DNA from: Pseudoflavonifractor sp. 524-17
GTDB taxonomy: Bacteria; Bacillota; Clostridia; Oscillospirales; Oscillospiraceae
Direction: 5' to 3'
Assembly: GCF_009935845.1 (NCBI RefSeq)
Contig: NZ_QWEK01000031.1
Coordinates: forward strand, 1-48,369
DNA: 48,369 nucleotides
Shown: positions 1-48,369 of the stretch, piece after piece
Position numbering within the stretch: the stretch's first letter is position 1
How the letters are laid out: every line of letters begins with the position of its first letter
Position numbers and translations under genes: made by a program
The notes under the pieces: generated by a model
Seen by the model: only the letters and a program-made list of their open reading frames with translations
Told to the model about the DNA's origin: nothing
The model's database searches: none

Positions 1-120
1 CACAGACAACAAGCCCTTTCGGCTGCTTGAACAATTTTACCGCCTTATTTTTGTCTAACTTTTTGGGCGCACTTCACTTGGGTCCCGCGGCTTTTTTGTG
101 GGGGACGACTTGCGCTTGTG
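1..120. other. window edge, unassigned; possible 3' end of an upstream gene
   Basis: One forward frame is open from base 2 to a TAA at 56-58 (18 codons, ending ...RLIFV). It could be the last residues of a gene cut by the window edge, but this is too short to identify. Bases 59-120 hold no gene that I can support. Confidence 0.2.
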
Positions 121-123
121 CCC

Positions 124-152
124 TTGAAGGGGCAGGTCCGGTATGATACAAT
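124..152 (+). promoter_or_regulatory. sigma-A-type promoter of mutY
   Basis: TTGAAG (124-129), a 17-base spacer and TACAAT (147-152), followed 36 bases later by the mutY start. The predicted transcript begins near 159, leaving a leader of about 30 bases that carries the TTGGAGG ribosome site. Confidence 0.6.
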
Positions 153-188
153 AGGGTCCAACGCAAAATCTGAGGTTGGAGGTCCGCC

Positions 189-1280
189 GTGAAGGAACTT
201 GAACAGCTGCCCATCCCACTGCTCCAGTGGTTTCAGGACAACGCCCGGACGCTGCCCTGGCGGTCCGACCCCACGCCGTACCATGTGTGGGTGTCGGAGA
301 TCATGCTCCAGCAGACCCGGGTGGCGGCGGTGCTGGAGTACTACCGCCGGTTTATGGAGGCCCTGCCGGAGGTGGCGGATCTGGCCTTGGTGGAAGAGGA
401 CCGGCTGATGAAGCTGTGGCAGGGGCTGGGGTACTATAACCGGGCGCGCAACCTCCAAAAGGCCGCCCGGCAGGTGATGGAAGAATTTCACGGGGCCTTT
501 CCAAACACCTATGAGGAGATTCTCTCTCTCGCCGGGGTGGGGGAGTACACCGCCGGGGCCATCGCCTCCATTGCTTTTGGCGTTCCGGTGCCGGCGGTGG
601 ACGGCAACGTCCTGCGGGTGGTGGCCCGGCTCACCGGGGACGAGGGGGACGTCACCCGGCCGGAGACCCGCCGCCGGATGCGGCAGGCCCTGCTGGACAC
701 CATGCCCCGCAATCTCCCCGGGGACTACAATCAGGCCCTGATGGAGCTGGGGGCCATTGTGTGCCTGCCCAACGGGGCGCCCCTGTGCGGGCAGTGCCCT
801 GCGGCCCCCCTCTGCGCCGCCCGGCGGGAGGACCGGATCGCCCAGCTGCCGGTGAAGGCGGCGAAAAAGGCCCGCCGGATCGAGAAGCGCACAGTCTACC
901 TTCTCTTTTATGGGGGGAAGGTGGCCCTGCGGCGGCGGCCGGGGCGGGGGCTTCTGGCGGGACTGTGGGAGTTCCCCAGCCAGCCCCAGGGGGAGAAGGA
1001 TGTTCTGGACCGCTGGGGGATTGTCCCCCTCCCGGAGCAGGTGTGGGCCGGGTCCTCCTGCGCCTTTGCCGCCCAATCCCGGGTGGGGCGGCACGTCTTT
1101 ACCCACATTGAGTGGCATATGGATCTGAAGACGGTCTTTGCCGCGGCCGGCGTCCTCCCCGCCGGGTGGGTGTGGGCGGACGCCGCCGCCCTGGAGCGGG
1201 AATACGCCGTCCCCAACGCCTTCCGCTTCGCGGCGGACCTGGCCTTGAGCGGTATGGAGGAGAGTGCGCAATGGAATTAA
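189..1280 (+). CDS. mutY: A/G-specific adenine glycosylase MutY
   Basis: Removes adenine mispaired with 8-oxoguanine in base-excision repair. The 363-residue protein has the expected order of parts. The catalytic Glu37 lies in SEIMLQQT. The helix-hairpin-helix LAGVGEYTAGAIASIAFG (about 114-131) is followed by the catalytic Asp138 in VDGNV. Four cysteines (C192, C200, C203, C209) form the [4Fe-4S] site, here with seven rather than six residues in the first gap. A C-terminal NUDIX-like domain that reads 8-oxoG runs from about 230 to the end. Translation starts at GTG 189, seven bases after GGAGG. The last codons overlap the start of the aldehyde dehydrogenase gene by ten bases, so the two are probably translationally coupled. 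Confidence 0.97.
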   Translation: MKELEQLPIPLLQWFQDNARTLPWRSDPTPYHVWVSEIMLQQTRVAAVLEYYRRFMEALPEVADLALVEEDRLMKLWQGLGYYNRARNLQKAARQVMEEFHGAFPNTYEEILSLAGVGEYTAGAIASIAFGVPVPAVDGNVLRVVARLTGDEGDVTRPETRRRMRQALLDTMPRNLPGDYNQALMELGAIVCLPNGAPLCGQCPAAPLCAARREDRIAQLPVKAAKKARRIEKRTVYLLFYGGKVALRRRPGRGLLAGLWEFPSQPQGEKDVLDRWGIVPLPEQVWAGSSCAFAAQSRVGRHVFTHIEWHMDLKTVFAAAGVLPAGWVWADAAALEREYAVPNAFRFAADLALSGMEESAQWN

Positions 1281-2635
1281 AGGAACTGGTTGCCGCCCAG
1301 CGGAATTATTTTAACGAGGGTCTGACCCGGAGCATCGCCCTGCGGCGGGAGATGCTCCGCCGGCTGAAAAAGGGACTGGACCGCCACGAGGAGGCCCTTC
1401 TCGCCGCCCTGGAGCAGGATCTGGGCAAAAGCCGGTTTGAGGCCTACGAGACCGAGCTGGCGGTGGTCCGGGGGGAGCTGTCCCTGGCCTGGAAGCACGC
1501 CGAGCGCTGGGGTCAGCCCCGCCGGGCCCGCACCCCCCTGTTTTTGAGCCCCGCCAGCAGCAAAATATACTGGGAGCCCTACGGCACGGTTCTTATCCTG
1601 GCACCCTGGAACTACCCGGTGCAGCTGACGCTGGTCCCACTGATTTCCGCCATTGCCGCGGGGTGTACCGCAATCGTGAAGCCCTCCGCCTACACGCCCA
1701 GAACCTCCGCGGCGGTGGCCGCTCTCATTTCCGACGTCTTCGACCCCGCCCTGGCGGCGGTGGTGGAGGGTGGCAGGGCAGAGAATACCGCCCTGCTGGA
1801 GGAGAAGTTTGACTTCATTTTCTTTACCGGCAGCGCCGGGGTGGGCCGGGTTGTGATGGCCGCCGCGGCAAAGCACCTCACCCCCGTGGCCCTGGAGCTG
1901 GGGGGCAAGTCCCCGGTGATTGTGGCCCCGGACGCCGATCTGGACCTGGCCGCCCGGCGGATTGTGTGGGGAAAATTCCTCAACGCCGGCCAGACCTGCG
2001 TGGCCCCGGATCACCTCTGGGTGCGGGAGGACGCCCGGGACTTTTTTGTGGAGAAGCTGAAAAAGCAGATTGTAAAGTGCTACGGTGAGAACCCTCTGGC
2101 CAGCCCGGATTTGGGCAGAATTGTAAACGAAAAGCACTTTGACCGCCTCCAGGCCCTGACACGGCACGGTACAGTGGCTTTTGGAGGCGGCGGGGACCGT
2201 GCCGCCCTGAAAATAGAGCCCACTGTGCTGGTGGATGTGTCGGAGGACGACCCGGTGATGGGAGAGGAGATTTTTGGCCCCATTCTCCCGGTGCTCACCT
2301 ATACGGACATTGACGATCTCATCGCCCATCTCCAGACCAAGCCCCGGCCCCTGGCGCTGTACACCTTCACCCGCAACAAGTGGATGGCCAAGAAGATCAG
2401 CGACGCCCTTCCCTTCGGCGGCGGCTGTGTCAACGACACGGTACTTCACCTGGCCAACGGCAATCTGCCCTTCGGCGGCGTGGGGGAGAGCGGTATGGGG
2501 GTGTGTCACGGAGAGGCGGGGTTCCGCACCTTCTCCCACCAGAAGTCCATCCTGCGCAAATTCGGTCCCGAGGTCCCGCTGCGCTACCCGCCCCATAAGG
2601 GAAAGGGGCTGGGCCTGCTGAAAAAGCTGATGTGA
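1271..2635 (+). CDS. NAD(P)-dependent aldehyde dehydrogenase, class-3 (ALDH3) type
   Basis: Oxidises aldehydes to carboxylic acids with NAD(P)+. The 454-residue length fits the short ALDH3 family (YwdH-like) better than the usual 480-500 residues. The active site is complete: oxyanion Asn114 in APWNYP, the cofactor-binding FTGSAGVG loop (185-192), general base Glu209 in ELGGKSP and nucleophile Cys243 in NAGQTCVAPDH. EEIFGPILPV and PFGGVGESGMG occur further on, as expected. I chose ATG 1271 because it overlaps the mutY stop and the N-terminus then matches the family; the frame is open further upstream only inside mutY. There is no membrane anchor. Its substrate cannot be told; general aldehyde detoxification is likely. 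Confidence 0.93.
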   Translation: MELKELVAAQRNYFNEGLTRSIALRREMLRRLKKGLDRHEEALLAALEQDLGKSRFEAYETELAVVRGELSLAWKHAERWGQPRRARTPLFLSPASSKIYWEPYGTVLILAPWNYPVQLTLVPLISAIAAGCTAIVKPSAYTPRTSAAVAALISDVFDPALAAVVEGGRAENTALLEEKFDFIFFTGSAGVGRVVMAAAAKHLTPVALELGGKSPVIVAPDADLDLAARRIVWGKFLNAGQTCVAPDHLWVREDARDFFVEKLKKQIVKCYGENPLASPDLGRIVNEKHFDRLQALTRHGTVAFGGGGDRAALKIEPTVLVDVSEDDPVMGEEIFGPILPVLTYTDIDDLIAHLQTKPRPLALYTFTRNKWMAKKISDALPFGGGCVNDTVLHLANGNLPFGGVGESGMGVCHGEAGFRTFSHQKSILRKFGPEVPLRYPPHKGKGLGLLKKLM

Positions 2636-2662
2636 TACTCTTTCTTGAACGAAAAAGTATCA
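2633..2662 (+). repeat. hairpin overlapping the aldH stop codon
   Basis: A 12-bp stem with one C-A mismatch (TGATACTCTTTC pairing with GAAAAAGTATCA, loop TTGAAC) begins at the TGA stop. No U-run follows on either strand, so it is not a classic terminator. It may protect the 3' end or be a dispersed intergenic repeat. The rest of the gap to tdk (2663-2751) shows no convincing promoter. Confidence 0.45.
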
Positions 2663-2751
2663 AAAAGAACTTCAATTTCCAGCCGAAACCCGTTGCAGTT
2701 CTTAGATTTTTGTCTGACAATGGGGAAAGAGTTTAATATGAGGAAGAGAGA

Positions 2752-3345
2752 ATGGCAAAGCTGTATTTCCGATATGGAGTCATGGGCTCCAGCAAGACCG
2801 CCAACGCGCTGATGGTGCGCTATAACTACCAGGAGCGGGGGCAGGAGGCCCTTCTGGTCAAACCCTCCATTGACCAGCGGGACGGGGCCCGGTTTGTGGC
2901 CTCCCGGGCGGGCCTGTCCCACCCGTGCATCTATTTTTCCGACCTGGAGAAAATGCCACCGGAGGAGCTGTGCTGCTACGCCTGCATTATCGTGGACGAG
3001 GCACAGTTCCTCACTAGGGAGGAGGTGCGCTATCTGACCCTTCTGGTGGATGAGCGTAATATTCCCGTCATCTGCTACGGCCTGCGCGCCGATTTCAAAG
3101 GGGACCTCTTCCCTGGCTCCCAGGAGCTGCTGGCCTGGGCGGACATCATCGAAGAGGTGAAGACCATCTGCTGGTGCGGTAAAAAGGCCACCTGCAACGC
3201 CCGGTTCGACAAAAACGGCGTGGTGCTCAAGGAGGGGGAGCAGGTGGTGCTGGGGGCCAACGACCAGTACATCGGCCTGTGCCGCCGGCACTGGAAAGAG
3301 GGAAATCTGGGCCCCGGACACCAGAAATGTGAAACAGTGCAGTAA
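2752..3345 (+). CDS. tdk: thymidine kinase (type II)
   Basis: Phosphorylates thymidine with ATP for pyrimidine salvage. The 197-residue protein has the type II layout. A variant P-loop, GVMGSSKT, spans residues 9-16. Walker B/catalytic VDEAQF (81-86) carries the likely base Glu83. The thymidine-side loop YGLRADF follows at 109-115. The structural zinc site uses cysteines around CWCGKKATC (140-148) together with C177 and H180 in LCRRH. The P-loop is shifted from the classic GPMFSGKS form, as in a clostridial subgroup. It starts at ATG 2752 behind AGGAAGAGAG. It stands between aldehyde dehydrogenase and the radical SAM gene with no obvious functional link. Confidence 0.93.
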   Translation: MAKLYFRYGVMGSSKTANALMVRYNYQERGQEALLVKPSIDQRDGARFVASRAGLSHPCIYFSDLEKMPPEELCCYACIIVDEAQFLTREEVRYLTLLVDERNIPVICYGLRADFKGDLFPGSQELLAWADIIEEVKTICWCGKKATCNARFDKNGVVLKEGEQVVLGANDQYIGLCRRHWKEGNLGPGHQKCETVQ

Positions 3346-3363
3346 TAAAGGGAGCCGGTTATT

Positions 3364-4239
3364 ATGATCTGTAATCTCTGCCCCCGGCGGTGCGGCGCTC
3401 TGCGCACCCCGGACCGGGGGGAGGGCCGGTGCGCCATGCCCAGCCTCCCGGTGGCGGCGCGCTCGGCCCTCCACCACTGGGAGGAGCCACCTATCTCCGG
3501 CGCCCGGGGGGCGGGGACTGTTTTTTTCTCCGGCTGCCCTCTGGGATGTGTCTTCTGCCAAAATGAAGCAATCAGCCACAAAAATTTTGGAAAGCCTGTG
3601 CCTGTAGACCGCCTGCGGGCCATTTTCCAGGAGCTCATTGACCAGGGGGCCCACAATATTGATCTGGTCAATCCCACCCACTTCGCCCATGTGATGGCAG
3701 AGCTCCTGGACGCGCCGCTTTCTGTCCCCGTGGTGTGGAATTCTGGGGGATATGAGCGGGTGGAGACCCTGAAAACCCTGGAGGGAAAAGTGGACATCTA
3801 CCTGCCGGACCTGAAATACCTGGATCCCGCGGCGGCGGAGAGGTACTCCGGGGCGGCGGACTATCCGGAGACAGCCAAGGCCGCCCTTTTGGAGATGTAC
3901 CGCCAGACTGGCCCCTGCGTCTATGATGGGGACGGCCTGCTCCGCCGGGGGGTAATCATCCGCCACCTGATTCTCCCCGGTCGGCTGAAGGAGGCCAAGG
4001 CCGTTATGGACTGGGTGGCGGAGCAGTTCCCAAGGGGGGCGGTGCCCTTCTCTCTGATGAGCCAGTATACCCCCTGGGGCCGGGCGGCGGAGTACCCGGA
4101 GATCAACCGTACAATTCGGGGCTCAGAGAGGCGCAGCGCCCAGGTTTATATGGAGAACCTGGGGCTGGCCGGCTTCGTCCAGGAGGACGGTGCCGCCCAG
4201 TCCGCCTTCATCCCCGCCTTTGACCTGACCGGGGTATAG
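3364..4239 (+). CDS. radical SAM protein, PflA-like (putative glycyl-radical activase family)
   Basis: Binds a [4Fe-4S] cluster and S-adenosylmethionine; the motif is C58-x3-C62-x2-C65 (SGCPLGCVFCQN). The N-terminus holds four more cysteines (C3, C6, C10, C23 in MICNLCPRRC and GRCAMP), which could hold an auxiliary cluster or metal. This matches the family usually annotated as putative pyruvate-formate-lyase-activating protein, whose members mostly lack a neighbouring glycyl-radical enzyme. No such enzyme is nearby here, so the target is unknown. At 291 residues it is full length. It starts at ATG 3364 after GGGAG, 18 bases beyond tdk, and is probably cotranscribed with it. Confidence 0.85.
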   Translation: MICNLCPRRCGALRTPDRGEGRCAMPSLPVAARSALHHWEEPPISGARGAGTVFFSGCPLGCVFCQNEAISHKNFGKPVPVDRLRAIFQELIDQGAHNIDLVNPTHFAHVMAELLDAPLSVPVVWNSGGYERVETLKTLEGKVDIYLPDLKYLDPAAAERYSGAADYPETAKAALLEMYRQTGPCVYDGDGLLRRGVIIRHLILPGRLKEAKAVMDWVAEQFPRGAVPFSLMSQYTPWGRAAEYPEINRTIRGSERRSAQVYMENLGLAGFVQEDGAAQSAFIPAFDLTGV

Positions 4240-4287
4240 GTTTTCCGCCTGTCTCCCGGCGTCTGTTTGAAAACCAGCAGAACGCCG
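4239..4287 (+). promoter_or_regulatory. two mutually exclusive hairpins upstream of the MATE gene
   Basis: GGTTTTC (4239-4245) can pair with GAAAACC (4269-4275). The overlapping CGGCGTCTG (4257-4265) can pair with CAGaACGCCG (4278-4287) with one bulged A. The two stems share sequence and cannot both form in simple nested fashion, although a pseudoknot using GGCGT/ACGCC is possible. No U-run follows. The role is unknown. Confidence 0.35.
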
Positions 4288-4339
4288 TCTCATATGGGGA
4301 TAATTCTGATTTTGATCATTTGAGCTTGGGGGGAATAGA

Positions 4340-5725
4340 ATGACCACAAATCTCCTGGGGGGAGGGACGCGCCTGAAGACCATGTGGCGGCTGTCCTGGC
4401 CTGCCATTATGGAACAGATTCTCTCCACCATGGTCAGCTATGTGGACACCGCCATGGTGGGGGTGCTGGGGGCGGGGGCCACTGCCGCGGTGTCGGTGAA
4501 CGCCGCCTCCCTCTGGCTCATCAGCGGGATTCTGGCCGGGGTGGGTGTGGGGTACTCGGTGCAGGTGTCCAACGCCATCGGCGCCGGGGACGACAGCCTG
4601 GCACGGGACGTGATCCGCCAGGGGATTCTGGGCACCTTGGTGTGCGGGGCGGTTTCTTTGGTAATATTCCAGATTTTGGCAGGGTATATTCCCTTGTGGC
4701 TGGGGGCGAAGCCGGACGTACTGCCCCATGCCGCGGCCTATCTGCGGTACTATACCCTGGCCATGCCCTGGATAGCGGCCAGCGCCATTTTCTCCGCCAT
4801 TCTGCGGTGTATGGGCAATACAAAGGCTCCGCTGATCTTCAATACCCTGGCCAATCTGTGCAATCTTGCGCTGAATTGCCTCTTTATCTATGAGACACGG
4901 ACCGTCCGGCTCTTGGGCCGGGCGGTCACCGTCCCCGGGGCCGGCCTGGGTGTGGAGGGGGCGGCCATCGCCTCCGCCCTGTCCTGGACGGTGGCGGGGA
5001 GCGCCCTGCTTTTCATCGGCCTGCGTCAGGGGGACCGGTTCCGGGTCCGTTTTGCCGAGGGCCTGCGTCCCAACCGGGCGATCATCCGTATGGCGGTGTA
5101 CCTGGGCCTGCCCTCGGCGCTGGAGCGGGCCACCATCAACCTGGGGCAGATCGCCCTCACCGCCCTGGTGGCCTCCATCGGCACGGTGGCCCTGGCGGCC
5201 CACCAGATTGCCAATACTGCAGAGGGGCTGTGCTACCTGCCGGCCTACGGCATCTCCTACGCCGGCATTGCCCTGGTCGGCCAGTCCGTAGGGGCCAGGT
5301 CCAAGGAGGACGCCAAGGCCTTCGGCTCTCTGGCCGCCCTGGCGGCGCTGATTTTATGCACCGTGCTGGCGGTGCTGCTCTTTCTGTTCGCCCCCATGCT
5401 GTCCGCCCTGTTCAATACGGACCCCGCCGTGGTGAGGGAGGCGGCGCTGATGCTGCGCATTGTCTGCTTTGCGGAGCCCCCATTTGCCCTGTCCATCGTC
5501 CTGTCCGGCACCCTGCGAGGGGCGCACGACGTCCGCTTCCCCATGGCCACCGGTCTGGTGTGTATGTGGGGGGTGCGGATTACCCTGGCCCTGGTGCTGG
5601 TGGGAAAGGCCGGCCTGGGTCTGGCGGGGGTGTGGATCGCCATGAGCGCCGATCTTATCCTCCGGGGGGTGCTGTGTACCCTCCGGTGGCACGGGGAGAA
5701 ATGGGTGAAAAAATGCGGCCTGTAA
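4340..5725 (+). CDS. MATE-family multidrug/toxin efflux transporter
   Basis: Integral membrane antiporter (Na+ or H+ coupled) that exports cationic or other toxic compounds. The 461-residue sequence shows the two six-helix halves of the family. Diagnostic segments include LSWPAIMEQILSTMVSYVDT near residues 14-33 and, in the second half, LGLPSALERATINLGQIAL and LVGQSVGARSKEDA (typical MATE loop after helix 8). About twelve hydrophobic segments are visible. The start is ATG 4340, about six bases after GGGGGGAATAG. recG follows 31 bases downstream in the same direction. The substrate cannot be predicted from the sequence. Confidence 0.92.
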   Translation: MTTNLLGGGTRLKTMWRLSWPAIMEQILSTMVSYVDTAMVGVLGAGATAAVSVNAASLWLISGILAGVGVGYSVQVSNAIGAGDDSLARDVIRQGILGTLVCGAVSLVIFQILAGYIPLWLGAKPDVLPHAAAYLRYYTLAMPWIAASAIFSAILRCMGNTKAPLIFNTLANLCNLALNCLFIYETRTVRLLGRAVTVPGAGLGVEGAAIASALSWTVAGSALLFIGLRQGDRFRVRFAEGLRPNRAIIRMAVYLGLPSALERATINLGQIALTALVASIGTVALAAHQIANTAEGLCYLPAYGISYAGIALVGQSVGARSKEDAKAFGSLAALAALILCTVLAVLLFLFAPMLSALFNTDPAVVREAALMLRIVCFAEPPFALSIVLSGTLRGAHDVRFPMATGLVCMWGVRITLALVLVGKAGLGLAGVWIAMSADLILRGVLCTLRWHGEKWVKKCGL

Positions 5726-5756
5726 AGGGGCGCGGCAAAAAAGGGGGGGTGGGACA

Positions 5757-7835
<2,079 letters not shown>

Positions 7836-7854
7836 CGGGGAGACAGAGGAAACG

Positions 7855-8313
7855 ATGTTTGAAATTCGTGAGATGACAGGGGCGGACCGGGAGCTGGTCC
7901 TGCCCATGGTGAATACCTTTTACCACAGCCCCGCGGTGGAGCATCCGGTGGACCCGGCGGTGCTGGAGCGGACCTTTCAGGCGGCGGCGGACCCGGGGGA
8001 GCCCCTGCTCCGGGGGCTGGTGCTGCTGGAGGACGGACAGGCGGTGGGCTATGCCTATGTGACCCAGTGCTACTCCGGCGAGGTGGGGGGCCGGTGCGTC
8101 TTCTTTGAGGAGATGTACCTGTCTCCCCAGTGCCGGGGCAAGGGGTACGGTACACAGGTCTTCCGCTGGCTGAAGAACGCGTACCCCAACCACGCCCGCC
8201 TGCGTCTGGAGGTCACGGACGCCAACGAAAAGGCCATCCGGCTCTACAAGCGCCTGGGCTTCCGCTTTCTGGAATACCGCCAAATGGTATTGGAAGGGGA
8301 CTTGCAGGCATAA
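7855..8313 (+). CDS. GNAT-family N-acetyltransferase
   Basis: Transfers an acetyl group from acetyl-CoA to an unknown amine. The 152-residue protein has the GNAT fold. An N-terminal strand/helix (MFEIREMTGADRELV) is followed by EEMYLSPQCRGKGYGTQVF (about 87-105). That segment includes the acetyl-CoA-binding Q/R-x2-G-x-G/A pattern RGKGYG. The C-terminal ANEKAIRLYKRLGFRF is the typical final motif. The start ATG 7855 lies 19 bases after the recG stop, behind GGAGACAGAGG. A longer open frame extends into recG but only as an overlap artefact. It is the last gene before a strong terminator. Confidence 0.9.
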   Translation: MFEIREMTGADRELVLPMVNTFYHSPAVEHPVDPAVLERTFQAAADPGEPLLRGLVLLEDGQAVGYAYVTQCYSGEVGGRCVFFEEMYLSPQCRGKGYGTQVFRWLKNAYPNHARLRLEVTDANEKAIRLYKRLGFRFLEYRQMVLEGDLQA

Positions 8314-8359
8314 AAATACCCTGGGAACGGTGTGATTGCCGCTCCCGGGGTATTTTTTT
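8312..8359 (+). terminator. intrinsic terminator after the recG-GNAT unit
   Basis: AAAAATACCCTGGGA pairs with TCCCGGGGTATTTTT (loop about 16 bases, with an extra CGG/CCG pair inside), ending in a run of seven T. It begins immediately after the GNAT stop codon. It may also act for the convergent regulator gene, because the A-run in front of the stem becomes a U-run on the minus strand. Confidence 0.85.
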
Positions 8360-8371
8360 GAGTGCGGATTT

Positions 8372-9733
8372 TTACATGCTCCGGTCGGCCTGGAGGCGCT
8401 GCTGGACTGGGCCGTACACCCGCTCCGGCCGCCCGCGGGTGGTCATGCGGCGGGTGGAGACCACTTTTACCATACCCACTTTTTCCAGGGCGCTGAGAAA
8501 ATGGTTGGCGCTGCGGTGGGTGACGGAGAGCTTTACCGCCAGCTCCCGGGCGGTAATCTGGCCGTCTGGCATACGCTTGATGGCGGTGAGCACCTTCATT
8601 ACCGTCAGGGAAGACAGGCCGCACTGTGTAAAATCCCCCGCCAGCTCTTTGGGGGTGGTGGGGACCACCAGCATGGCGTCCTGGCCCAGGGGGCCGATCA
8701 GCTCCTGCTTCTCGTTGATGAGGTAGCTGCCGCCTAAAATTTCGCTCTCCCGGGCGGCGTGGACAGCGTTGAGCTTGGCGTCGTATAAAGTGGCGCCGAT
8801 GCCGTAGCCGATGTGGATATGGATCCCCAGGCGCTGGAAGAGATAGTCCTGAATCATGCAGTTTTTATAGTTATTGGTACACCAGGCCACCGCCCGGCGG
8901 TCGGTGAGCACCCGAACCCCGAAGTGGGAGCGGCGGAATTCCACCCCCAGGGCTGAGTCGGAGAAAAACTGCGTCAAGGCGTTTTGCAGCAGCAGGCACT
9001 GGGCGTCCACCCAGTCGGGGTTGAGGGGGGCCTCCTGCTGGGCCAGGGCGGGGGAGAAGTTGAAGTGGATCTCCGCAGGCTGGTTCTCCTGAAGGGCGCG
9101 GATTTCAATCTCCCGAAAAAGCCCCGCGCAGGCGTCCGCAATGGTGGACAGGCTGGGGTGAGGGTAGTACACGCACATTCCCTCCCGCCGCAGCAGGGGG
9201 ATAAGCCCGCTGTAGCGGGTGATGACGGCGTCAAATTTCTGGGTCCGCCAGATGGACAGCAGCTTTTGATAGTGCAGATCCTCTGTGTACTGAAAGGTCT
9301 CCGGACTGCCCCCGTCTCCCGCCCGGCCCATGGAGTCGGACAGCGTCATCCCCGAATCCGTGGTGAGAAAGTCCTCCACGCTCATGTGGATCTGGTCCAG
9401 AAAGTCGCAGTAGATGCGGGAAAAATCCGCCACGCCCTTTTCCAGGTGGAGGTGCCACAGCAGGCGGTAGAGGGCCGCGTCATCGTAATTCACCGGCACC
9501 ACCGGACGCCGGCCCTTCCCCTCCAGAGACACCAGCGCCGTGGTGAAGCGCCGGCCGATGGTGAGAATGCCGTCTATGCTGGCAGGAACCTGATGGTAGG
9601 TCTTCTCCATTCCCTGGAGGGGGTCGTAATTGTAGAAGCTGGCCTCGCAGTCAAGCGCCAGCCGGTGGAACGCCTCCTCAAAATAGGGGCGGATATACTC
9701 TGTAATGATAACCGCGATTTTATATTGTTTCAA
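8372..9733 (-). CDS. transcriptional regulator: PrpR_N-like sensor, cyclase-like domain, C-terminal winged helix
   Basis: Likely ligand-responsive regulator of the divergent BMP/UbiD operon. The N-terminal 200 residues (QYKIAVIITEYIRPYFEEAF onward) resemble the PrpR_N sensor fold. A middle part (about 300-370) with SHFGVRVLTDRRAVAWC and IHIGYGIGATLYDAKLNAVH resembles degenerate GGDEF/GTP-cyclohydrolase-III-like domains and lacks a catalytic GGDEF. The last 75 residues (LTVMKVLTAIKRM...ITARELAVKLSVTHRSANHF...RRMTTRGRPERVYGP) form a winged helix with a basic wing. For the start, GGGAGG (9750-9745) is only two bases from GTG 9742, so I prefer TTG 9733 (spacing 11); this stays uncertain. The domain reading is by eye; the DNA-binding end is the surest part. 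Confidence 0.7.
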   Translation of the reverse strand: MKQYKIAVIITEYIRPYFEEAFHRLALDCEASFYNYDPLQGMEKTYHQVPASIDGILTIGRRFTTALVSLEGKGRRPVVPVNYDDAALYRLLWHLHLEKGVADFSRIYCDFLDQIHMSVEDFLTTDSGMTLSDSMGRAGDGGSPETFQYTEDLHYQKLLSIWRTQKFDAVITRYSGLIPLLRREGMCVYYPHPSLSTIADACAGLFREIEIRALQENQPAEIHFNFSPALAQQEAPLNPDWVDAQCLLLQNALTQFFSDSALGVEFRRSHFGVRVLTDRRAVAWCTNNYKNCMIQDYLFQRLGIHIHIGYGIGATLYDAKLNAVHAARESEILGGSYLINEKQELIGPLGQDAMLVVPTTPKELAGDFTQCGLSSLTVMKVLTAIKRMPDGQITARELAVKLSVTHRSANHFLSALEKVGMVKVVSTRRMTTRGRPERVYGPVQQRLQADRSM

Positions 9734-9770
9734 AGGGCACACATCCTCCCAAAATGTCCGTGTTTCCTCT

Positions 9771-9798
9771 ATTGTAGCACAAATACCCCGGAATGCAA
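9771..9798 (-). promoter_or_regulatory. promoter of the minus-strand regulator gene
   Basis: Read on the minus strand: TTGCAT (9798-9793), 16-base spacer, TACAAT (9776-9771), with TG one base before the -10 (TGCTACAAT, extended -10). The start codon lies about 30 bases downstream. Confidence 0.6.
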
Positions 9799-9909
9799 CC
9801 GGTTTTCCTAATTAAAGTCTTATTAGCTCTTTTATTTTTCTTTAATTTAAGAACAAGGGGTTTTTAACTGGAATTAAGAGGGAAGATTTATCCTAAATAC
9901 ACAAAAATA

Positions 9910-9948
9910 GATGTGCTATTTAATTAAATATTGACATTGATGTGCCAT
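9910..9948 (+). promoter_or_regulatory. direct repeat GATGTGCYAT flanking the operon's -35 element; candidate operator
   Basis: GATGTGCTAT at 9910-9919 and GATGTGCCAT at 9939-9948 differ in one base and are 29 bases apart (about three helical turns). The first lies upstream of the -35 hexamer, the second between -35 and -10. A regulator bound there could activate or repress. The palindrome ATTTAATTAAAT lies between the copies. The rest of the 9743-10027 gap is AT-rich with nothing else that I can name. Confidence 0.4.
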
Positions 9949-9958
9949 GGATTATAAT
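9931..9958 (+). promoter_or_regulatory. strong sigma-A promoter of the BMP/UbiD operon
   Basis: A perfect TTGACA (9931-9936), 16-base spacer and perfect TATAAT (9953-9958). The expected start is near 9965, giving a leader of about 60 bases before the first gene at 10028. Confidence 0.8.
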
Positions 9959-10027
9959 TATAGCATAATCTTCTTTATTAATTCTTTTAATTGGCGCTGC
10001 AGCCGGAAGAAAGGGGCGGATCATCTC

Positions 10028-10339
10028 ATGGATCAGACAAAAGTGCGGTATAACAACCCGAAAAGGGCCCGGATTGTGGTGGAGAAGTGCCCGGTGGATC
10101 ACACCGGCCGGCCCTGCCACTGCCACACCGAGGGCCAGGTTTTTGAATTTGACTTTGAGCGCTGCCCCAGCAATTTCTGCGCCGCGGCGTTCCACAATCT
10201 GTGGCCCCAGCTCCGAGTGCTTGAGCTGGGGGGGCGGCATCCCTGGGATGGGGAACCCAACGTGACCCGGGTGGCTTGTCCGGACCCGGATAAGCCCACC
10301 ATTTTCCGCATTGAGGTATGGGAAGCGCCTGAGAAATAG
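10028..10339 (+). CDS. TIGR04076-family small protein
   Basis: First gene of the catabolic operon; 103 residues, soluble. It matches the pattern I know for TIGR04076: a Cys-rich G-x-C-x-C-x-x-EGQ-x-F segment (GRPCHCHTEGQVFEF), then FC (SNFCAAAFHNLWP), a GG pair followed by W (LGGRHPWDG), and finally a Cys and FRIE near the end. The function of this family is unknown. Its conserved cysteines suggest metal or redox binding, and members are scattered among anaerobic Firmicutes and archaea. Start ATG 10028 lies behind AAGGGGCGG; the frame is open further upstream but lies before or around the transcription start. Its place at the head of the operon suggests a role with the transported compound. 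Confidence 0.75.
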   Translation: MDQTKVRYNNPKRARIVVEKCPVDHTGRPCHCHTEGQVFEFDFERCPSNFCAAAFHNLWPQLRVLELGGRHPWDGEPNVTRVACPDPDKPTIFRIEVWEAPEK

Positions 10340-10446
10340 GGCCTGGACCGTGAGATCGCAGAGAGGGGGGATGGGCCGGAATTGGCCAAACTGTTTGGAA
10401 AAGACCAAAAAGGGCAGATATGATTGATTGACAGGAGGATATGACA

Positions 10447-11499
10447 ATGAAGATCAGAAAACAGCTTGCACAGATTCTCTCCGGCGCGCTCTTGGTGACC
10501 ATGCTGGCCGCCTGCGGCGGCGGTGGCGGCGGAAGCAATCCCTCCGCGGCCCCCAATCCCTCCGACGGCGGCGGCGAGGGCGGCTACAAGGTGGCCATGC
10601 TGCTCACCGGCTATATCAACGACGCCGGCTGGAACCAGTCCGCCTATGAGGGCCTTCAGATGGCCCAGGAGGAGTTCGGCGTCACCGGGGCCTATACCGA
10701 GGCCATTCCCCAGCCCGACTTTGAGGCGGTCATGCGGGACTATGCCGACCAGGGCTATGACATGGTCATCTGTGTGGGCAATGAGTTCTCTGACGCGGCC
10801 CTGGCCGTGGCCCCCTCCTTTCCCAATGTGAGCTTTGCGGTGATGAACGGCAACAACGCCGCCGAGCCCAACGTGGGCGCCTACCGGTTTAACACCCCCG
10901 AGGCCGGCTTTACGGCGGGCGCCATCGCCGCCATGTACTCTCAGGGCGGCACCGTGGGCGTCATCGGCGGATCCACCGCCCCCCACATCAAGGACGCGGC
11001 GGAGGCCTTCAAGGTGGGTGCTCAGTACATCAATCCTGACATCAACGTGCTGATTGGCTATACCGAGACCATGACCGACGTGGCCAAGGGCAAGGAAATG
11101 GGCGTGGCGTTTATTGAGCAGGGCGCCGACGTGCTCAGCGCCAACGCCAACTCCGCCTCCCTCGGCGTCATCGACGCCGCCAAGGAAAAGGGCATCCTCC
11201 ACATCGGCTACATCAGCGACCAGTACGACGTGGCCCCGGAGACCGTGATGGTGTCCATGATTCAGAGCAACCCCTTTATGATCCGCGCCATTGTGGAGTC
11301 TGGGGTGAACGGCACCTTTGAGCCCAAGCTGAACCTGTTCGGCATGAAGGAGGGTGCCCTCTACCTTAGTGACTTCCACGGCAACGACTCCAAGCTGACC
11401 GACGAGCAGAAGGCGAAGATTGACGAGATCGTGGCCGCTATCAAGGACGGCTCCTTGAAAGAGGCCGGCATCCTGCCCAAGTCCTCCTTTGAGCAGTAA
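10447..11499 (+). CDS. BMP-family ABC transporter substrate-binding lipoprotein
   Basis: Extracellular binding protein for an ABC importer. The 350-residue precursor has a basic N-terminus, a hydrophobic stretch and the lipobox LAAC with lipidated Cys23, then a Gly/Ser/Pro linker. The mature part follows the BMP (Med/PnrA) pattern: KVAMLLTGYINDAGWNQSAYEG (split here: KVAMLLTGYI, NDAGWNQSAY), DMVICVGNEFSDAA, TAGAIAAMYSQGGTVGVIGG and GADVLSANANSASLGVIDAAKEKG. Known members bind purine nucleosides or, in Treponema RfuA, riboflavin. I prefer ATG 10447, eight bases from AGGAGG (10433-10438), to ATG 10441, only two bases away. A weak internal promoter is possible (TTGGAA 10395, 18 bases, TATGAT 10419). 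Confidence 0.93.
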   Translation: MKIRKQLAQILSGALLVTMLAACGGGGGGSNPSAAPNPSDGGGEGGYKVAMLLTGYINDAGWNQSAYEGLQMAQEEFGVTGAYTEAIPQPDFEAVMRDYADQGYDMVICVGNEFSDAALAVAPSFPNVSFAVMNGNNAAEPNVGAYRFNTPEAGFTAGAIAAMYSQGGTVGVIGGSTAPHIKDAAEAFKVGAQYINPDINVLIGYTETMTDVAKGKEMGVAFIEQGADVLSANANSASLGVIDAAKEKGILHIGYISDQYDVAPETVMVSMIQSNPFMIRAIVESGVNGTFEPKLNLFGMKEGALYLSDFHGNDSKLTDEQKAKIDEIVAAIKDGSLKEAGILPKSSFEQ

Positions 11500-11516
11500 T
11501 CTGATTGCAAATAACC

Positions 11517-11544
11517 AGGGCCGGGGGCGGCGGCCCCCGGCCCT
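11517..11544 (+). terminator. GC-only intercistronic hairpin after the binding-protein gene
   Basis: A perfect 12-bp stem (AGGGCCGGGGGC with GCCCCCGGCCCT, 4-base loop) followed by ATTAAAAA instead of a U-run. Such stems commonly stabilise the upstream message or reduce read-through, so that the binding protein is made in excess over the membrane parts. Confidence 0.65.
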
Positions 11545-11584
11545 ATTAAAAACAGGTTTTTAAATGCGGAAGGGAGAAAACGCT

Positions 11585-13117
11585 ATGGGAGAAAAGGTAT
11601 TGGAGATGAGGAACGTCACCAAGCGCTTTGGCAGGCTCATCGCCAATGACAAGGTCAATTTTGACCTGGAAAAGGGCGAGGTCCACGCCCTTCTGGGGGA
11701 GAACGGCGCGGGAAAGACCACTTTGATGAACTGCCTGTACGGCATCTACAGCCCGGAGGAGGGGGAGATTCTGCTTCGGGGCCAGCCCCTGGCCCTCAAC
11801 GGGCCCAAGGACGCCATCGCCCACAATATCGGCATGGTCCACCAGCACTTTATGCTGGTGCCGCCCCTGACGGTGCTGCAAAATATTGTGCTGGGGCAGG
11901 AGTGCAGGCTCTCCCCCATGAAGCTGGACCGGGCCCGGCGGGAGGTGGAGGAGCTGTGCCGGCTGTACGGCTTCCAGCTGGATCTGGACACCAAGGTGGC
12001 GGACCTGTCCGTGGGCGCCCAGCAGCGGGTGGAGCTGGTCAAGGCCCTCTACCGGGGGGCGGATATCCTGATTCTGGACGAGCCCACCGCGGTGCTCACC
12101 CCCACAGAGGTGGAGGGGCTCTTTGAAATCCTGCGGCAGTTTGTCTCCCAGGGGAAGTCCATCATTATTATTTCCCACAAGCTGTGGGAGGTGAAGCAGA
12201 TCTCCAACCGGGTCACGGTTCTGCGCAGCGGCGCGGCGGTGTCCACCGTCTTCACCGCCGACGTGGAGGAGTCCGACCTGGCCGACATGATGGTGGGCAA
12301 AAAAGTATCCCTCCAGTACGAAAAGACGCCGGTGAAGTCTCAGGAGGCCATCTTTGAGATGCGCAATGTAAACGTAACCGGCAGCCAGCGGGCCTCGTCC
12401 CTGAAGGATCTGTCGCTGCATATCTGCAAGGGAGAGATATTGGGCATTGCCGGCGTGGACGGCAACGGCCAGCTGGAGCTGTCCGAGGCGGTGATGGGCC
12501 TGGCGGAGATCCAGTCGGGACAGGTCTTCTTCGACGGGGAGGAGATCACCCGCGTGCCCACCCGCCGGCGCATTGAGCGGGGCTTCGCCCACATCCCCGA
12601 GGAGCGGATGACCCAGGGGCTGGTGATGAACTTCAGCGCCAGTGAGAATATGATTCTCAACTGCTACGACCGGCCGCCCTTTACCAAAAACCATATCTTT
12701 GACAACCGCGCCGTCAGGGAGAACGGCAAAAAGCTGGTGGAGGAATACGATGTCCGCCCCCGCAGTCCGGAGGCGGCGGCCCGGTCCTTTTCCGGCGGCA
12801 ACCAGCAGAAGGTGATCATCGCCAGAGAGTTTTCCCAAGATCCCAAGCTGGTGGTGGCGGTCCAGCCCACCCGGGGCCTGGACATCGGCGCCAGCGAGTT
12901 CGTCCACCACAAGCTGCTGGAGCGCAAGGAGCAGGGGGCCGGCGTGCTCCTCATCTCCGCCGACCTGGACGAGGTTCTGGCGGTGTCCGACCGGGTGTTG
13001 GTCATCAATGAGGGAGAAATTATGGGGGAATTTATCCCCGGCACCATCAGCTACGGCGATATTGGTCTGATGATGGGCGGAACCAGACAAGGGAAAAAGG
13101 AAGGTGATCCTGCGTGA
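11585..13117 (+). CDS. ABC transporter ATP-binding protein, two-domain nucleoside/sugar (CUT2-like) type
   Basis: Energises the BMP-dependent importer. The 510 residues carry two ABC domains. The first is complete: Walker A GENGAGKTT (about 37-45), signature LSVGAQQRVELV and Walker B ILILDEPTAVL. The second has the usual degenerate Walker A (GVDGNGQLELSEAV), a good signature FSGGNQQKVIIAREF and a Walker B region VAVQPTRGLDIGA with Gln where the catalytic Glu/Asp is expected, typical of this NupO/YufO-like group. I chose ATG 11585, nine bases after GGGAG, over ATG 11564, which would precede the ribosome site. The stop overlaps the start of the first permease (GTGA). Confidence 0.94.
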   Translation: MGEKVLEMRNVTKRFGRLIANDKVNFDLEKGEVHALLGENGAGKTTLMNCLYGIYSPEEGEILLRGQPLALNGPKDAIAHNIGMVHQHFMLVPPLTVLQNIVLGQECRLSPMKLDRARREVEELCRLYGFQLDLDTKVADLSVGAQQRVELVKALYRGADILILDEPTAVLTPTEVEGLFEILRQFVSQGKSIIIISHKLWEVKQISNRVTVLRSGAAVSTVFTADVEESDLADMMVGKKVSLQYEKTPVKSQEAIFEMRNVNVTGSQRASSLKDLSLHICKGEILGIAGVDGNGQLELSEAVMGLAEIQSGQVFFDGEEITRVPTRRRIERGFAHIPEERMTQGLVMNFSASENMILNCYDRPPFTKNHIFDNRAVRENGKKLVEEYDVRPRSPEAAARSFSGGNQQKVIIAREFSQDPKLVVAVQPTRGLDIGASEFVHHKLLERKEQGAGVLLISADLDEVLAVSDRVLVINEGEIMGEFIPGTISYGDIGLMMGGTRQGKKEGDPA

Positions 13118-14229
13118 GTTTTTCGTTTGGAAGGCATGAGGTGCGTGTGGAGCGCAGAAAACCGTCGGAAAGCCCCTTGTTCCAGCAGCTTCTGGGCCTG
13201 GGCCTGGCATTGCTGCTGGTGATTGTGGTGACTTCGGTGCTCATTGCCCTGTCAGGCAAGTCCCCCCTGGCCGCGTTCCAGGCCATGATCAAGGGGGCCT
13301 TTGGCACCAAGAACAGCACCGCGGAGACCATGATTAAAACCGTACCCCTGCTGCTGGCGGCCCTGGGCCTGACCATCTGCTACCGTACCGGCCTGACCTC
13401 ACTGGGCTCAGAGGGGCAGATTGTCATCGGCGGCCTGATGGCCACCATCGTGGGCATTTATATGGGGGGCCTGCCCAAGCCCATTCTGGTGCCCCTGGCC
13501 ATGATTGCCGGCATGATCGGCGGCGGGCTGTGGGCCTCCATCGCCGGCTTCCTCAAGGCAAAGCTGGGGGTGAGCGAGATCATCAACACCATTATGCTCA
13601 ACTACGTGGCCACCTATTTTGTATCCTACCTGATCTCCTCCGGCCCCCTTCAGGAGGAGAGCGGCTTCTATCCCCAGTCCGATTTGCTGTCTCAGAATGC
13701 CTGGCTGAGCAGCATCCTCCCCGGCACCCGGATGCACACAGGGGTGATTGTGGCGGCGGTGTCCGTGGTGGCGGTCTATCTGCTGCTGTGGAAGCTGCCC
13801 TTGGGCTATCAGATGCGGGCCGTGGGCAACAACCCCATCGCCGCGCGCACCAACGGCATCAAGGTGGCCCGGAACATGGTGCTGGCCATGGTGCTCTCCG
13901 GGGTATTCGCCGGCCTGGCCGGCGCCATTGAGCTCATGGGCATCCACCACCGGCTGATGAACGGCTTCAGCTCCAGCTATGGCTTTGACGCCATGGCCGT
14001 GGCCCTGCTGGGGGGGCTGCACCCTGCGGGCGTCACCGTGGCGGCCCTGTTCTTCGGCGCGCTGCGCACCGGGGCCAACACCATGCAGCGCACCCTCCAG
14101 GTGCCGGTGTCTCTGGTCAACGTCATCCAGGGCCTGGTCATTCTCTTCGTGTTGATGCAGGCGGTGCTGCGCAGCTTCACAATCAAGCTCTTTACCAGCA
14201 AAAAGGGCGCGGCGGCAAAGGAGGCTTAG
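13114..14229 (+). CDS. BMP-type ABC transporter permease 1 (YufP/NupP-like)
   Basis: Membrane subunit of the importer; 371 residues with eight to ten hydrophobic helices. The family EAA-like loop is visible as GYQMRAVGNNPIAARTNGIKV (GYQMRAVGNN, PIAARTNGIK), and SEIINTIMLNYVATYFVSYL fits the conserved mid-protein helix. It is longer than permease 2, mainly because of an N-terminal extension and the extracellular loop around residues 175-205, as in YufP. Start GTG 13114 overlaps the ATPase stop by four bases, giving translational coupling. Confidence 0.92.
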   Translation: MSFSFGRHEVRVERRKPSESPLFQQLLGLGLALLLVIVVTSVLIALSGKSPLAAFQAMIKGAFGTKNSTAETMIKTVPLLLAALGLTICYRTGLTSLGSEGQIVIGGLMATIVGIYMGGLPKPILVPLAMIAGMIGGGLWASIAGFLKAKLGVSEIINTIMLNYVATYFVSYLISSGPLQEESGFYPQSDLLSQNAWLSSILPGTRMHTGVIVAAVSVVAVYLLLWKLPLGYQMRAVGNNPIAARTNGIKVARNMVLAMVLSGVFAGLAGAIELMGIHHRLMNGFSSSYGFDAMAVALLGGLHPAGVTVAALFFGALRTGANTMQRTLQVPVSLVNVIQGLVILFVLMQAVLRSFTIKLFTSKKGAAAKEA

Positions 14230-14235
14230 TCAGTT

Positions 14236-15153
14236 ATGGATATTTTAAGCGGATTTTTGGAGGCCATGGTGCGTATGGCCTGCCCCATCATGCTGGCCAG
14301 CCTGGGGGCCCTCTTTACCGCCCGCAGCGGAATTATCAATTTTGCCATGGAGGGCATTATGATTATGGGGGCTTTCTTTGGGGTATATGGCTCCCACATG
14401 ACGGGGAACCCGTGGATTGGCGCTGTGTTTGGAATGCTGGCCGGTCTGGCGGCGTCCATGGTGCTGGGCGTGATGAGCATCTCGGTAAAAGTGGACCAGG
14501 TGGTGGCGGGCACCGGCATCAACGTGCTCTTTCTGGGCCTGACCAGCTACCTCTTCACCGTGATGTACCCCAACGGCCAGCCCTCCTCCGTCAATACCTT
14601 TCCCACCCTGCCAATCCCTGTGCTCAGCGGCATTCCCGTCGTTGGCATCCTGTTCCGGCAGAGCCTGCTGACCTATCTGGCCTTTTTGCTGGTGCCGGTG
14701 ATCTGGTACCTGCTCAACCGGACTACCTTCGGCCTGTGCCTGCGGGCGGTGGGGGAGCAGCCCCACGCCGCGGACAGCCTGGGCATCCACGTGGACAAGA
14801 TGCGCTATGTGGCCATCATCCTGGCCGGCCTGCTGGGCGGGCTGGGGGGCGCGGCCCTGTCTTTGGGCCAGGTGTCGGTCTTCATTGAGAACATGACCTC
14901 CGGCCGGGGGTATGTGGCCTGGTCCGCCGTGACGGTGGGCAAGTGGAACCCCTTCGGCATTATGGGCGCCTCTCTGCTCTTCGGCGGGGCGGAGGCGGTG
15001 CAGCTGCGCCTGCAGGCCATGGGCATCTCTCTGCCCCACCAGTTCTTCCAGATGCTGCCCTACGTGCTGACCATGGTGGTACTGGCCGGCGTGGTGGGCC
15101 GTACGGTGGGACCCAAGGCCATGGGCAAGCCCTTTATCAAAGGGGAGCGGTAA
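14236..15153 (+). CDS. BMP-type ABC transporter permease 2 (YufQ/NupQ-like)
   Basis: Second membrane subunit, 305 residues, eight or more helices. The opening ASLGALFTARSGIINFAMEG is the hallmark of this permease class, and FGLCLRAVGEQPHAADSLGI matches the EAA-like cytoplasmic loop that docks the ATPase. It starts at ATG 14236, six bases after the permease 1 stop. With the lipoprotein, ATPase and permease 1 it makes a complete importer of the nucleoside/riboflavin (NupABC, RfuABCD) class. Confidence 0.92.
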   Translation: MDILSGFLEAMVRMACPIMLASLGALFTARSGIINFAMEGIMIMGAFFGVYGSHMTGNPWIGAVFGMLAGLAASMVLGVMSISVKVDQVVAGTGINVLFLGLTSYLFTVMYPNGQPSSVNTFPTLPIPVLSGIPVVGILFRQSLLTYLAFLLVPVIWYLLNRTTFGLCLRAVGEQPHAADSLGIHVDKMRYVAIILAGLLGGLGGAALSLGQVSVFIENMTSGRGYVAWSAVTVGKWNPFGIMGASLLFGGAEAVQLRLQAMGISLPHQFFQMLPYVLTMVVLAGVVGRTVGPKAMGKPFIKGER

Positions 15154-15154
15154 A

Positions 15155-16072
15155 ATGGCCTTTTCTGTGGAAGAGATGGGTTTTCCCGTCCATTACCCCA
15201 ATCCAGAGCTGCTCTCCGCCCTGACGGCGGACAGCCCCATGGAGACGCCGGAAAAGGTAAAGGCGGTGCTGGGGGAGCTGAAATTCCCGCCCGCCCCGGC
15301 GGATCGGCCCTATCTCTACGGGTGTATGGTGCTCTCTTTTGACGGGAAGATGGGCTTCCCCGACAACCCGGAGGGCACCCTCATCTCCAAGGAGAACCGG
15401 CGGGACCCCATAGGGGGGAAGACGGACTTTTGGATCATGAACGTGTGCCGGGCCTATGCCGACGGGGTAATTCTGGGCACCGGCACCCTGAAGGCCCGTC
15501 CCAGCCGGGCCTGGCGGGCGGATCTGGCGGATCCGGACCTCATCGCCGCCCGGCGGGGGCTGGGAAAACAGGACGCCGCCCCCCTGAACCTCATCGTGTC
15601 CATTGACGGGCGGGATGTGCCTTTGGAGCATCCTACATTGAAATTGCCGGAGCGGCCGGTGATTCTTACCTCCCAGGTGGGGGGCGCGTGGCTGCGGGAG
15701 CATTTGGACCAGCCGGTGCGCCTGATTGACAGCCCCTGTGATTTGAGAGAGGACCAAAGCGTGCTGCGGGTGCTCACCGCCGGGGAGGAAGTTGCGGATA
15801 CCGCCGGGCTGCTGTCTCTGCTGCGCCGGAGCGGCCTGTCCCATGTGTCGGTGGAGGCCCCGGGGTATATCTGGCAGCTCATCCGGGAGGAACTGCTGGA
15901 CGAGTACCTGCTCAACTACTCCGGCGTAATGGCCGGCGGCAATACCGCCCTGGGTACCTGGGCGGGACAGACCGCGGAGCGCCACCCACACGCCCTTCTG
16001 CTCAGCGTAGGGTGGCACAGGGGCTTCCTCTACACCCGGCAGAAGCTGATTTACGGAGATTCACAGGCTTGA
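15155..16072 (+). CDS. RibD C-terminal (dihydrofolate-reductase-like) domain protein
   Basis: Predicted NAD(P)H-dependent reductase with the RibD_C fold, 305 residues. Family features are YLYGCMVLSFDGKMGF (about 50-65), the nucleotide-side segment AYADGVILGTGTLKARPS (about 106-123) and the late VEAPGYIWQLIREELLDEY. There is no deaminase domain and no zinc motif, so it is not complete RibD. The first 45 residues are an extension not usual for the domain. It starts two bases after the permease stop, so it belongs to the transporter operon. In this setting it may reduce a ring or imine of the imported compound; the substrate is unknown. Confidence 0.8.
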   Translation: MAFSVEEMGFPVHYPNPELLSALTADSPMETPEKVKAVLGELKFPPAPADRPYLYGCMVLSFDGKMGFPDNPEGTLISKENRRDPIGGKTDFWIMNVCRAYADGVILGTGTLKARPSRAWRADLADPDLIAARRGLGKQDAAPLNLIVSIDGRDVPLEHPTLKLPERPVILTSQVGGAWLREHLDQPVRLIDSPCDLREDQSVLRVLTAGEEVADTAGLLSLLRRSGLSHVSVEAPGYIWQLIREELLDEYLLNYSGVMAGGNTALGTWAGQTAERHPHALLLSVGWHRGFLYTRQKLIYGDSQA

Positions 16073-16082
16073 ACACCATAAA

Positions 16083-16096
16083 CCGCCCGCGGGCGG
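16083..16096 (+). repeat. perfect 14-base GC palindrome between operon genes
   Basis: CCGCCCGCGGGCGG in the 45-base gap between the RibD-like and flavoprotein genes. It could form a short hairpin in the message or be a protein site; no U-run follows. Confidence 0.35.
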
Positions 16097-16117
16097 AACG
16101 GAAAGGAAACCCAACTC

Positions 16118-16753
16118 ATGATTAAAATTGTTGGATTGAGCGGCAGTCCCCGGAAGGGCGCGACGGAGTACGTATTGGAGCAGGCCCTGGCCGCCGCCCG
16201 GACGTTCTCTCCGGAGGTGGAGACCGAGCTGGTGACGGTCCGGGGCAAAAAGATTGCCCCCTGCAATGGCTGCGGCTATTGTAAGCGGGAGAAGACCTGG
16301 TGCTGCATTCCAGACGATATGCAGCCCCTCTTTGAAACGCTGATTGAGGCGGACGGCATTCTGGTGGCCTCCCCGGTGTATGTGATGTCCGCCACGCCCC
16401 AGATCCACGCGGTGTGCTCCCGGATGCGCCCGGCCATGCACTGCTACCCCGGAATGCTGCGCAACAAATTCATGGCCGCGATTGGCGTGGGCGGCACCCG
16501 CAACGGGGGTCAGGAGCAGACCGTCACCGACCTCATCAACCTCTTCGGCACCCGGGCCATCAACATTGTCACCAACGAATCCGGCGGCTACACCGGCGGC
16601 AAGGTCTGGTCCCAGGACCGGGGGGCGGAGGGCGCCGCCGAGGACGAGATCGGCATGAAGACCGCCACCGATCTGGCCAAAAAGCTGGCGGAGGTCTGCC
16701 TTATTTACAATAAGGGAAAAGAACTCTATAATAAGGAGCGGGAGAACGGATGA
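16118..16753 (+). CDS. iron-sulfur flavoprotein-like NAD(P)H/FMN oxidoreductase
   Basis: Predicted electron carrier or reductase of the flavodoxin-like fold, 211 residues. The FMN-phosphate loop is LSGSPRKGATEYVL (7-20). Cysteines C49, C52, C55 and C62/C63 (CNGCGYCKREKTWCC) match the compact C-x2-C-x2-C-x4-7-C cluster motif of archaeal and clostridial iron-sulfur flavoproteins, so a [4Fe-4S] centre is likely. SPVYVMSATPQ (about 87-97) is the second flavin loop. It may pass electrons to the RibD_C-like reductase. It starts at ATG 16118 after GGAAAGGAAA and overlaps the amidohydrolase start by four bases (ATGA). Confidence 0.85.
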   Translation: MIKIVGLSGSPRKGATEYVLEQALAAARTFSPEVETELVTVRGKKIAPCNGCGYCKREKTWCCIPDDMQPLFETLIEADGILVASPVYVMSATPQIHAVCSRMRPAMHCYPGMLRNKFMAAIGVGGTRNGGQEQTVTDLINLFGTRAINIVTNESGGYTGGKVWSQDRGAEGAAEDEIGMKTATDLAKKLAEVCLIYNKGKELYNKERENG

Positions 16754-18099
16754 GCCGGGGATGGATTCACGTCCATGTCCTCACCATGGACGGGGAAGAC
16801 CGGACCTACCCAGACGGGGGCATCCTCTACACAGAGGACGGGACCATCTCAGCCGTGGGGGAGAGCGGGGCCATCCGCGCCCAGGCGGAGGCGGAGGGGG
16901 CCCGGCTTCAGGACGGCGGCGGGAAAATCCTGCTGCCCGGCCTGGTCAATACCCACACCCACCTCTATCAGGAGCTGACCAAGGGCCGGGGGAGCGATCT
17001 GAGCCTGGAGGAGTGGTTCCCCAAAGCCATGGCCCCGGTGGGTGCGGCCCTGCGGCCCCGGCACATGGAGGCCGGGGTGGATCTGGGCATTCTGGAGGCC
17101 CTGCGCAGCGGCGTGACCACTGTGGCCGACTATATGCAGCACCAGCCGGTGCCCGGCCTGGGCATCGCGGAGCTGGAACGGGCGAAGGCCCTGGGCATAC
17201 GCATGGTGTACGGCCGGGGCTACCGGGACATCGGCCGGCCCGAGGTGGTAGAGAACGCCGAGTCCATCTTTGCCGACGTGGACGATCTCCGCGCCCGGTA
17301 CGAGACCGGGGACGGCATGATGACCCTCTGGCTGGCCCCCGCCGCCAGCTGGGGGCTCAGCGACAGCCTGATGCGCCAGACCCGGGCCTATGCCGGTAAA
17401 ACCGGCACTCCCATTATGATGCACCTGTTTGAGACCGGCAGCGATAACACAGGGAGCCAGGAGCGCTTTGGAACAGACGCCATCGACTGGTTTGAGGAGG
17501 CGGGCCTGCTGGGGCCGGATCTGCTGGCTGTCCACTCCGTGGCCCTGGGGGAGAAGGAACTGGACGCCTACCGGCGGCATGGGGTAAGGGTGTCCTATAA
17601 CCCGGTGTCCAACATGTACCTGGCCTCCGGGGTGGCGCCGGTGCGCAGGCTGCTGGATCTGGGCCTCACCGTGGGCCTGGGCACCGACGGTGCGGGGTCC
17701 AACAACAGCAACGACATGCTGGAGACCATGAAGGCCGGGGCCCTGCTGCAAAAGGCGTTTTCCCGGGACCCCCGGAGCCTCACCGCCCATGAGACCCTGC
17801 GCATGGCTACCATTGAGGGGGCGAAGGCCCTGGGGCTGGATAAACTGGTGGGCTCTCTGGAGGCGGGGAAGCGGGCGGATCTTGTCCTCTACGACCCCAT
17901 GGCCAGCGTAAAGACCTGCCCGGTGTGCGGCAGCGCCGAGGCCGCCCTGGTCTATACCGGGGATTGCCGGGGGGTGGATACCGTGGTGGTCAACGGGCGC
18001 GTCCTGCTGTCCGGGGGAAAGTTCACCCAAGCGGACGAGGAGGCCATTCTGGCCCGGGCCCGGGAGATGGCCCGGGATCTGGCGGATTGTCTGGAATGA
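16750..18099 (+). CDS. amidohydrolase, ATZ/TRZ-like (nucleobase/s-triazine-type deaminase or hydrolase)
   Basis: Metal-dependent hydrolase of the TIM-barrel amidohydrolase superfamily, 449 residues. Metal ligands are H69 and H71 (VNTHTHLYQ), H225 (MMHLFET, with Glu228), H262 (AVHSVAL) and D313 (GLGTDGAGSNNSND). This mononuclear pattern belongs to the branch of atrazine chlorohydrolase, SAH/MTA deaminase and 8-oxoguanine deaminase. The small N-terminal beta domain (first 60 residues) and the C-terminal segment GSLEAGKRADLVLYD are also typical. The exact substrate cannot be read. Linked to a nucleoside-type importer and a UbiD decarboxylase, it may remove an amino group from a heterocycle. Confidence 0.88.
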   Translation: MSRGWIHVHVLTMDGEDRTYPDGGILYTEDGTISAVGESGAIRAQAEAEGARLQDGGGKILLPGLVNTHTHLYQELTKGRGSDLSLEEWFPKAMAPVGAALRPRHMEAGVDLGILEALRSGVTTVADYMQHQPVPGLGIAELERAKALGIRMVYGRGYRDIGRPEVVENAESIFADVDDLRARYETGDGMMTLWLAPAASWGLSDSLMRQTRAYAGKTGTPIMMHLFETGSDNTGSQERFGTDAIDWFEEAGLLGPDLLAVHSVALGEKELDAYRRHGVRVSYNPVSNMYLASGVAPVRRLLDLGLTVGLGTDGAGSNNSNDMLETMKAGALLQKAFSRDPRSLTAHETLRMATIEGAKALGLDKLVGSLEAGKRADLVLYDPMASVKTCPVCGSAEAALVYTGDCRGVDTVVVNGRVLLSGGKFTQADEEAILARAREMARDLADCLE

Positions 18100-18138
18100 T
18101 TGAATGAGACGACTGGAACGAGAAAAGGAGACGTGGAC

Positions 18139-19470
18139 ATGAGCGAAATCCGGGATTTGCAAACCTTCCTCCAGGCGCTGGAGGAGCACAACCTGCTGTT
18201 TACCGCAAAGAAAGAGGTGGACTGGAACCACGAGATCGGTTCGGTCATCGCCACCCTGGAGCCCAGCGGCCGGGCGGGATATTTTCCCCAGGTCAAGGGC
18301 AAGGAGTTCGGCGTGTGCGGCAACCTGCTGGGGTCCATGGACGCCATCGCCGTGGCCCTGGGCTGCGCCAAGGAGGAGATCACCGATTTTCTGGCGGATA
18401 AGCTGGAGCACCCCATCAAGCCCAAAGCGGTGGAGAACGCCCCCTGTCAGGAGGTAGTGCTCACCGGGGATCAGATTGATATGGGCCGTCTGCCGGTGCC
18501 GGTCCACGCCCCCAAGGACGGCGGTCCCATCATCACCGGCGGCGTCATCGTCTCCAAGGAGCTGGACGGCACCCGGCAGAACCTCTCCTTCCAGCGGATG
18601 CACGTCAAGGGCAAAGATAAGATCAGCATTATGATCAACGAGTGGCGCCATCTGAAGGAGTTCTACGACGCCGCCGAGGCCCAGGGCAAGGCCCTGCCCA
18701 TCGCGGTGGCCATCGGGGCGGACCCGGTGGTCTACGTGGGCGCGGGCCTGCGGTACGACGGGGACGAGATGGAGGTGGCCGGCGCCGTCCGGGGCCGGCC
18801 TATGGAGGTGGTCAAGTGCGTCACCAACGACATCTATGTGCCCGCCGAGGCCCAGTTCATCATCGAGGGGGAGATCCTGCCCAACCAGCGGGAGCTGGAG
18901 GGCCCCCTGGGAGAGTTCACCGGCCACTACTCCGCCCCCTGGAACAGCCCCATTATCCACGTCACCGCCATTACCCACCGGAAGGGGGCCATTTACCAGA
19001 CTATTAACGGCGCCTCCTTTGAGCATATCAACCTGGGCAATGTGCTGCCCCGGGAACCTTTGCTGAAAAAATTCACCACCTACGTAAGCAAGGGGGTCAT
19101 CAACGTCCACATCCCTCCCTACGGCTCCGGCTTCCTGGCTCTGGTGCGGCTGCGCAAGAAGAACCCCGGAGAGCCCAAAAACGTGGCCCTGGCCGCAATG
19201 ATGACCTATGTGAACATCAAAAACGTCATTGTGGTGGATGAGGACGTGGATATCTACGACCCCGCCGACGTGATGTGGGCCCTGTCCAACCGGGTCATCC
19301 CGGAGAATGACATTTTCTACGTGCCCAACGCCCAGGGGCACGAGCTGGATCCCTGCTCCGACGAGCGGGGCGTGCAGACCAAGATGGGCATCGACGCCAC
19401 CCTCAGCGACGAGAGCCGCTGCCTGGAGCGGGTGCGCTATCCCCAGGTGAATCTGAAGGACTACCAGTAA
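18139..19470 (+). CDS. UbiD-family prenyl-FMN-dependent (de)carboxylase
   Basis: Catalyses reversible non-oxidative decarboxylation of an aromatic or unsaturated acid using prenylated FMN. The 443-residue protein has the two-domain UbiD layout. VPVHAPKDGGPIITGGVIVSK (split: VPVHAPKDGG, PIITGGVIVSK) lies near 119-139. FIIEGEILP and EGPLGEFTGHYS (about 240-263) hold the glutamates of the family E-R-E network, and RMHVKGKDK lies between. The C-terminal helix region is VDEDVDIYDPADVMWAL. I chose ATG 18139, eight bases after AAGGAG (18125-18130), over an in-frame ATG upstream. It is followed nine bases later by its own UbiX-type cofactor enzyme, which is strong evidence for function. The substrate is unknown. 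Confidence 0.92.
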   Translation: MSEIRDLQTFLQALEEHNLLFTAKKEVDWNHEIGSVIATLEPSGRAGYFPQVKGKEFGVCGNLLGSMDAIAVALGCAKEEITDFLADKLEHPIKPKAVENAPCQEVVLTGDQIDMGRLPVPVHAPKDGGPIITGGVIVSKELDGTRQNLSFQRMHVKGKDKISIMINEWRHLKEFYDAAEAQGKALPIAVAIGADPVVYVGAGLRYDGDEMEVAGAVRGRPMEVVKCVTNDIYVPAEAQFIIEGEILPNQRELEGPLGEFTGHYSAPWNSPIIHVTAITHRKGAIYQTINGASFEHINLGNVLPREPLLKKFTTYVSKGVINVHIPPYGSGFLALVRLRKKNPGEPKNVALAAMMTYVNIKNVIVVDEDVDIYDPADVMWALSNRVIPENDIFYVPNAQGHELDPCSDERGVQTKMGIDATLSDESRCLERVRYPQVNLKDYQ

Positions 19471-19479
19471 GAGGGCCGT

Positions 19480-20088
19480 ATGAAACAGTTTATTGTGGGC
19501 GTCACCGGGGCCAGCGGCACCCTGTACGCCGACCGGGTGCTCCGCCGGCTGCTGGACCTGGGGCACAGGGTCCACCTGTGCGTCACGGACGCGGGGGCCC
19601 TGGTGGCCCGGAGTGAGCTGGAGGGCTGGCCGGAGGGGGACGCCGCCGCCGTGGAGGCCGCCCTGCGGGTGCGCTACCGCTCCCAGGAGCTGTACTGGCA
19701 CAACGTCCATGCCATCTGGGCCAGCATCGCCAGCGGTTCCTTTCGGACAGACGGTATGGTGGTAGTACCCTGCTCTATGGGCACTATGTCGGCCATCGCC
19801 CACGGGGCGTCCCACAATCTGCTGGAGCGGGCCGCGGATGTGGTGCTGAAGGAGCGGCGCAGGCTGATTCTCGCGGTGCGGGAAACCCCTCTTAATACGA
19901 TTCACTTGCAAAATATGCTCACCCTCTCCCAGTGCGGAGCGGTGATTATGCCGGCGTGTCCCTCCTTTTATCAAAAGCCCGCCTCCCTGGAGGAGCTGGC
20001 CGACTTCTTTGCCGTACGCGTCCTGGACCAGCTGGGCCTGTACGACAGTGAGGCCCCCCGGTGGGAGGGCGAGCTGGAGACTTACTGA
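19480..20088 (+). CDS. ubiX: UbiX-family flavin prenyltransferase
   Basis: Makes prenyl-FMN for UbiD enzymes by joining dimethylallyl phosphate to FMN. The 202-residue protein has the flavin loop GVTGASGTLYADRVL (7-21). VVVPCSMGTMSAIAHGASHNL (split: VVVPCSMGTM, SAIAHGASHN) is followed by LAVRETPLNTIHLQNMLTLS, the phosphate- and FMN-binding segment, and by the family ending MPACPSFYQKP. It lies nine bases after the UbiD gene and presumably serves it. It is the last gene of the operon, with hairpins following at 20121-20160 and 20195-20221. Confidence 0.94.
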   Translation: MKQFIVGVTGASGTLYADRVLRRLLDLGHRVHLCVTDAGALVARSELEGWPEGDAAAVEAALRVRYRSQELYWHNVHAIWASIASGSFRTDGMVVVPCSMGTMSAIAHGASHNLLERAADVVLKERRRLILAVRETPLNTIHLQNMLTLSQCGAVIMPACPSFYQKPASLEELADFFAVRVLDQLGLYDSEAPRWEGELETY

Positions 20089-20120
20089 GCCGGAAGGCGG
20101 GAAACGAGACAAAGAAGACA

Positions 20121-20160
20121 AAAGGGCGCGCTGCAGAATAAAAACTGCAGCGCGCCCTTT
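20121..20160. terminator. 16-bp perfect stem between convergent genes; bidirectional terminator
   Basis: AAAGGGCGCGCTGCAG pairs perfectly with CTGCAGCGCGCCCTTT (8-base A-rich loop). The + strand ends in only three T. On the minus strand the stem is followed by a T-rich tract (TTTTGTCTTCTTTG), so it may serve both the UbiX gene and the convergent SLH gene. Confidence 0.7.
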
Positions 20161-20194
20161 AGGGCTTGCGGGCATAGTTCCATTTTTCAGCCGA

Positions 20195-20222
20195 TCCCCC
20201 CATCCCGCCGGCGGGATGGGGG
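20195..20222. repeat. second GC-rich hairpin between convergent genes
   Basis: CCCCCCATCCCGCC and GGCGGGATGGGGG form a near-perfect palindrome without a loop to speak of and without a U-run. It is 12 bases from the SLH stop codon and may assist termination or message stability. Confidence 0.5.
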
Positions 20223-20233
20223 TGTTCCGGCGC

Positions 20234-22618
20234 TCAGGAGACGGTTACGATACGGATCTTGCCCCCTGACTCGGGGGATTTGTCATAGTAGACGGTCATG
20301 GTGTTGGAGTAGGAGCGGGCCTCCTCCAGGCCGGCCAGGCCGGCGGAGAACCAGTGGCCGGTGGTGCGGTTGTAGCACCAGACCGCCTCGGAGACGGGGA
20401 AGGTGATGCCGTTGACCACCATGGTCTTGGTGTCGGGGTCGTAGGCCTCCCGCTTCACGTTGGAGGCGGACTGGAGGGTGACGGAGCCGGCCAGCTTGTG
20501 GGAGCCGTCCATGGTCTCCAGAGAGGCGGCGATGCCGATGGCCTCCCGGTTGTGGAAGGTGGTGCCGCAGATCAGGGTGTCGCTGGAGCCGCCGTTCTCC
20601 ACGGTGATGGTGGCGTTGCTGTACTCCATGCCGGTGGTCTCCTGGGCGGGGACGAAGCGGGCGAAGCCGTAGCTGTACTGGTCGCCGGTGACATCGTCGA
20701 AGATGAGCAGGTTGATCTTGCCGGCGTAGTCCTTGCCCACGTAGAGGATCTTGGAGGCGGGGACGGTTTCCCGGGTGATCTGGCTGTACTCGATCTCCTT
20801 GGGCTGGCCGGTGCCCACCCGCTCAAACAGGCGCACGTTCTCCGCCAGAGATACGCCGTTGACGGTGCGGCCGGCCACGCTCATGGGTCCGCTGGCCCCC
20901 CGTCCGCTCAGGCGGGAGAGATTGATGCGGCCCTCCATGCCGGAGGAGATGGTGACCAGCTGGCCCACCATGCGCTCGGCATTGGCGGCGCTGAGACCGG
21001 GGTTGCCCTCAAAGACAATGCGCTCGCCCTTAGCGTTGTAGATGTCCAGCAGAGGCTCTACCTTGGCGCTGTCCGAGGTGCAGGCGGTGACCACACCCAC
21101 GGTGGTGGAGCGGGCCACGGTGGTGTCCAGCGCGCCGGCCACCCGTCCGTCCGCGGTGAGCAGCAAAGTGACCGTCTTGCCGGGGCGGAAGGCGGACAGA
21201 TCGCTGACAGCGCCCGGAAGGACAGTAAACTCCTGGCCCAGCATGGTGATGGTGGCGGGGGCGGTGGGGTTGGGATAGGCGTTTTCATACATGCCGGTGA
21301 GGCGGGTGTCCGAGACGTAGAGGATCTTGGCCCCCCGGTCATAGGTGGCCACGTCGTACTGGCGCAGATCGGCCACAGTGGCGGGGACGCCGTTTTTGTA
21401 GATCTGATAGTCCGGGTCCCCCTTGGTCAGGGCGACAAAGGGGTTGGAGGTGCCGTTGGGCTTGGTGCGGGCCACCATCACGTCCTCGCTGGCCTCGGAG
21501 GCGGAGGAGAGATAGACGTAGTCCAGCTTGCCGGCGCCGCTGTAGCACAGCACCAGGGGGGTGCCGGAATAGAGGTAGGTCCACACCTTATCAAAGGTAG
21601 TGGCTTCGCCGTTTCTCCAGACCGTGGTGGTGTGGGGAATGGTGATCTGCTCTCCGCCGGAGACGGTAATATAGTTGCCGTCTACCTTGCCGGAGACGCT
21701 CACCCGGCGCAGGGTGTCGGTGCTGCTGGGGCGCAGGGTGAGGAAGTTGCCGTCCCGGTCCTGGACCATCTCCCCCCGGGTGCCCCGCAGCTGGGAGGAG
21801 AGGGAGGCGCGGTTGGTCTTGGGGGTGAGGACAGCGGTGCCGTTGGCCACGGTGACGGTGTTGGAGCCGGAACTGGCGTTGGTGCTGATGTCCAGCACCA
21901 GCGTGTCGCCGGTGAGCTTGCCCCCCAGCTTGGCCACCAGATAGCACTGGTCGCTGTCTTTCAGGTCGGTAAAGAGCAGGTTGCGGAAGAGGAGAGCGGC
22001 CTGCCCCCGGGTGAGGTGGGAGCCGCCGTCCAGGCTCAGCCCGTCGGCCAGGCCGTTCTGCCGGGCTACGGCCAGATAGCCGTCATACCAGGCCGATCCG
22101 GCGGAGATGTCGCTGGTGTTATAGCCCAGAATGCGCACGAGGATAGCCACCGCCTCCCCATAGGTGATGGGGCGGTCGGGCTGGAAGGTACCGTTGCCCA
22201 CACCCATGATCAGGCGGTCCGCCGCCTGCTCGCCGTCAGAGGAGGAGCCCGTGCCCACCATATCGCCGGAGGTGGTGAGGGAGGAGGCCAGATTGATGTA
22301 GCCCCGGGCCCAGTGCTTGGGGCCTACATCCAGAAAGATGGTGCGGCCCCGCTGGGCGGGTTCCAGGGCGCCCTTGTCCATCACATCCACGGCCAGCTTG
22401 CAGAACTCGGCCCGGGTAAGGATGCCGCCGGGATTGAAGCCGCCGCCGGTGCCGCTGACCACGCCCAGCAGGCGGAGAATCTCAGCGGCCTCGGCAATTT
22501 CGGGGTCGCTGATGTCGTTGAAGCCGGCGCCGTCCGCCGCCGCGCCGGCGGGGAGGATCAACAGCCCCGCCAGAACGGCCGCCGCCAGCAGGGCGGAGAC
22601 AATGCGTTTTAATTTCAT
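20234..22618 (-). CDS. SLH-domain cell-surface protein (MacAB-linked)
   Basis: Secreted protein held to the cell wall by S-layer-homology domains; 794 residues. The start ATG 22618 follows GGAGAGAG and gives a signal peptide (MKLKRIVSALLAAAVLAGLL, cut after PAGAAA near 28); the open frame further upstream would spoil it. Three SLH repeats follow: about 33-82 (FNDISDPEIAEA...ILTRAEFCKLAVDV), 93-165 (FLDVGPKHWARGYI...RPITYGEAVAILVRILGY) and 172-216 (AWYDGYLAVARQNGLADG...LTRGQAALLFRNLL). The remaining 580 residues are beta-rich and unlike anything that I recognise. It is the last gene after the adaptor, ATPase and permease, 113 bases behind the permease, so it may be exported by, or work with, that system. 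Confidence 0.85.
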   Translation of the reverse strand: MKLKRIVSALLAAAVLAGLLILPAGAAADGAGFNDISDPEIAEAAEILRLLGVVSGTGGGFNPGGILTRAEFCKLAVDVMDKGALEPAQRGRTIFLDVGPKHWARGYINLASSLTTSGDMVGTGSSSDGEQAADRLIMGVGNGTFQPDRPITYGEAVAILVRILGYNTSDISAGSAWYDGYLAVARQNGLADGLSLDGGSHLTRGQAALLFRNLLFTDLKDSDQCYLVAKLGGKLTGDTLVLDISTNASSGSNTVTVANGTAVLTPKTNRASLSSQLRGTRGEMVQDRDGNFLTLRPSSTDTLRRVSVSGKVDGNYITVSGGEQITIPHTTTVWRNGEATTFDKVWTYLYSGTPLVLCYSGAGKLDYVYLSSASEASEDVMVARTKPNGTSNPFVALTKGDPDYQIYKNGVPATVADLRQYDVATYDRGAKILYVSDTRLTGMYENAYPNPTAPATITMLGQEFTVLPGAVSDLSAFRPGKTVTLLLTADGRVAGALDTTVARSTTVGVVTACTSDSAKVEPLLDIYNAKGERIVFEGNPGLSAANAERMVGQLVTISSGMEGRINLSRLSGRGASGPMSVAGRTVNGVSLAENVRLFERVGTGQPKEIEYSQITRETVPASKILYVGKDYAGKINLLIFDDVTGDQYSYGFARFVPAQETTGMEYSNATITVENGGSSDTLICGTTFHNREAIGIAASLETMDGSHKLAGSVTLQSASNVKREAYDPDTKTMVVNGITFPVSEAVWCYNRTTGHWFSAGLAGLEEARSYSNTMTVYYDKSPESGGKIRIVTVS

Positions 22619-22731
22619 AAGGTTTCTCTCTCCTTTTCTCTTGGAGTTGGGAAGACGGTTCTTAGCACCTGTCTTCATAACCGTTGGACACTGTCCGGCT
22701 CTTTTGCCGCCCCGGTGGTGAATACAGATTC

Positions 22732-23967
22732 TTATTCAGCCCGCAGGGCGTCCACCGGCTGGAGGCCGCTGGCCTTGATGGCGGGGTACATACCGAATAC
22801 AACGCCCAGAAGCACCGATACAACTACCCCTGTGATCATAATGGAGGCGTCTGGGTTGACAATATAGCCCAGCTCCTTCCGGCAGTAGATCCAGCAGGCG
22901 GGATAGCTGGCCAGAATGCCCAGCAGGCCGCCGATGCCGCAGATGATGCACGCCTCAATGAGAAACTGGGCGATGATGCTCCGCCGCTCCGCGCCGATGG
23001 CCTTGCGGATGCCGATCTCCCGGGTGCGCTCGGTGACGGTAACAAGCATGGTGTTCATAATGCCGATGCCGCCCACCAGCAGGGAGATGGCCGCCACGCC
23101 GGCCATCATGTTCTCCTGCTTCTTGTTGGCCTCTTCCGTGGATTCCCGGCCCTGCTCCGGGCTGTAGACGCTGTAATGCCCATAGCTGTTGCCGGTGCTG
23201 GGGTCGCCGATGAGGCCGGCCAGGAAGCCGTCCAGCCGGGTGACGGCCTCGGTGAGGGCCTCCCGGCTCTTGGCCTTGGCCACAAATTCGCTCATATCGG
23301 AGTAATCCTGGCCGGAGGCGGCGAGGGCCCGTGTGGTGGAGTAGGGGAATACGATCACGTTGTCCAGAGACCAGCCCATTTCCGCGGACTCGGAAAAATC
23401 CTTCCGGGCGTAGACGCCCACCACCTCAAAGGGGACGCCGCTGAGGGTAATGGTCTTGCCGATGGGGTCGGAGTAGTCGAAGAAGAGCTCCTTGGCCCGG
23501 GAGCCCAGGACGCAGACCTGGTGGGCGGCCTTGATGTCCAGATAGGTGAGATCCCGGCCCTGGCTGATGGTAAAGTTGTTGCACAAAGACCACTGGTCGC
23601 TGCCCAGGTAGAGCTGGGGAGAGTAATCCATGGTGTCGGAATTTTTGGTGCCGTACTGCACGGTGCCCCAGATGTACACATTGGGGGTGACGCCCTCCAC
23701 CAGGTCGTCTAACTGGAGGCAGTAGTCATAGAGACTCTGGAACAGATTGGCGCTGCCGGAGCCCCATTTGTAAGCGGAGATCTGAATCTGATTGGTACCC
23801 ATGCTCTCATAGTAGGCCATGATCTCCTTGCTCTGTCCCTTGACATAGGTAATCTGGGTGATGACGGCGGCCAGGCCGATGATGATGCCCAGCATGGTCA
23901 GGAAGGTGCGGCCCCGCCGGGCCACGATGGATTTAAAGGCCATTTTGATGGAGCGGACCAGATTCAC
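22732..23967 (-). CDS. MacB-type ABC transporter permease (FtsX-like)
   Basis: Membrane subunit of a MacAB-like exporter or mechanotransmission complex; 411 residues. It has one N-terminal helix (KSIVARRGRTFLTMLGIIIG), a large extracytoplasmic MacB_PCD domain (about 45-270) and three C-terminal helices of the FtsX domain (VGGIGIMNTMLVTVTERTRE, IGIRKAIGAERRSIIAQFLI). I prefer GTG 23967. It overlaps the ATPase stop in a GTGA junction and lies seven bases from GGAGGTGA. TTG 23973 would be almost on top of the ribosome site. Confidence 0.92.
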   Translation of the reverse strand: MNLVRSIKMAFKSIVARRGRTFLTMLGIIIGLAAVITQITYVKGQSKEIMAYYESMGTNQIQISAYKWGSGSANLFQSLYDYCLQLDDLVEGVTPNVYIWGTVQYGTKNSDTMDYSPQLYLGSDQWSLCNNFTISQGRDLTYLDIKAAHQVCVLGSRAKELFFDYSDPIGKTITLSGVPFEVVGVYARKDFSESAEMGWSLDNVIVFPYSTTRALAASGQDYSDMSEFVAKAKSREALTEAVTRLDGFLAGLIGDPSTGNSYGHYSVYSPEQGRESTEEANKKQENMMAGVAAISLLVGGIGIMNTMLVTVTERTREIGIRKAIGAERRSIIAQFLIEACIICGIGGLLGILASYPACWIYCRKELGYIVNPDASIMITGVVVSVLLGVVFGMYPAIKASGLQPVDALRAE

Positions 23968-24659
23968 AGCCAAGTCACCTCCTGCTGTCTGTCCTCGATA
24001 ATGACGCCGTCGGAGATGCGCACCACACGGGGGGCGGTGGCGGCAATGCCATTGTCGTGGGTGATGAGAATAATGGTAGTCCCCTCTTTATAGAGCCTGC
24101 GGAGAATCTCCAGCACGTGCTGGCCGGTCTTGGAGTCCAGGGCGCCGGTGGGCTCGTCGGCCAGGATGATGGGGGGATGGGTGGCAATGGCCCGGGCAAT
24201 GGCCACCCGCTGCTGCTGTCCGCCGGACATCTGGGTAGGCTTGTGCTCGCAGCGGTCGGCCAGATTGACCCGCTCCAGGGCGTCCATGACCCGTTCCTCC
24301 CGCTCCCGGGCGCGGATGCCCTGATAGACCAGAGGCAGCTCCACATTTTCATAGGCGGACAGGGTGGGGATGAGATTGAACCCCTGGAAGATAAAGCCGA
24401 TCTGCTTGTTGCGGATGTGGGAGAGCTGGCGGTCGCTGCGCTCGGTGATATCAGTGCCGTCCAGGTGGTAGTCCCCGTAGGTGGGGATGTCCAGACAGCC
24501 CAGTATGTTCATCAGCGTGGACTTGCCGGATCCGGACTGGCCCACGATGGCGACGAACTCCCCCCGGTCGATGGAGAGAGAGACGCCGTTGAGGGCCCGC
24601 ACCTCGTTTTCGAAGCCCTCGTTGTAAATTTTAAAGACGTTTTGGATTTGAATGAGCAA
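23964..24659 (-). CDS. MacB/LolD-type ABC transporter ATP-binding protein
   Basis: ATPase partner of the permease that follows; about 231 residues. Walker A is GQSGSGKST (near 40-48), followed by Q-loop region [20 protein letters not shown], signature [14 protein letters not shown], Walker [13 protein letters not shown] and H-loop ITHD. This is the standard MacB/LolD/YknY group. For the start, GGAGGTGA lies five bases before TTG 24659. GTG 24668 would sit inside the ribosome site, so I use TTG. The N-terminus [26 protein letters not shown] then aligns with the family. Confidence 0.93.
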
Positions 24660-24756
24660 CGCGGTCACCTCCGGTCAGGCCCGGCAGCGGAATCAGAACC
24701 CTGGATTCACAGCCATGAAACGCCGTCCAGCGTTCCCCGGCTATGAATGCAGGTTC

Positions 24757-26574
24757 TTACCAGCTGTCGGCCTGCTCCTTATTGTAGTTTGTAAAGACTT
24801 CGTCCCCCTCGTTGAGGCCGGACTTGATCTCTACCGTGGAGTTGTCCGACAGGCCCACCTCCACCGGGACCGCGTAGAAGCCCTCCGGCACGTCCTTCTG
24901 CACCTCGGGAGAGAGCTCAATGGCGTTGTCGGGGGCGCTGTCCGCCTTGAGATAGACTACGGAGATGTTGTTGCCCTCGATATCGCTGATATAGCGCACA
25001 CAGATGCCCGGGACCACAATGCAGTCCAGGCTCTCGTTGGCGGCGAAGCTGTAGTCCAGGGACTGGCCGCTGCGCATGGCGCCGTCCGGGTTATCCACCC
25101 GCACGGAGACGGAGTAGGTGGTGATGCCGTTTTCCGACTTGGGTTCCAGGCTCACCGCGTCCACAATGCCCATAAAAATGTTGCCGTCCCAGTCGCTGAG
25201 GTCGATGGTCATGCCGGTCTGGATGCCGGAGATGTTCCGCTCGTCCACGTCGATGGTGACGGTCATGATGGCGGTGTCGGCAATGGAGACGGCCACCTTG
25301 CCGCTCTCCACGTCTTCCCCCGCCACCAGAGAGCAGGACATGACCGTGCCGCTGATGGAGGCCACGGCGTTAAAGTCTCCCAGGGCCTTCTGGGCGTCGG
25401 CCAGCTTCTTCTGGGCGTCCACGATCTGTTCGTCTTTGGCGGCGATCTGTTCGTCTTTGGCAGCGATCTGCTCGTCCTTGGCGGCGATCTCGTCCTCCTT
25501 GTCCTTGATGCGCTTTTGGACCTCCTTATCCCCCTGGATCACCAGGGCCTGGCCCTCGGTGACGTCGGCGTAGTTGAGCAGGCGGCTCTCCACCACGGGG
25601 CCGTCCAGGGCGGTGGTGATCTCCCGGGTCTCGTAATATTTCAGCTGGCCGTTCTGGTAGGGGTAGATGGCGGTGCCGTCGGCGGCGGTGAGCGCCACAG
25701 AGGCGTCCATGCCCTCGGTGAGCGTCTCGGGATTGTCCATGACCACCACCACCTCAAAGCACTTGGAGCCCTCGGGGGTGATGAAGCTGACCTTGTTGAT
25801 GGCCTCCACCGTGCCGGGGAAGGAGCCCATTACCGCTGGAATGGATACCTGGGCGCTCTGGCCGGTTTTGATGTCGTTTTCATAGGCGTAGCTGTAGTAG
25901 AGGGACAGGCGGAGCTTTTTGTCGTTCACCAGCACCGCTACCTTGGTATTGGCGGACAGGTTGTTGTCCTTGTGCAGGTCCTCCACCTGGACCAGCTTGC
26001 CGGAGAAGGGGGCGCGGACGGTGAGCTTGTCAATGTCCTTTTCGATCTCCTGCCGCTCCTCCACCAGGTCAGCCCGCTCCTTTTGGAGGTCGGCCCGGTC
26101 TTTGAAGAGGCCGGCTTTTTCCTCCTGGAGGCTGGAAATATTCTTCTCCGCGTCGGTGACAGCCTGGTGGGCGGCCTCGCTGTAAATGGCATAGAGGGGA
26201 TCCCCCTGCGTGACCTGGTCCCCCTCGGCCACATAGACCTCCTGAACGGTGCCACTGGCGGTGAGGGTGATGGTCTCCGTGGACTTGGCCCGGGCCACGC
26301 CGCTGCCCTGCACCATACTGGAGATGGAGCCCCGGTAGGCAAAGTCGGTCAACACGTCTCCCTTGTCCTCCGGCGGATCGGACAGAACATTTTTCCAAAG
26401 AAAATAGCCGGACACGGCCAGGGCGATTAACAGCACGATGGCGGTAATAATGCTGCGTATATTCCGCTTGCGCCGCTTCTTTTTCAAAGGCGCGCCGGGC
26501 GGCGTAGGACCGGGCTGGACGGGGGCGGCGGGCGCCTCTGCCTTGGCAAGAACGGGTGTCTGCTGTTCCGACAT
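24757..26574 (-). CDS. membrane-fusion (HlyD/MacA-type) adaptor protein with coiled coils
   Basis: Adaptor of the MacAB-like system, 605 residues, first gene of the operon. A basic N-terminus is followed by one membrane helix (RSIITAIVLLIALAVSGYFL, about 45-64). Then come a barrel-sandwich half (VQEVYVAEGDQVTQGDPLYA), a long coiled coil (about 145-195, SSLQEEKAGLFKDRADLQKE) and beta domains. A second coiled coil lies near 355-400 with the repeated heptad KDEQIAA, and a second barrel-sandwich/C-terminal part completes it. Two lipoyl/coiled-coil elements make it longer than typical MacA (about 370-400). ATG 26574 lies nine bases after GGAGG. No outer membrane is expected in this host, so the long coils may cross the wall toward the SLH protein. 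Confidence 0.88.
   Translation of the reverse strand: MSEQQTPVLAKAEAPAAPVQPGPTPPGAPLKKKRRKRNIRSIITAIVLLIALAVSGYFLWKNVLSDPPEDKGDVLTDFAYRGSISSMVQGSGVARAKSTETITLTASGTVQEVYVAEGDQVTQGDPLYAIYSEAAHQAVTDAEKNISSLQEEKAGLFKDRADLQKERADLVEERQEIEKDIDKLTVRAPFSGKLVQVEDLHKDNNLSANTKVAVLVNDKKLRLSLYYSYAYENDIKTGQSAQVSIPAVMGSFPGTVEAINKVSFITPEGSKCFEVVVVMDNPETLTEGMDASVALTAADGTAIYPYQNGQLKYYETREITTALDGPVVESRLLNYADVTEGQALVIQGDKEVQKRIKDKEDEIAAKDEQIAAKDEQIAAKDEQIVDAQKKLADAQKALGDFNAVASISGTVMSCSLVAGEDVESGKVAVSIADTAIMTVTIDVDERNISGIQTGMTIDLSDWDGNIFMGIVDAVSLEPKSENGITTYSVSVRVDNPDGAMRSGQSLDYSFAANESLDCIVVPGICVRYISDIEGNNISVVYLKADSAPDNAIELSPEVQKDVPEGFYAVPVEVGLSDNSTVEIKSGLNEGDEVFTNYNKEQADSW
25423..25485 (-). repeat. three 21-base tandem repeats inside the adaptor gene
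   Basis: Units at 25423-25443, 25444-25464 and 25465-25485 begin GATCTG on the + strand and encode DEQIAAK-type heptads; a partial fourth follows. The first two copies differ by one base, so the array is recent or slipping. Each unit adds one coiled-coil heptad without breaking the frame. Confidence 0.85.
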
Positions 26575-26617
26575 AGTTCATAACCTCCTGCAATTCTTAC
26601 TTTCATCAGGCGACTTG

Positions 26618-26652
26618 ATTATAGCACAGCCGGGGGCCCAGGGTAATGTCAA
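26618..26652 (-). promoter_or_regulatory. extended -10 promoter of the adaptor-MacB-SLH operon
   Basis: Minus strand TATAAT (26623-26618) with TG one base before it (TGCTATAAT). A perfect TTGACA sits at 26652-26647 but is 23 bases away, too far for a normal promoter. At 17 bases only TTACCC is present. The GC-rich spacer contains GGGCCC. The adaptor start is about 45 bases downstream. Confidence 0.5.
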
Positions 26653-26762
26653 TTTGGTGACAAGTTCTTAACAAAACCTTAAAATTTTGTCATTTTCAAA
26701 AAGGACGCCGGCGACCGTTCTTTCTTTAGACGCAGGAACAGAGAAAAAGTTCACTCAAAATC

Positions 26763-26868
26763 AAAAAAATAGGAAAAGCCCGCTGCCTCGATTGAGAGAC
26801 AGCGGGCCATCCACAAGGAAAGATTCCAAAATGAGAACAAGTTCAGGAAAAGCGTCCTGCTTTTCCAA
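26763..26868 (-). ncRNA. putative small RNA of about 100 nt in the adaptor/S-layer divergent region
   Basis: On the minus strand, a promoter (TTGACG 26902-26897, 17 bases, TATAAT 26879-26874) predicts a start near 26867. The RNA would open with an 8-bp hairpin (GGAAAAGC, loop AGGAC, GCTTTTCC; 26866-26846). A mostly unpaired linker of about 38 nt (26845-26808) holds UUUCCUUG. It would end in a terminator stem (GCCCGCTGTCTC with GAGGCAGCGGGC, one mismatch; 26807-26778) followed by TTTTCC and a seven-T run. No open reading frame of note lies inside. The shape fits a trans-acting small RNA; the alternative is a terminated leader of the adaptor operon. Confidence 0.55.
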
Positions 26869-26873
26869 TCCTT

Positions 26874-26902
26874 ATTATACAGGAAGACAGGCGGCGCGTC
26901 AA
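26874..26902 (-). promoter_or_regulatory. strong promoter of the putative small RNA
   Basis: TTGACG, 17-base spacer, perfect TATAAT, read on the minus strand. It lies about 95 bases upstream of an intrinsic terminator and over 240 bases upstream of the adaptor operon's own promoter. Confidence 0.65.
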
Positions 26903-26952
26903 GGGGAAAAACGGCGAGGGCCAACCGCTTGCAGCAGCGCCCTTACATGCTT

Positions 26953-26980
26953 ATCATACCCCCCGGCGGGGCGCTGTCAA
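26953..26980 (-). promoter_or_regulatory. second upstream minus-strand promoter
   Basis: Perfect TTGACA (26980-26975), 16-base GC-rich spacer, TATGAT (26958-26953). A transcript from here would start near 26946 and reach the same terminator, giving about 180 nt. Confidence 0.5.
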
Positions 26981-27071
26981 GGCGGGTTTTGGCGGGGGAG
27001 GGGGCGTCCCGGCGGGCGCAGTCACAAAACGGAAGGAATCTTACACGTTTGTTACAACTGCGGAAAAGCGG

Positions 27072-27100
27072 TTGACGAAATCGCCGCGATGATTTAAAAT
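27072..27100 (+). promoter_or_regulatory. promoter of the major SLH protein gene
   Basis: TTGACG (27072-27077), 17-base spacer, TAAAAT (27095-27100). The predicted transcription start falls at about 27107, the A of an ATG that opens the upstream ORF described next. Confidence 0.75.
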
Positions 27101-27106
27101 GCGAGC

Positions 27107-27211
27107 ATGAGGCAAGGGGAGTTATACGCCGGTGAAGGGGCGAAAAGTTCTGAAAACTGGCGAAAAAACTCTTTTTGGCTCAAATTCGAACAAGGAGGAA
27201 CTCCAAAATGA
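27107..27211 (+). CDS. 34-codon upstream ORF overlapping the S-layer gene start (putative leader peptide)
   Basis: ATG 27107 opens a frame of 34 codons closed by TGA 27209-27211, which overlaps the ATG of the SLH gene (ATGA). The peptide begins MRQGELYAGEG, is basic and Lys/Trp containing, and resembles nothing that I know. With the promoter at 27072-27100, transcription should start on or within a base or two of this ATG, so translation would be leaderless. Ribosomes finishing here would stop on the S-layer start codon next to AAGGAGG (27192-27198). It may be chance; the overlap and the exact promoter distance argue for a look. Confidence 0.35.
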   Translation: MRQGELYAGEGAKSSENWRKNSFWLKFEQGGTPK

Positions 27212-30189
27212 GAAACCTCAAGAGAGCTCTCAGCATGGGCCTGGCTTCCGTCATGGTAATGGGCATGATGGCCACCGGGGCCGGCGCTGCGGGCTACGAA
27301 GATTTCGCCGACAAGGACGAGATCAAGAACGCTGAGGCGGTCAACACCATGGTTTCCCTGGGTGTGATTTCCGGCGCCAACGACGGCACCTTCCAGCCCG
27401 AGGGCACCCTGACCCGCGCTCAGATGTGTACCCTCGTCGCCCGTATGCTGGGCGGCGGCAAGGACCCCGTCCTGGGCGACGGCGGCAAGTCCAGCTTCAA
27501 GGACACCCAGGGCCACTGGGCTGAGACCTACATCGCCTACTGCGCCAACCTGGGCATTATCGCCGGTGTGGGCGACGGCAACTTCAAGCCCGACGACCCC
27601 CTGAACGGCACCGCTGCCGCGAAGATGATCCTCTGCGCCCTGGGCTACAAGCCCGAGTTTGAGGGCATCGGCGGCGCCAACTGGGAGCTGGCCACCAACA
27701 CCCTGGCCAGCAAGATCGGCCTGTACAACGATCTGGACAGCCTGAACCCCTCCGTGACCATCAACCGCGACAACGTGGCCCAGATGATCTACAACGGTGT
27801 GCAGGCCCTGGAAGTGGAGTACCGCAACCTGGATGGTCAGCATGACGGCACCGTCTACGCCACTGAGAAGGGCACCATGCTGTGGAACCGCTTCAAGGTC
27901 CGCAAGGTAGAGGGCGTGGTTGAGGCCACTGACCTCATTGCCCTGAAAGACGGCACCACCGTCACCGGCAAGAGCCGCCTGACCGATGTCCGCTACAACG
28001 GAGCGGCCTGGGAGAATGAGGATGGTTCTTCCCGCTCCTACACCTACCCCATCGACATTGACGACGAGCTGCTGGGCCAGCGCGTGGTTATCTACGTGAA
28101 GGGCCTGAGCGACCTGTCCCCCAACTCCTCCAACATGGAGGTCATCGGCTCCGTGATTGTCTCTGACGACAACACCATCGTGGAGACCACCGGTCGGCTG
28201 AAGGACAGCAACGCTGTGAAGGACGCCGTGAAGAAGGGCGGCCTGTCCATGCCCACCAGCGTGGAGAGCGTGAAGGTCACCGAGAAGGATGACTTCAGCA
28301 AGACCAACGGCCAGGAGCAGATGCCTGGTGTGCATCAGCGGTTCATCGACAACGACGCCGACGGCACCGTTGACGTGATTGTCGCCAAGAACCCCGCCCT
28401 GGCCAAGGTGAACACCTACAACACCAAGGACAGCAAGCTGAACCTGTCCGGCATCGGCTCCGTTGACTTTGAGGACATCCTCAACGCCGACGAGGTGGAC
28501 GCGGGCGACTATGTCCTGGTGTACAACTATGAGGGCACCTACATTCTGGAGCAGGCTGAGTCCGTCTCTGGCACTGTGACCGCCTATGTTCACAACAGCA
28601 CTGCCACGCTGAGCAAGATCACCATGGACGGCACCAACTACGGCGTCGGCTCCGGTGAGATGCTGGCCAGCGACCTGATCAAGCCCAATGCCGCTGATCA
28701 GTTCCCCGACCTGGTGGACGGTTCCTACACCCTGTACCTGGATCCTCACGGCAACATCCTGGGCTATGTTGAGGACGAGGGCACCATCGGCAACTATGCC
28801 GTCATCACCGCCGCAAATGTCACTGAAAGCAAGGGCTTCAGCTCTGCTGAGGTGAAGCTGACTCTGTCCGACGGCACCTCCGGCAAGTATGACGTGAACC
28901 TGCTGGCCTCCGCCAAGAAGTGGAACACAACCACTCAGAACGCCGCTGGCAACACCGCCAAAGAGGACGCTATGGCGACTGGGCTGAAGGGTGCGAAGGA
29001 CGTGCTGGTTGCCTATACCCTGGATGACGGCAAGGTTACTCTGAGCCATCCTCAGGTTGCCAACTCGAAGACCTATGTTGAGGCGACCAACGCCAACACG
29101 GCTGGCAGCGAGCTGAACTTCAAGAGCAGCACCGCTTCCTACACCTTCGGCGGTGTGAAGGTCATGGCCGACAACAAGACCGTGTTCTTTGTTAAGGACA
29201 AGGAAGGCAGCTACTCTGTGGTCGCCGGCCTGGACAACCTGCCCGCCAGCGGCCTGAAGGCTGGGACTGGCACCAGCAGCCAGGTGATCTACTACAAGGG
29301 CGCCACCGGCAAGGACGCCATGGCCAAGGCCATCTACTTTGAGACCAATCAGAAGTTTACCTCCAGCTCCAGCTACGCGTTTGTTACCGGCACCTACACC
29401 AAGACCACCGCGAACGGCGAGACCATCCACACCTACCCCGTGGTGCTGGAGGACGGCACCGTGACCAAGCTGTCCGCCAAGAATGACGACAGCGTTGCCA
29501 AGGAAGAGGCTCACGAGTACCAGACCAGCGGCAGCTATGTCACCTTCGACAACAGCAACTTGGACCGTGTGAAGAACAACCTGGCGATCACCAACGTGGG
29601 CGCCAACGCCATCTCTGTGGCCAATGCCGAGACCGGCGAGCCCGCCGGCAGCTACGCCATCCGGGGCGCCAAGGTTTGGGACGTCCAGGACACCGACGAC
29701 GTCTTTGAGACCAGATTCCAGAAGGACCAGAAGGTTGCTCTGGTGCTCACCAACGAGGGCGACGTGAAGACCGCCTTTGTCTATGATGAGATGGAAGGCA
29801 CCCCCTCTCCCGCTGTTAAGCCCGGCGACGTGACCGAAGGCGTGACCGGCGACGGTGTGGATGGTAGTGGCAACATCACGATCACTGCCGGCCAGACCAG
29901 CCTGCCGAAGTTCAAGGTAGAGTTCCAGGCGGACAGCGACAAGGATCCCATTGTAAAGGTTAACGGTGAGCGGATTAGCGTCAGCAAGAAGATCACCCGC
30001 GCCGTTGCAACGTGGGTTGGCGAGTATCAGATTAAGTCGAGTGATCTGAATAACGGCAAGATTCCTCTGGAGGTGAAGATCACCACTCAGAAGGATGACA
30101 TGGATCCCGTCACGACTACCATGAATTACAATCTGACCTACACCTATAAAAATGCCAACGACACCGAAGCTGTCTCCGTTCTGCCCTAA
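27208..30189 (+). CDS. major SLH-domain (probable S-layer) protein
   Basis: Secreted wall-anchored protein of 993 residues, probably the main S-layer subunit. ATG 27208 follows AAGGAGG (27192-27198) and gives a signal peptide (MRNLKRALSMGLASVMVMGM, cut near GAGAAG/28). SLH repeats lie at about 30-83 (YEDFADKDEIKNAEAVNTMV...LTRAQMCTLVARML), 92-150 (FKDTQGHWAETYIAYCANLG...PLNGTAAAKMILCALGY) and 155-205 (NWELATNTLASKIGLY...TINRDNVAQMIY). The rest (about 205-993) is Thr/Asp/Gly/Lys-rich, beta-type repeat material with almost no Cys. Codon use is strongly biased (GAC, AAG, CTG, GGC), which with the strong promoter and terminator suggests very high expression. It is monocistronic apart from the upstream ORF. 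Confidence 0.9.
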   Translation: MRNLKRALSMGLASVMVMGMMATGAGAAGYEDFADKDEIKNAEAVNTMVSLGVISGANDGTFQPEGTLTRAQMCTLVARMLGGGKDPVLGDGGKSSFKDTQGHWAETYIAYCANLGIIAGVGDGNFKPDDPLNGTAAAKMILCALGYKPEFEGIGGANWELATNTLASKIGLYNDLDSLNPSVTINRDNVAQMIYNGVQALEVEYRNLDGQHDGTVYATEKGTMLWNRFKVRKVEGVVEATDLIALKDGTTVTGKSRLTDVRYNGAAWENEDGSSRSYTYPIDIDDELLGQRVVIYVKGLSDLSPNSSNMEVIGSVIVSDDNTIVETTGRLKDSNAVKDAVKKGGLSMPTSVESVKVTEKDDFSKTNGQEQMPGVHQRFIDNDADGTVDVIVAKNPALAKVNTYNTKDSKLNLSGIGSVDFEDILNADEVDAGDYVLVYNYEGTYILEQAESVSGTVTAYVHNSTATLSKITMDGTNYGVGSGEMLASDLIKPNAADQFPDLVDGSYTLYLDPHGNILGYVEDEGTIGNYAVITAANVTESKGFSSAEVKLTLSDGTSGKYDVNLLASAKKWNTTTQNAAGNTAKEDAMATGLKGAKDVLVAYTLDDGKVTLSHPQVANSKTYVEATNANTAGSELNFKSSTASYTFGGVKVMADNKTVFFVKDKEGSYSVVAGLDNLPASGLKAGTGTSSQVIYYKGATGKDAMAKAIYFETNQKFTSSSSYAFVTGTYTKTTANGETIHTYPVVLEDGTVTKLSAKNDDSVAKEEAHEYQTSGSYVTFDNSNLDRVKNNLAITNVGANAISVANAETGEPAGSYAIRGAKVWDVQDTDDVFETRFQKDQKVALVLTNEGDVKTAFVYDEMEGTPSPAVKPGDVTEGVTGDGVDGSGNITITAGQTSLPKFKVEFQADSDKDPIVKVNGERISVSKKITRAVATWVGEYQIKSSDLNNGKIPLEVKITTQKDDMDPVTTTMNYNLTYTYKNANDTEAVSVLP

Positions 30190-30203
30190 GCAGTAATACC
30201 CGT

Positions 30204-30238
30204 GCCCCAGGCCCGAGATGGGCCTGGGGCGGGGTTTT
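30204..30238 (+). terminator. intrinsic terminator of the major SLH gene
   Basis: Perfect 11-bp stem GCCCCAGGCCC / GGGCCTGGGGC with a five-base loop, then GGGGTTTT. It starts 15 bases after the stop codon and faces the convergent tail-fibre-like gene. Confidence 0.85.
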
Positions 30239-30249
30239 AACCTGCCGTC

Positions 30250-30786
30250 TCATTGGACGGCAATGTAGTTATACCTCCAGTTTCCGGTGTTTGTGCCGGC
30301 GGTTCCGGCGATTTCCGCCACCTGAAATCCCCCGGGGACAATCTCCACCCAGTTGGCGGTTTCATTTCCCGCCGGGGAGCCGGTTACGGCCAGACCGCCG
30401 TAGCCGTTGGAGTTGCTTATGCCCCGGGAGAGATAGACCCAGACGGCCTTAGGGGTAAAGCCCAAGGGGATAACCCTGGTACGTGCGTCGTCCCCGATGT
30501 AATACCCCACAATGACATGGCTTCGCGCCTGGAGGGCGGAAATTGCCTGCTCTGTAGAGGCCTTGTCGGCTTTCTGGCTGAGGGCGGCATGGATGCCGGT
30601 CAAGGTGCTGCTGACGCTGTCCAGGCTCTGGCTGAGGGCGGTTTTGTCGGCTTTCTGCGCCAGGGAGGTTTGGATGCCGCCGATTGCGGTGTCGATTTTT
30701 GCGAAATCGCCGTTGAAATCTGAGCGCAGGAATTTGTCGGTCCCCACCCACTGGTGGAGGCCGCAGTTTGGTGTGTAAGACGCCAT
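30250..30786 (-). CDS. phage tail-fibre-like protein, solitary
   Basis: A 178-residue protein with the layout of Firmicute phage tail-fibre or baseplate proteins. The N-terminus is LHQWVGTDKFLRSDFNGDF (about 9-27), typical of tail proteins that begin with a parallel beta/trimer motif. A coiled coil follows with two copies of a QKADK element (about 43-95). The C-terminal beta domain ends in GNWRYNYIAVQ. ATG 30786 follows AAGGAG by eight bases; an upstream in-frame start would add 19 residues without a ribosome site. No other phage genes surround it, so it is a remnant, a domesticated surface adhesin or part of a dispersed tailocin-like set. It has no signal peptide. Confidence 0.6.
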   Translation of the reverse strand: MASYTPNCGLHQWVGTDKFLRSDFNGDFAKIDTAIGGIQTSLAQKADKTALSQSLDSVSSTLTGIHAALSQKADKASTEQAISALQARSHVIVGYYIGDDARTRVIPLGFTPKAVWVYLSRGISNSNGYGGLAVTGSPAGNETANWVEIVPGGFQVAEIAGTAGTNTGNWRYNYIAVQ

Positions 30787-30859
30787 AGATTTTTCTCCTT
30801 TACGTTGATAAAGGAGGGCGGGGATTCCCGTTTCGGGGGACAAAAACGTCTCCCCATTT

Positions 30860-30881
30860 CCTGATTTTCAGCAAAATCAGG
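30860..30881. repeat. perfect hairpin between tail-fibre-like gene and polysaccharide cluster
   Basis: CCTGATTTT (30860-30868) pairs with AAAATCAGG (30873-30881), loop CAGC. There is no U-run on either side. It lies in the 170-base divergent gap; I could not find a convincing promoter for the cluster in this gap. Confidence 0.4.
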
Positions 30882-30956
30882 CCCAGCTTTGCGAATTCTT
30901 CAGGCGGGCCCCTTGATTGCCCCCTGATTTGTATAGAGCCAGAATGTTTAACAGAG

Positions 30957-33281
30957 GTGAGGAAGATCATCAAGAAGATTCCACAGGCCGCGGGACCCTT
31001 TCTTGTCGGGGCGGCGTTTTTTCTGACGGTGTGTCTGAGCTCGGCCTCAACGGTAAAAGTGGCCGGGATGGCGCTGGCGCTGGGTGCGGTTGCGGCGGTG
31101 CTTCTGCGCGGGAGCGCCGTGAGGGGGCGGCTTTACGCGCCGGTGCTTCTGCTCGCCGCGGTGGTGGTGATGGATGGGGTGTCCACGCTGTACGCTGTGA
31201 CGGGCAAGTTCGCGTTATACGAGTTTCTGAAGGTGTTCGCGTCGTTTTGCCTGGTTGTGATCCTGCTGGCGGCGGCGCCCGGGGAGGGGGCCCGGCCTGG
31301 GCGGTGGATTGCCGCAGTGCTGGAGACCAACTGCGCGCTGGCGGGGCTGGTGAGCATGGATCTGCTGTCCACGCGGTGGCTGAGCGGGGCGCTGGTATCT
31401 GCGCTGGGCCGTGTGACGCCGGACTACAGCCAGCTGGCGGGCGTAGAGCCCGGGGTGCGGATGCTGTCTATTTTTACCAACCCCAACACCTTCGCGGGGT
31501 GCGCGGGGCTTGGTGTGCTGCTGTCTTTGGGCCTGGTGAGCTCGTCGGAGCGCGGATGGGAGCGCCGCGCCCACTTGTCGCTGCTGTTTGTGAACGCGCT
31601 GTCCTTTGTGCTGGCGTTCAGCCTTGGCGCCAGCGGGGCGATTGCGGTGGCCTTCCTGGTATTCCTGGCGCTGGAGGGGAAGGAGCGGCGTGGCGGTCTT
31701 CTGATCGTGATGGTGGAGACGCTTGTGCTCACGGTCCTCGCGGCGGGGGTGATCTCCCAGACCTCCCTTCAGCCGTGGGACGGTGTGGATCCGGTCCCCC
31801 TGGTGTGTACGGTGCTGGGCGGGGCTGCGCTGTGTCTGCTGGACCGGTTCGCGGGGAAAAAGCTGGCGGACAAGCTGTTGGGCCGCGGGCGGCTGGTGCT
31901 GTGCCTGATCGCCGGCGTTCTGGCTGTGCTGATTGCCTTTGGGGCGGTGGCGGTGAGCGTCACCGGCCCTGTGACGCTCCAGCCTGGGGAGGGGCTGCGC
32001 CGGGCGGCGTATCCCCAGCCTGGAACGTACACCCTGAGCGTCCAGGGGGATGCGCCCCTGGAGGTGGTGATCGAGAGCCAGAACCAGGCGGAGACCATGA
32101 TGCACACCAGCACAGTCCTGTACGCAGGCGCGGGCGCGGAGGCGGTGTTTACCGTCCCGGCGGACAGCCTGGTGGTGTACTTCAACCTGTCGGCGCCGGA
32201 GGGGGGGACGTTTTCCCGGCTCTCCTTCGCCGGGGAGGGGGGCTCGGGGAAGGTGCCCCTGCACTACCGCCTGCTGCCTGGGTTCATCGCCAACCGTCTG
32301 CAGGGCCTCCTGGCCAACGAGAACGCCATCCAGCGGCTGGTCTTCTTCTCGGACGGCCTGAAGCTGTTCCGCCACAGCCCGGTGATCGGGCTTGGGATGG
32401 GCGCCTTTGAGAGCGGGGCGAAGGGTGTGCAGTCCTTCTACTACGAGACCAAATACGCCCATAACCACTACGTGCAGCTGCTGGTGGAGACCGGCGTGGT
32501 GGGGCTGGGGCTGTTCCTGGCCCTGCTGGCGGGGTGCGCCTGGGCGGTGTGGCTGTCCCGGCGGTCGGAGCGGGTGCATCCCCTGACGCCCGCGCTGGGG
32601 GCGGCGCTGGTCTTCGCGGCGATCCACGGCGGCACGGAGGTGGTGTTCTCCGCCTACCCCTACCTGCCGTTGGCGTTTGGAGTATTCGGCCTGATCAACC
32701 TGTGCTGCGGGGCGGCCCTGCCGGCGCCCAGGCTGGGGGGGAGGGCGCGGCGGCTGGCCCTGGCGGGCATGTCCGTACTCATCACGGCCTACGCCGTGCT
32801 GCTGGGAGGCAATATGGCGGCGCGGCGGCTGGTCAGCGAAGCGCCGTCGCTGGAGAGCCTGGAGCGTGCGGTGAAGCTGGACCGGTTCGAGTGGGCGGAC
32901 TATATGCTGTCCTATGTCCACAGCGTCACGGGCAAAGAGGTGGAGGAGCCGGTGCGGGAGCAGGCGGACGCCTACGCCGCCCGCCTGACCCGTGTGGACT
33001 CCAACACCATCCCCATCTACCTGGCCCGGTACTATTTCAGCACGGGCCGTGTGGAGTCTGGGTTTGCTATGGTGGAAAAGTATGTGGAGTATGTGGCGGC
33101 GGACCCAGCCGCGTGGCAGAAGGGTTTTGATCTGCTGGCGGAGTACGAGGCGGACACGCAGGAGTTCCGCACCGGGGTCATCCGTCTGGCTGGGAAGCTG
33201 GCGGAGTGGAACCGGGAACATATGGGGGAGATCAGCCTGAATGAAGCAGCCCAGAGCCTGATCTCCCGGATGTCGCCATGA
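30957..33281 (+). CDS. O-antigen ligase/polymerase (Wzy/WaaL-like) membrane protein with extracytoplasmic insert and C-terminal helical repeat region
   Basis: Probably polymerises a glycan or transfers it to a carrier on the outer face of the membrane. The 774-residue protein has about ten hydrophobic helices. The Wzy_C-type signature HSPVIGLGMGAFES...AHNHYVQLLVETGVVGLGLF lies near 470-520. Two parts are unusual. A beta-rich extracytoplasmic stretch (about 335-430, GEGLRRAAYPQPGTYTLSVQ onward) precedes the signature. A soluble C-terminal helical region (about 640-774), TPR-like in style, follows it. Start GTG 30957 has only a weak ribosome site (ACAGAG), and no better start was found. The stop overlaps the next gene (ATGA). 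It heads the surface polysaccharide cluster. Confidence 0.8.
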   Translation: MRKIIKKIPQAAGPFLVGAAFFLTVCLSSASTVKVAGMALALGAVAAVLLRGSAVRGRLYAPVLLLAAVVVMDGVSTLYAVTGKFALYEFLKVFASFCLVVILLAAAPGEGARPGRWIAAVLETNCALAGLVSMDLLSTRWLSGALVSALGRVTPDYSQLAGVEPGVRMLSIFTNPNTFAGCAGLGVLLSLGLVSSSERGWERRAHLSLLFVNALSFVLAFSLGASGAIAVAFLVFLALEGKERRGGLLIVMVETLVLTVLAAGVISQTSLQPWDGVDPVPLVCTVLGGAALCLLDRFAGKKLADKLLGRGRLVLCLIAGVLAVLIAFGAVAVSVTGPVTLQPGEGLRRAAYPQPGTYTLSVQGDAPLEVVIESQNQAETMMHTSTVLYAGAGAEAVFTVPADSLVVYFNLSAPEGGTFSRLSFAGEGGSGKVPLHYRLLPGFIANRLQGLLANENAIQRLVFFSDGLKLFRHSPVIGLGMGAFESGAKGVQSFYYETKYAHNHYVQLLVETGVVGLGLFLALLAGCAWAVWLSRRSERVHPLTPALGAALVFAAIHGGTEVVFSAYPYLPLAFGVFGLINLCCGAALPAPRLGGRARRLALAGMSVLITAYAVLLGGNMAARRLVSEAPSLESLERAVKLDRFEWADYMLSYVHSVTGKEVEEPVREQADAYAARLTRVDSNTIPIYLARYYFSTGRVESGFAMVEKYVEYVAADPAAWQKGFDLLAEYEADTQEFRTGVIRLAGKLAEWNREHMGEISLNEAAQSLISRMSP

Positions 33282-34669
33282 TCCGGGAGAATCAGCGGCT
33301 GCTCAACCAGGTCAACGTGATCAGCGACGGTGCGATCCTGCTGCTCATGCTCCCGATTGCCTACTGGATGCGCTTTTTCGTGCTGCCTGGCGGGGTGGTG
33401 AACGTGCCGTTTGCGCGCTACCTGCGCCTGAACGCGGTCTTTACGGCGGTGCAGCTGTTCACGTACGCAACCTTCGGGCTGTACCAGTCCTTTCGGAAGA
33501 AAACCCTCCAGCAGGAGCTGTACCGGCTGTGGCAGGCGAGCCTGCTGGACATGGCGCTGCTTCTGAGCTGGCTGTTTGTGGAGCGTGAGATCCACTACTC
33601 GCGGGTTACCTTCGCCCTGTTCTTTGTGCTGAGCACCGGGGCGCTGAGCGGGAAGCGCGTTGTGCTGCGCAGATGCCTGCGGTATTTCCGGCAGAAGGGG
33701 TACAACCAGAAGCACGTTCTGATCGTGGGCGGCGGCGAGATGGCCGCGAAGTATTTGGAGAAAATCCGTGGGGACCGGGAGCTGGGCTACCTGCCCATCG
33801 GGTACGTGGCGGAGGGCGGGGGCGCAGGCCTTCCGGGCGTGGAGCGGCTGGGCGGCTTCGACGTGCTGGAGGCGCTGCTGGAGGCGTACCGTCCGGACGA
33901 GGTGGTGTCCGCCATCGGGCTTGGGGACTACCACCGCACGCCGCAGATCATCGCCGCGTGCGAGAAGACGGGGAGCAAGCTGTCGCTGATCCCCTTTTAC
34001 GCGGACTACATGCCCTCCAGCCCCCAGTTTGACGACCTGAACGGGCTGCCGCTGCTGAATCTGCGGCGCATTCCCCTGGACAACTGGGGCAACGCGTTCT
34101 GCAAGCGGGCGATGGATGTGATAGGGTCCGGGCTGCTGCTGGTGCTGAGCAGCCCGGTGATGCTGGTATGTGCCATAGGGGTGCGCCTGTCCTCGCCTGG
34201 GCCTGTGATTTTCAAGCAGAAGCGGGTGGGCCGGGACAAGAAACCCTTTTATATGTACAAATTCCGCTCCATGCGCCTGAACGGCGCGGAAGATACCGGC
34301 TGGAGCGGGCGGACGGACAGCCGGAAGACCAGATTCGGGGCGTTTCTGCGAAAATGCTCTCTGGATGAGTTTCCCCAGTTCTGGAATGTACTCAAGGGAG
34401 ATATGAGCCTGGTGGGCCCCCGGCCGGAGGTGCCCTACTATGTGGAGCAGTTCAAGGAGGAGGTGCCCCTGTACATGGTCAAGCACCAGGTGCGGCCTGG
34501 GATTACCGGGTGGGCGCAGGTGAACGGCCTGCGGGGGGACACGTCCATCAAGCGGCGGATTGAGCACGACATCTACTACATCGAGCACTGGAGCCTTCGG
34601 TTTGACCTGAAGATTTTGTGGAAGACGCTGTTTGGTGGAAAGTTCCTCAACGACGAGGCAGTGAGGTAA
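33278..34669 (+). CDS. initiating sugar-phosphate transferase (polyprenyl-phosphate hexose-1-phosphate transferase, WbaP/WcaJ type)
   Basis: Starts repeat-unit assembly by moving a sugar-1-phosphate from a nucleotide sugar to undecaprenyl phosphate. The 463 residues show four N-terminal helices. A CoA-binding-like/Rossmann middle domain begins HVLIVGGGEMAAKYLEKI, near 147. The C-terminal bacterial sugar transferase domain runs from about 276 to the end. It holds KRAMDVIGSGLLLVLSSPVM, KQKRVGRDKKPFYMYKFRSM, CSLDEFPQFWNVLKGDMSLV and GPRPEVPYY, including the catalytic D-E pair (LDEFPQ). Start ATG 33278 overlaps the previous stop. The sugar donor cannot be decided from sequence. Confidence 0.93.
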   Translation: MIRENQRLLNQVNVISDGAILLLMLPIAYWMRFFVLPGGVVNVPFARYLRLNAVFTAVQLFTYATFGLYQSFRKKTLQQELYRLWQASLLDMALLLSWLFVEREIHYSRVTFALFFVLSTGALSGKRVVLRRCLRYFRQKGYNQKHVLIVGGGEMAAKYLEKIRGDRELGYLPIGYVAEGGGAGLPGVERLGGFDVLEALLEAYRPDEVVSAIGLGDYHRTPQIIAACEKTGSKLSLIPFYADYMPSSPQFDDLNGLPLLNLRRIPLDNWGNAFCKRAMDVIGSGLLLVLSSPVMLVCAIGVRLSSPGPVIFKQKRVGRDKKPFYMYKFRSMRLNGAEDTGWSGRTDSRKTRFGAFLRKCSLDEFPQFWNVLKGDMSLVGPRPEVPYYVEQFKEEVPLYMVKHQVRPGITGWAQVNGLRGDTSIKRRIEHDIYYIEHWSLRFDLKILWKTLFGGKFLNDEAVR

Positions 34670-34680
34670 GGAGGGTGTGC

Positions 34681-35817
34681 GTGGCGAGAAAAGTACTGTT
34701 TACCGCCTCCACCTGGGGCCATCTGGTGAACTTCCACCTGCCGTACCTGCGGTATTTTCAGGAGGCGGGCTGGGAGGTCCACGCGGCGTGCGGGGGGCCT
34801 GCGGCGGCGGTTCCCTGCGCGGAGCGGAGCATTTCCCTGCCCTTTGAGAAGCGGCTGGGCGCCCCGGAGAATTTCAGGGCGGCAGGCATCCTGCGCAGGC
34901 GGATCCAGGCGGAGGGGTATGAGCTGATCTCCACCCACACGGCTCTGGCGGCGTTTTTCACCCGGCTGGCGGTGAAGGGTCTGAAGGAGCGGCCGAAGGT
35001 GCTGAACATGGTTCACGGGTACCTCTTTGACGGCGGCACGCCGGCGGTGAAGCGGAATATGCTGCTGGCGGCGGAGCGGTGGACAGCCTCTGAAACCGAC
35101 CTGCTGCTGACTATGAACCAGTGGGATTTCGACGCGGCCCGGCGGTACCGTCTGGGCCGGCGGATTGGATACATCCCCGGGGTGGGGGTGGACTTCTCCC
35201 GGCTGGCGGAATCCGGCGGGGAGGCGGGGGCCGGAGGCCGCCTGAGAGCGGACTGGGGCATCCCGGAGGACGCCTTCGTCGTGCTGTACGGGGCAGAGTT
35301 CTCCAGGCGGAAGAGCCAGTGGGTGCTGATCCAGGCTATGGCGCGGCTTCCGGAGGAGGCAGTGCTGGTGCTGGCTGGGGAGGGGGCCCTGCTGGCGGAG
35401 TGCAGGGCGCTGGTCCAAAGCCTGGGCCTGTCCGGGCGGGTGCTGTTTCCCGGCCACGTGCCCCTGGGGCCGTGGTACCGGGCGGCGGACGCGGTGGCGT
35501 CCGCCAGCCGGAGCGAGGGGCTGCCCTTCCATATCATGGAGGGCATGTACATGGGCGTGCCTGTTGTGGCCAGCCAGGTGAAGGGACATACGGATCTGAT
35601 CCGCCACGGGGAGAACGGCCTGCTGTGCCCCTACGGCGACCCAGACGCCTGTGCCGGCCAGATACGCGCCCTGCTCCGCGACCCCGCGCTGGGGATCAGG
35701 CTCGCCCGCAGGGCGCAGCAGGACGCCGGCCGCTATGCCCTGGACGCGGTCTTCCCCCTCGTCCGGACCCAATACGACAGCCTCTTCCACACCAAAGCTC
35801 CCGCCTATGCGAGTTAG
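34681..35817 (+). CDS. glycosyltransferase family 4 protein
   Basis: GT-B fold retaining glycosyltransferase, 378 residues, probably adding the second sugar of the repeat unit. N-terminal VLFTASTWGHLVNFHLPYLR (5-24) is the acceptor-side Rossmann start, and MVHGYLFDGG follows. In the C-terminal half, VLYGAEFSRRKSQWVLIQAM begins the donor domain and SRSEGLPFHIMEGMYMGVPV (about 281-300) carries the E-x7-E motif of GT4. GTG 34681 is six bases after AAGGAGG (34668-34674); the open frame extends back into the sugar transferase but lacks a ribosome site. Placement right after the initiating transferase supports a role in the second step. Confidence 0.92.
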   Translation: MARKVLFTASTWGHLVNFHLPYLRYFQEAGWEVHAACGGPAAAVPCAERSISLPFEKRLGAPENFRAAGILRRRIQAEGYELISTHTALAAFFTRLAVKGLKERPKVLNMVHGYLFDGGTPAVKRNMLLAAERWTASETDLLLTMNQWDFDAARRYRLGRRIGYIPGVGVDFSRLAESGGEAGAGGRLRADWGIPEDAFVVLYGAEFSRRKSQWVLIQAMARLPEEAVLVLAGEGALLAECRALVQSLGLSGRVLFPGHVPLGPWYRAADAVASASRSEGLPFHIMEGMYMGVPVVASQVKGHTDLIRHGENGLLCPYGDPDACAGQIRALLRDPALGIRLARRAQQDAGRYALDAVFPLVRTQYDSLFHTKAPAYAS

Positions 35818-35865
35818 ACGGAACCATGGCCGGGAATTTTATCGAAAGACGCAGGAGGAACACAG

Positions 35866-37341
35866 GTGAGCAAGAAAAAGGGAGCCATAAGTCAGAAACA
35901 TCCCCAGGAGGCGCCGGTGCGCATTCCCAGGTTTTGCGCGGGAATCTTCCTCTTGTACTGGCTGTTGATCGCGGCCTTTTATGTTCTGGCGGGGGAGCAG
36001 CTGCATCTGCGGCAGTCCCGCGGCGCGCTGGAGCTGCCGGCGGCGGAGTCCGGCACGGTGGAGCTGTGCCAGGGCGCGGTGGTGGAGCAGTGTTTTACCG
36101 CAGAGATCCAGCGGTTCCAGTCGGTGAGCGTCCAATGGGGCACCTATTACCGCCCCAACGCCGGGACCGTCGCCATAGAGCTGTGGAACCTGGCGGACGG
36201 AAGCCTGCTCCTCAGTCAGAGCTATGACGCGGCCGCCATCACGGAGGGCGGGCTCACCACCCTGACGGCGCGGGAGCCCATAGAGGGAATCTACGGCGCA
36301 CCCCTGCTGCTGAAGGTCTATGCCGACTGCCAGCCCGGAAGCGCGCCCTCCCCCCTGATGAACCAGTCCGCCCCGGCGCAGGAGGGCTTCTCACTCTCCT
36401 TAAACGGCGCCCCCGCACAGGGCACCCTGTGCTTCTCCGCCTCGGGCGAGGACTATATCTGGACGGGGCTGCACTACTGGGAGTTCGCCGCCGGCTTCGG
36501 CGCGGCGCTGGCCCTGGCGCTTATCTATATCTGGCGCCGCTGGGCCGCGGGAAAGCACAGCTATGTGGTCTACGCCCTGACCGCACTGAAACAGTACCGC
36601 TTCCTCATCCGGCAGCTGGTGAGCCGGGATTTCCGCACCAAGTACAAGCGCTCCGTGCTGGGTATGTTCTGGAGCTTCCTCAACCCCCTGCTCACCATGA
36701 TGGTGCAGTATTTTGTCTTCTCTACCATTTTTCGCTCGGATATCCCCAACTATGCCGCCTACCTGCTTATCGGCATCGTGTCCTTCAACTTCTTCTCCGA
36801 GGCCTGCGGCATGGCCCTGACCTCCATCATCGGCAACGCGCCGCTGATCACCAAAGTCTATATGCCAAAGTATATCTACCCCCTGACTCGTGTCATGTCC
36901 TCCGTGGTCAATCTGGGCATCTCCCTGATCCCGCTGGTTATCGTGTGCGTGGCCACCGGGGTGGAGTTCCGCAAATCCGCTGTGCTGGCCTTCTATTTTT
37001 TGGCGTGCCTGATGATCTTCAGCCTGGGGCTGGGGCTGCTGCTGTCCTCGGCCATGGTCTTTTTCCGGGACACGCAGTTCCTGTGGGGGGTGTTCAGCAT
37101 GATGTGGATGTACGCCACGCCTATTTTCTATCCAGAGAGCATCCTGCCGGAGGAGTTCAAGTTCATCCTGCGGATCAACCCCTTGTATTATTTCCTGAAA
37201 AACATCCGTATGTGTATTCTGGACGGCCTGTCCCCGGAGCCGGCAATCTATGTCCAGTGCCTTTTAATGGCGTTTGGGATGCTGGCGGCGGGGGCGGTTG
37301 TGTTCCGCGGGAGCCAGGACCGCTTTGTGCTGTATCTGTAA
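35866..37341 (+). CDS. ABC-2 polysaccharide exporter permease (Wzm/TagG-like) with an added extracytoplasmic domain
   Basis: Exports the finished lipid-linked glycan together with the ATPase downstream. The last 260 residues are a standard Wzm/TagG permease (LVSRDFRTKYKRSVLGMFWS, then six helices, FFRDTQFLWGVFSMMWMYATP). The N-terminal part is odd. One helix (FCAGIFLLYWLLIAAFYVLA, about 22-41) precedes some 160 residues of beta-type sequence (about 42-205) and a second helix (YWEFAAGFGAALALALIYIW, about 204-223). This puts a sandwich-like domain outside the cell. Typical members are only about 260-280 residues. GTG 35866 is seven bases after AGGAGG (35853-35858). Confidence 0.9.
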   Translation: MSKKKGAISQKHPQEAPVRIPRFCAGIFLLYWLLIAAFYVLAGEQLHLRQSRGALELPAAESGTVELCQGAVVEQCFTAEIQRFQSVSVQWGTYYRPNAGTVAIELWNLADGSLLLSQSYDAAAITEGGLTTLTAREPIEGIYGAPLLLKVYADCQPGSAPSPLMNQSAPAQEGFSLSLNGAPAQGTLCFSASGEDYIWTGLHYWEFAAGFGAALALALIYIWRRWAAGKHSYVVYALTALKQYRFLIRQLVSRDFRTKYKRSVLGMFWSFLNPLLTMMVQYFVFSTIFRSDIPNYAAYLLIGIVSFNFFSEACGMALTSIIGNAPLITKVYMPKYIYPLTRVMSSVVNLGISLIPLVIVCVATGVEFRKSAVLAFYFLACLMIFSLGLGLLLSSAMVFFRDTQFLWGVFSMMWMYATPIFYPESILPEEFKFILRINPLYYFLKNIRMCILDGLSPEPAIYVQCLLMAFGMLAAGAVVFRGSQDRFVLYL

Positions 37342-37351
37342 GGAGGCGGCG

Positions 37352-38080
37352 ATGAGCAAGACAATGATAGAGGTCTCCAACGTGACCATGCGCTTCCGCA
37401 TGAACAGCGACCGGATCCTCTCCCTGAAGGAGTTCGTCACCACCGCCCTGCGGGGGAAGCTGGACTACCGGGACTTCACCGCCCTGGAGGATGTGTCCTT
37501 CACGGTAAAGAAGGGGGAGACGCTGGGGCTGGTGGGCCGCAACGGCGCGGGCAAGTCCACCCTGTTAAAGGTAATCTCCGGCATTCTCAAGCCCACCCAG
37601 GGCAGCGTGGCCGCCCACGGCAACGTGGTGCCCATGCTGGAGCTGGGCAGCGGGTTCGACTTTGACCTGACGGGGAAGGAGAATATCTTCCTCAACGGGG
37701 CCATCCTGGGGTACAGCGAGTCCTTTCTGAAGGAAAAGTACCAGGAGATTGTGGACTTTTCCGAGCTGGGCGAGTTCATCCACGTGCCCATGCGCAACTA
37801 CTCCTCGGGAATGGTGGCAAGGCTGGCCTTCTCCGTGGCCACCATGGTACACCCGGATATCCTGATTGTGGACGAGATCCTCGCCGTGGGCGACGCGCAG
37901 TTCCAGGAGAAAAGCAAGGCCAGGATGATGGAGCTCATGGGAGGCGGCACCACCGTGCTCTTCGTCTCCCACAGCATTGACCAGATCAGGGATATGTGCT
38001 CCAGGGTCCTCTGGCTGGAACAGGGTATGGTAAAGATGCTCGGCAGGACCAATGAGGTGTGCGATGCCTATGCCATGTGA
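37352..38080 (+). CDS. ABC polysaccharide exporter ATP-binding protein (Wzt/TagH-like, no glycan-binding tail)
   Basis: ATPase of the exporter, 242 residues. Walker A is GRNGAGKST (near 59-67), the signature MRNYSSGMVARLAFSVATM (YSSGM form, typical of Wzt/KpsT/TagH), Walker B ILIVDEILAVGD and the H-loop FVSHS. It lacks the C-terminal carbohydrate-binding domain that lets some Wzt proteins recognise capped O-antigens, so export here is probably capping-independent. ATG 37352 follows AAGGAGG by seven bases. The 3' end overlaps the next gene by 17 bases. Confidence 0.93.
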   Translation: MSKTMIEVSNVTMRFRMNSDRILSLKEFVTTALRGKLDYRDFTALEDVSFTVKKGETLGLVGRNGAGKSTLLKVISGILKPTQGSVAAHGNVVPMLELGSGFDFDLTGKENIFLNGAILGYSESFLKEKYQEIVDFSELGEFIHVPMRNYSSGMVARLAFSVATMVHPDILIVDEILAVGDAQFQEKSKARMMELMGGGTTVLFVSHSIDQIRDMCSRVLWLEQGMVKMLGRTNEVCDAYAM

Positions 38081-39065
38081 CGCGCCGGACATCAAGATCT
38101 TTGTCTCCCGGCGGATTGACCTGGACAGCGCGGCGGTGGACAATCCCCTTTATGTGCCGGTGCGGTGCGGGGCGGTGTTCGACCCCGGCGCAGACGCCCG
38201 GTTCCAGGGGGACGACACCGGGGACAATATCTCCCAAAAGCGGATGAGCTTCTGCGAATTCACCGTGCAGTACTGGGCGTGGAAAAACGCGCAGGCGGAC
38301 TATTACGGCCTGTGCCACTACCGGCGCTACCTGTCCTTTGCCCCGCGGGAGTACCGGCCGGGCGACCACGGCCTGGTGCCCTGCGCGGTGCTGTCCCCCA
38401 GGACCATGAGGCGGTTCGGGCTGCTGGACAGGGAGAACATGGCGGCGGAGATCGCCCGGTATGACCTTGTGATCCCCCAGCCCGCAGCCGTGGAGCGCAT
38501 GCCCCTGCCCCATGGAACGGCAAAGACCGTCCGCCAGCTGTGGGAGGCCCACGACGGCCTCTTCTTCGAAAAGAAGGTCATCGACCGGATGTTTTCTCTT
38601 ATCAAGGAGTTGGCGCCGGAGTACAGCGCCTCCGCCAGGGCCTACTTCGGCGGCGGCCTGCACCGGGGGTACAACTGCTATGTGATGAGCCAGGTACTGT
38701 TTGACCGGCTGTGCCGCTTCCAGTTCCCCATTATGGAGGCGGTGGAACGGGAGCTGGACACTGCCGGCTGCACCCCAGAGATGCGCCGCACCCCGGCCTA
38801 CGTGGGGGAAATGCTCTTCGGCATCTTCCTCCACCACGTGATAACGAACGAGCAGTGGCGCGTCAGCCAGCGGCAGCTGGTCCTCTTTGGCGAGACCAGG
38901 GCCATGGCCCCCGCGGCCCTGGCCCGATGGTATGCCACCTATTGGCTGGACCGGCTGACAAGAGCGGCGGTCAAACCCTTTTTCCCCCTGGGATCCAACC
39001 GGAGGGAGGCCTGTAAAAAAGTCTATTACCGCCTCACCAGGGCGGGTATAAATGAGAGAGAGTAG
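38064..39065 (+). CDS. DUF4422 (glycosyltransferase-like) protein
   Basis: Putative glycosyltransferase found in polysaccharide clusters, 333 residues. It begins almost at once with the family start DIKIFVSRRIDLDSAAVDNP and continues CGAVFDPGADARFQGDDTGD, NISQKRMSFCEFTVQYWAWK and ADYYGLCHYRRYLSF. These motifs are shared with the next gene at both protein and DNA level. The C-terminus ends in a basic tail FFPLGSNRREACKKVYY. I chose ATG 38064, six bases after GAGG; it overlaps the ATPase stop. Enzymatic activity for DUF4422 is inferred from context rather than shown. Confidence 0.85.
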   Translation: MPMPCDAPDIKIFVSRRIDLDSAAVDNPLYVPVRCGAVFDPGADARFQGDDTGDNISQKRMSFCEFTVQYWAWKNAQADYYGLCHYRRYLSFAPREYRPGDHGLVPCAVLSPRTMRRFGLLDRENMAAEIARYDLVIPQPAAVERMPLPHGTAKTVRQLWEAHDGLFFEKKVIDRMFSLIKELAPEYSASARAYFGGGLHRGYNCYVMSQVLFDRLCRFQFPIMEAVERELDTAGCTPEMRRTPAYVGEMLFGIFLHHVITNEQWRVSQRQLVLFGETRAMAPAALARWYATYWLDRLTRAAVKPFFPLGSNRREACKKVYYRLTRAGINERE

Positions 39066-39073
39066 GTAGTTTG

Positions 39074-41098
39074 ATGGAAAAGCAGTTTAAGCCAGTCCCC
39101 GATGTGGAATGCCTCAAGTATCATGGAACTCCGGAGAAGCCCGACATTAAGATCTTTGTGTCCCACCGGATTGACCTGGACAGCGAGACCATTGACAACC
39201 CCCTTTATATCCCCGTGCGCTGCGGCGCGGTCTACGATGAGCGCGAAGGCATTACCATGCTGGGGGACGATACAGGGGATAATATTTCAGAGAAGCGATT
39301 AAGTTTCTGTGAGTTAACAGTTCTATATTGGGCCTGGAAAAACATAAAAGCAGATTACTATGGATTGTGTCATTATAGAAGATATTTCTCATTTTCTGAT
39401 GAGAAACTAAAAGAAGATATTTGGGGAAATATAAACTTTGATTTTATCGATGATAATGCAATAGAAAAGTTGGAAAACCATGAAGGGAAAATGAGAGATA
39501 TTATCACCAAAAATGATATGATAATATCGGCGCCTTTTGTTGATAAAAAATCTGTATATGTACAATATGAACACACGCCAGCATTACATATTAATGATTT
39601 AGACAAATGTTTAAAGATAATAGAAAAATATTACCCAAAGTATGCTGATTCGTCAAGAAAATATATATTTGGGAAAAACTTATATCCATGTAGTATGTTT
39701 ATCATGAATGCTAAACTTTTCGATGAATACTGCACGTTTTTATTTGGCGTATTAGAAAAATTTAACGAGAAAAAGAATTATGAAAATTATGGACAAGAGG
39801 CTTTCCGTACTTGTGGTCATCTTGGAGAACGGTTGTTAGGTATATTTTATATATATCACTGTAAGAAAGAAGAAAAATTGAAGTTTCGCATTTTGCAACG
39901 TTCAATTTTTTGGAATACGGAAAGAAATGAATTCCCAGAGCCTGCATTTTCTCATAACAACATTCCAGTAGTTCTGTCGAGCAGTGATTACTACGTACCT
40001 TATGCAGCTGTAACAGTTTTATCAACGTTACAACATGCATCTAAGCAATTTAATTATGATTTTATATTTTTATATAATTCAATTTCAAACAAAAACAAAG
40101 AACTACTGAGGAAAATTATGGATAATTATTCTAATGTATCTATTCGGTTTTTTTATATTACTCCGTTAATAAAAAAGTATAAATTTGTTGCAAATAATCA
40201 TGTAAGCGACGAAACCTTTTATAGGCTATTTGTGCAAAAAATTTTTAAAAACTACAAGAAAATAGTTTACCTTGATAGTGATCTTTTAGTCAAAAATGAT
40301 ATTTCAGCTCTATATAAGATTGACATTGGAGATAATCTAATAGCTGCCACGCCAGACGCTGATTGGCTTGGACAATATAATGGAGCGATACCTGTAGTAA
40401 AGCCATACTGCGATAAGAAATTAAAATTGAGTAATCCATATTTATATTTCCAAGCAGGTGTTCTTGTCTTCAACATCGAAGAAATGAGAGATACCTTTGG
40501 TGATGACGAACTCGCTGAATTTGGAAGTAAGTGCGAGTATATGTATGTTGATCAAGATGTTCTTAATGTTAAATGTCAAGGAAGAGTATATTTTTTGGAT
40601 ATACGTTGGAATATTATGTCGGCATGTGGAGGTGGTAGGACCCAAAATATTAAGACATTTACACCACTTCCCATTAAAGAAATGTATTTTAAAGGGAGAG
40701 AAGATCCATATATTATTCACTATGCTGGATATTTAAAACCTTGGGATGATCCAAGTGAAGACTTTGCGTCAGAATTTTGGGAATTAATCAGGGGTACTAT
40801 TTTATATGAGATAATTTTACAAAGGATGGCTTCTCATACATCATGGCAAACATCGGCAGATTATTTGAATTGGTATAATACGTATGCAAAGATATTTGAC
40901 ACCCGCTCTGGTGCCCGTAAATTTGCGGACAAGCTCCTTCCCCCCGGCACAGGCCGTCGGGAGTTCGCCAAAAAGCTGTTGCCCAAGGGGTCTCTGCGCT
41001 GGCGGTTCTGCAAGCAGATTTACTACATTTTCAGGCCAAAATACCGTCCTAAAAAGGAAGTTGACGTTGAGGATCTTATAGAAGAAGAGGAAGATTGA
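39074..41098 (+). CDS. DUF4422-GT8 fusion glycosyltransferase, mosaic in base composition
   Basis: Two-domain enzyme of 674 residues. Residues about 20-255 are DUF4422, closely like the previous gene (DIKIFVSHRIDLDSETIDNP). Residues about 295-575 are a GT8 domain (IPVVLSSSDYYVPYAAVTVL, DETFYRLFVQKIF, DxD motif VYLDSDLL near 400, FQAGVLVFNI, DQDVLN, IIHYAGYLKPW). The C-terminus has a double basic tail (KLLPPGTGRREFAKKLLPKG, then SLRWRFCKQIYY). Bases 39074-39280 and 40900-41098 are GC-rich like the host, while 39290-40895 is strikingly AT-rich with different codons, so the interior looks imported. ATG 39074 is used; TTG 39071 is an alternative. Confidence 0.88.
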   Translation: MEKQFKPVPDVECLKYHGTPEKPDIKIFVSHRIDLDSETIDNPLYIPVRCGAVYDEREGITMLGDDTGDNISEKRLSFCELTVLYWAWKNIKADYYGLCHYRRYFSFSDEKLKEDIWGNINFDFIDDNAIEKLENHEGKMRDIITKNDMIISAPFVDKKSVYVQYEHTPALHINDLDKCLKIIEKYYPKYADSSRKYIFGKNLYPCSMFIMNAKLFDEYCTFLFGVLEKFNEKKNYENYGQEAFRTCGHLGERLLGIFYIYHCKKEEKLKFRILQRSIFWNTERNEFPEPAFSHNNIPVVLSSSDYYVPYAAVTVLSTLQHASKQFNYDFIFLYNSISNKNKELLRKIMDNYSNVSIRFFYITPLIKKYKFVANNHVSDETFYRLFVQKIFKNYKKIVYLDSDLLVKNDISALYKIDIGDNLIAATPDADWLGQYNGAIPVVKPYCDKKLKLSNPYLYFQAGVLVFNIEEMRDTFGDDELAEFGSKCEYMYVDQDVLNVKCQGRVYFLDIRWNIMSACGGGRTQNIKTFTPLPIKEMYFKGREDPYIIHYAGYLKPWDDPSEDFASEFWELIRGTILYEIILQRMASHTSWQTSADYLNWYNTYAKIFDTRSGARKFADKLLPPGTGRREFAKKLLPKGSLRWRFCKQIYYIFRPKYRPKKEVDVEDLIEEEED

Positions 41099-41116
41099 TC
41101 ATAAGGGAGTATCACA

Positions 41117-41899
41117 ATGAAAGTTGTCATTTTGGCTGGGGGCTTTGGCACGCGGATCTCAGAAGAAAGCCAGTTCAAACCCAAACCCATGGTGGACCTC
41201 GGAGGTATGCCCATTTTGCTTCACATTATGAAGCTGTACAGCCACCACGGGTTCAACGAGTTCATCATCTGCGCGGGGTACAAGCAGCACGTAATCAAGG
41301 AGTACTTTGCGGACTATTTCCTCCACACCTCGGACATTACATACGACTTCACCAAGGGGCGCAGCGAGATGACGGTGCATCACAACTCGTCGGAGCCGTG
41401 GAAGGTGACGGTGGTGGACACGGGGCTGAACACCATGACCGGGGGCCGGGTGAAGCGTGTGAGGGAGTACATCGGGGAGGAGCCCTTTCTGCTCACCTAC
41501 GGCGACGGGGTGTCGGACCTGGACGTCACGGAGCTGGTGAACTTCCATCGGTCCCATGGGAAGCTGGTGACCATGTCGGCGTACAACGCGGGGCAGCGCT
41601 TCGGCGTGCTGGACATCGGGGCGGACGGAGCGGTGAAGGAGTTCCGGGAGAAGACCCAGGGAGACGGCAACCTGATCAACATCGGCTTTATGGTGTGCCA
41701 GCCGGAGTTTATGGACTACATTGAGGGTGACTCCACGGTACTGGAGAAAGCGCCGCTGGAGGCGGTGGCCCGAGAGGGGCAGCTCATGGCGTACAAGCAC
41801 TCAGGGTTCTGGCAGTGCATGGACACGGTGCGTGAGAAGGAGCGTCTGGAAACGCTGTGGGCCGGCGGGCAGGCGCCCTGGAAAGTGTGGGAAGACTGA
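41117..41899 (+). CDS. rfbF: glucose-1-phosphate cytidylyltransferase
   Basis: Makes CDP-glucose from CTP and glucose-1-phosphate. The 260-residue length is normal. The nucleotide-binding start is VVILAGGFGTRISEESQFKP (3-22), with KPKPMVDLGGMPILLHIMKL next, as in RfbF/AscA. YGDGVSDLDV (near 125) is the metal-binding DxD-type site, and GFWQCMDTVREKERLE is the family ending. ATG 41117 follows AAGGGAG. The next gene, rfbG, starts on its stop codon (TGATG). Together they give CDP-4-keto-6-deoxy-glucose. Confidence 0.94.
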   Translation: MKVVILAGGFGTRISEESQFKPKPMVDLGGMPILLHIMKLYSHHGFNEFIICAGYKQHVIKEYFADYFLHTSDITYDFTKGRSEMTVHHNSSEPWKVTVVDTGLNTMTGGRVKRVREYIGEEPFLLTYGDGVSDLDVTELVNFHRSHGKLVTMSAYNAGQRFGVLDIGADGAVKEFREKTQGDGNLINIGFMVCQPEFMDYIEGDSTVLEKAPLEAVAREGQLMAYKHSGFWQCMDTVREKERLETLWAGGQAPWKVWED

Positions 41900-42972
41900 T
41901 GGACAGACAGGAACTGGAATTTTACCGGGGCAAACGGGTCTTTGTCACCGGCCATACCGGGTTCAAGGGGAGCTGGCTGTGCCGGATTTTGGCGGGAGCC
42001 GGAGCCATTGTCACCGGCTATTCCCTGGAGCCGCCCACCCAGCCCAATCTCTTTTCCCTGGCGGGGCTGGAGGGGAAGATAACCTCGGTCATCGGGGACG
42101 TGCGGGACCGGGCGGCCCTTATGGCCGCGTTTCAGGCGGCCCGGCCGGAGATTGTCCTCCACCTGGCGGCCCAGCCCATCGTCCGGGACAGCTACAAGGC
42201 CCCGGCGGATACCTATGCGATTAACGTAATGGGCACCGTGAACCTTTTGGAGTGCGTCCGCCTGGTTCCGGGGGTGAGGAGCTTTTTGAACGTGACCACC
42301 GACAAGGTGTACCACAATAACGAGTGGGTGTGGGGCTACCGGGAGGACGAGCCTCTGGACGGCTTCGACCCCTACTCCAACTCAAAATCCTGCTCGGAGC
42401 TGGTGACGCACAGCTATCAAAGCAGCTTCTTCGCCGGGGACGGCGCCCCCGCCATTTCCACCGCACGGGCGGGGAACGTCATCGGCGGCGGGGACTTTGC
42501 CAACGACCGGATTCTGCCTGACTGCGTCCGGGCGGCGCGGGCGGGCCGGCCCCTGGGCGTGCGCAATCCCTGCTCCACCCGCCCCTATCAGCACGTGCTG
42601 GAGCCCCTGATGGCCTATCTGCTGATCGCCAAAAGACAGTACGAGGATAAATCCTGCGCGGGCTGGTACAACGTGGGCCCGGACGAGCACGACTGCGTTA
42701 CCACCGGCCAGCTGGCGGAGCTGTTCCGGGAAGCCTGGGGGGAGGGCTTTGCCTGGCTGAATCAGGCGGAGAAGGACGCCCCCCACGAGGCCAATTTCCT
42801 GAAGCTGGACTGCTCCAAACTGAAGGCCGCGTTTGGCTGGAGGCCGCGCTGGCGCATCGCCCAGGCCGTCCAGAAGACTGTGGAGTGGACCCGGGTGTGG
42901 CTGTCCGGCGGAATGATTCCCGCCGAGATGGACCGGGAGATTGGGATGTATTTGGAGGAGGGCGCACAATGA
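41899..42972 (+). CDS. rfbG: CDP-glucose 4,6-dehydratase
   Basis: Converts CDP-glucose to CDP-4-keto-6-deoxyglucose using bound NAD+. The 357-residue SDR protein has the cofactor loop VTGHTGFKGSWLCRIL (16-31), where GHTGFKG is the RfbG hallmark. TTDKVYHNNEWVWGYREDEP and the catalytic Tyr-x3-Lys in PYSNSKSCSELV follow. The late DCSKLKAAFGWRPRW is also typical. ATG 41899 overlaps the rfbF stop, and the frame's upstream extension is inside rfbF. The stop overlaps the reductase start (ATGA). Confidence 0.94.
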   Translation: MDRQELEFYRGKRVFVTGHTGFKGSWLCRILAGAGAIVTGYSLEPPTQPNLFSLAGLEGKITSVIGDVRDRAALMAAFQAARPEIVLHLAAQPIVRDSYKAPADTYAINVMGTVNLLECVRLVPGVRSFLNVTTDKVYHNNEWVWGYREDEPLDGFDPYSNSKSCSELVTHSYQSSFFAGDGAPAISTARAGNVIGGGDFANDRILPDCVRAARAGRPLGVRNPCSTRPYQHVLEPLMAYLLIAKRQYEDKSCAGWYNVGPDEHDCVTTGQLAELFREAWGEGFAWLNQAEKDAPHEANFLKLDCSKLKAAFGWRPRWRIAQAVQKTVEWTRVWLSGGMIPAEMDREIGMYLEEGAQ

Positions 42973-43892
42973 AAAAGGTGATTGTATCCGGTGCCAACAG
43001 TTTTGTAGGCAGTGCCCTGGTTCGGGAGTTGTTGCATCATGAGTATGAGATCTATGCTTTGGTTCGGGACGGGTGCTCCAGCAATCTCCCCCAAAGTGAG
43101 CGGGTGCATTTTGTCCCCTGCGATCTGGCGGAGACGGCCAGCTTAAAGGACCGCTTGCCCAAGCAGACGTATGATATCTTCTTTCACTTTGCATGGGCAG
43201 GCGTTGCGGGACCCGCCCGGGCGGACACGCAGCTCCAGCTGCAAAACGCCCAGTGGACGGTGGATTCCCTGCGGGCGGCGAAGGAGCTGGGCTGTGGGCG
43301 GTTCCTGTGCGCCGGCAGCATTATGGAGTATGAAGCTATGGCCGCGGCCTATACCCAGGGGAACCGGCCTGGAATGGGGTATATTTACGGCGGCGGTAAA
43401 TTGGCTGCCCATGTGATGTGCATGTCGGTGGCGGCGGAGCTTGGGATTGACCTGATCTGGCCGGAGATTACCAACACCTATGGCGTGGGGGAGAAAAGTC
43501 AAAGAGTGGTATGTACCACCATACAAAAGTGCATCCGGGGGGAGGCGCCCCAGTTCACCGCCGGGACCCAGAATTACGACTTTGTCTACATAGACGATGT
43601 AGCCCGTGCCTTCCGGCTGATTGGAGAGAAGGGCAAGCCCTTCCACGAATATCTGATTGGCAGCTCCACAGCCCGCCCCCTGAAGGAATTTTTGCTGGAA
43701 ATGCAGCGTGCCATCGCGCCGGAGCTGGACTTCCAGTTTGGGGATATTCCCTTTACTGGCATTGATCTGCCCCTGAATAAGTTTGACTGCGCCCAAACCG
43801 AGGCGGACACCGGTTTCCGGGCGGAAATCAGCTTTGGCGAGGGCTGCAGGCGTACTATGGAGTGGTGGAAATCAATGGAGGACAGGGCATGA
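42969..43892 (+). CDS. NAD(P)-dependent SDR epimerase/reductase, probably acting on the CDP-sugar
   Basis: Extended-SDR protein of 307 residues. The cofactor loop is SGANSFVGSALVREL (7-21); the catalytic residues are Ser117 (AGSIMEYEA), Tyr140 and Lys144 (YIYGGGK). Its place directly after rfbG suggests it reduces or epimerises the CDP-4-keto-6-deoxysugar, as RfbJ, RfbS, AscF or RmlD-like enzymes do. Which product forms cannot be told. ATG 42969 overlaps the rfbG stop; the stop overlaps the RmlC-like gene in ATGA. Four genes from rfbF to the RmlC homologue thus form one tightly coupled block. Confidence 0.85.
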   Translation: MKKVIVSGANSFVGSALVRELLHHEYEIYALVRDGCSSNLPQSERVHFVPCDLAETASLKDRLPKQTYDIFFHFAWAGVAGPARADTQLQLQNAQWTVDSLRAAKELGCGRFLCAGSIMEYEAMAAAYTQGNRPGMGYIYGGGKLAAHVMCMSVAAELGIDLIWPEITNTYGVGEKSQRVVCTTIQKCIRGEAPQFTAGTQNYDFVYIDDVARAFRLIGEKGKPFHEYLIGSSTARPLKEFLLEMQRAIAPELDFQFGDIPFTGIDLPLNKFDCAQTEADTGFRAEISFGEGCRRTMEWWKSMEDRA

Positions 43893-44464
43893 ACCGTAAG
43901 TTTGAGTTTAAGGAGACCGCTATTTCCGGCCTGATTGAGGTAACTCCCTTCAATGCCGAAGATGTGCGCGGCTGCTTCACCAAGGATTATTCCAAAGAGG
44001 TCTTTGAGGCAAACGGCATCCGCCATGACTTGGCGGAGGTGTTTTATACCACCAGTCATAAAGGGGTGATACGCGCCCTCCACTTCCAGCGGGTGAGGCA
44101 GCAGCCGAAGCTGGTGCGGTGTATCTGGGGTCATGTTTGGGATGTGGTGGTGGACCTGCGGAAGGACAGCGGTACCTTTAAAAAGTGGCTGGCCTTTGAT
44201 TTAATCGGGGAAACGCACAATGAGATTTTGGTGCCTGCGGGCTGCGCCCACGGATATCTGGTGCTGGAGGACTCCATTGTCTCCTATAAGTGTGGGGAAA
44301 AGTTCTATGGGGAGTATGATGACGGCATCCTGTGGGACGACCCGGATATCGGTGTGGCGTGGCCGCTGGAGTTGATTGGCGGCAGAGAGAATGTCATCCT
44401 GGCGGAAAAAGATAAAACCCTACAGAGCTTCCAGGCGTTTATAGAGACCTATGGAGGATTCTGA
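43889..44464 (+). CDS. dTDP-4-dehydrorhamnose 3,5-epimerase-like (RmlC family) protein
   Basis: Cupin-type epimerase, 191 residues, the usual size for RmlC. The family motifs are present: RALHFQRVRQQPKLVRCIWG (63-82) with likely catalytic His65, DVVVDLRKDSGTFKKW (85-100) with the conserved Asp, VPAGCAHGYLVLEDS and the final WDDPDIGVAWPL. It normally epimerises dTDP-4-keto-6-deoxyglucose. Here no dTDP genes are near and the neighbours make a CDP-sugar, so it may work on the CDP form at C3, C5 or both. ATG 43889 overlaps the previous stop. Confidence 0.88.
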   Translation: MNRKFEFKETAISGLIEVTPFNAEDVRGCFTKDYSKEVFEANGIRHDLAEVFYTTSHKGVIRALHFQRVRQQPKLVRCIWGHVWDVVVDLRKDSGTFKKWLAFDLIGETHNEILVPAGCAHGYLVLEDSIVSYKCGEKFYGEYDDGILWDDPDIGVAWPLELIGGRENVILAEKDKTLQSFQAFIETYGGF

Positions 44465-44465
44465 T

Positions 44466-45665
44466 ATGGACTGTTTGGTTGTGGGGTGCGGGCTGTGCGG
44501 CGCTGTGATCGCCCGCCACATGGCGGAACGTGGGAAGCGGGCAGTAATCTGGGAGCGCCGGGACCACATCGGCGGCAATCTGTACGACTATGTGGACGAG
44601 CATGGATTTTTGGTCCAGAAATATGGCCCCCACACCTTTCATACCCCAAAGAGAGCGCTTTATGACTACATGTGCCGCTTTGAGCAGTGGCAGGACTATC
44701 AGCTGACCTGCGGCGCGGAGTGGGGCGGAAAATATACGCCCACTCCGTTCAATTTTACCACTATCGATACCTTCTACCCGCCGACGGAAGCAGAGCGCCT
44801 GAAAGAAAAATTGAAGAAGGAGTTTGCTGGCCGGGAAACCGCTACCGTGGTGGAGGTGCTGGAGCATCCCGATCCGGAGGTGCGGGGCTACGCGGAATTT
44901 CTCTTCCGGAACGACTACGCCCCCTATACCGCCAAGCAGTGGGGTGTGCCGCCGGAGCAGATCGACCCCAGCGTCCTCAAGCGGGTGCCTCTGCGCTTTT
45001 CCTATGGAGAGGGCTATTTTGACGATCCCTATCAAGCTATGCCCGTCCACTCCTTCACCCGTTTTTTTGAGAATCTTCTGAACCATCCCAACATTGAGGT
45101 AAAACTCGGGATAGAGGCGCTGGAACATCTGAAGGCTGAGGACGGAAAGCTTTTGTTGGACGGGAAGGAAGCCACGTTTCCTGTCGTCTATACCGGAGCG
45201 CTGGACGAGCTGTTTGGCGGCATTTACGGGGCGCTTCCCTACCGCTCCCTGCGGTTTGAGTGGAGATACGAGGAAAAGGACAGCTTACAGCCCGCTCCCG
45301 TGGTAGCCTATCCCCAGGAGAAGGGCTATACCCGGATTACCGAGTACAAAAAGCTGCCGGTCCAGGACAGGCCCGGGACCAGCTATGCGGTGGAGTACCC
45401 CCTCCCCTACCGGGAGGGAGAGAAGCTGGAGCCCTATTATCCCGTTTTAACCAAAGAGAGCCAGACGCAGTTTGCGCGGTATCAGGCCCTGGCGGACCGG
45501 ATTCCCAACCTCATCCGCTGCGGCCGCCTGGCGGATTTTAAGTACTACAACATGGACCAGGCCTTGGAACGGGCCCTGGAGACAGTAAAAAATTATAACA
45601 GGGGAACGGCCCTGGACCCAGCGGACGGGCGGTCTTTGAATTTATCCCTAAAGCGGCACCAATAG
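44466..45665 (+). CDS. glf: UDP-galactopyranose mutase
   Basis: Flavoenzyme that interconverts UDP-galactopyranose and UDP-galactofuranose, 399 residues. The FAD-binding Rossmann start is VVGCGLCGAVIARHMAERGK (5-24), followed by RRDHIGGNLYDY and KYGPHTFHTPK. PYTAKQWGVPPEQIDPSVLK and VVAYPQEKGYTRITEYKKL are active-site segments, and IRCGRLADFKYYNMDQALE closes the FAD site. ATG 44466 lies eight bases after GGAGG (44453-44457); ATG 44451 would precede that site. It indicates that the cluster's glycan contains galactofuranose, although no typical galactofuranosyltransferase is visible. Last gene of the cluster. Confidence 0.95.
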   Translation: MDCLVVGCGLCGAVIARHMAERGKRAVIWERRDHIGGNLYDYVDEHGFLVQKYGPHTFHTPKRALYDYMCRFEQWQDYQLTCGAEWGGKYTPTPFNFTTIDTFYPPTEAERLKEKLKKEFAGRETATVVEVLEHPDPEVRGYAEFLFRNDYAPYTAKQWGVPPEQIDPSVLKRVPLRFSYGEGYFDDPYQAMPVHSFTRFFENLLNHPNIEVKLGIEALEHLKAEDGKLLLDGKEATFPVVYTGALDELFGGIYGALPYRSLRFEWRYEEKDSLQPAPVVAYPQEKGYTRITEYKKLPVQDRPGTSYAVEYPLPYREGEKLEPYYPVLTKESQTQFARYQALADRIPNLIRCGRLADFKYYNMDQALERALETVKNYNRGTALDPADGRSLNLSLKRHQ

Positions 45666-45844
45666 ACAATATTTTTTACCCATTTTGTATGTACCGCTGC
45701 AATCCAAAAACGCTGTCCGGCGGCTGCCTGCCTGTCGCCTAAATGTTGAGGCCGCCTTTCCCCTGTCCCCATCAGTTTTTCCCCTATTTCTTTCTCTCCA
45801 TTCGCTTTTGTGCTCCCAGCGTCTTGTCCATGAGGGGTGTTCAG

Positions 45845-45893
45845 AGTATAAAAAGGAAGCTTACTCCAATTGGAGCAGCTTCCTTTTTATACT
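45845..45893. terminator. 17-bp bidirectional terminator after the polysaccharide cluster
   Basis: AGTATAAAAAGGAAGCT (45845-45861) pairs perfectly with AGCTTCCTTTTTATACT (45877-45893); the loop itself contains CTCC/GGAG. A and T runs on both flanks let it act for glf and for the convergent anti-sigma gene. The rest of the 290-base gap (45666-45954) shows no gene. Confidence 0.85.
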
Positions 45894-45954
45894 GTTTCTC
45901 CCCCAAAAGTCTGTTTTGCAGCTCCGGAGGGCTATTTCTTTCAAAGGTGTGCGG

Positions 45955-46671
45955 TTAGTTAATATTTCTCAGGGCGTCTAAAACGCTTTCCGGTTCCGCT
46001 GTTTCAGTAAATACCCCAATGTAACAATCTCCAGAATGGATATAAGCAGCACCATTTTCTTCAAGAATGGACACGGTTATTTCTTCCGCAGAGGAATAAA
46101 TACTTATATCAGTTTTCGGCTTATAGTTTAAAACACAAACGGTAAAAAGAGAGCCAATCGTTTCCGGGTTGGGTGCGACGGCACCGCCGTCCTCTGTAAA
46201 CTGCTGTCCGGGGATTGTACCGGAGATATATTCAACCCGTAACATATTATACTGTGTTCCATCCTTCATGATGGTATTATAGATACTTCCGCGCCCGTAA
46301 TGAAAATTCCCCGGCAGTTGACTGGGAAGGTGTTCTGCCAACTCATGGCTCAATGCTTCGCTTTCCGTAAGACTTATAATACCTGCTGAATCCACATTTT
46401 CTTCGCTTTCGGCCGCGGGATATACAGCAACGCTATACATCATACCTTCATGGCCTCCATCTATTCCGCCGCTGCCAGTACCGGGAATTGAAACGCCGCC
46501 AGGTGTTGTGTTTTGCTGCAAAAAGACGGTGGTTCCCACAATAAGGCATAGGCAAGCCGCTATTGCGACCCAAACCTTCCAACCCAATTTCTTCTTCATC
46601 ATTGTTCTAGCTCCTTTCACGATGTCATCATCAAGTTCACCAAGGACTTCAAAAAAATCTTCTTTCCTCAT
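45955..46671 (-). CDS. putative anti-sigma factor, single-pass membrane protein
   Basis: Partner of the ECF sigma factor encoded just upstream; the two genes overlap in ATGA. The 238 residues begin with a short cytoplasmic part (MRKEDFFEVLGELDDDIVKG, 1-20), which probably binds the sigma factor. One membrane helix follows (VWVAIAACLCLIVGTTVFLQ, about 33-52), then a Gly/Ser-rich linker and an extracytoplasmic domain of about 160 residues. There is no HxxxCxxC zinc anti-sigma motif, so this is the clostridial type without it. The signal sensed is unknown. Base composition is more AT-rich than most of the window. Confidence 0.7.
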   Translation of the reverse strand: MRKEDFFEVLGELDDDIVKGARTMMKKKLGWKVWVAIAACLCLIVGTTVFLQQNTTPGGVSIPGTGSGGIDGGHEGMMYSVAVYPAAESEENVDSAGIISLTESEALSHELAEHLPSQLPGNFHYGRGSIYNTIMKDGTQYNMLRVEYISGTIPGQQFTEDGGAVAPNPETIGSLFTVCVLNYKPKTDISIYSSAEEITVSILEENGAAYIHSGDCYIGVFTETAEPESVLDALRNIN

Positions 46672-47228
46672 AGCTCAAAGCCCCTTTCTGTCAAATATAC
46701 TTTTAATTGTTTCCGTGTCCGTTCCAGCGTCTTCGATACAGTGCCCTGCAACATTCCATAATTGTTTGCAATCTCTGAAACTGAATCTGCATACCAATAA
46801 CGGCAGACAAAAACGCCTCGCTTCTCTGGTGAAAGGCTCCTTACAAAAGAATTGATTGCCTTTACCAGTTCCTGGCGGTCAAGCGTTTGTTCTACGTTGT
46901 CGGTGTCTGATACACAGTCAGCCAGTTCCTCTAAAACAAGTGCTATCTCACCACCGCCCCGTTTTTCAGCATGGTCGTGTTTATACTTGTTAAATGACAG
47001 ATTTCGTGTGATTTTACCAAGGAATGTTGCTAGTTGTTCGGGCCAATGGGCCGGCATGGAGTTCCAGGCATTTAAATAGGTGTCATTGACACATTCTTCT
47101 GCATCTTCTTCGCTGTTTAATATGTTCCTTGCGATGGTCTTGCAGTAATGGCCGTATTTGTCAGACGTTGCTTTAATGGCCTGGTCGTTTCTGTCCCAAT
47201 ACAACTGGATTATGCCATTATCATTCAT
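46668..47228 (-). CDS. ECF-type RNA polymerase sigma factor
   Basis: Extracytoplasmic-function sigma factor of 186 residues. Region 2 runs through YCKTIARNILNSEEDAEECV and NDTYLNAWNSMP (about 30-65), including the conserved DAEE(C/D) helix. Region 4 is LSPEKRGVFVCRYWYADSVS and EIANNYGMLQGTVSKTLERT (about 128-170), a helix-turn-helix for the -35 element. ATG 47228 is six bases after AAAGGGGG; an upstream in-frame ATG (47255) lacks a site. The anti-sigma gene follows with a four-base overlap. The family is common in gut Clostridia in this two-gene form, often as a lower-GC insert. Confidence 0.92.
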   Translation of the reverse strand: MNDNGIIQLYWDRNDQAIKATSDKYGHYCKTIARNILNSEEDAEECVNDTYLNAWNSMPAHWPEQLATFLGKITRNLSFNKYKHDHAEKRGGGEIALVLEELADCVSDTDNVEQTLDRQELVKAINSFVRSLSPEKRGVFVCRYWYADSVSEIANNYGMLQGTVSKTLERTRKQLKVYLTERGFEL

Positions 47229-47274
47229 ACAAATCCCCCTTTCACCTATATACACAGCTTCTAGATAAAAATCT

Positions 47275-47300
47275 GACGCTCATTTCTAAAATATTTTTCA
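47275..47300 (-). promoter_or_regulatory. candidate autoregulated ECF promoter
   Basis: Minus strand TGAAAA (47300-47295), 16-base spacer, CGTC (47278-47275), the usual -35/-10 shape of ECF promoters. The predicted start near 47268 gives a 40-base leader to the sigma gene. Confidence 0.5.
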
Positions 47301-47301
47301 C

Positions 47302-47330
47302 ATTATATCATACTGTTGATCTGATAGTAA
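47302..47330 (-). promoter_or_regulatory. housekeeping promoter of the sigma/anti-sigma pair
   Basis: Minus strand TTACTA (47330-47325), 17-base spacer, perfect TATAAT (47307-47302), immediately upstream of the ECF-type site. Confidence 0.5.
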
Positions 47331-47333
47331 CGG

Positions 47334-47375
47334 AAAAGAGACTGTCCACCCAAGGTGAGCAGCCTCTTTTTATAG
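47334..47375. terminator. terminator of the polysaccharide deacetylase gene
   Basis: AAAAGAGACTG (47334-47344) pairs with CAGCCTCTTTT (47360-47370) with one mismatch, and CACC/GGTG extends the stem. T-runs occur on both strands. It lies about 60 bases past the deacetylase stop and insulates the sigma promoter. Confidence 0.75.
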
Positions 47376-47431
47376 CAGTTGTATCCTAATACAACTATTT
47401 ATTCGCGGTAACGCCCGCTCCAGAGGGGGGC

Positions 47432-48190
47432 CTATCCTGCCGGACACTGTCTCCCGGTATGGTCGATGGTGTACTCCCCCGCAAGGATGAGCTGTGAAAT
47501 GGGCACGAAGGTGTACCCCTCCTGGAGGAGGCACTCGATGATGCTTGGGAGGGCCTCTGGGGTGTGGAGGGCGGCGTTATGGAAGAGGACGATAGACCCC
47601 GGCCCCACCTTTGCGGTCACCCGCTTTGTGATGTCGGCGGCGGAGAGATCCTTCCAGTCCAGGCTGTCCACGTCCCACTGGATGGGCTCCATGCCGATGG
47701 AGCGGACGGAGGAAATTACGGTGTCGTTGTACTCGCCGTAAGGCGGGCGGATGAGCGTAGGGCGCACGCCGGTGACGGCCTCGATTTTATCGTTGCACGC
47801 CTCCACGTCGGCGATGATCTCGGCGCTGGAGAGCTGGTTCATGTGGGCGTGGGAGTCAGAGTGATTCATCACCTCGTGCCCCGCGTCGTGGAGGGCCTTT
47901 ACCGACTCTGGATACTTCTCCACCCAGTCCCCCACCACAAAAAAGGTGGCCTTTACGTTGTACTTATCTAAAATGTCAATAAGCTGCTGGGTGTCCTCGT
48001 TGCCCCAGGCGGCGTCGAAGGAGATGGACACCATCTTCTGGTCCCGCTGGACGCAGTAGATGGGCAGCTGGCGGCTGGCGGCGGCGGCGCCCACGATAGC
48101 CGGGTGATTGACCACGGTAAACATCAGCACGGCGATGAGGGCGCAGGCGGCGAAAAGCAGGTGTTTCCGCTTCAAAACCAAGAATCTCAC
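47432..48190 (-). CDS. polysaccharide (peptidoglycan) deacetylase, PdaB-like, membrane-anchored
   Basis: Carbohydrate esterase family 4 protein, 252 residues. A basic start and one helix (LLFAACALIAVLMFTVV, about 11-27) anchor it, with the catalytic domain outside. Motif 1 is SFDAAWGNED rather than TFDDGP, the PdaB variant. Motif 2 is NHSDSHAHM (H-S-x-S-H metal ligands) and motif 3 is RPPYGEYN. WDVDSLDWK and IVLFHNA are motifs 4 and 5. PdaB in Bacillus is needed for spore integrity, so this points to a sporulating lineage. GTG 48190 is seven bases after GGGAGGG; the frame continues upstream without a ribosome site. Bases 48191-48369 show no further gene. Confidence 0.9.
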   Translation of the reverse strand: MRFLVLKRKHLLFAACALIAVLMFTVVNHPAIVGAAAASRQLPIYCVQRDQKMVSISFDAAWGNEDTQQLIDILDKYNVKATFFVVGDWVEKYPESVKALHDAGHEVMNHSDSHAHMNQLSSAEIIADVEACNDKIEAVTGVRPTLIRPPYGEYNDTVISSVRSIGMEPIQWDVDSLDWKDLSAADITKRVTAKVGPGSIVLFHNAALHTPEALPSIIECLLQEGYTFVPISQLILAGEYTIDHTGRQCPAG

Positions 48191-48369
48191 AAAAAATCCC
48201 TCCCGAAATATGTTGTCCTCTCCAAACTGTATGCGAAAAACCGGCCATAGTTGCACGGTTTTGTGCTTTTGTCCAGGCGGGGCCCCCGCGGAGGGGATGC
48301 TCCCCCCTCTGGCCTCCCCCAAAGCGTGGACGGGCGGCCTGTGAATTCATCGGACACGAAATAAAGTAG

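Follow-up and report, generated by a model that had tools for sequence, protein, structure and literature searches.

Positions 10028-20088 of the window (the whole 48,369-nucleotide stretch of Pseudoflavonifractor sp. 524-17 contig NZ_QWEK01000031.1 that was analysed) hold ten co-directional plus-strand genes, all intact by the ORF list and by Pfam/NCBIfam matching. In order they encode a small protein of the TIGR04076 family, a BMP-type importer (lipoprotein, ATPase and two permeases), a RibD_C-fold reductase (RibDC), an FMN_red-family flavoprotein (FMNred), a cog0402-type amidohydrolase (AH), a UbiD and a UbiX. The junctions calculated from ORF coordinates are 101, 64, -4, 6, 1, 45, -4, 0 and 9 bp (the AH-UbiD junction is 0 bp, or 33 bp if UbiD starts at 18133), so the short or overlapping junctions described in an initial sequence-only reading hold for 7 of the 9 (-4 to 45 bp), and all ten of its genes are present. 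A perfect (12/12) sigma-70 promoter-like site, TTGACA-16-TATAAT, lies on the plus strand at 9931..9958, in a region (8200-20600) with 11 promoter-like sites against 3.0 ± 1.6 in shuffles. A second such site (11/12, 16704-16732) is directly before the AH start and counts against a strictly single transcript. Between the operon and a convergent gene is a 16-pair hairpin (20121..20160) that is terminator-like on the minus strand only, with no T-run behind it on the plus strand; the number of terminator-like sites is about that expected by chance (11 versus 10.1 in shuffles). The divergent ORF at 8372..9742 (minus strand) encodes a putative regulator whose sole match, a weak one to MarR_2 at the C-terminus, scores 20.1 bits against a cut-off of 27; homologues of the regulator adjoin the operon every time (60% in locus L011, 41% in L017 and 44% in L019).

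Is the arrangement maintained elsewhere? All ten genes keep their order in L011, and L017 and L019 have nine of them, from importer to UbiX; L023, which starts inside the reductase gene at a contig end, keeps RibD_C-FMNred-AH-UbiD-UbiX. The order is thus kept in five loci, window included, which is beyond chance, and the conserved catabolic-type unit proposed from the sequence passed this neighbourhood check in four further loci. The importer ATPase is 78-86% in L011, L017 and L019. The TIGR04076 protein (10028..10339, plus strand, 59.5 bits, cut-off 33) is 82.5% in L011, and by eye an upstream frame of L019 is suspected to encode another. Another family has a shorter version, UbiD-RibD_C-importer; in L068, with UbiD-RibDC-importer, AH is absent from the operon and a TIGR04076 protein again precedes the importer (44.8 versus 33). 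The reductase is rare: among 300 genomes of the family, 4 have it, counting that of the window. Genes in these loci were called by codon scoring, as longest-ORF calling fails in GC-rich loci.

The BMP-type importer set is complete, as the sequence-only reading had it: a Bmp lipoprotein (10441..11499, PF02608, 193.1 bits versus 24.1), an ATPase with two ABC stretches (11564..13117, ABC_tran) and two BPD_transp_2 permeases (13114..14229 and 14236..15153), all plus-strand Pfam/NCBIfam matches. The lipoprotein's PDB relatives are Lbp (7x0r), which we take to be guanosine-bound, and AtzT (6pi5), and its pocket residues are W64, H182, M211, N235 and N237. It shares the Bmp domain with the nucleoside importers PnrA and BmpD (excerpted text of PMC7093131) and with AtzT, a guanine importer protein (excerpted text of PMC6834077). 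Two Asn through which AtzT holds free guanine are kept in the aligned window importer, where Lbp has Ala and Gly, and a free base would accordingly suit the pocket better than a nucleoside. The window importer differs from AtzT in having His and Met at the positions of AtzT Glu165 and Trp194 (the latter AtzT's second stacking residue). His182 is found in 5/5 importers of UbiD-type operons and 0/16 other importers of an alignment that omits later-gathered BMPs and one cut copy (L068, <280 aa), and this confinement would suit a ligand that carries an additional acid group.

The predicted prenyl-FMN decarboxylase UbiD (18133..19470, or from 18100 with a TTG start; TIGR00148, 347.9 versus 244.85) and flavin prenyltransferase UbiX (19480..20088; TIGR00421, 206.8 versus 108.9), both on the plus strand, exceed their family cut-offs, and the N, middle and C domains of UbiD are all matched (Pfam/NCBIfam). 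UbiD residues R155, E256 and E261, invariant in 7/7 UbiD rows, presumably correspond to the Glu-Arg-Glu triad of Fdc1. The closest PDB entry, similar over the full length (276.8 bits), is 6h6v, which we take to be the furan dicarboxylate decarboxylase HmfF and from which the window enzyme differs in its operon and, presumably, its substrate. The UbiD/UbiX pair is like that of the VdcBCD hydroxyarylic acid decarboxylase, but the VdcC (319.7 versus 650) and VdcB (205.4 versus 290) scores are below cut-off, and no VdcD was reported among the ten genes.

AH (16750..18099, plus strand; Amidohydro_1 PF01979, 214.5 bits versus 25) has the metal and acid residues H69, H71, H225, E228, H262 and D313 (HHHEHD), which are kept in 27/27 rows longer than 380 aa from the gathered loci; the assignments of amidohydrolase, UbiD and UbiX thus stand by key residues or family scores. 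The PDB entries closest to AH are SAH-deaminase, atrazine chlorohydrolase and 8-oxoguanine-deaminase, with 2paj, presumably an isoxanthopterin deaminase, eleventh, and AH is below the SsnA equivalog cut-off (165.5 versus 444). In a tree of 50 rows without support values most AHs of these loci form one clade, but the AHs of L064, L120, L122 and L123 fall outside it and paralogues from other contexts inside, so the tree fails to separate substrates.

RibDC (15155..16072, plus strand) matches PF01872 weakly but above cut-off (28.3 versus 24.1) and falls below that of the riboflavin-pathway RibD/RED equivalog TIGR01508 (35.1 versus 186.45). Its AlphaFold model (mean pLDDT 92.6, pTM 0.91) gave M. 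mazei Rib7 (5xv5, E 7.2e-15) as best Foldseek match and also two pteridine-bound structures of Rv2671 (4xt4, 4xt6), so the modelled fold is predicted to be like that of RibD/Rib7 and Rv2671, although identity is 18-22%. The adjacent flavoprotein (16118..16753, plus strand; PF03358, 79.7 bits versus 24) has a four-Cys cluster motif by eye. Within 8 genes of 35 RibDC genes in Clostridia we found AH in 20/35, BMP in 15/35 and FMNred in 14/35, a count that omits later loci L132-L136 and hits without flanks (e.g. G829, G628 and G730:C17) and enters near-identical loci from related genomes (G700, G780) one by one. Seven of the 35 (L021, L063, L065, L066, L067, L069 and L070) have within 8 genes none of the seven partners scored (AH, BMP, FMNred, Mo hydroxylase, E1, UbiD and NCS2-like permease). 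Importer, AH and RibDC occur together in other families in L056, L058, L060, L061 and L074.

Further enzymes occur, in varying combinations, in sister operons, some of which belong to the genome of the window itself: Mch (methenyl-tetrahydromethanopterin cyclohydrolase, best known from methanogens), the dihydroneopterin aldolase FolB, a molybdenum hydroxylase and a 2-oxoacid dehydrogenase. Mch and FolB are both missing from the window operon. L018 and L020 read FeS-Mo hydroxylase-SDR-Mch-E1-E2-AH-RibDC-E3, a set apparently split in the window's own genome between two contigs (L106, L016). L118 and L120 read Mch-Mch'-FMNred-FolB-BMP-permeases-ATPase (AH then follows in L118), L121 reads FMNred-FolB-BMP-permeases-ATPase-AH-Mch, L125 has the same parts in two neighbouring units, and L126 (window's own genome) and L131 read FolB-BMP-FMNred-ATPase-permeases. 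The L020 Mch exceeds its equivalog cut-off (313.3 versus 228.8) and matches four PDB Mch chain sequences at 214-247 bits; the L057 FolB scores 99 versus 72.15. Among 398 genomes of the phylum, 14 have strong RibDC, 26 have Mch and 11 both (p 3e-12, relatedness uncorrected), and at least 2 FolB-domain matches are found in 11/21 Mch genomes versus 2/228 others (p 6e-12, also uncorrected). Mch and RibDC are companions at the level of the genome more than of the operon: only 4/35 Mch genes in gathered loci have RibDC within 8 genes. Two ordinary FolB control loci (L137, L138) sit by eye with FolE/FolP-like genes, and of six non-canonical FolB loci two are in importer operons (L126, L131), one adjoins AH (L128) and three do neither (L127, L129, L130).

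An H4MPT C1 pathway behind Mch was considered and rejected: L115, L116, L117 and L119, which by eye resemble ordinary H4MPT-type C1 clusters, gave no RibDC or BMP match and were treated as a group apart. Scans of the window and 22 loci at gathering threshold gave no RNA family that reports the ligand, the only matches being a T-box (L056) and a purine riboswitch (L118), the latter preceding a separate permease-like gene, ~5 kb away from the Mch run. L113 has a possible look-alike of the riboflavin-type ECF S component of L111 (below).

Gene order is conserved, the known active-site residues are intact, and the family as a whole is associated with pterin-handling enzymes. Our leading reading, held at somewhat under an even chance, is that the operon serves the substrate-specific uptake and breakdown of a planar N-heteroaromatic carboxylate, with a pteridine as the most probable candidate; in this reading we infer the substrate, the order and direction of steps and the roles of the flavoprotein and TIGR04076 protein. 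UbiD chemistry requires an aromatic or conjugated acid, so decarboxylation would most likely precede ring reduction. The lipoprotein would capture the free-base acid for uptake by the ABC importer; UbiD, with prenyl-FMN from the neighbouring UbiX, would remove the ring carboxylate while the ring is aromatic; RibDC would use NAD(P)H to reduce a C=N bond of the ring, perhaps with the flavoprotein as electron partner; and AH would hydrolyse an amidine or amide in the compound so reduced, either deaminating it or opening the ring. The earlier proposal put decarboxylation after deamination and ring reduction, or the reverse. The reduction and hydrolysis steps follow the logic of the reductive uric-acid pathway, in which, in the excerpted text of PMC12507026, YgfK/UacX is the reductase step and SsnA cleaves the reduced ring; here too hydrolysis may pull an unfavourable reduction forward, and AH may cleave a reduced ring and not only deaminate.

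The flavin-, pterin- or purine-like substrate first guessed can be narrowed: since Mch and FolB accompany the RibDC family in some sister operons, a pteridine is favoured over riboflavin or a nucleoside. The substrate is by this association probably a pteridine; pterin- or lumazine-6-carboxylate are examples of candidates, a purine-type carboxylate being less likely. Points against this reading are the lack of Mch and FolB in the window operon, the seven RibDC genes without partners, the few Mch genes with RibDC nearby, the PucR regulator of L057, the three non-canonical FolB loci away from importer and AH, the PDB ranking of AH, the Met in place of AtzT Trp194, the want of a ligand-reporting RNA family and the AH-less operon of L068. 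We know of no UbiD enzyme with a pterin or lumazine acid as substrate. The wider proposal, of a clostridial family of anaerobic pteridine-degrading operons in which dedicated BMP importers feed a RibD_C reductase, a cog0402 hydrolase, an additional FolB and an Mch recruited as ring- or C1-releasing cyclohydrolase, with the window holding a carboxylate branch whose UbiD decarboxylates a pterin or lumazine acid, is possible but doubtful.

A purine or purine-derived imidazole as substrate is unlikely. In the clostridial xanthinase route, for example, UbiD could act as 4-amino-5-imidazolecarboxylate decarboxylase and AH as aminoimidazole deaminase or purine ring hydrolase; the importer pocket resembles that of guanine-binding AtzT, AH is cog0402 like guanine and 8-oxoguanine deaminases, L057 has a PucR purine-type regulator beside its FolB, and by the excerpted texts hydrolysis and decarboxylation both occur in the route (PMC12507026), for which several genes were still unassigned in C. 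acidurici in 2012 (PMC3519856). The route as described, however, needs no reductase after xanthine, whereas each of the five UbiD-type operons, and L068 too, has RibDC; the ten genes include a single AH and no formiminoglycine-type genes; and sister operons contain FolB and Mch, neither of them a purine enzyme. It is quite unlikely that the same scheme of import, decarboxylation, reduction and hydrolysis serves some other N-heteroaromatic acid (flavin fragment, 7-deazapurine, pyridine, triazine or xenobiotic relative): the RibD_C fold is that of a flavin pathway, L111 has its ECF S component (PRK13661, 234.1 versus 99) ~5 kb from the Mch run, triazine hydrolases are among AH relatives and UbiD's best PDB relative presumably acts on a furan dicarboxylate, but the ECF genes are outside the Mch run, no flavin-specific gene is in the window operon, and the FolB/Mch company is pterin-like. 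Stacked separate functions, with the importer and UbiD/UbiX/RibDC handling different compounds (the enzymes e.g. in cofactor or secondary metabolism) and having no pathway in common, would suit the promoter-like site before AH, the AH-less L068 and the seven partnerless RibDC genes, but are very unlikely given an order kept in five loci, junctions mostly of -4 to 9 bp and the recurrence of importer, AH and RibDC in five other loci.

Returning to the pteridine carboxylate reading, the operon appears to be a conserved variant of reductive N-heterocycle catabolism and a member of a larger operon family. Like the reductive uric-acid cluster of E. coli and C. difficile (excerpted text of PMC12507026) it joins a reductase and a cog0402 amidohydrolase, here predicted to act on an N-heteroaromatic ring, in an anaerobic gut bacterium, with XDH-type molybdenum enzymes here in sister operons; unlike it, RibD_C replaces YgfK/UacX, UbiD/UbiX and a BMP importer are present, and no HyuA-, YgeX-, YgeY- or YgeW-type gene nor YgfK/UacX is among the ten. 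Variovorax folate degradation by pterin deaminase and carboxypeptidase G (PMC9513972) shares deaminase attack on a pteridine acid but is that of a soil bacterium, and its abstract names no UbiD, RibD_C or BMP importer. Phloroglucinol-type ring cleavage was rejected: its cyclohydrolase is a cyclase-family enzyme in the excerpted text of PMC10470551, and no cyclase-family dihydrophloroglucinol cyclohydrolase, SDR reductase or TAL is among the ten genes. Among the matches listed in a search of open-licence papers, none describes this operon or the anaerobic degradation of pterins, folates and related ring compounds. If the pteridine reading is true, gut-type Clostridia would have a conserved operon family, complete with importers, that supplies named candidate genes for anaerobic pterin and folate breakdown, the principle of reductive dearomatisation plus hydrolysis would extend beyond urate, UbiD substrates would widen to fused N-rings, and Mch would gain a further role.

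All ten genes that the sequence-only reading had placed in one co-directional unit are intact on the + strand of the window at 10028-20088 (ORFs and Pfam/NCBIfam matches), in the following order: TIGR04076, Bmp-type importer lipoprotein (BMP), double ABC ATPase, two BPD_transp_2 permeases, RibD_C-fold reductase (RibDC), FMN_red flavoprotein (FMNred), cog0402-type amidohydrolase (AH), UbiD and UbiX. Their junctions are, from 5' to 3', 101, 64, -4, 6, 1, 45, -4, 0 and 9 bp. A promoter-like site with a perfect match lies upstream of the first gene, and the 16-pair hairpin that follows UbiX looks like a terminator only from the opposite strand, for the convergent gene there. An 11/12 match to a sigma-70 promoter-like site (16704-16732), within the 3' end of FMNred and directly before AH, leaves room for a predicted internal transcription start there. 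A putative regulator gene (8372-9742) is divergent from the operon, and its homologues adjoin the operon in comparison loci L011, L017 and L019, on varying sides.

The neighbourhood, whose lack of conservation would have refuted the sequence-only reading, holds together in related genomes, and gene order is kept wherever a close form occurs: the complete ten-gene set is in L011, importer through UbiX in L017 and L019, and RibDC through UbiX in L023, whose contig begins within RibDC. The UbiD proteins of these four loci are 85-90% identical to that of the window. L068, from a distant family, has TIGR04076 (44.8 bits, cut-off 33), the importer, UbiD (46%) and RibDC (48%), and AH is absent from the operon of this gene-called locus. 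RibDC, which we take to be the oddest gene of the operon, is present in just 4/300 same-family and 4/295 same-order genomes (the window's own counted in each), and the window-type unit is therefore rare. The window's own genome also carries a second cluster, M20-like peptidase (by eye)-TIGR04076-FMNred-AH (L171:13462-15961), ~9 kb past a BMP importer, and its TIGR04076 protein is 65% identical to the window's.

The solved structure nearest to UbiD is 6h6v, followed by protocatechuate decarboxylases and UbiD-named chains; a candidate Arg and two Glu, presumably the catalytic residues, are invariant in 7/7 sequences. The predicted structure of RibDC (mean pLDDT 92.6, pTM 0.91) best matches M. 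mazei Rib7 and then Rv2671 in the PDB, at ~20% identity, and the Rv2671 structure holds bound dihydro- and tetrahydropteridine rings. The metal and acid residues of AH are kept in 27/27 rows over 380 aa. No NCBIfam equivalog was above cut-off among the best 25 of its 51 matches (N-ethylammeline chlorohydrolase 291.1 of 609, 8-oxoguanine deaminase 270 of 532, SsnA 165.5 of 444).

What might the importer bind? Seven guanine contacts of its relative AtzT, as named in PMC6834077, map onto the window lipoprotein at a single offset in a pairwise alignment (Tyr45=Trp64, Ser97=Gly113, Phe98=Asn114, Glu165=His182, Trp194=Met211, Asn218=Asn235 and Asn220=Asn237). His182, Asn235 and Asn237 are present in 5/5 importers of UbiD-type operons (window, L011, L017, L019 and L068), and His182 is in 0/16 of the remaining aligned importers. 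We read the ligand from these residues as probably a free planar base bearing an extra acid group. The AtzT-like pocket also favours a purine or purine-derived substrate, which is a serious alternative: PucR is encoded in L057, and the clostridial purine route, as set out in PMC12507026, includes a decarboxylation step. That route as described there, however, requires no reductase past xanthine, whereas RibDC is found in 6/6 UbiD-importer operons. A riboflavin-type substrate is given little weight: little more speaks for it than the fold of RibD_C and an ECF S gene of riboflavin type ~5 kb from the run in L111 that contains methenyl-tetrahydromethanopterin cyclohydrolase (Mch). Phloroglucinol-type cleavage is at odds with the gene content of the window operon. 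An Rfam search of the window and 22 loci found no ligand-reporting RNA adjoining the operons; a purine riboswitch (L118:3487-3588, 75.5 bits) lies upstream of a separate permease-like gene.

A profile built from 11 RibDC proteins matched 23/398 phylum genomes at a threshold of 1e-10, 14 strongly (best E below 1e-35) and nine weakly (E 1e-15 to 1e-11), the latter being treated as probable other RibD-type proteins. Within eight genes of 35 RibDC genes in gene-called loci we found AH (20/35), BMP (15), FMNred (14), importer ATPase (13), SDR (11), UbiD and 2-oxoacid dehydrogenase E2 (7 each), and E1 and Mo hydroxylase (6 each). AH, RibDC and importer share one run in L056, L058, L060, L061 and L074; around seven of the 35 (L021, L063, L065, L066, L067, L069 and L070), AH, BMP, FMNred, Mo hydroxylase, E1, UbiD and NCS2-like permease are all missing. 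Joint RibDC-Mch counts are not independent because the loci were picked for these two genes; the remaining neighbours were not selection criteria. Roles outside the ten window genes come from BLAST against a reference set with Pfam/NCBIfam checks, and for several neighbours by eye.

Other genes recur around these sets. A corrinoid protein is near RibDC-AH-importer or Mch sets (L056:12115-12744, scanned; L118:4695-5417 and an L060 copy, by eye), and L060 has a methyltetrahydrofolate:corrinoid-type methyltransferase in its 7184-9898 region (Pterin_bind, scanned), which hints that a methyl group may be released from the substrate. Hydrolases of the polysaccharide-deacetylase and isochorismatase (biuret/RutB-like) folds adjoin importers (L061:3589-4182 and 6210-6818, scanned; a copy at L122:8562-9152, by eye) and would suit ring-opened ureido compounds. 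A DhnA-type aldolase and an FGGY sugar kinase, in many cases accompanied by alcohol dehydrogenases, are seen repeatedly near dihydroneopterin aldolase (FolB), RibDC or Mch (L059, L075, L109, L130, L131 and L134), possibly with a role on a polyol side chain. The 2.6-Mb genome G780 (L057, L058, L112, L169 and L170) has 43 Bmp-family and 28 AH-profile matches, which suggests a specialist for N-ring compounds.

Sister operons L018 and L020 contain XDH-type FeS and Mo subunits, SDR, Mch, E1 alpha, E1 beta, E2, AH, RibDC, E3 and a TIGR03792-type protein (48.3 vs 45.75, scored in L020 only), and this set is apparently divided between two contigs (L106, L016) in the window's own genome. The L020 Mch passes its equivalog cut-off (313.3 vs 228.8) and matches four PDB Mch chain sequences across its length (247.4, 230.1, 215.2 and 213.9 bits). 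Mch is present in 26/398 phylum genomes, and L115, L116, L117 and L119 appear by eye to be ordinary H4MPT C1 clusters. Elsewhere it accompanies FolB and importers: L118 and L120 read Mch-Mch'-FMNred-FolB-BMP-permeases-ATPase (then AH in L118), L121 reads FMNred-FolB-BMP-permeases-ATPase-AH-Mch, and L125 has FMNred-FolB-BMP-permease, truncated by the contig stretch, beside a unit that holds AH and two Mch. In L109, L110, L118, L120 and L125, Mch is paired in tandem with a divergent gene that resembles it (20-30% to L020 Mch), as if the two formed a two-subunit or two-step enzyme.

In L057 FolB adjoins AH in the same run as RibDC, FMNred and an XDH-type enzyme. FolB of L057 (99) and of L063 (108.3, ~11 kb away from RibDC) exceed the dihydroneopterin aldolase cut-off of 72.15, and the two-domain FolB of L057 (68.4) is slightly below it. 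FolB was present in 10/12 genomes searched and not found in G064 and G200; G804, G679, G935 and G615 have two copies apiece, one in an importer-linked set. Of six non-canonical FolB loci from other genomes, L126 (in the genome of the window) and L131 place FolB in an importer operon, L128 has it abutting AH, and L127, L129 and L130 show neither arrangement. Two ordinary control loci (L137, L138) have FolE- or FolP-like neighbours (by eye).

Across 398 genomes, strong RibDC (14) and Mch (26) occur together in 11 (Fisher p 3e-12, kinship ignored). In a 249-genome sample, at least two FolB-domain matches occur in 11/21 Mch genomes vs 2/228 others (p 6e-12) and in 7/10 RibDC genomes vs 6/239 others (p 2e-8), again ignoring kinship; several of the co-occurrence positives belong to common families (f46, f65, f108). 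All 21 Mch and 10 RibDC genomes are among the FolB matches listed, and because 40 matchless genomes are unlisted, RibDC/Mch genomes numbered above G815 were assumed to be outside the sample. Each domain of a two-domain gene is counted as a match, which leaves the genome of the window with one FolB gene.

UbiD enzymes act on aromatic or conjugated acids, and decarboxylation therefore probably precedes ring reduction: UbiD would probably catalyse the earliest reaction, RibDC would reduce a C=N bond, and AH would hydrolyse its product. Published precedent for such reduction and then hydrolysis is the reductive uric-acid pathway, where YgfK or UacX yielded product when combined with SsnA and no enzyme did so by itself (PMC12507026). 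More speculatively, in the sister operons SDR would oxidise reduced-pterin side chains, the E1/E2 complex would cleave them, and FolB would serve as an aldolase. The window operon itself has neither Mch nor FolB, and it is thus by association that its substrate would be a pteridine.
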